DNA from: Anaerotignum sp. | GTDB taxonomy: Bacteria > Bacillota > Clostridia > Lachnospirales > Anaerotignaceae | DNA: 15,748 bases | Direction: 5' to 3' | Assembly: GCA_020024395.1 (NCBI GenBank) | Contig: JAHHTV010000013.1 | Location: 1 to 15,748, forward strand | In this document: in pieces, positions 1-15,748 of the stretch | How positions within the stretch are numbered: position 1 is the first letter of the stretch | Layout of the letters: every line of letters starts with the position of its first letter | Notes under the pieces: model-generated | The model's input: the letters and a program-made list of their open reading frames with translations, nothing else | Database searches by the model: none | What the model was told of the DNA's origin: nothing | Program-made: the position numbers and the translations under genes

Positions 1-43
1 ATCATACTTTGTTTCTTTCCAAATATCTATACAAAAACAAAAT

Positions 44-967
44 TTATTCCATAAATAAAGACTGTACTGCCGCTTCATAAGAAACAAAATCATTTGCCTT
101 TTTGATTTTTTTCAGTATTTTTGTTTCTTCTGGCACCAAGTTTGCCCAATATGTCCATAATTCTTTCATTTTGAATAATGTATTGCGTTCTTGTTGCATC
201 ATAATTTGATATCCTTCATACACCGCCTTATGGAATTGTTGCCATTCTTGTTTTGTCATTGGCAACCCGCCTTTGATTTCTCGTACCAGTGCAGGATTAC
301 ACAACAATCCCCGTCCAATCATCACACTTTGTATACTTGGAAACTGGCTCATACACATTTCATAATCTTGTTTTGTCAAAATATCTCCATTATAACATAA
401 TGGTAATTTTGTTTGTTTTGCCACTTCTGCAAATATATCATAATGTGGTGTATATTTGTAATAATCTTCCCGCACCCTTGGGTGCAATATCCATTCTTTT
501 ATGGGATATTGCTCTAGTATTTGCATCAAATCAAACACTTCTTCTGCTTTTTCCATACCCAATCTTGTTTTCAGTGAAATATCCAAATTGCATTTTGAAA
601 ACACTTCTTCCAAAAAACATTCCAAATCAGCAAGTCTTGCCAAAAAACCGGCACCTTTTCCCTTTGTCACAACTGTACCTGACGGACAACCCAAATTCAA
701 ATTCACTTCTGTATAGCCCATTTCTTCCAGCTCTTTGCACACATTCAAAAAATGTTCCGCTTTATTTGTCAACACCTGTGGCACCAAACAAATATTTTGA
801 TTATTTTCTGGTAAAACATCTCTTTTTTCTTTGCGGTTCAGGGCATGGTGTTGTGTTGGAGAAACAAAAGGGGCAAAATATTTTTCTACAGATGGAAAAT
901 ATATTTTGTGTGCATTGCGATACACATATCCTGTAATCCCCTCCATTGGTGCAAAATAAATGTTCAT
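44..967 (-). CDS. tRNA-dihydrouridine synthase family protein (Dus)
   Basis: FMN-dependent reductase expected to convert uridine to dihydrouridine in tRNA, in the cytoplasm (family knowledge). The 307-aa TIM-barrel protein opens with the FAPMEG motif. It carries the NLNLGCPSG segment with the catalytic Cys near residue 94, an LHPRVREDYY segment matching the Dus HGRTR-type loop, an NGDI motif and the GRG phosphate-binding motif of FMN. A longer reading from 994 is possible. The ATG at 967 is preferred because AGAAAGGA lies 9 bases before it and because it forms an ATGA overlap with the stop of the upstream antiporter gene. That overlap implies translational coupling and the same transcript. 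Length is close to the usual 310-330 aa. Which uridine it modifies cannot be read from the sequence. No terminator is visible in the 43 bases after the stop. Confidence 0.9.
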   Translation of the reverse strand: MNIYFAPMEGITGYVYRNAHKIYFPSVEKYFAPFVSPTQHHALNRKEKRDVLPENNQNICLVPQVLTNKAEHFLNVCKELEEMGYTEVNLNLGCPSGTVVTKGKGAGFLARLADLECFLEEVFSKCNLDISLKTRLGMEKAEEVFDLMQILEQYPIKEWILHPRVREDYYKYTPHYDIFAEVAKQTKLPLCYNGDILTKQDYEMCMSQFPSIQSVMIGRGLLCNPALVREIKGGLPMTKQEWQQFHKAVYEGYQIMMQQERNTLFKMKELWTYWANLVPEETKILKKIKKANDFVSYEAAVQSLFME

Positions 968-2229
968 ATAACAGTATCCTTTCTGTGTTTGCATCTAAAA
1001 ATCATTTCTTTTATGGTTTTTGTATAGGTATATTGTTTTTGTTGGCTATATATCGAAGGCATACCACAAAACACATGCATTGCCAAACACACAACCACAA
1101 AATATGGCAAATACACAAAACCAAACAATTCACACCCTGTCCATATTGGTGCAAATAATGTATTGGTTGCACTACCAAACACTGTCACAAACCCCAATGC
1201 TGCCACAAACAATACAGGCAAACCAAATATTTTTGCAAGCACAACCCCCAATGTTGCACCAATGGCAAATGATGGTGTTACTTCCCCGCCTTGAAAACCA
1301 ATGGATAATGTAAATGCAGTCAAAAATAATTTCCATAACCAATCATATGGATAAATTGTTTCATTTGCAAAAGCTGCTGCAATCAAATTGGTACCTAACC
1401 CCGTATATCGGCCATCATGTAGCACCCAAATCAATACACTCACTATCATACCACCAAAAAAAATACGCCAATATGGATTGGGTACATATTTTGTTGTATA
1501 TTTTTTGATATATCGCAATGCAAAAACAAACAATTTTCCTGCCAAACCAAACAACAGCCCCAACAAAATCAAATACCCTATAGCATGCCATGTAAATGGC
1601 ATACCATCTGTCAATTCTGTATGAAATTTATGAACACCCAACATATGCCCTACCAAATATGCTGTCCATGCTGCTGTAATCATTGGCACAATCCCTCGCA
1701 TTGCCCATTTTCCCACAACCAAAATTTCCATTGCAAAAAATATCGCTGCAATCGGTGTTTGAAACAATGCCGCAAACCCCGCTGCCATACCAGTCAACAA
1801 AAAAATATGTCTGTTATCCTCTACATCAAACCTTTTTCCAATATGGTGTGAAACTGTCGCACCAATTTGCACTGCAACGCCTTCTCGTCCTGCACTACCG
1901 CCAAATAAATGTGTCAACCATGTACTCACAATGGCAAATGGTATCAATCGTAATGGAATATCTTGTTCTTTGCGGTGTCCCACAGACAATACCAATCCCA
2001 TACCTTCGCCGCTACGACCACCCCATTTTTTATATGTTGCTACCAACACCAAACCAAAAACAGCCAAAAACGGCAACAATATTTTTATGTGTGTATCTCG
2101 AAATTCAGAAATCCAAAGCAATGTATTTCCAAATATTGCAATCACAATACCTGTTGCCACACCAATACCCACACCAAAAGCGGCTAACAAACATTGTGTT
2201 TTCCACGATTTCAACATATATTTTTGCAA
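964..2229 (-). CDS. CLC-F type fluoride/proton antiporter (EriC-F)
   Basis: Membrane antiporter of the CLC superfamily, predicted to export fluoride in exchange for protons. The 421-aa protein has many hydrophobic helices. Instead of the chloride-channel motifs GSGIP, GREGP and GxFxP it has SGEGMG, GREGVAVQ and GGEVTP, the pattern known for fluoride-specific CLCs. Counting from the chosen start, Met77, gating Glu116, Glu316 and Thr318 all sit two residues before Met79, Glu118, Glu318 and Thr320 of the Enterococcus CLC-F as I recall it. That even offset supports the call. The frame is open up to 2316, but that stretch is the riboswitch. The TTG at 2229, ten bases after GGAAGGAG, is the best start; the ATG at 2217 is the alternative, with a 22-base gap. 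The upstream fluoride riboswitch independently supports fluoride as the substrate. The stop overlaps the dus start. Confidence 0.9.
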   Translation of the reverse strand: MQKYMLKSWKTQCLLAAFGVGIGVATGIVIAIFGNTLLWISEFRDTHIKILLPFLAVFGLVLVATYKKWGGRSGEGMGLVLSVGHRKEQDIPLRLIPFAIVSTWLTHLFGGSAGREGVAVQIGATVSHHIGKRFDVEDNRHIFLLTGMAAGFAALFQTPIAAIFFAMEILVVGKWAMRGIVPMITAAWTAYLVGHMLGVHKFHTELTDGMPFTWHAIGYLILLGLLFGLAGKLFVFALRYIKKYTTKYVPNPYWRIFFGGMIVSVLIWVLHDGRYTGLGTNLIAAAFANETIYPYDWLWKLFLTAFTLSIGFQGGEVTPSFAIGATLGVVLAKIFGLPVLFVAALGFVTVFGSATNTLFAPIWTGCELFGFVYLPYFVVVCLAMHVFCGMPSIYSQQKQYTYTKTIKEMIFRCKHRKDTVI

Positions 2230-2250
2230 AACAATCCTGCTCCTTCCAAT

Positions 2251-2335
2251 AAAAAAGCCAATGGCCCTGCATTGTACAGAAGTCATCAGCTTATATTCGC
2301 ACTTTTGGTTTCCCAAGGGAGAACTTCATTCCCTT
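2251..2335 (-). ncRNA. Fluoride riboswitch (crcB motif) with its expression platform
   Basis: Read on the minus strand, a stem AAGGGA/TCCCTT (2335-2330 with 2320-2315) encloses the loop ATGAAGTTC. An AAACC element follows, then GCTGATGACTTC (2290-2279). This matches the fluoride aptamer layout of GGnGATGGnnTTCnCC, AAACC and GCTGATGACTCC. The loop strand GAAGT and the later ACTTC are complementary, replacing the GGAGT/ACTCC pseudoknot pair of the Bacillus cereus element, a covarying change. The middle stem (P3) is weak, perhaps only AGT/GCT around 2303-2288. Downstream, CAATG/CATTG (2274-2270, 2263-2259) followed by GC and six T could be a weak terminator. CTTCTG (2282-2277) can also pair with TGGAAG (2248-2243), which overlaps the ribosome binding site. 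Either would let fluoride turn on the antiporter gene just downstream. Confidence 0.88.
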
Positions 2336-2340
2336 TGTTC

Positions 2341-2369
2341 AGTATAGTATATTCTTTTTTTATTGTCAA
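2341..2369 (-). promoter_or_regulatory. Sigma-A promoter for the fluoride unit
   Basis: On the minus strand TTGACA (2369-2364) and TATACT (2346-2341) are separated by exactly 17 bases, a near-consensus housekeeping promoter. Transcription would begin around 2334, right at the first stem of the fluoride riboswitch. The promoter lies only a few bases past the stop of the DUF2156 gene, so the fluoride unit starts independently of the iron-controlled unit upstream. No clear terminator separates the two, and some read-through is possible. Confidence 0.85.
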
Positions 2370-2372
2370 TTA

Positions 2373-3365
2373 TTATTCTGTTTCTTTTTCGCCCCACAAA
2401 TCTTTTGCATCAGATAAATCACGCAAACTAAGCAAATATTTTTCTACCATATATATAGGATTATAAGAACGTTTTGCTTTTCGCATACCTGCAATGCCCA
2501 TATCTTCTTCTCTGTTAATATATGTGACATCTTGGCATTCATGCAACACATATTGTTGGTTAATCATGGGATATAATCCATCCATGTCTGTATCTGCTTT
2601 TTCAATGTGTATCAACTGCATATCTTCTCTGATACGTTCTCCCACTGTAAACGCTTTCAACTGACCATTTACAAATATGCCACCACCTGTCAATGATAAA
2701 GCGTCCATATTTTGCAATGCCAACAACACAGATTTTTTTTCATCTTCTAAACCTTGTGTTTCTTCTCTTTCAGAAAGCCATTTTTCATATAATGCAATGC
2801 AATCTGGTATCATTTCTTTATCCAATTTTTTATACACAAAATCAGGGTGTTGTGACAAAAATTTATTGATATGATTTCGTTTACCATGTAATTTTTTACC
2901 TTTTAATGTGGCAAGGCTTTCTCTTTCATACACATAATCCCAAGCAATATCCGTTTCCATCACATACAATTCTGGACACGCTGCTTTCATCATATCTTTA
3001 AATTCTGTCCATACAGAGCGGAATGTCGGTTCTACACTTATTTCTTTCATATAATCCACTGCATCATAAATGGCTTTTTTATAATCCACAACGGTATTTT
3101 TTTTCGGAATTGGTGCCCAAAAAAACACAGGTACATTTTCAAAATCCAATTTGATATACAGCACATTATTTTTTTCTGCATATTCCATTTTGCCTTCTGT
3201 GCCCCATATAAATAAATTGGCAAAAGTTAAATCTGAACAATCTGCTTTCCAAGGTTTTGTATAACTTTCAATCAATGTTTTTGCTTCCAGTGTAATGGGC
3301 TTAAAACAAAACCCGTTTTTACAATTTAATTCCGTTTCCTTTTCCAAACAGGATACGTTTGACAT
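2373..3365 (-). CDS. DUF2156 protein (phosphatidylglycerol lysyltransferase-like C-terminal domain)
   Basis: A 330-aa soluble protein of the DUF2156 family, which shares the double GNAT-like fold of the MprF aminoacyl-transferase domain. It has no membrane flippase part. Recognisable segments are SDLTFANLFIWG near residues 45-56, the basic GKRNHINKF stretch near 160-168, the LYEKWLSERE helix near 190, and the C-terminal NREEDMGIAGMRKAKRSYNP region, where such proteins carry conserved polar and basic residues. The true substrate of stand-alone members is not established; it may transfer an acyl or aminoacyl group, but this is inference. The ATG at 3365 is chosen because GGAGG lies 8 bases before it; the longer reading from a TTG at 3380 would start inside that site. 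It follows the acetyltransferase gene after 21 bases, so both are probably one transcript under the Fur-box promoter. Confidence 0.85.
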   Translation of the reverse strand: MSNVSCLEKETELNCKNGFCFKPITLEAKTLIESYTKPWKADCSDLTFANLFIWGTEGKMEYAEKNNVLYIKLDFENVPVFFWAPIPKKNTVVDYKKAIYDAVDYMKEISVEPTFRSVWTEFKDMMKAACPELYVMETDIAWDYVYERESLATLKGKKLHGKRNHINKFLSQHPDFVYKKLDKEMIPDCIALYEKWLSEREETQGLEDEKKSVLLALQNMDALSLTGGGIFVNGQLKAFTVGERIREDMQLIHIEKADTDMDGLYPMINQQYVLHECQDVTYINREEDMGIAGMRKAKRSYNPIYMVEKYLLSLRDLSDAKDLWGEKETE

Positions 3366-3386
3366 ATTATCCGCCTCCAAAAAATT

Positions 3387-4484
3387 TTAATATTCATCTA
3401 CAATATAACAATCTACCATTGGCAATGCTTTTGCAATTTCTGCAAAACCTGCTGCATCATGTATCATAATACCATCTTGTAAATCTTCTAACGAAGTATA
3501 GCCTACCAAAACCTGCAACAATCTTCCTGCTTCTATGGTAAATGCAGGTTTTTTATCGCTTCGTTTTCCATTTAATGTAAAACAACCATTGTTTTCAGTC
3601 ACAACATCATCTTGTACAGCAAATGCAGCATTTGATTGCAATGCCAATGCTTGCAACAATGTTTCTACACAAACCAGCCCCATAACGCCTTTTTGTTTGA
3701 CTTCTTTTTTACAAAAATCAAATGCAACATTTGTTTTTGTATACAATTTTGCAGAAAAAGAAAGTCCTTTTGCTTGTGATAATATTTCCTGCAATACCAT
3801 TTGTATTGCTGCATCATCACCCACTGCTTCTACGCAAGTCACTTCTGTTTCTGTTTGATAATAAAATACATAACCAAAACAATTTTCATTTTGATATGCT
3901 TTGCACATACCACCATCTGCATTGTAATCTTGACATTTTCTCAAAAAATCTTCTTTGTTTCGCCAAATCATACCACTATATTTTTTTGCAAATGCCACAT
4001 AACCATCATATAACATTTCCCACTGTTTTGATGTGACTGTCATCACATTTTTTTGTGGTTGTACTTGTGGTATTGTTTCTGTTGTCAAATAGCAGGCATC
4101 TGCTACAGGATAATGCCCAAATGAAAAATAACTTTCCAAAACCGCTGGTGTATGTACGGCAACGGCATATCCTTTTTGACGCAACAAATTCATTTCATAA
4201 CGAAATATTTTGTTCATATAGCCTTTTTTTCGTTGTGTTGGGTGTGTGCAAACACCACAAAGCATCACACCTTTTACTTCTTTTTCTCTAATACCCACTG
4301 TATAAGGGAATGCTTGCATACAAGCTGCAAACTGATTGTCTGTTTCTAAACAAACACAATGGTCAGGTAAAAAGCGATTTTCAAAAAACCATTGACAAAA
4401 TGCATCGCTATCACCAAAACAAGTTTGCCACAAATTACGATATGCTGTTGTATCTGTTTGTTTTGCCACTCTCACCTTTTCCAT
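3387..4484 (-). CDS. GNAT acetyltransferase with C-terminal sterol-carrier-like domain (Eis-like)
   Basis: A 365-aa acetyl-CoA-dependent N-acetyltransferase. The first GNAT domain has the acetyl-CoA loop GVCTHPTQRKKG near residues 77-88, followed by the typical SYFSFGHYPV segment near 118-127. A degenerate second acyltransferase region follows. The last 80 residues or so (AAFAVQDD, CFTLNG, LLQVLVGYTSLEDL) look like the SCP2-type domain of Eis-family proteins. Family members acetylate amines, including aminoglycosides for Eis itself; the substrate here is unknown. The ATG at 4484 has AAGGAG 7 bases upstream. An upstream in-frame ATG at 4502 would place that site inside the coding region. It is the first gene of a two-gene unit with the DUF2156 gene and is preceded by a promoter overlapped by a Fur box, suggesting expression under iron limitation. 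Confidence 0.88.
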   Translation of the reverse strand: MEKVRVAKQTDTTAYRNLWQTCFGDSDAFCQWFFENRFLPDHCVCLETDNQFAACMQAFPYTVGIREKEVKGVMLCGVCTHPTQRKKGYMNKIFRYEMNLLRQKGYAVAVHTPAVLESYFSFGHYPVADACYLTTETIPQVQPQKNVMTVTSKQWEMLYDGYVAFAKKYSGMIWRNKEDFLRKCQDYNADGGMCKAYQNENCFGYVFYYQTETEVTCVEAVGDDAAIQMVLQEILSQAKGLSFSAKLYTKTNVAFDFCKKEVKQKGVMGLVCVETLLQALALQSNAAFAVQDDVVTENNGCFTLNGKRSDKKPAFTIEAGRLLQVLVGYTSLEDLQDGIMIHDAAGFAEIAKALPMVDCYIVDEY

Positions 4485-4513
4485 TGTTTTTCTCCTTTTC
4501 ATAATATATTCTT

Positions 4514-4542
4514 ATTCTACACCGCATAACACACAAAGTCAA
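4514..4542 (-). promoter_or_regulatory. Promoter of the acetyltransferase/DUF2156 unit
   Basis: On the minus strand TTGACT (4542-4537) and TAGAAT (4519-4514) are spaced by 17 bases, each one mismatch from the sigma-A consensus. The expected start is around 4507, giving a leader of about 20-25 bases before the ATG at 4484. The -35 hexamer overlaps the edge of the Fur-type palindrome, so a bound repressor would block RNA polymerase. Confidence 0.75.
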
Positions 4543-4562
4543 ATGATAATCATTCTCATTTG
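4540..4562. promoter_or_regulatory. Fur box (iron-responsive operator)
   Basis: The core TGATAATCATTCTCA (4544-4558) matches the 7-1-7 Fur consensus TGATAATnATTATCA at all positions but one. The match extends into a 23-bp inverted repeat, arms CAAATGATAAT and ATTCTCATTTG around a central C at 4551, with a single mismatch. The sequence fits Fur better than PerR (TTATAATnATTATAA) or Zur (TCGTAATnATTACGA). It touches the -35 of the acetyltransferase promoter. No siderophore or iron-uptake gene is in the window. Confidence 0.8.
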
Positions 4563-4585
4563 ATATATTTTCCCAATATCCTATG

Positions 4586-4608
4586 AAAAGACAATTTATA
4601 ATATTGTC
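4586..4608 (-). terminator. Possible weak terminator of mutY
   Basis: On the minus strand GACAAT (4608-4603) and ATTGTC (4595-4590) form a 6-bp stem around a 7-base loop, followed by four T. The stem includes the mutY stop codon. It is short and AT-rich, so termination would be inefficient. No better candidate lies between mutY and the Fur-box promoter. Confidence 0.35.
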
Positions 4609-5669
4609 ATTTGTTTATTTTGCTCCATTTTTTCAATGCCTTCTTGCCATATCTTCTTAAAAGCCGATGGCAAAGCATATTGTTCTGTCATATCTGCCAA
4701 TTCTACCCATACAAAAGGGGTTTCTTCTTTTTGTTCCACCAAAATATAATAACTGTCCATATGCCATTCTATATGTGTAAAAATATGCTTTTGCCCTTTC
4801 ATTTGTGTAATATCCGCTTTTGATATGCCCCATTGTGCCAAAGCCATAGGCAATGCATATTCTTTTTGCACATTCGGTAGTTCCCATAAATTTGCTAAAA
4901 GCCCTTTTGCTTCTCTTTTGTGCAATGCAATTTTTTTGCCATCTGTCAAAAAACAAACCGAAAGATATTCTTTTGTGCGTGGTTTTTTTTCGCTTTTGAC
5001 AGGATATTGTGTTATTGTATTTTTGTGGTATGCCACACAATATACACGCCATGGACAAATCTCACATTTTGGTGTACCATTTGGCACACAAACCGTTGCC
5101 CCCAATTCCATCAATGCTTGGTTCACATCTCCAGCAATTTCTTCTGTCAATTCTGCATTGATTTCTACTTCCCATGCTTTTTTTGTTTGTTGTAATAAAA
5201 TATCTCTGTTATCTGCAAACACACGGGACATCACACGCAACACATTACCATCAACCGCCGCATATGGCAAATCAAAAGCAATCGACGCAACCGCTCCTGC
5301 CGTATAAGAACCAATCCCCTTTAATTGTAACAATGCTTTGTGGTCAGCAGGCATTTTCCCATTATGCTGTTCCATAATTTGTTTTGCTGCTGTCTGCATA
5401 TTCCGCACACGGCTGTAATATCCCAAACCTTCCCACAATTTTAATATCACATCTTCTTTTGCTTCTGCCAAATCTGCAATCGTTGGCAATTCTTGCAAAA
5501 ATCTTGCATAATATGGTTTCACAGCCTCCACACGTGTTTGTTGTAACATAATTTCAGAAACCCAAATATGATATGGATTTTTTGTATTTCTCCAAGGCAA
5601 ATCTCTATGCCCTTTCAAATACCATTGTCGCAACACTTGCAACAACTCATTCAAATCGGCGTTTTGCAT
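4596..5669 (-). CDS. mutY: A/G-specific adenine DNA glycosylase MutY
   Basis: Removes adenine mispaired with 8-oxoguanine, protecting DNA from oxidative G-to-T change. The 357-aa protein has every expected part: LPWR near residue 24, the catalytic Glu39 in SEIMLQQTRVEAV, the helix-hairpin-helix LKGIGSYTAGAVASIAF (116-132), catalytic Asp140 in VDGNVLRV, and four cysteines for a 4Fe-4S cluster at 194, 202, 205 and 211. The first two cysteines are 7 rather than 6 residues apart; I believe this variant is common in clostridia. The C-terminal NUDIX-like domain that reads 8-oxoguanine is present, including the HIFTHIEW segment. The ATG at 5669 follows AAAGGAGG by about 5 bases. It appears to be a single-gene transcript with its own promoter (5797-5826) and a strong hairpin in its leader. 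Confidence 0.95.
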   Translation of the reverse strand: MQNADLNELLQVLRQWYLKGHRDLPWRNTKNPYHIWVSEIMLQQTRVEAVKPYYARFLQELPTIADLAEAKEDVILKLWEGLGYYSRVRNMQTAAKQIMEQHNGKMPADHKALLQLKGIGSYTAGAVASIAFDLPYAAVDGNVLRVMSRVFADNRDILLQQTKKAWEVEINAELTEEIAGDVNQALMELGATVCVPNGTPKCEICPWRVYCVAYHKNTITQYPVKSEKKPRTKEYLSVCFLTDGKKIALHKREAKGLLANLWELPNVQKEYALPMALAQWGISKADITQMKGQKHIFTHIEWHMDSYYILVEQKEETPFVWVELADMTEQYALPSAFKKIWQEGIEKMEQNKQMTIL

Positions 5670-5691
5670 ATATCCTCCTTTTATGACACAA

Positions 5692-5713
5692 AGCCGACGG
5701 ATTTCCGTCGGCT
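5692..5713. other. Perfect hairpin in the mutY leader
   Basis: AGCCGACGG (5692-5700) and CCGTCGGCT (5705-5713) form a perfect 9-bp GC-rich stem with a 4-base loop. It sits between the mutY promoter and its ribosome binding site, roughly 20 bases before the latter. In the mutY direction only three T follow, so it is a poor terminator by standard rules. It could be an attenuator, an mRNA-stabilising structure or a remnant of a terminator. Confidence 0.6.
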
Positions 5714-5796
5714 ATTATCATTCAATTTTTCTCAAATGAAATATTTTCAAATATACTTGGTATTATCCTCTATTTGTTTTTTGAATATACGTTGCC

Positions 5797-5826
5797 AGTA
5801 TACTATATATTGTTTTTTTCTGTCAA
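5797..5826 (-). promoter_or_regulatory. Sigma-A promoter for mutY
   Basis: On the minus strand a perfect TTGACA (5826-5821) and TATACT (5802-5797) lie 18 bases apart. This would give a leader of about 120 bases containing the hairpin at 5692-5713. The 348 bases between mutY and the D-serine gene hold this promoter, the opposing promoter at 5882-5910, the inverted repeat at 5871-5890 and no gene that I can support. Confidence 0.7.
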
Positions 5827-5870
5827 TAAAAACAATAAATATAGTATTTTACAATATTCCCTATTTTCTT

Positions 5871-5890
5871 TTTATACAATCTTGTATAAA
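5871..5890. promoter_or_regulatory. Operator-like inverted repeat before the D-serine genes
   Basis: TTTATACAATCTTGTATAAA is a perfect inverted repeat of two 9-base arms around a central TC. Its right half contains the -35 hexamer of the rightward promoter, the placement expected for a repressor site. The arms resemble TTGTATACAA-like sites of GntR-type regulators, but no regulator gene is adjacent in the window. Confidence 0.6.
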
Positions 5891-5910
5891 AAGCCATCAT
5901 TTGTTAGAAT
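5882..5910 (+). promoter_or_regulatory. Promoter of the dsdA-eamA unit
   Basis: TTGTAT (5882-5887) and TAGAAT (5905-5910) are separated by 17 bases. The -10 is close to consensus and the -35 is weak (three matches of six), as is common for regulated promoters. The leader to the ATG at 6018 would be about 100 bases. I see no riboswitch in it. Confidence 0.55.
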
Positions 5911-6017
5911 AAAAAACAAGATAAACAAATGTTGTATCAGAAAACATAATATTGTAACCATCATACATATGCATAAACTGCTTTTACATAATCAACCATC
6001 AAAAGGAGGTACTATTT

Positions 6018-7352
6018 ATGGACAAAGAAACATTATGGCAAACTGTGCAAAACAAATCTTTATTGCAAGAAGTTGCAAAAGGCAAAGAAGTCATATGGCT
6101 CAATGACAACATTTCTTCTGCATCAAAAGCACTTTCTGATATTCCATTCACCATGGCAGATATTGATGATGCTGAGGCAAGATTAGCACGTTTTGCCCCA
6201 TTCATACAAATCATATTTCCTGAAACCACATCACAAAATGGTTTGATTGAATCCCCCTTGACAGAAATTGCATCTATGCAAAAGCATTTGGAAACAAAAT
6301 ATCATACAAAAATTTCTGGGCGGTTGTTTCTCAAACAAGATAGCCATCTTGCAATATCTGGCTCTATCAAAGCAAGGGGCGGTATTTATGAGGTATTGAA
6401 ACACGCCGAAGATTTGGCACTTGCACACGGCAAAATCAAACAAACCGATGATTACACAAAATTTGCCTCTCCTGCATTTCGTTCCTTTTTCAGCCAATTC
6501 AAAATACAAGTTGGCTCAACAGGCAATCTTGGTTTGAGCATTGGCATTATGAGTGCCGCTTTGGGATTTCATGTCATTGTGCATATGTCTGCCGATGCCA
6601 AACAATGGAAAAAAGACCTCTTGCGTCAAAGAGGGGCAGAAGTCATAGAATATGATGACGATTATAGCAAAGCTGTGGAAGTTGGCAGAAAAAATTCTGA
6701 TGCAGACCCTACAAGTTATTTTGTAGATGACGAAAATTCCCTCACATTGTTTTTGGGATACGCTGTTGCTGCAAAACGTTTGCAAAAACAATTGCAATCA
6801 CAAAACATCACCATAGATGCAAAACACCCATTATTTGTGTATATTCCTTGTGGTGTGGGTGGCGCACCTGGCGGCGTTGCGTTTGGCTTAAAACAGCTTT
6901 TTGGTGATGCAGTCCATGTTTTCTTCATCGAACCCACACAAGCCCCTTGTATGTTGGTTGGTATGGCTTCCGGTTTGCAAAACAAAGTTTGTGTACAAGA
7001 TTTCGGCTTAACTGGTCAAACCCATGCAGATGGTCTTGCCGTTGGGCGTGCTTCTGGTTTTGTGGGTGGTGTGATGAAACATCTACTTTCTGGCATTTTA
7101 TCATTAGAAGATTATCATATCTATGATTATATGCGAGATATTGTCCATACTGAAAATATTTTCTTAGAACCCTCTGCCTGTGCTTCTTTCTGGGGCGTTT
7201 CAAAACTCAATACCCCTGAAATGCAGCATTATATACAAAAAGCAGGCTTGCAAAATGATATGCAAAATGCAATACACATTCCTTGGGCAACCGGTGGCAA
7301 TCTGGTACCAGCAGAAATTCGAGAAGCATATATGCACACCTACTTAAAATAA
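6018..7352 (+). CDS. dsdA: D-serine ammonia-lyase (D-serine dehydratase)
   Basis: PLP enzyme that converts D-serine to pyruvate and ammonia, used for detoxification or growth. The 444-aa protein follows E. coli DsdA, as I recall it, almost throughout. The PLP lysine is Lys118 in ISGSIKARGGIYEVL, the same number as in E. coli. STGNLGLSIGIMSA (167-180), HMSADAKQWKK (189-199), the VDDENS segment (236-241), the glycine-rich phosphate loop CGVGGAPGG (278-286), and DGLAVGRASGFVG all match. These features distinguish it from diaminopropionate ammonia-lyase and from threonine dehydratase. The start has AAGGAGG 8 bases upstream. No LysR-type DsdC regulator is next to it; the palindrome at 5871-5890 may bind a different regulator. 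The exporter gene downstream is probably co-transcribed. Confidence 0.95.
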   Translation: MDKETLWQTVQNKSLLQEVAKGKEVIWLNDNISSASKALSDIPFTMADIDDAEARLARFAPFIQIIFPETTSQNGLIESPLTEIASMQKHLETKYHTKISGRLFLKQDSHLAISGSIKARGGIYEVLKHAEDLALAHGKIKQTDDYTKFASPAFRSFFSQFKIQVGSTGNLGLSIGIMSAALGFHVIVHMSADAKQWKKDLLRQRGAEVIEYDDDYSKAVEVGRKNSDADPTSYFVDDENSLTLFLGYAVAAKRLQKQLQSQNITIDAKHPLFVYIPCGVGGAPGGVAFGLKQLFGDAVHVFFIEPTQAPCMLVGMASGLQNKVCVQDFGLTGQTHADGLAVGRASGFVGGVMKHLLSGILSLEDYHIYDYMRDIVHTENIFLEPSACASFWGVSKLNTPEMQHYIQKAGLQNDMQNAIHIPWATGGNLVPAEIREAYMHTYLK

Positions 7353-7369
7353 TATTTTGAACAGCTTTT

Positions 7370-7394
7370 CCACAAGAGTATTTTTCTCTTGTGG
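7370..7394 (+). other. Intergenic hairpin between dsdA and the exporter gene
   Basis: CCACAAGAG (7370-7378) and CTCTTGTGG (7386-7394) form a perfect 9-bp stem with a 7-base loop. It is followed by GATTTGCTTTG rather than a T run, so it is not a classical terminator. It could set the ratio of the two genes by mRNA processing or partial termination. The exporter's ribosome binding site begins 13 bases later. Confidence 0.5.
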
Positions 7395-7419
7395 GATTTG
7401 CTTTGTAAAGGAGTTTTTT

Positions 7420-8286
7420 ATGGAAAAAAAGAAAACTGTATTTTTATTTAGTTTTTTCACTGTATTTTTATGGGCATCTGCATTTCCTTTGACAAAAATT
7501 GTACATGAACAATTTACTTCTAATACCATCGGATTTTTACGTTGCACATTTGCATCATTTTTTCTTATCATTATCGGAAAATGCAATCATATTCGTTTGC
7601 CACACAAAAGAGATATTCCTTTGTTTTTTCTTTCTGGTTGTATGGGCTTTACATTATATATGATATTTTTCAATACTGGCATATTGACATTGACATCTGC
7701 AACATCTAGTATTGTCATCGCCATTACCCCCATATTAACTGCCATCATCGCAACAAAATTATATGATGAACATATCAAAAAAATTGGTTGGATTTCTATA
7801 TGTACTGCATTTATTGGTGTATTGATACTTTTGTTATGGGATGGTGTACTTTCTGTCAATATTGGTATGTTTTGGACATTACTTGCTGCCATTGTATTTT
7901 GTATATATAATATCATCAATCGTCATCTTTCTGCAAAAGGTTATCAAGCATTGGAAACGGTTACATATAGTATGGTTTGTGGTGCCATATTGCTCAGTTT
8001 TTGTTCTGTACAGAGCATACAACTGTTGTTTGCCTCTGATGTCAAACATATTGCTGCTTTGGTTTATCTTGCAGCATTTCCCAGCGCACTTGCATATTTT
8101 TCATGGGGAAAAGCCATGTCATTTGCCCAAAAAACAAGCGAAGTCACAAACTTTATGTTTGTCACTCCGCTGCTTTCCACAATACTTGGTTTTGTCATAC
8201 TACACGAAGTCCCAAATATGGGTACATTTTTGGGCGGTGCCATCATTATTTGCAGTATTATTGTGTTTAACTTAAAAGGAAAATAA
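7420..8286 (+). CDS. EamA/DMT family membrane transporter
   Basis: A 288-aa inner-membrane protein with about ten hydrophobic helices arranged as two EamA repeats (about residues 8-135 and 148-286). Family signatures include FLWASAFPLTK in the first helix, TSATSSIVIAITPILTAIIA near the end of repeat one, LAAFPSALAYFSWGKA and FVTPLLSTILGFVILHE in repeat two. Members export amino acids or metabolites such as threonine, cysteine products or purines. The pairing with D-serine ammonia-lyase hints at an amino acid or related compound, but the substrate cannot be read from sequence. The ATG at 7420 has AAAGGAG 6 bases upstream; an in-frame ATG at 7357 lacks a good site and would add residues unlike the family. 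It ends just before the convergent OYE gene. Confidence 0.85.
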   Translation: MEKKKTVFLFSFFTVFLWASAFPLTKIVHEQFTSNTIGFLRCTFASFFLIIIGKCNHIRLPHKRDIPLFFLSGCMGFTLYMIFFNTGILTLTSATSSIVIAITPILTAIIATKLYDEHIKKIGWISICTAFIGVLILLLWDGVLSVNIGMFWTLLAAIVFCIYNIINRHLSAKGYQALETVTYSMVCGAILLSFCSVQSIQLLFASDVKHIAALVYLAAFPSALAYFSWGKAMSFAQKTSEVTNFMFVTPLLSTILGFVILHEVPNMGTFLGGAIIICSIIVFNLKGK

Positions 8287-8292
8287 TACTAC

Positions 8293-9405
8293 TTATCCCT
8301 TGTCTGCCATGGCAAGGGCTTTTTCAAATGTTGTACAATAGTTTCCGTGGTCTGTTCTACATTTTCCACATCTTACACATTTTACTTTTTGTTGCATATC
8401 TTGTTTCCATCTTGTTATCAAATGTGGCTCTGTAAAAAATGGTCTGCTAAGTCCAATGCCTGTCAAACATTCTTTTTCTATCATATCATTGCAATGCTCT
8501 ATTGTTTGAAAACCACCAGTCACAAATATTGCCATATTTCTTTCTTTTGCCAATGTTGCTGCAAATTCTGAAAAATAGCCATCTTTTTGTATGGTATACC
8601 CCTCTAGCATTTTGCCTGCCAATGTACGACATTCTATATAATTGTTTCCTGTAATTTCCACAGCGTCCACACCCCATTGTTCTAACCATGCACAAAGTAT
8701 GCGACATTCTGCAAATGAAAATCCATTTTCCATAAAATCACTGCAAGGCACTTTTACAAATATGGGGAAATCATCTCCCACCACATTTCTGACTGCTTCA
8801 TAACATTCTTTCAAAAACCTTGCTCTATTTTCCAAACTACCGCCATATTTGTCATTTCTACAATTATAATAAGGACTTAGAAATTGGTTCAACAAATAAA
8901 AATGTGCTGCATGCAATTCTATGGCATCAAAACCAGCATCTTTGACACGTTTTGCTGCTTTTGCGTGTGCTTGTACCACATAAGCAATATCTTTTTCTGT
9001 CATGGAAACACCTTTTGTCCCTGTTGCTTTTTCTGGAATGTCAGAAGGTGCAAATATGATACGGTTTTGTGTTTGATGTGTGGTTTTTGTGCCACCATAT
9101 GCAATTTGCATCATAATTTTACTGCCATGTTTATGTATCAAGCTCGTAAATGCTTGATATTCTTTTACAAAACTATCTTCATATATCCCAAGCATATGAG
9201 GGTTTGCGCATTCTTCTTTTGTAATTCTTGTCATACCTGTACAAATCAAACCGACCTCATTTTTTGCCAATGTTTCATACACTTCTTGCAAATGTGGTGT
9301 CATATGCCCATCTTCTGTTGCTTTTCTTTCCCATGTGGCACTTCTCAAAAATCGGTTGTTGCAGTGCAATGACTTGACTGAAAACGGTGTAAAACCAATT
9401 TCCAT
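8293..9405 (-). CDS. Single-domain OYE-family NADH:flavin oxidoreductase with C-terminal cysteine cluster
   Basis: A 370-aa FMN-binding TIM-barrel reductase of the old yellow enzyme family, likely reducing an activated C=C bond with NAD(P)H. The active-site segment reads ELHAAHFYLLNQFLSP, with the His165/His168 pair and proton-donor Tyr170, followed by the conserved YGGSLENRARF. Near the C-terminus CVRCGKC plus a later Cys (343, 346, 349, 357) may bind an Fe-S cluster or zinc. Unlike 2,4-dienoyl-CoA reductase or trimethylamine dehydrogenase, it lacks the downstream FAD/NAD domain, so electrons would come directly from NAD(P)H or another partner. The ATG at 9405 sits 6 bases after GGAGG; the ATG at 9411 would directly abut it. 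It is the last gene of the six-gene operon, 13 bases after the second CoA-transferase. It may reduce an unsaturated intermediate, but this is inferred. Confidence 0.85.
   Translation of the reverse strand: MEIGFTPFSVKSLHCNNRFLRSATWERKATEDGHMTPHLQEVYETLAKNEVGLICTGMTRITKEECANPHMLGIYEDSFVKEYQAFTSLIHKHGSKIMMQIAYGGTKTTHQTQNRIIFAPSDIPEKATGTKGVSMTEKDIAYVVQAHAKAAKRVKDAGFDAIELHAAHFYLLNQFLSPYYNCRNDKYGGSLENRARFLKECYEAVRNVVGDDFPIFVKVPCSDFMENGFSFAECRILCAWLEQWGVDAVEITGNNYIECRTLAGKMLEGYTIQKDGYFSEFAATLAKERNMAIFVTGGFQTIEHCNDMIEKECLTGIGLSRPFFTEPHLITRWKQDMQQKVKCVRCGKCRTDHGNYCTTFEKALAMADKG
8297..8324 (+). terminator. Terminator of the dsdA-eamA unit
   Basis: CCCTTG (8297-8302) and CAAGGG (8313-8318) pair around a 10-base loop, followed by C and five T (8320-8324). 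It begins 10 bases after the exporter stop codon. It lies inside the 3' end of the convergent OYE coding region, so that end of the gene serves both purposes. Confidence 0.6.
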
Positions 9406-9418
9406 GTTCATCCTCCTT

Positions 9419-10573
9419 TTATGTGTTTAGCAAAAATCCAAATTCTTCACAAATTTGTTTTGTGTGTTGTCCCAATAAAGGGGCACCTTTTTGGATTGTT
9501 GCTGGTGTCTTGCTCAATTTCATTGGATTGTTTACTGCATGATAAATACCAATACCATCATCTTGCAATATCACCAACATTTCTCTGTCTTTGATTTGCT
9601 GATGTTCCATAATTTCTGGAATTGTCAAAACAGGTGCATTTGGAATTTTTGCATTTGTAAATATTTCTTGTAATTCTGCTTTTGTATGTTTTGCAAAATA
9701 AGGTAATACTTCTGCTGTAAATGCTTCATAATTTTTGCAACGCAATGTATTATCTGTAAATCTTTCATCTTCCAATAATGCTACCATATCAATGGCACGG
9801 CAGAAAGGTTCCCAACCTGCATCGCTTGCCAAACCTGCGGAAAAATAACCATCTTTGCAAGGATATACGTCATAAGGCACCAATGTCTCTGCATCATTGT
9901 TGCCACATCTTGTTGTTTCTACATTTTTGATAGATGAGAACAATACAGGGCTTTCCATAATGCTGAACAATGTATCCAGCATAGAAACATCTACTTTTTG
10001 CCCCTCGCCTGTCTGTATTTTATGATAATATGCCATCACGATACCATTTGCCAACATCAACGCAGACAAACTATCGCCCACCGCAGGGCCTACACGCACA
10101 GGTGCTTCATTTGGAAATCCTGTCATTTCCATAATACCACACATTGCTTGTATCACATTTTCATAAGCGGGTTTGTCCCAAAATGTGCCTGTTCTGCCGA
10201 AACCAGAAACACTTGCATATATCAATCCTGTATTTTCTTTTTTCAATTCGTCATAACCCAGACCCATTTTTTCCATTGTGCCACCTTTGAAATTTTCCAC
10301 CACAATATCTGCTTTTGCAATCAATTTTTTCACAAGTGCAATCCCTTGTTCCGTTTTCAAATCAACTTCCAAACTTTCTTTATTGCGGTTCATCATTGCA
10401 AAATAGCCACTTTGCCCATTTTTCAAAGGTTCCCAAGCTCTTGCCATATCGCCTGTGTCTTTTCTTTCAATTTTGATAACCCTTGCCCCAAAATCTGCTA
10501 ATTGCATGGTACAAAAATCACCACTATATCCTTGTGAAAAATCCACAACCAGTACATCTTTTAATATAGACAT
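9419..10573 (-). CDS. Class III (CaiB/BaiF-type) CoA-transferase, second copy
   Basis: A 384-aa enzyme moving CoA between carboxylic acids through a covalent aspartyl intermediate. The N-terminal VVDFSQGYSGDF segment, FGARVIKIERK, VVENFKGGTMEKMGLGY and SGFGRTG are family hallmarks. Asp167 in VGPAVGDSLSA is the catalytic aspartate. The C-terminal LGQHTKQI motif completes the fold. The start follows GGGAGGG by about 7 bases, with only 2 bases separating it from the stop of the first CoA-transferase, so translation is probably coupled. It is clearly homologous to its neighbour but differs widely in the substrate-facing middle, suggesting a different acyl donor or acceptor rather than a redundant copy. 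The specific acids are unknown; betaine-like acids are inferred from the operon. Confidence 0.92.
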   Translation of the reverse strand: MSILKDVLVVDFSQGYSGDFCTMQLADFGARVIKIERKDTGDMARAWEPLKNGQSGYFAMMNRNKESLEVDLKTEQGIALVKKLIAKADIVVENFKGGTMEKMGLGYDELKKENTGLIYASVSGFGRTGTFWDKPAYENVIQAMCGIMEMTGFPNEAPVRVGPAVGDSLSALMLANGIVMAYYHKIQTGEGQKVDVSMLDTLFSIMESPVLFSSIKNVETTRCGNNDAETLVPYDVYPCKDGYFSAGLASDAGWEPFCRAIDMVALLEDERFTDNTLRCKNYEAFTAEVLPYFAKHTKAELQEIFTNAKIPNAPVLTIPEIMEHQQIKDREMLVILQDDGIGIYHAVNNPMKLSKTPATIQKGAPLLGQHTKQICEEFGFLLNT

Positions 10574-10575
10574 AT

Positions 10576-11763
10576 TTATGCCCTCCCTTCTATGATACCA
10601 TCATCCAACAACTGCCTTATTTCTTCTTTGCTGTAACCAATCTGTTCCAAATAATATTTTGTATGTTCTCCCAAATCAGGTGCAGATTGTGTAAAACCAC
10701 CAGGGGTTTTATCCATTTTGATAACAGTTGCAGGCATTTGTATGTTCCCCAGTTGTGCATCTTCCAATGTTGCTAACATTTCTCTTTCCAATATAGGGGT
10801 GCATTGCATTGCTTCTTTTGGTGTGCGTACTGCCCCTACAGAAATACCAGCATCACTTAACAATGTTTCCACTTCCATTTTTGTTTTGTTTTGCAATATT
10901 TCTTCCAAATCTTTTTTCAATTCTTTTTCATTTTCCCATCTGGTTGTAGCATTTGTATATTTTTCCAACAGATGTTTTGCATCTAACACATCACACAAGC
11001 TCTCCCATTGTTTTTCTGTTGACACGCTAATCACAACATAGCCATCTTTTGCTTTGTATGCATCATAAGGCGCAAAAAATGGTACACCATTGCCGCTTCT
11101 TTCTGGTACGCTGCCTGTCATATCGTATGTCACTTGTGCTGTTTCCAACACAGAGAACAAAGCATCCAATATTGCAATATCAATGGTTTGTCCTTCACCT
11201 GTTTTTTTGCGATGCACCAATGCCAAATTGATGGCAAGTGCCAAATACTGCCCACTGATATGGTCACCCAAAGCAGGGCCAGCTTTCACAGGAGAACCAT
11301 CTGCAAAACCTGTTCTGTCCATCATACCACTCATTGCTTGTAATTGTAAATCCAAACCAATGGCATTTTTCATAGAACCATATTGTCCAAAGCCATTCAA
11401 TGATGCATAAATGATAGAAGGGTTGATTTCTTTTATGGTTTCATAAGATAATCCCATACGTTCCATACTGCCATACTTAAAGTTCTCGCAAACAACATCT
11501 GCATCTTTTATGAGTTTGAACAATATTTCTTTTCCTTCTGCTGTGCTGGCATTCAAAGAAATGCTTTTTTTTCCTCTGTTCAAATAAACATAATATCCAC
11601 TTTGTTCATTTTGTATTGGCTCCCAATATCTTGCCAAATCACCTACGCCTTTTCTTTCAATTTTGATGACTTCCGCCCCAAAATCGGATAACAGCATTGT
11701 GGCTGCACTGCCTGCGTGTGCTTGTGTAAAGTCAATGATTTTGACACCTTCCAAAGGTTTCAT
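10576..11763 (-). CDS. Class III (CaiB/BaiF-type) CoA-transferase, first copy
   Basis: A 395-aa CoA-transferase with IIDFTQAHAGSAA at the N-terminus, FGAEVIKIERKG, VCENFKYGSMERMGL, NGFGQYG, and catalytic Asp167 in AGPALGDHISG, the same position as in the neighbouring copy. The LGEHTKYYL motif near the end is also typical. Family members include CaiB (carnitine/crotonobetaine), formyl-CoA transferase and bile-acid CoA-transferases. With a BCCT transporter and a BKACE upstream, a role in charging a betaine acid or in reclaiming CoA from the cleavage product is likely but not proven. The ATG at 11763 follows AGGAGG by about 8 bases. The gene begins just after a long terminator-like hairpin (11789-11832), so it and the two genes behind it may be transcribed at a lower level than the first three. 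Confidence 0.92.
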   Translation of the reverse strand: MKPLEGVKIIDFTQAHAGSAATMLLSDFGAEVIKIERKGVGDLARYWEPIQNEQSGYYVYLNRGKKSISLNASTAEGKEILFKLIKDADVVCENFKYGSMERMGLSYETIKEINPSIIYASLNGFGQYGSMKNAIGLDLQLQAMSGMMDRTGFADGSPVKAGPALGDHISGQYLALAINLALVHRKKTGEGQTIDIAILDALFSVLETAQVTYDMTGSVPERSGNGVPFFAPYDAYKAKDGYVVISVSTEKQWESLCDVLDAKHLLEKYTNATTRWENEKELKKDLEEILQNKTKMEVETLLSDAGISVGAVRTPKEAMQCTPILEREMLATLEDAQLGNIQMPATVIKMDKTPGGFTQSAPDLGEHTKYYLEQIGYSKEEIRQLLDDGIIEGRA

Positions 11764-11788
11764 CTATATCTCCTCCTAAAATAAATGG

Positions 11789-11832
11789 AAATAAAACTGT
11801 CTTTTCCGATTTTGGAAACGACAGTTTTATTT
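11789..11832 (-). terminator. Terminator-like hairpin inside the operon
   Basis: Two perfectly complementary 13-base arms, AAATAAAACTGTC (11789-11801) and GACAGTTTTATTT (11820-11832), enclose a second stem TTTCC/GGAAA (11803-11807, 11814-11818) with one mismatch between them and a 6-base loop. On the minus strand the stem core ACTGTC/GACAGT runs into TTTTATTT. This is a good intrinsic-terminator shape in either direction. It lies between the dehydrogenase and the first CoA-transferase, all transcribed the same way, so it probably causes partial termination or stabilises an RNA end. Confidence 0.7.
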
Positions 11833-11844
11833 GATTTTTACATA

Positions 11845-12876
11845 TTATAATGTAGGAATTTCAAATGCGTCTAAGTTGTTCCAAGCATCTTCCAATTTGG
11901 TTTCACCATTTTGTATTTTTGTAACCAACTCCACAATTTTTTCATTAAATGGTGTGGGAACAGAAACTTTTTTACCATCTTGGACAAATTTTCCGTTGAT
12001 TTGATTTATTTCACAAATTCTGCCTTTTGACAAATCTTGCAACATACTTGCTTTTTGTTGTCTAAAAGGTGTATAAACTTCTGTCCAATATGCAATCACT
12101 TTATCTAATTCTTCTTTTGTTTCAAAGCACACTCTGTCAGGTGTAGGGCAAAGACCAAACAATTCCACAGGTTTTACGCCCAATGCTTGTATCACTTTTG
12201 CTGCTTCCATACCAGTATAAGCAATACATTCCATTGCCTTTCTGTTATCCAAAATATCACCTACCAAACAACCCAATGCTGTCGCCAAACCACTAAAGCA
12301 AGAATTATCTGTCAATTTTGTATAGCGTACACCTCTCAAATTTTCTGTGAGTTGGCAATGACCCAATGCATCTAAAAACATTTTTTGAATTTCCAATGTT
12401 TTTTCTGTGATTTTGCCATCAGGACGACCAAAGGAAATCCCCAATGTTTCTTTACCAGATGCCAATTTGCTTACACCAGGTTCCACAAAAGTACCACTAA
12501 ATTCCATACCACCGCCAACAACTCTATCCATACCTACGATTTCTGCGGCAATATCTTCAGGAATACCGTTTTGCAATGTCATGATGATTGTTTCATCATG
12601 CATGAAAGGCACTGCTTTTTCCAAAGCTTCTTTCATTGTAGTTTGTTTTGTCAAAGAAATTACCAAATCATATTTCCCTGTCAAACCATCATCATATACC
12701 GCTTTCACAGGTATGATTTCATCTACAAAACCCACAATATGTGCACCTTTTTCATTCAATGCGTCCACATGTGCTTTATAGTTATCCACCAATTCCACAT
12801 CATAACCAGCTTTTGTCAGATAAGCACCAATAATGGTACCCATTGCACCTGCACCCAATAATGCAATTCTCATCAT
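11845..12876 (-). CDS. Ketopantoate reductase-family (ApbA/PanE-like) NAD(P)-dependent dehydrogenase
   Basis: A 343-aa two-domain oxidoreductase. The N-terminal Rossmann fold starts RIALLGAGAMGT (dinucleotide-binding GxGxxG) and includes the family LQNG motif near residue 103. The C-terminal helical domain has the catalytic lysine in RYTKLTDNS (about Lys187) and the substrate-site pattern KASMLQDLSKGRICEINQINGK (about 275-296, with the conserved Glu near 289). A housekeeping role in pantothenate synthesis is possible. Its place between the BCCT and CoA-transferase genes argues instead that it oxidises or reduces a hydroxy/keto acid of this pathway, for example a carnitine-like 3-hydroxy acid. 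Three consecutive ATG codons occur; AAAGGG lies 4, 7 or 10 bases before them, and the middle one (12876) is best spaced. It is longer than typical PanE (about 300 aa). Confidence 0.85.
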   Translation of the reverse strand: MMRIALLGAGAMGTIIGAYLTKAGYDVELVDNYKAHVDALNEKGAHIVGFVDEIIPVKAVYDDGLTGKYDLVISLTKQTTMKEALEKAVPFMHDETIIMTLQNGIPEDIAAEIVGMDRVVGGGMEFSGTFVEPGVSKLASGKETLGISFGRPDGKITEKTLEIQKMFLDALGHCQLTENLRGVRYTKLTDNSCFSGLATALGCLVGDILDNRKAMECIAYTGMEAAKVIQALGVKPVELFGLCPTPDRVCFETKEELDKVIAYWTEVYTPFRQQKASMLQDLSKGRICEINQINGKFVQDGKKVSVPTPFNEKIVELVTKIQNGETKLEDAWNNLDAFEIPTL

Positions 12877-12894
12877 CATTACACCCTTTCTATA

Positions 12895-14475
12895 TTATTT
12901 ATCATGATATACGCCTGTTTCCATATCATATTTGCCATCTGCAACGTCATTTTTCACCATTTTGAAGAAAGAAACCACCAATGCAATACAAATCAGTGTA
13001 CAAGGCAAAGCAAAAATAATCACAATTGTCTGTATCGCTGTCAGCGGGCTACCTGCCAAAATGAAACCAACAGGCATACATACCAAGAATATCGCCCACA
13101 ACAGTCTCAACCATCTTTTAGATTCACCATTTTTATCCAATTTTGTCTGAGATACAGATGCCAAAACACCAGATGTCGCATCATATGTAGTTGCTGCAAA
13201 CAATACAATAACTACCAGTAAAACTGCCATAATCACTTTAGACAAAGGCAGCTGACCCAACAATGTAATAATGGTTGCAGGTGCACCTTCTGTATTCAAT
13301 AATGTAATCAAATCCAATGTACCTTCCATATGTGTTTTGATACCAAAACTGCTCAAAATCATGAATACTGCAAAACAACCCAAAGAACCAAAACCAACTG
13401 TACCCAAAATCATTTGTTTCAATGTTCTACCTTTTGAAATTTTTGCAAAGAACAAACCATAGAAAGGTGCATATACTGTCGAATAAGCCCACAGATATAC
13501 AGACCATGCTTCCGGATACCCATTGGATACATTACCAGGATCCATCCAGCTATTCATTGTAATAAAGTTTTGCAATATAATCCCCATACTTGTTGTTGCA
13601 TTATCCAATGTAAATACAATGCCAGCACCAAATATCATAATAAATACCAAAACACAAATTGCTGTAATGACATTACCATCTGAAATACGTTTCATACCTT
13701 TTTCGATACCCATGTAGGAAGTAATACCGAAAATAATTGCAATACCAAACAATACGCCTACTTTCAAAACATTGCTATCTGGAATACCAGTCAATGTGGA
13801 AATCAAAGCAGTCAACAAAGGTGTACTCATACCAAATGCAGTTGCTGCACCACCAACCAAACCAAATATAAAGCCAATATCAATAATTCTACCTAATATA
13901 CCATCTACTTTATCGCCAAATGCACCACGGCAAGCTTCACTAATACGGAATACAGAGCATTTTTTGATATGAATGATGTATCCACAAGCACAACCACCAA
14001 TAATATAAATTGTCCAAGCCATAAAGCCCCAGTGATAAGGCCCTAATGCTGCTGCCATTTCTGCTGCTTCCCATGTACCAGGTTCAATATGTAAAGGTGT
14101 TTGTTGGAAATAATACATCCATTCTACAAACCCCCAGTAAATTACAGTACTACCAATACCGCCACAGAACAGCATCGCTGCCCAAGAAAACAACTTATAA
14201 TCTGGTTTTGTATCTGGAGAACCTAGTTTGATTTTCCCATATTTACTAAATATAATGTAAATACAAAATCCTAATGTAAAGAATGCAAACCAAATATACC
14301 AGTTACCAAAATTTTGTGTAATCACACCATTGATGGCATTTACAACTTCCATACCCTTTTCAGGATTTGCAATAATTGGTATACTCACCAATGCCAATAT
14401 AATGACTGCACCCAAAAACAAAGGTATATCCAACTTGCCTTCTGACTGATCCAAATTTTTCTTATCTTTATTCAT
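12895..14475 (-). CDS. BCCT family transporter (betaine/carnitine/choline type)
   Basis: A 526-aa inner-membrane transporter with about twelve helices and the family's paired motifs. Helix 4 has HWGFMAWTIY (Trp149, Trp154, Tyr157), matching the substrate aromatic box of CaiT and BetP. Helix 8 reads YLWAYSTVYAPFYG followed by FFAKISKGRT. As I recall CaiT, the equivalent stretch is WAWWVIYAIQM, so here one Trp becomes Tyr331 and the next Ser332, with Phe338 and Tyr339 where CaiT has Gln and Met. It therefore probably moves a quaternary or sulfonium compound, but the substrate may not be carnitine itself. It may work as an antiporter exchanging substrate for product; this is inferred. The ATG at 14475 follows AAGGAGG by 5 bases. 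It is the second operon gene, 37 bases after the BKACE gene. Confidence 0.93.
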   Translation of the reverse strand: MNKDKKNLDQSEGKLDIPLFLGAVIILALVSIPIIANPEKGMEVVNAINGVITQNFGNWYIWFAFFTLGFCIYIIFSKYGKIKLGSPDTKPDYKLFSWAAMLFCGGIGSTVIYWGFVEWMYYFQQTPLHIEPGTWEAAEMAAALGPYHWGFMAWTIYIIGGCACGYIIHIKKCSVFRISEACRGAFGDKVDGILGRIIDIGFIFGLVGGAATAFGMSTPLLTALISTLTGIPDSNVLKVGVLFGIAIIFGITSYMGIEKGMKRISDGNVITAICVLVFIMIFGAGIVFTLDNATTSMGIILQNFITMNSWMDPGNVSNGYPEAWSVYLWAYSTVYAPFYGLFFAKISKGRTLKQMILGTVGFGSLGCFAVFMILSSFGIKTHMEGTLDLITLLNTEGAPATIITLLGQLPLSKVIMAVLLVVIVLFAATTYDATSGVLASVSQTKLDKNGESKRWLRLLWAIFLVCMPVGFILAGSPLTAIQTIVIIFALPCTLICIALVVSFFKMVKNDVADGKYDMETGVYHDK

Positions 14476-14512
14476 AGTGCCCTCCTTCTTTTGCCATTTT
14501 CATAACATTTTA

Positions 14513-15385
14513 TTATTTTACAATGCCCAGTTTTTTTCTTGCTTCGGCAGGTGTCAACACATTCGCACCCAAGTCACGAATCATTCTCACTGCTTTTTCT
14601 ACTAACTGTTCATTTGTTGCAAATTCACCTTTTGCAATATAAATGTTATCTTCCAAACCAACCCTTGCATTGCCACCAGCAATGATTGCCTGTGCCATCA
14701 TGGGGTATTGTTCTCTACCAATGCTAAAAGCACCCCAGTTTGCACCTTGTGGTAAAGCATTTCTCATTGCAACCAAATTATCCACAGTTGCTTCTGCACC
14801 ATAAGGAATGCCCATACAAAGTTGGAATATAGTTTTTTCGGAGAGCAAACCTTTACCGATTAACTCTTTTGCTTGCCAAATATGTCCCAATTCAAATGCT
14901 TCGATTTCTGCCAAAACGCCAGCAGCTGTAATTCTTCTTGCAGACTCTTGCAACATTGCATAAGTTGCCAAATATGTTGTCGCTTTATAATTGAAAGAAC
15001 CACAATCCAATGTACAAATTTCAGGTTTGATTTTTTCAATATGTTTCACACGTTCCGCAGGAGATACCATATCACTGCCTGGTCCAAACACAGTAGGGTC
15101 ATCTGGATGTTCCACATAATCGCCACCCATACCAGTTGTCAAATTGATGATAACATCTGTACCGCTTTGGCGAATGATGTCTACTGTTTCTTCGTACAAT
15201 TCCAATCTTCTGCTTGGTGTACCATCTGCTTCTCTTACGTGAATGTGTGCCACTGCTGCACCTGCTTTTGCCGCACCAATTGCTGCTTCTGCAATTTGTT
15301 GTGGTGTAGAAGGTACATTTGGGTGTTTCAAATGGCTATCGCCAGATCCTGTTACTGCACAAGTCAAAATTACATCTCTGTTCAT
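14513..15385 (-). CDS. Beta-keto acid cleavage enzyme (BKACE, DUF849), 3-dehydrocarnitine cleavage-like
   Basis: A 290-aa zinc TIM-barrel enzyme that joins a beta-keto acid to acetyl-CoA and splits out acetoacetate plus a new acyl-CoA. Zinc ligands His47 and His49 are in AHIHVR. Glu245, with neighbouring Asp246 and Arg241, is in RVGLEDN, matching the Glu230/Asp231/Arg226 trio of the 3-keto-5-aminohexanoate enzyme. NLTTGMGGD (81-89), GSDMV (103-107), ICTLDCGSFNY (123-133) and FQLCMGIPYGA (187-197) resemble, from memory, proteins annotated as 3-dehydrocarnitine cleavage enzymes. Acting on 3-dehydrocarnitine it would give betainyl-CoA and acetoacetate. The ATG at 15385 follows GGAGG by 8 bases; a GTG at 15400 would lie at that site. 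It is the first gene of the operon, directly after the promoter at 15440-15468, which suits the committed step. Confidence 0.93.
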   Translation of the reverse strand: MNRDVILTCAVTGSGDSHLKHPNVPSTPQQIAEAAIGAAKAGAAVAHIHVREADGTPSRRLELYEETVDIIRQSGTDVIINLTTGMGGDYVEHPDDPTVFGPGSDMVSPAERVKHIEKIKPEICTLDCGSFNYKATTYLATYAMLQESARRITAAGVLAEIEAFELGHIWQAKELIGKGLLSEKTIFQLCMGIPYGAEATVDNLVAMRNALPQGANWGAFSIGREQYPMMAQAIIAGGNARVGLEDNIYIAKGEFATNEQLVEKAVRMIRDLGANVLTPAEARKKLGIVK

Positions 15386-15439
15386 TTTTGTTTCCTCCAC
15401 TCTTAAAAGTTCTTAAAAAGTTAAATCGTATTTGCTTTA

Positions 15440-15468
15440 AGCATAAAAGGACATCATTTGACTGACAA
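15440..15468 (-). promoter_or_regulatory. Probable promoter of the six-gene catabolic operon
   Basis: On the minus strand TTGTCA (15468-15463) and TATGCT (15445-15440) are 17 bases apart, giving a leader of about 50 bases before the BKACE start. A second TTGTCAG lies 29 bases further upstream (15497-15491), a direct repeat that could be an activator or repressor contact site. No regulator gene for the operon is in the window. Confidence 0.5.
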
Positions 15469-15534
15469 TACGGCACTTTTTCTACATTATCTGACAAAAA
15501 CCACAGTCACTTTCTAAAATCACAAATAGTATAA

Positions 15535-15567
15535 AAAAAGATAGTTTTTGATATTTTCTAACTTTTT
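15535..15567 (-). other. Weak AT-rich hairpin upstream of the operon
   Basis: AAAAAGATAG (15535-15544) and CTAACTTTTT (15558-15567) pair with one mismatch around a 13-base loop. On the minus strand the structure ends in a run of seven T. In such AT-rich DNA this may be chance. The stretch 15469-15748 otherwise contains no supportable gene. Confidence 0.3.
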
Positions 15568-15605
15568 GGGTTTATTTCATAATCATTTTTTGTTCCATTT
15601 TTTGT

Positions 15606-15659
15606 AAAAAAAAATATTGCACAATTCATAATACTGTTTTTCTTCTAATTGTGCTATAT
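15606..15659 (-). terminator. Probable terminator of a gene lying right of the window
   Basis: GCACAATT (15619-15626) and AATTGTGC (15647-15654) are perfectly complementary, and a further four pairs (ATAT/ATAT) form beyond one mismatch. The loop is 20 bases. On the minus strand the stem is followed by AATA and nine T (15614-15606), as in an intrinsic terminator. The large loop and low GC make it weak. It would isolate the operon from transcription coming from the right. Confidence 0.45.
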
Positions 15660-15748
15660 AAAATTTGTTACATAGTATGTTTTTAGATACCTACTTTCAT
15701 TTTGTATATATTATATAAAAAAAGTGTCGTATTGCCATCATTTTTTGT

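Follow-up and report, generated by a model that had tools for sequence, protein, structure and literature searches.

Six closely spaced genes in the window, as the whole analysed stretch of 15,748 nucleotides from Anaerotignum sp. is called here, raise the question of whether an anaerobe possesses an undescribed route of betaine degradation, and from which substrate it would start. The six reading frames, all on the minus strand, are intact, and the ORF list and Pfam scan confirmed the families and the order given by the initial annotation: a beta-keto acid cleavage enzyme (BKACE), a BCCT transporter, a ketopantoate-reductase-family dehydrogenase (DH), two class III CoA-transferases and an Old Yellow Enzyme-type flavoprotein (OYE) (Table 1). 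Their gaps of 37, 15, 81, 2 and 7 bp in this order agree with the claimed spacing of 2 to 81 bases, and every gene has an ATG start with a purine-rich, ribosome-binding-like stretch close by. The locus had been delimited as 8293..15468; this start holds, whereas the end runs into the leader, the best start of BKACE being the ATG at 15385 (15400 in the ORF list is a GTG). Since the ribosome-binding-like stretch of OYE abuts its ATG at 9411, translation may instead start at the second ATG, 9405, where the nearest relative starts.

Table 1. Features of the locus, in the direction of transcription
Feature	Position	Strand	Basis or remark
Leader 5′ of BKACE	15386..15748	-	Promoter-like matches only; window ends here
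BKACE, putatively 3-dehydrocarnitine-cleaving	14513..15385	-	PF05853, 317 bits (gathering score 24.8)
BCCT transporter for a quaternary ammonium (or sulfonium) compound	12895..14475	-	PF02028, 437.7 bits
DH, candidate NAD-dependent carnitine 3-dehydrogenase	11845..12879	-	ApbA PF02558, 98.4 bits; ApbA_C PF08546, 83.5 bits; TIGR00745
Hairpin, terminator- or attenuator-like, in the DH/CoA-transferase gap	11789..11832	-	19-nt arms, U-rich 3′ flank
Class III CoA-transferase subunit 1	10576..11763	-	CoA_transf_3 PF02515, 402 bits
Class III CoA-transferase subunit 2 (partner)	9419..10573	-	CoA_transf_3 PF02515, 392.4 bits
OYE	8293..9411	-	Oxidored_FMN PF00724, 203.8 bits

The gene set probably lets anaerobic bacteria split carnitine, with glycine betaine and acetyl units as the products, through activities predicted from the observed families, gene order, conserved co-location and phylogeny. 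For its substrate, direction, cofactor and CoA acceptor, and for the fate of the betaine and NADH, we infer the following. The BCCT transporter would import carnitine, the NAD-dependent DH would oxidise its 3-hydroxyl to yield 3-dehydrocarnitine, and BKACE would convert this product and acetyl-CoA to betainyl-CoA and acetoacetate. Betainyl-CoA could then pass its CoA on to acetate or acetoacetate through a hetero-oligomeric class III CoA-transferase, by which glycine betaine is freed and the thioester bond is kept. Counting the thiolysis that acetoacetyl-CoA would undergo elsewhere in the cell, the net reaction would be carnitine + NAD + CoA to glycine betaine + acetyl-CoA + NADH. That the operon core serves carnitine import, oxidation, BKACE cleavage and CoA recovery to glycine betaine is a reading that we hold with slightly better than even confidence. 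The BKACE-first carnitine scheme proposed earlier is largely borne out by the BKACE tree, the carnitine dehydrogenase neighbours and the conserved gene sets in other anaerobes, and as part of it the recovery of CoA without ATP, neither ligase nor thioesterase being present in the window. Among the 13 window genes recognised among ORFs of at least 100 aa and scanned with Pfam, none is of the CaiA, CaiC, CaiD or thioesterase type, as had been claimed, and none encodes a hydratase, an acyl-CoA dehydrogenase, a TMA-lyase-type protein such as the acyl-CoA dehydrogenase-like BbuA, or a ferredoxin; thiolase and AtoDA genes are likewise absent from the window.

The phylogeny of BKACE points to the substrate. 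His47, His49 and Glu245, which we take to be the Zn ligands by analogy with Kce, are invariant in the 23 aligned rows, and with 247.8 bits the protein stays below the cut-off of 382 of NF052387, the equivalog for the Kce of lysine fermentation. In the tree, a group of 18 rows (95/94) unites the window clade (7 rows, support 100/100) with BKACEs whose genes neighbour those of carnitine dehydrogenases, the placement to be expected of a 3-dehydrocarnitine-cleaving BKACE. A further carnitine-dehydrogenase-linked BKACE, L139, branches just outside this group (95/88), and four plasmid BKACEs of 42-48% identity fall outside the resulting 19-row branch; M86, D89 and C128 of the window BKACE are common to the carnitine-dehydrogenase-linked enzymes, but not to the 42-48% group. 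Among 18 hand-chosen plasmid BKACE loci, 12 encode proteins of 49.0-53.1% identity, and the locus has a gene named carnitine dehydrogenase in eight and a 3-hydroxyacyl-CoA dehydrogenase NAD-binding-domain gene in the other four; in the remaining six (34-48%), neither type occurs in the gene tables, which are themselves incomplete. The window BKACE would accordingly be placed among enzymes cleaving 3-dehydrocarnitine, as far as its sequence tells.

The DH exceeds the cut-off of the subfamily model TIGR00745 (154.4 versus 141.35 bits), whereas every narrower 2-dehydropantoate 2-reductase model listed stays below its cut-off, which speaks against a biosynthetic PanE. Neither is it a carnitine 3-dehydrogenase of the 3-hydroxyacyl-CoA dehydrogenase type, for it has ApbA/ApbA_C domains instead and reaches only 20.8 bits with 3HCDH_N, below 22; when a 3HCDH-type protein like L081:8482-9936 was sought in eight relative genomes, the matches had at most 35% identity. 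Lys188, Asn192, Glu290 and Asp32 are invariant in 38 of 38 rows, and Asp32 occupies what is presumably the position of the NADPH-binding Arg in E. coli PanE, which points to NAD as the cofactor. The enzyme thus resembles the PanE/ApbA family in its family model and in retaining Lys188, Asn192 and Glu290, and differs from it in the invariant Asp32 and in its genetic link to BKACE. In the 80 DH loci compared, a BKACE gene lies within 4 kb on the same strand in 35 (six of seven in the highest identity bin) and within 4 kb is absent in 45; a natural DH-BKACE fusion also exists (P0120). A single clade (9 rows, SH-aLRT 100) holds the DHs adjoining the window-type BKACE clade together with two further DHs. 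As the DH family also adjoins other BKACE clades, with other transporters, DH alone leaves the substrate unfixed. Taken with its neighbours, this member of the ketopantoate reductase family may be an NAD-dependent carnitine 3-dehydrogenase. Within the literature searched for the terms ‘ketopantoate reductase’ and ‘carnitine’, the two co-occur in one paper, on another subject.

The two CoA-transferases had been called CaiB-type. They do belong to the PF02515 family, but with 189 and 150.6 bits both stay below the cut-off of 413 of the curated L-carnitine CoA-transferase model PRK03525, and the pair instead recalls BbuB/BbuC (PMC8364193, accessible parts). Subunit 1 keeps the presumed nucleophile Asp167, with Asp at this site in all five rows; in subunit 2, the presumed nucleophile is Asp in three of five and Glu in L001 and L002. 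Each subunit forms a clade of five (support 99/97 and 93/90, respectively) with matching internal grouping, so that by their trees the two are a co-inherited pair. The BCCT transporter, with 341.2 bits, stays below the cut-off of 541 of the CaiT model PRK03356. Its W114 and W119 are invariant in five rows, and the spacing of W114, W119 and Y122 is, we assume, that of the BetP aromatic box.

The core of BKACE, DH, BCCT and the transferase pair recurs in three of the 80 DH loci (L001, L002 and L008; from Flavonifractor, a Bacillota MAG and Spirochaetales), and OYE stands beside the core genes in none of the 80; of the six-gene unit sought in anaerobes, five genes therefore stand and OYE does not. 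The pair and BKACE-DH-BCCT occur together in four of five pair loci (the window and these three, not L175), in two different module orders, which favours a link in function whether or not transcription is shared. In L002, AtoD/AtoA-type CoA-transferase genes separate the pair from BKACE. L003 has the order BKACE-DH-ADP-forming-ligase-like gene, and L005 the same (ligase by eye); each has an MttB-family methyltransferase gene, on the other strand in L003. In L006 (Vibrio), thiolase, AtoD, AtoA (by eye) and DH genes with a BCCT gene nearby and no close BKACE offer a different means of splitting a beta-keto acid, and in L007 the DH gene lies near a contig end, with no BKACE in the stretch covered. 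Against the carnitine reading, besides the 45 DH loci lacking a close BKACE and the missing thiolase and AtoDA, stand three BKACEs close to that of the window: P0241 (95% identity; 35 contigs, longest 169,000 bases), P0252 (78%; 238 contigs, longest 329,673 bases) and P0253 (Anaerotignum sp., 77%; contig of 375,414 bases). No DH on a contig of one of these lengths is among the 120 DH matches listed, in which the closest DH cluster is P0001 (2 contigs, longest 30,771 bases). These match listings speak against an obligatory pairing of BKACE and DH, which slightly lowered our confidence in the carnitine explanation.

The transporter bears on the substrate as well. The solved chains nearest to the window BCCT are of DddT (3.2e-121), which we take to be a DMSP transporter, the best chain named L-carnitine/gamma-butyrobetaine antiporter following at 1.2e-55, and with 31-35% identity to the BCCTs of L001, L002 and L008, themselves 50-64% alike, it is by sequence not orthologous to them; this, too, weakens the carnitine reading. 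The same enzyme logic could thus act on a different charged 3-hydroxy acid, sulfonium or otherwise; gonyol (5-dimethylsulfonio-3-hydroxypentanoate), for instance, would yield DMSP-CoA and acetoacetate. The service of the DH family to several BKACE clades would suit this, as would the presence among the relatives of the marine genus Desulfobacula, in which a CoA-ligase-like gene replaces the pair. We nevertheless regard it as improbable, since the window BKACE clade sits, with residues in common, among carnitine-dehydrogenase-linked enzymes and the MttB-family genes of L003 and L005 fit an N-methylated product. Somewhat less unlikely, albeit still doubtful, is a bbu/gbu- or cai-like pair that activates crotonobetaine or gamma-butyrobetaine, so that an oxidative BKACE branch is joined to a reductive one with other enzymes elsewhere and NADH used by OYE or an acyl-CoA dehydrogenase. 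BbuB and BbuC, two class III CoA-transferases, work only together (PMC8364193, accessible parts). In L175, which has the closest pair found (59% and 57% identity), neither BKACE nor DH occurs within the part read; the genes there include BCCT, EtfBA, 3-hydroxybutyryl-CoA dehydrogenase and thiolase as well as the beginning of an acyl-CoA dehydrogenase. In L008, the pair is immediately preceded by a 4-hydroxybutyryl-CoA-dehydratase-like gene, and an acyl-CoA dehydrogenase gene follows BCCT. Against this, hydratase, acyl-CoA dehydrogenase and TMA-lyase-type genes were found neither in the window nor, by eye, in the L001 gene starts.

The unity of the locus, claimed from its spacing, can also be questioned. 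The hairpin, first of six inverted repeats listed, has an MFE of -21.7 kcal/mol against -8.67 ± 2.53 in shuffles (z -5.15), and such a terminator-like element in the 81-bp gap makes a single transcript of six genes doubtful. BKACE-BCCT-DH might then end at the hairpin, and the pair and OYE might form a unit of their own that serves a different purpose (e.g. for an aliphatic or aromatic acid). A promoter-like match (10/12) at 11873-11844 is consistent with this, promoter-like matches over 8200-15748 being weak evidence (43 versus 29.2 ± 5.1 in shuffles), as are the lack of OYE in the other core loci and the occurrence of the L175 pair apart from BKACE-DH; the recurrence of both modules together in two orders argues to the contrary, and two units rather than one seem to us unlikely. 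OYE itself, with a C-terminal, Fe-S-like CxxCxxCx7C motif (C345, C348, C351 and C359 invariant in 21 rows), is, as the DH loci indicate, accessory and outside the conserved set, with a putative role in the pathway; its proposed function as electron sink gains no comparative support, given its absence beside all 80 DH loci. Very improbable, finally, is a self-contained carnitine fermentation in which DH is a new carnitine dehydrogenase class and the redox balance is restored by OYE, through a novel betaine reaction (reduction of free crotonobetaine or reductive split of betainyl-CoA to trimethylamine and acetyl-CoA).

On the preferred carnitine reading, the locus is not an undescribed route, as its chemistry is already known; it is a variant whose new elements are the dehydrogenase family and the transferase pair. 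Discussion of carnitine in the gut centres mostly on its role as a trimethylamine source, and the gene set offers a testable anaerobic carnitine-to-betaine version in other anaerobes, with a candidate dehydrogenase and a transferase pair that may save the betainyl-CoA thioester. Should this hold, a carnitine sink with glycine betaine as the direct product could be looked for in metagenomes, and new names could be given to proteins now annotated as ‘2-dehydropantoate 2-reductase’ or ‘3-keto-5-aminohexanoate cleavage protein’.

The cai operon (CaiTABCDE) shares the transporter and transferase families with the window, but the curated CaiB and CaiT models are not matched and no CaiA, CaiC or CaiD was found in the window. 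A thioesterase for betainyl-CoA is a feature of aerobic carnitine-to-betaine operons; none occurs among the 13 window genes scanned. The P. aeruginosa and plasmid operons have the same proposed chemistry, and their BKACEs (49-53% identical) group with the window clade, whereas their dehydrogenase is of the 3-hydroxyacyl-CoA type. In P. aeruginosa, moreover, DhcAB is said to act in place of a transferase pair, a thioesterase being the alternative, and import is by an ABC system instead of BCCT, the window-type set being found in anaerobe genomes. Its genes are caiX-cdhCAB-hocS (PMC5806209, accessible parts), and the known route runs from carnitine through 3-dehydrocarnitine and betainyl-CoA to glycine betaine (PMC12482172, accessible parts). 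The gamma-butyrobetaine cluster (bbu/gbu) of Emergencia timonensis resembles the window, at the family level only, in two class III CoA-transferases, required together there and with matching trees here, and a BCCT-type transporter; it differs in its BbuA-type lyase, ferredoxin and thioesterase, and BKACE and DH are not among its six bbu genes (PMC8364193, accessible parts). For Citrobacter amalonaticus CJ25, an anaerobic route from carnitine to betaine that involves a BKACE-type enzyme was proposed earlier; it includes no ketopantoate-reductase-family enzyme, and the main text of the paper does not contain ‘dehydropantoate’ (PMC12482172). CJ25 shares with our proposal the anaerobic setting, glycine betaine as the product and a BKACE-type protein, KCE, that reaches higher abundance on carnitine, but this KCE is only 24% identical to CdhC, and FadJ/FadI were proposed there for oxidation and cleavage (PMC12482172, accessible parts).

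The six genes of the operon (see table) follow one another from BKACE to OYE with intergenic gaps of 37, 15, 81, 2 and 7 bp, and the initial annotation had read gene order and this tight spacing as showing one catabolic unit. However, the 81-bp gap between the DH and CoA-transferase 1 genes holds the first of six inverted repeats listed, a hairpin with 19-nt arms (95% complementary) and U-rich sequence on its 3′ side. Its folding energy is -21.7 kcal/mol versus -8.67 ± 2.53 for shuffled sequences (z -5.15; 0/200 shuffles equal it), and it resembles an attenuator or a terminator of leaky or bidirectional type; the single unit therefore stands on conserved co-location and not on spacing. The remaining window genes encode a dihydrouridine synthase, a CLC channel, a phosphatidylglycerol-lysyltransferase-like protein, a GNAT protein and a MutY-like glycosylase, together with a D-serine ammonia-lyase (661.8 bits, above the NCBIfam cut-off) and an EamA transporter, both convergent with the operon, the EamA end lying 6 bp from OYE. 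This EamA was rejected as a shared partner, being 21% and 26% identical to the EamA genes of loci L001 and L004, respectively. The claim that CaiA-, CaiC-, CaiD- and thioesterase-type genes are lacking was borne out, since the 13 window genes (ORFs of at least 100 aa) include none of the cai- or bbu-type thioesterases, acyl-CoA dehydrogenases, ligases or hydratases. Rfam and tRNA scans of the window gave no matches.

Features of the window and of loci in other genomes
Sequence	Feature	Position	Strand	Pfam family
Window	BKACE	14513-15385	minus	confirmed
Window	BCCT	12895-14475	minus	confirmed
Window	DH, ketopantoate reductase family	11845-12879	minus	confirmed
Window	Hairpin	11789-11832		
Window	Class III CoA-transferase 1	10576-11763	minus	confirmed
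Window	Class III CoA-transferase 2	9419-10573	minus	confirmed
Window	OYE	8293-9411 (start perhaps 9405)	minus	confirmed
Window	D-serine ammonia-lyase and EamA transporter	6018-8286	plus	
L006	Thiolase-AtoD-AtoA-DH	7459-11044		
L008	4-hydroxybutyryl-CoA-dehydratase/vinylacetyl-CoA-isomerase-like gene	5207-6673		
L078	Two DH and three BKACE genes	4472-11041		
L175	Second CoA-transferase pair and neighbours	3281-13833		

A profile from 38 DH proteins was scanned against one genome per species (84,980 species); the 161 stretches that fitted a pattern include 110 encoding a relative, and the best 80 of these 110 were kept. BKACE, DH, BCCT and two CoA-transferases occur together in three of the 80 loci, in a Flavonifractor MAG (L001, BKACE-BCCT-DH-CoAT1-CoAT2), a Bacillota MAG (L002, CoAT1-CoAT2-AtoD-AtoA-BKACE-DH-BCCT) and a Spirochaetales MAG (L008, CoAT1-CoAT2-BKACE-DH-BCCT). 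Thus, of the six genes whose recurrence was to be sought in other neighbourhoods, five do recur together, but OYE accompanies the core in none of the 80 loci, the stretch of L002 stopping 0.3 kb past its last core gene, so that an OYE farther on would escape notice there; the sole OYE match in these loci is 28% identical and lies 9 kb from DH, in L037. The OYE family itself is widespread, with about 360 residues and a CxxCxxCx7C end invariant in 21/21 aligned proteins; the nearest kin are four matches at 68-89%, the rest of the 120 listed reaching at most 54%. The OYE list shares a single longest-contig size with each of the DH and BKACE lists, where chance would give 0.8 and 0.7, respectively. 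OYE was thus dropped from the core, and nothing found ties it to the pathway as the member or electron sink that had been suggested.

Within 4 kb of DH, and on its strand, a BKACE gene lies in 35 of the best 80 loci (27 of these within 200 bp) and in 6/7 loci of the highest DH identity bin, versus none in the 638 kb of these loci that are farther than 5 kb from DH; the 45 loci without BKACE within 4 kb include many from Paenibacillus and Bacillus with DH identity near 40%. A natural DH-BKACE fusion also exists (P0120, 500 aa), whose BKACE half by eye resembles another clade. Between the best 120 DH and best 120 BKACE protein matches, 16 longest-contig sizes are identical versus about one expected by jittering, which makes it probable that both genes sit together on other metagenomic contigs as well. 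Against obligatory pairing speak the BKACE clusters P0241 (95% identity, 35 contigs, longest 169,000), P0252 (78%, 238 contigs, longest 329,673) and P0253 (77%, Anaerotignum sp., longest 375,414), for which no DH on an equally long contig is present among the 120 DH matches listed; the closest DH cluster in that list, P0001, has two contigs, the longest of 30,771. Anaeromicrobium sediminis also encodes a BKACE, at 65% identity. In the family of the L001 genome (G001), DH matches were found in 20/400 genomes, G001 itself, the centre of the search, near 80% and the others at most 43%, and in a sample of its class the BKACE clade was found in 1/391 genomes, again G001. For the family to which the nearest MutY relative belongs, a search that had no positive control gave matches in 0/58 genomes, and no relative was found in viral contigs. 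G001 carries 12 BKACE matches in total and a second cluster, L078. DH also pairs with BKACEs of other clades in Bacilli and Paracoccus (L012-L036, L150, L151), where the transporters seen beside the loci looked at are SSS-like (L018, L032, L014 by eye; L150 as annotated) or GntP (L151); these pairs may represent further beta-hydroxy acid pathways.

The connection of BKACE with carnitine comes from a plasmid collection, in which 619 records match the window BKACE and 18 neighbourhoods, with incomplete gene tables, were chosen and read. All 12 chosen loci whose BKACE is 49.0-53.1% identical have a known-type dehydrogenase in the stretch, named carnitine 3-dehydrogenase or L-carnitine dehydrogenase in eight (L081-L086, L146, L148) and '3-hydroxyacyl-CoA dehydrogenase NAD-binding domain' in four (L138, L139, L147, L149; at the stretch edge in L147); none was seen in the incomplete gene tables of the six loci at 34-48% (L140-L145). 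In a tree of 54 BKACEs, the window protein and six anaerobe BKACEs form a clade at 100/100, which joins 11 carnitine-linked BKACEs at 95/94 and the twelfth (L139) at 95/88, while four plasmid BKACEs of 42-48% identity fall outside. The window clade and the carnitine-linked BKACEs have 24 columns in common that are mostly missing in distant BKACEs; M86, D89 and C128 among them are also missing in all four proteins of the 42-48% group, and H168 is present in three. On the carnitine-dehydrogenase neighbours, together with the Pseudomonas aeruginosa carnitine operon caiX-cdhCAB-hocS (available text of PMC5806209), we infer that the window clade acts on 3-dehydrocarnitine. Identity with Kce of lysine fermentation was set aside on a curated-model test.

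DHs encoded next to BKACEs of this clade group with those of L006 and L007 in a single clade (nine rows, SH-aLRT 100). Lys188, Asn192 and Glu290, which we take to match the catalytic residues of PanE, are invariant in 38/38 DH proteins, and the solved chains matching DH carry the name 2-dehydropantoate 2-reductase or ketopantoate reductase. Asp32, which closes the second beta strand, is equally invariant (38/38) and presumably stands where E. coli PanE binds the phosphate of NADPH through an Arg; this residue points to NAD as the cofactor. The 3-hydroxyacyl-CoA-dehydrogenase-type carnitine dehydrogenase of L081 finds matches in 7/8 relative genomes, none above 35% identity, as expected of general relatives, so DH most likely takes its place. 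In L006, from Vibrio sinensis, genes for thiolase, AtoD and AtoA (AtoA by eye) precede a DH gene of the clade, a BCCT lies 3 kb off, and no close BKACE is encoded in the genome (27% over a part); CoA activation and thiolysis could split the same 3-keto acid there, possibly as a BKACE-free version of the cleavage.

In the transporter, W114 and W119 are invariant in the five BCCTs compared, and W114, W119 and Y122 are spaced as in the aromatic box of BetP; the nearest solved chain is DddT. The window BCCT is only 31-35% identical to those of L001, L002 and L008, which are 50-64% alike, and is not their ortholog. For the CoA-TRANSFERASES, subunits 1 and 2 of the window, L001, L002, L008 and L175, a locus in the genome of L002, form two clades (99/97 and 93/90) that split alike, window, L001 and L175 versus L002 and L008. 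The presumed nucleophile Asp167, located via the GD motif that we assume to correspond to Asp169 of formyl-CoA transferase, is kept in 5/5 subunits 1 and 3/5 subunits 2 (Glu in L001 and L002). The matching trees and this partial loss fit a hetero-oligomer. The curated models place neither of the transferases, called CaiB-type in the initial annotation, in CaiB, nor the BCCT in CaiT.

It is moderately likely that the core converts carnitine to glycine betaine. BCCT would import carnitine, DH would oxidize it to 3-dehydrocarnitine with formation of NADH, and BKACE would cleave this with acetyl-CoA to betainyl-CoA and acetoacetate. The CoA-transferase pair would then move CoA to acetate or acetoacetate, and a thiolase encoded elsewhere would split acetoacetyl-CoA, so that the net reaction would be carnitine + NAD + CoA to glycine betaine + acetyl-CoA + NADH. 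Within this scheme, as first proposed from uptake to CoA recovery, the DH-BKACE and BKACE-carnitine links gain support from comparison, while the CoA acceptor, the fate of betaine and the NADH sink are putative. AtoDA inside L002 suggests that acetoacetate is activated further. Betaine reductase was discarded as the sink, PF07355 being full length only in G002 and partial in G003, G004 and G008; the matches adjoin glycine-reductase-like genes (by eye).

A serious rival is that the transferase pair serves gamma-butyrobetaine or crotonobetaine. According to the available text of PMC8364193, BbuB and BbuC of Emergencia timonensis, both class III CoA-transferases and 30% identical to each other, work on gamma-butyrobetaine with acetyl-CoA only as a pair, and carnitinyl-CoA was not detected with them. 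The rival stays serious because of the gene content of L175, where the second pair stands with a BCCT, EtfBA, 3-hydroxybutyryl-CoA dehydrogenase, thiolase, a sigma-54 activator (PrdR as best model, under its cut-off) and the beginning of an acyl-CoA dehydrogenase gene; the stretch read includes neither BKACE nor DH. On the carnitine-to-betaine reading, a BbuB/BbuC-like pair would run in reverse on betainyl-CoA, freeing betaine and regenerating acetyl-CoA for BKACE. Directly before the pair of L008 lies a 4-hydroxybutyryl-CoA-dehydratase/vinylacetyl-CoA-isomerase-like gene (6vjr 1.4e-80, 1u8v 5.3e-80), whose product could eliminate trimethylamine from gamma-butyrobetainyl-CoA, the job of BbuA in E. 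timonensis. In Desulfobacula (L003, L005), BKACE-DH is followed by an ADP-forming CoA-ligase-like gene (NCBIfam below cut-offs in L003; by eye in L005), and an MttB-family gene lies on the opposite strand; these genomes have 19 and 28 MttB matches, respectively, and those of L001, L002 and L008, which are all MAGs, show none.

The variant occurs in Bacillota, Spirochaetota and Thermodesulfobacteriota genomes, the Desulfobacterales loci being without the transferase pair. Among the listed open-licence PMC papers, with the family searched as ketopantoate reductase, none ties such an enzyme to carnitine or to BKACE; 'ketopantoate reductase' never stands there alongside 'beta-keto acid cleavage', and it meets 'carnitine' in one paper, whose subject is methyltransferase domains. 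Other carnitine modules, as far as the available text of PMC6514802 goes, are the monooxygenase and CaiA/CaiB. The chemistry proposed here is that of the known carnitine-to-betaine route, the P. aeruginosa scheme of which is summarised in the accessible part of PMC12482172, where an anaerobic form with a BKACE-type protein is already proposed for C. amalonaticus CJ25. The set is therefore a variant of a known route and not the undescribed one first supposed; what is new is the other dehydrogenase family and the class III CoA-transferase pair.
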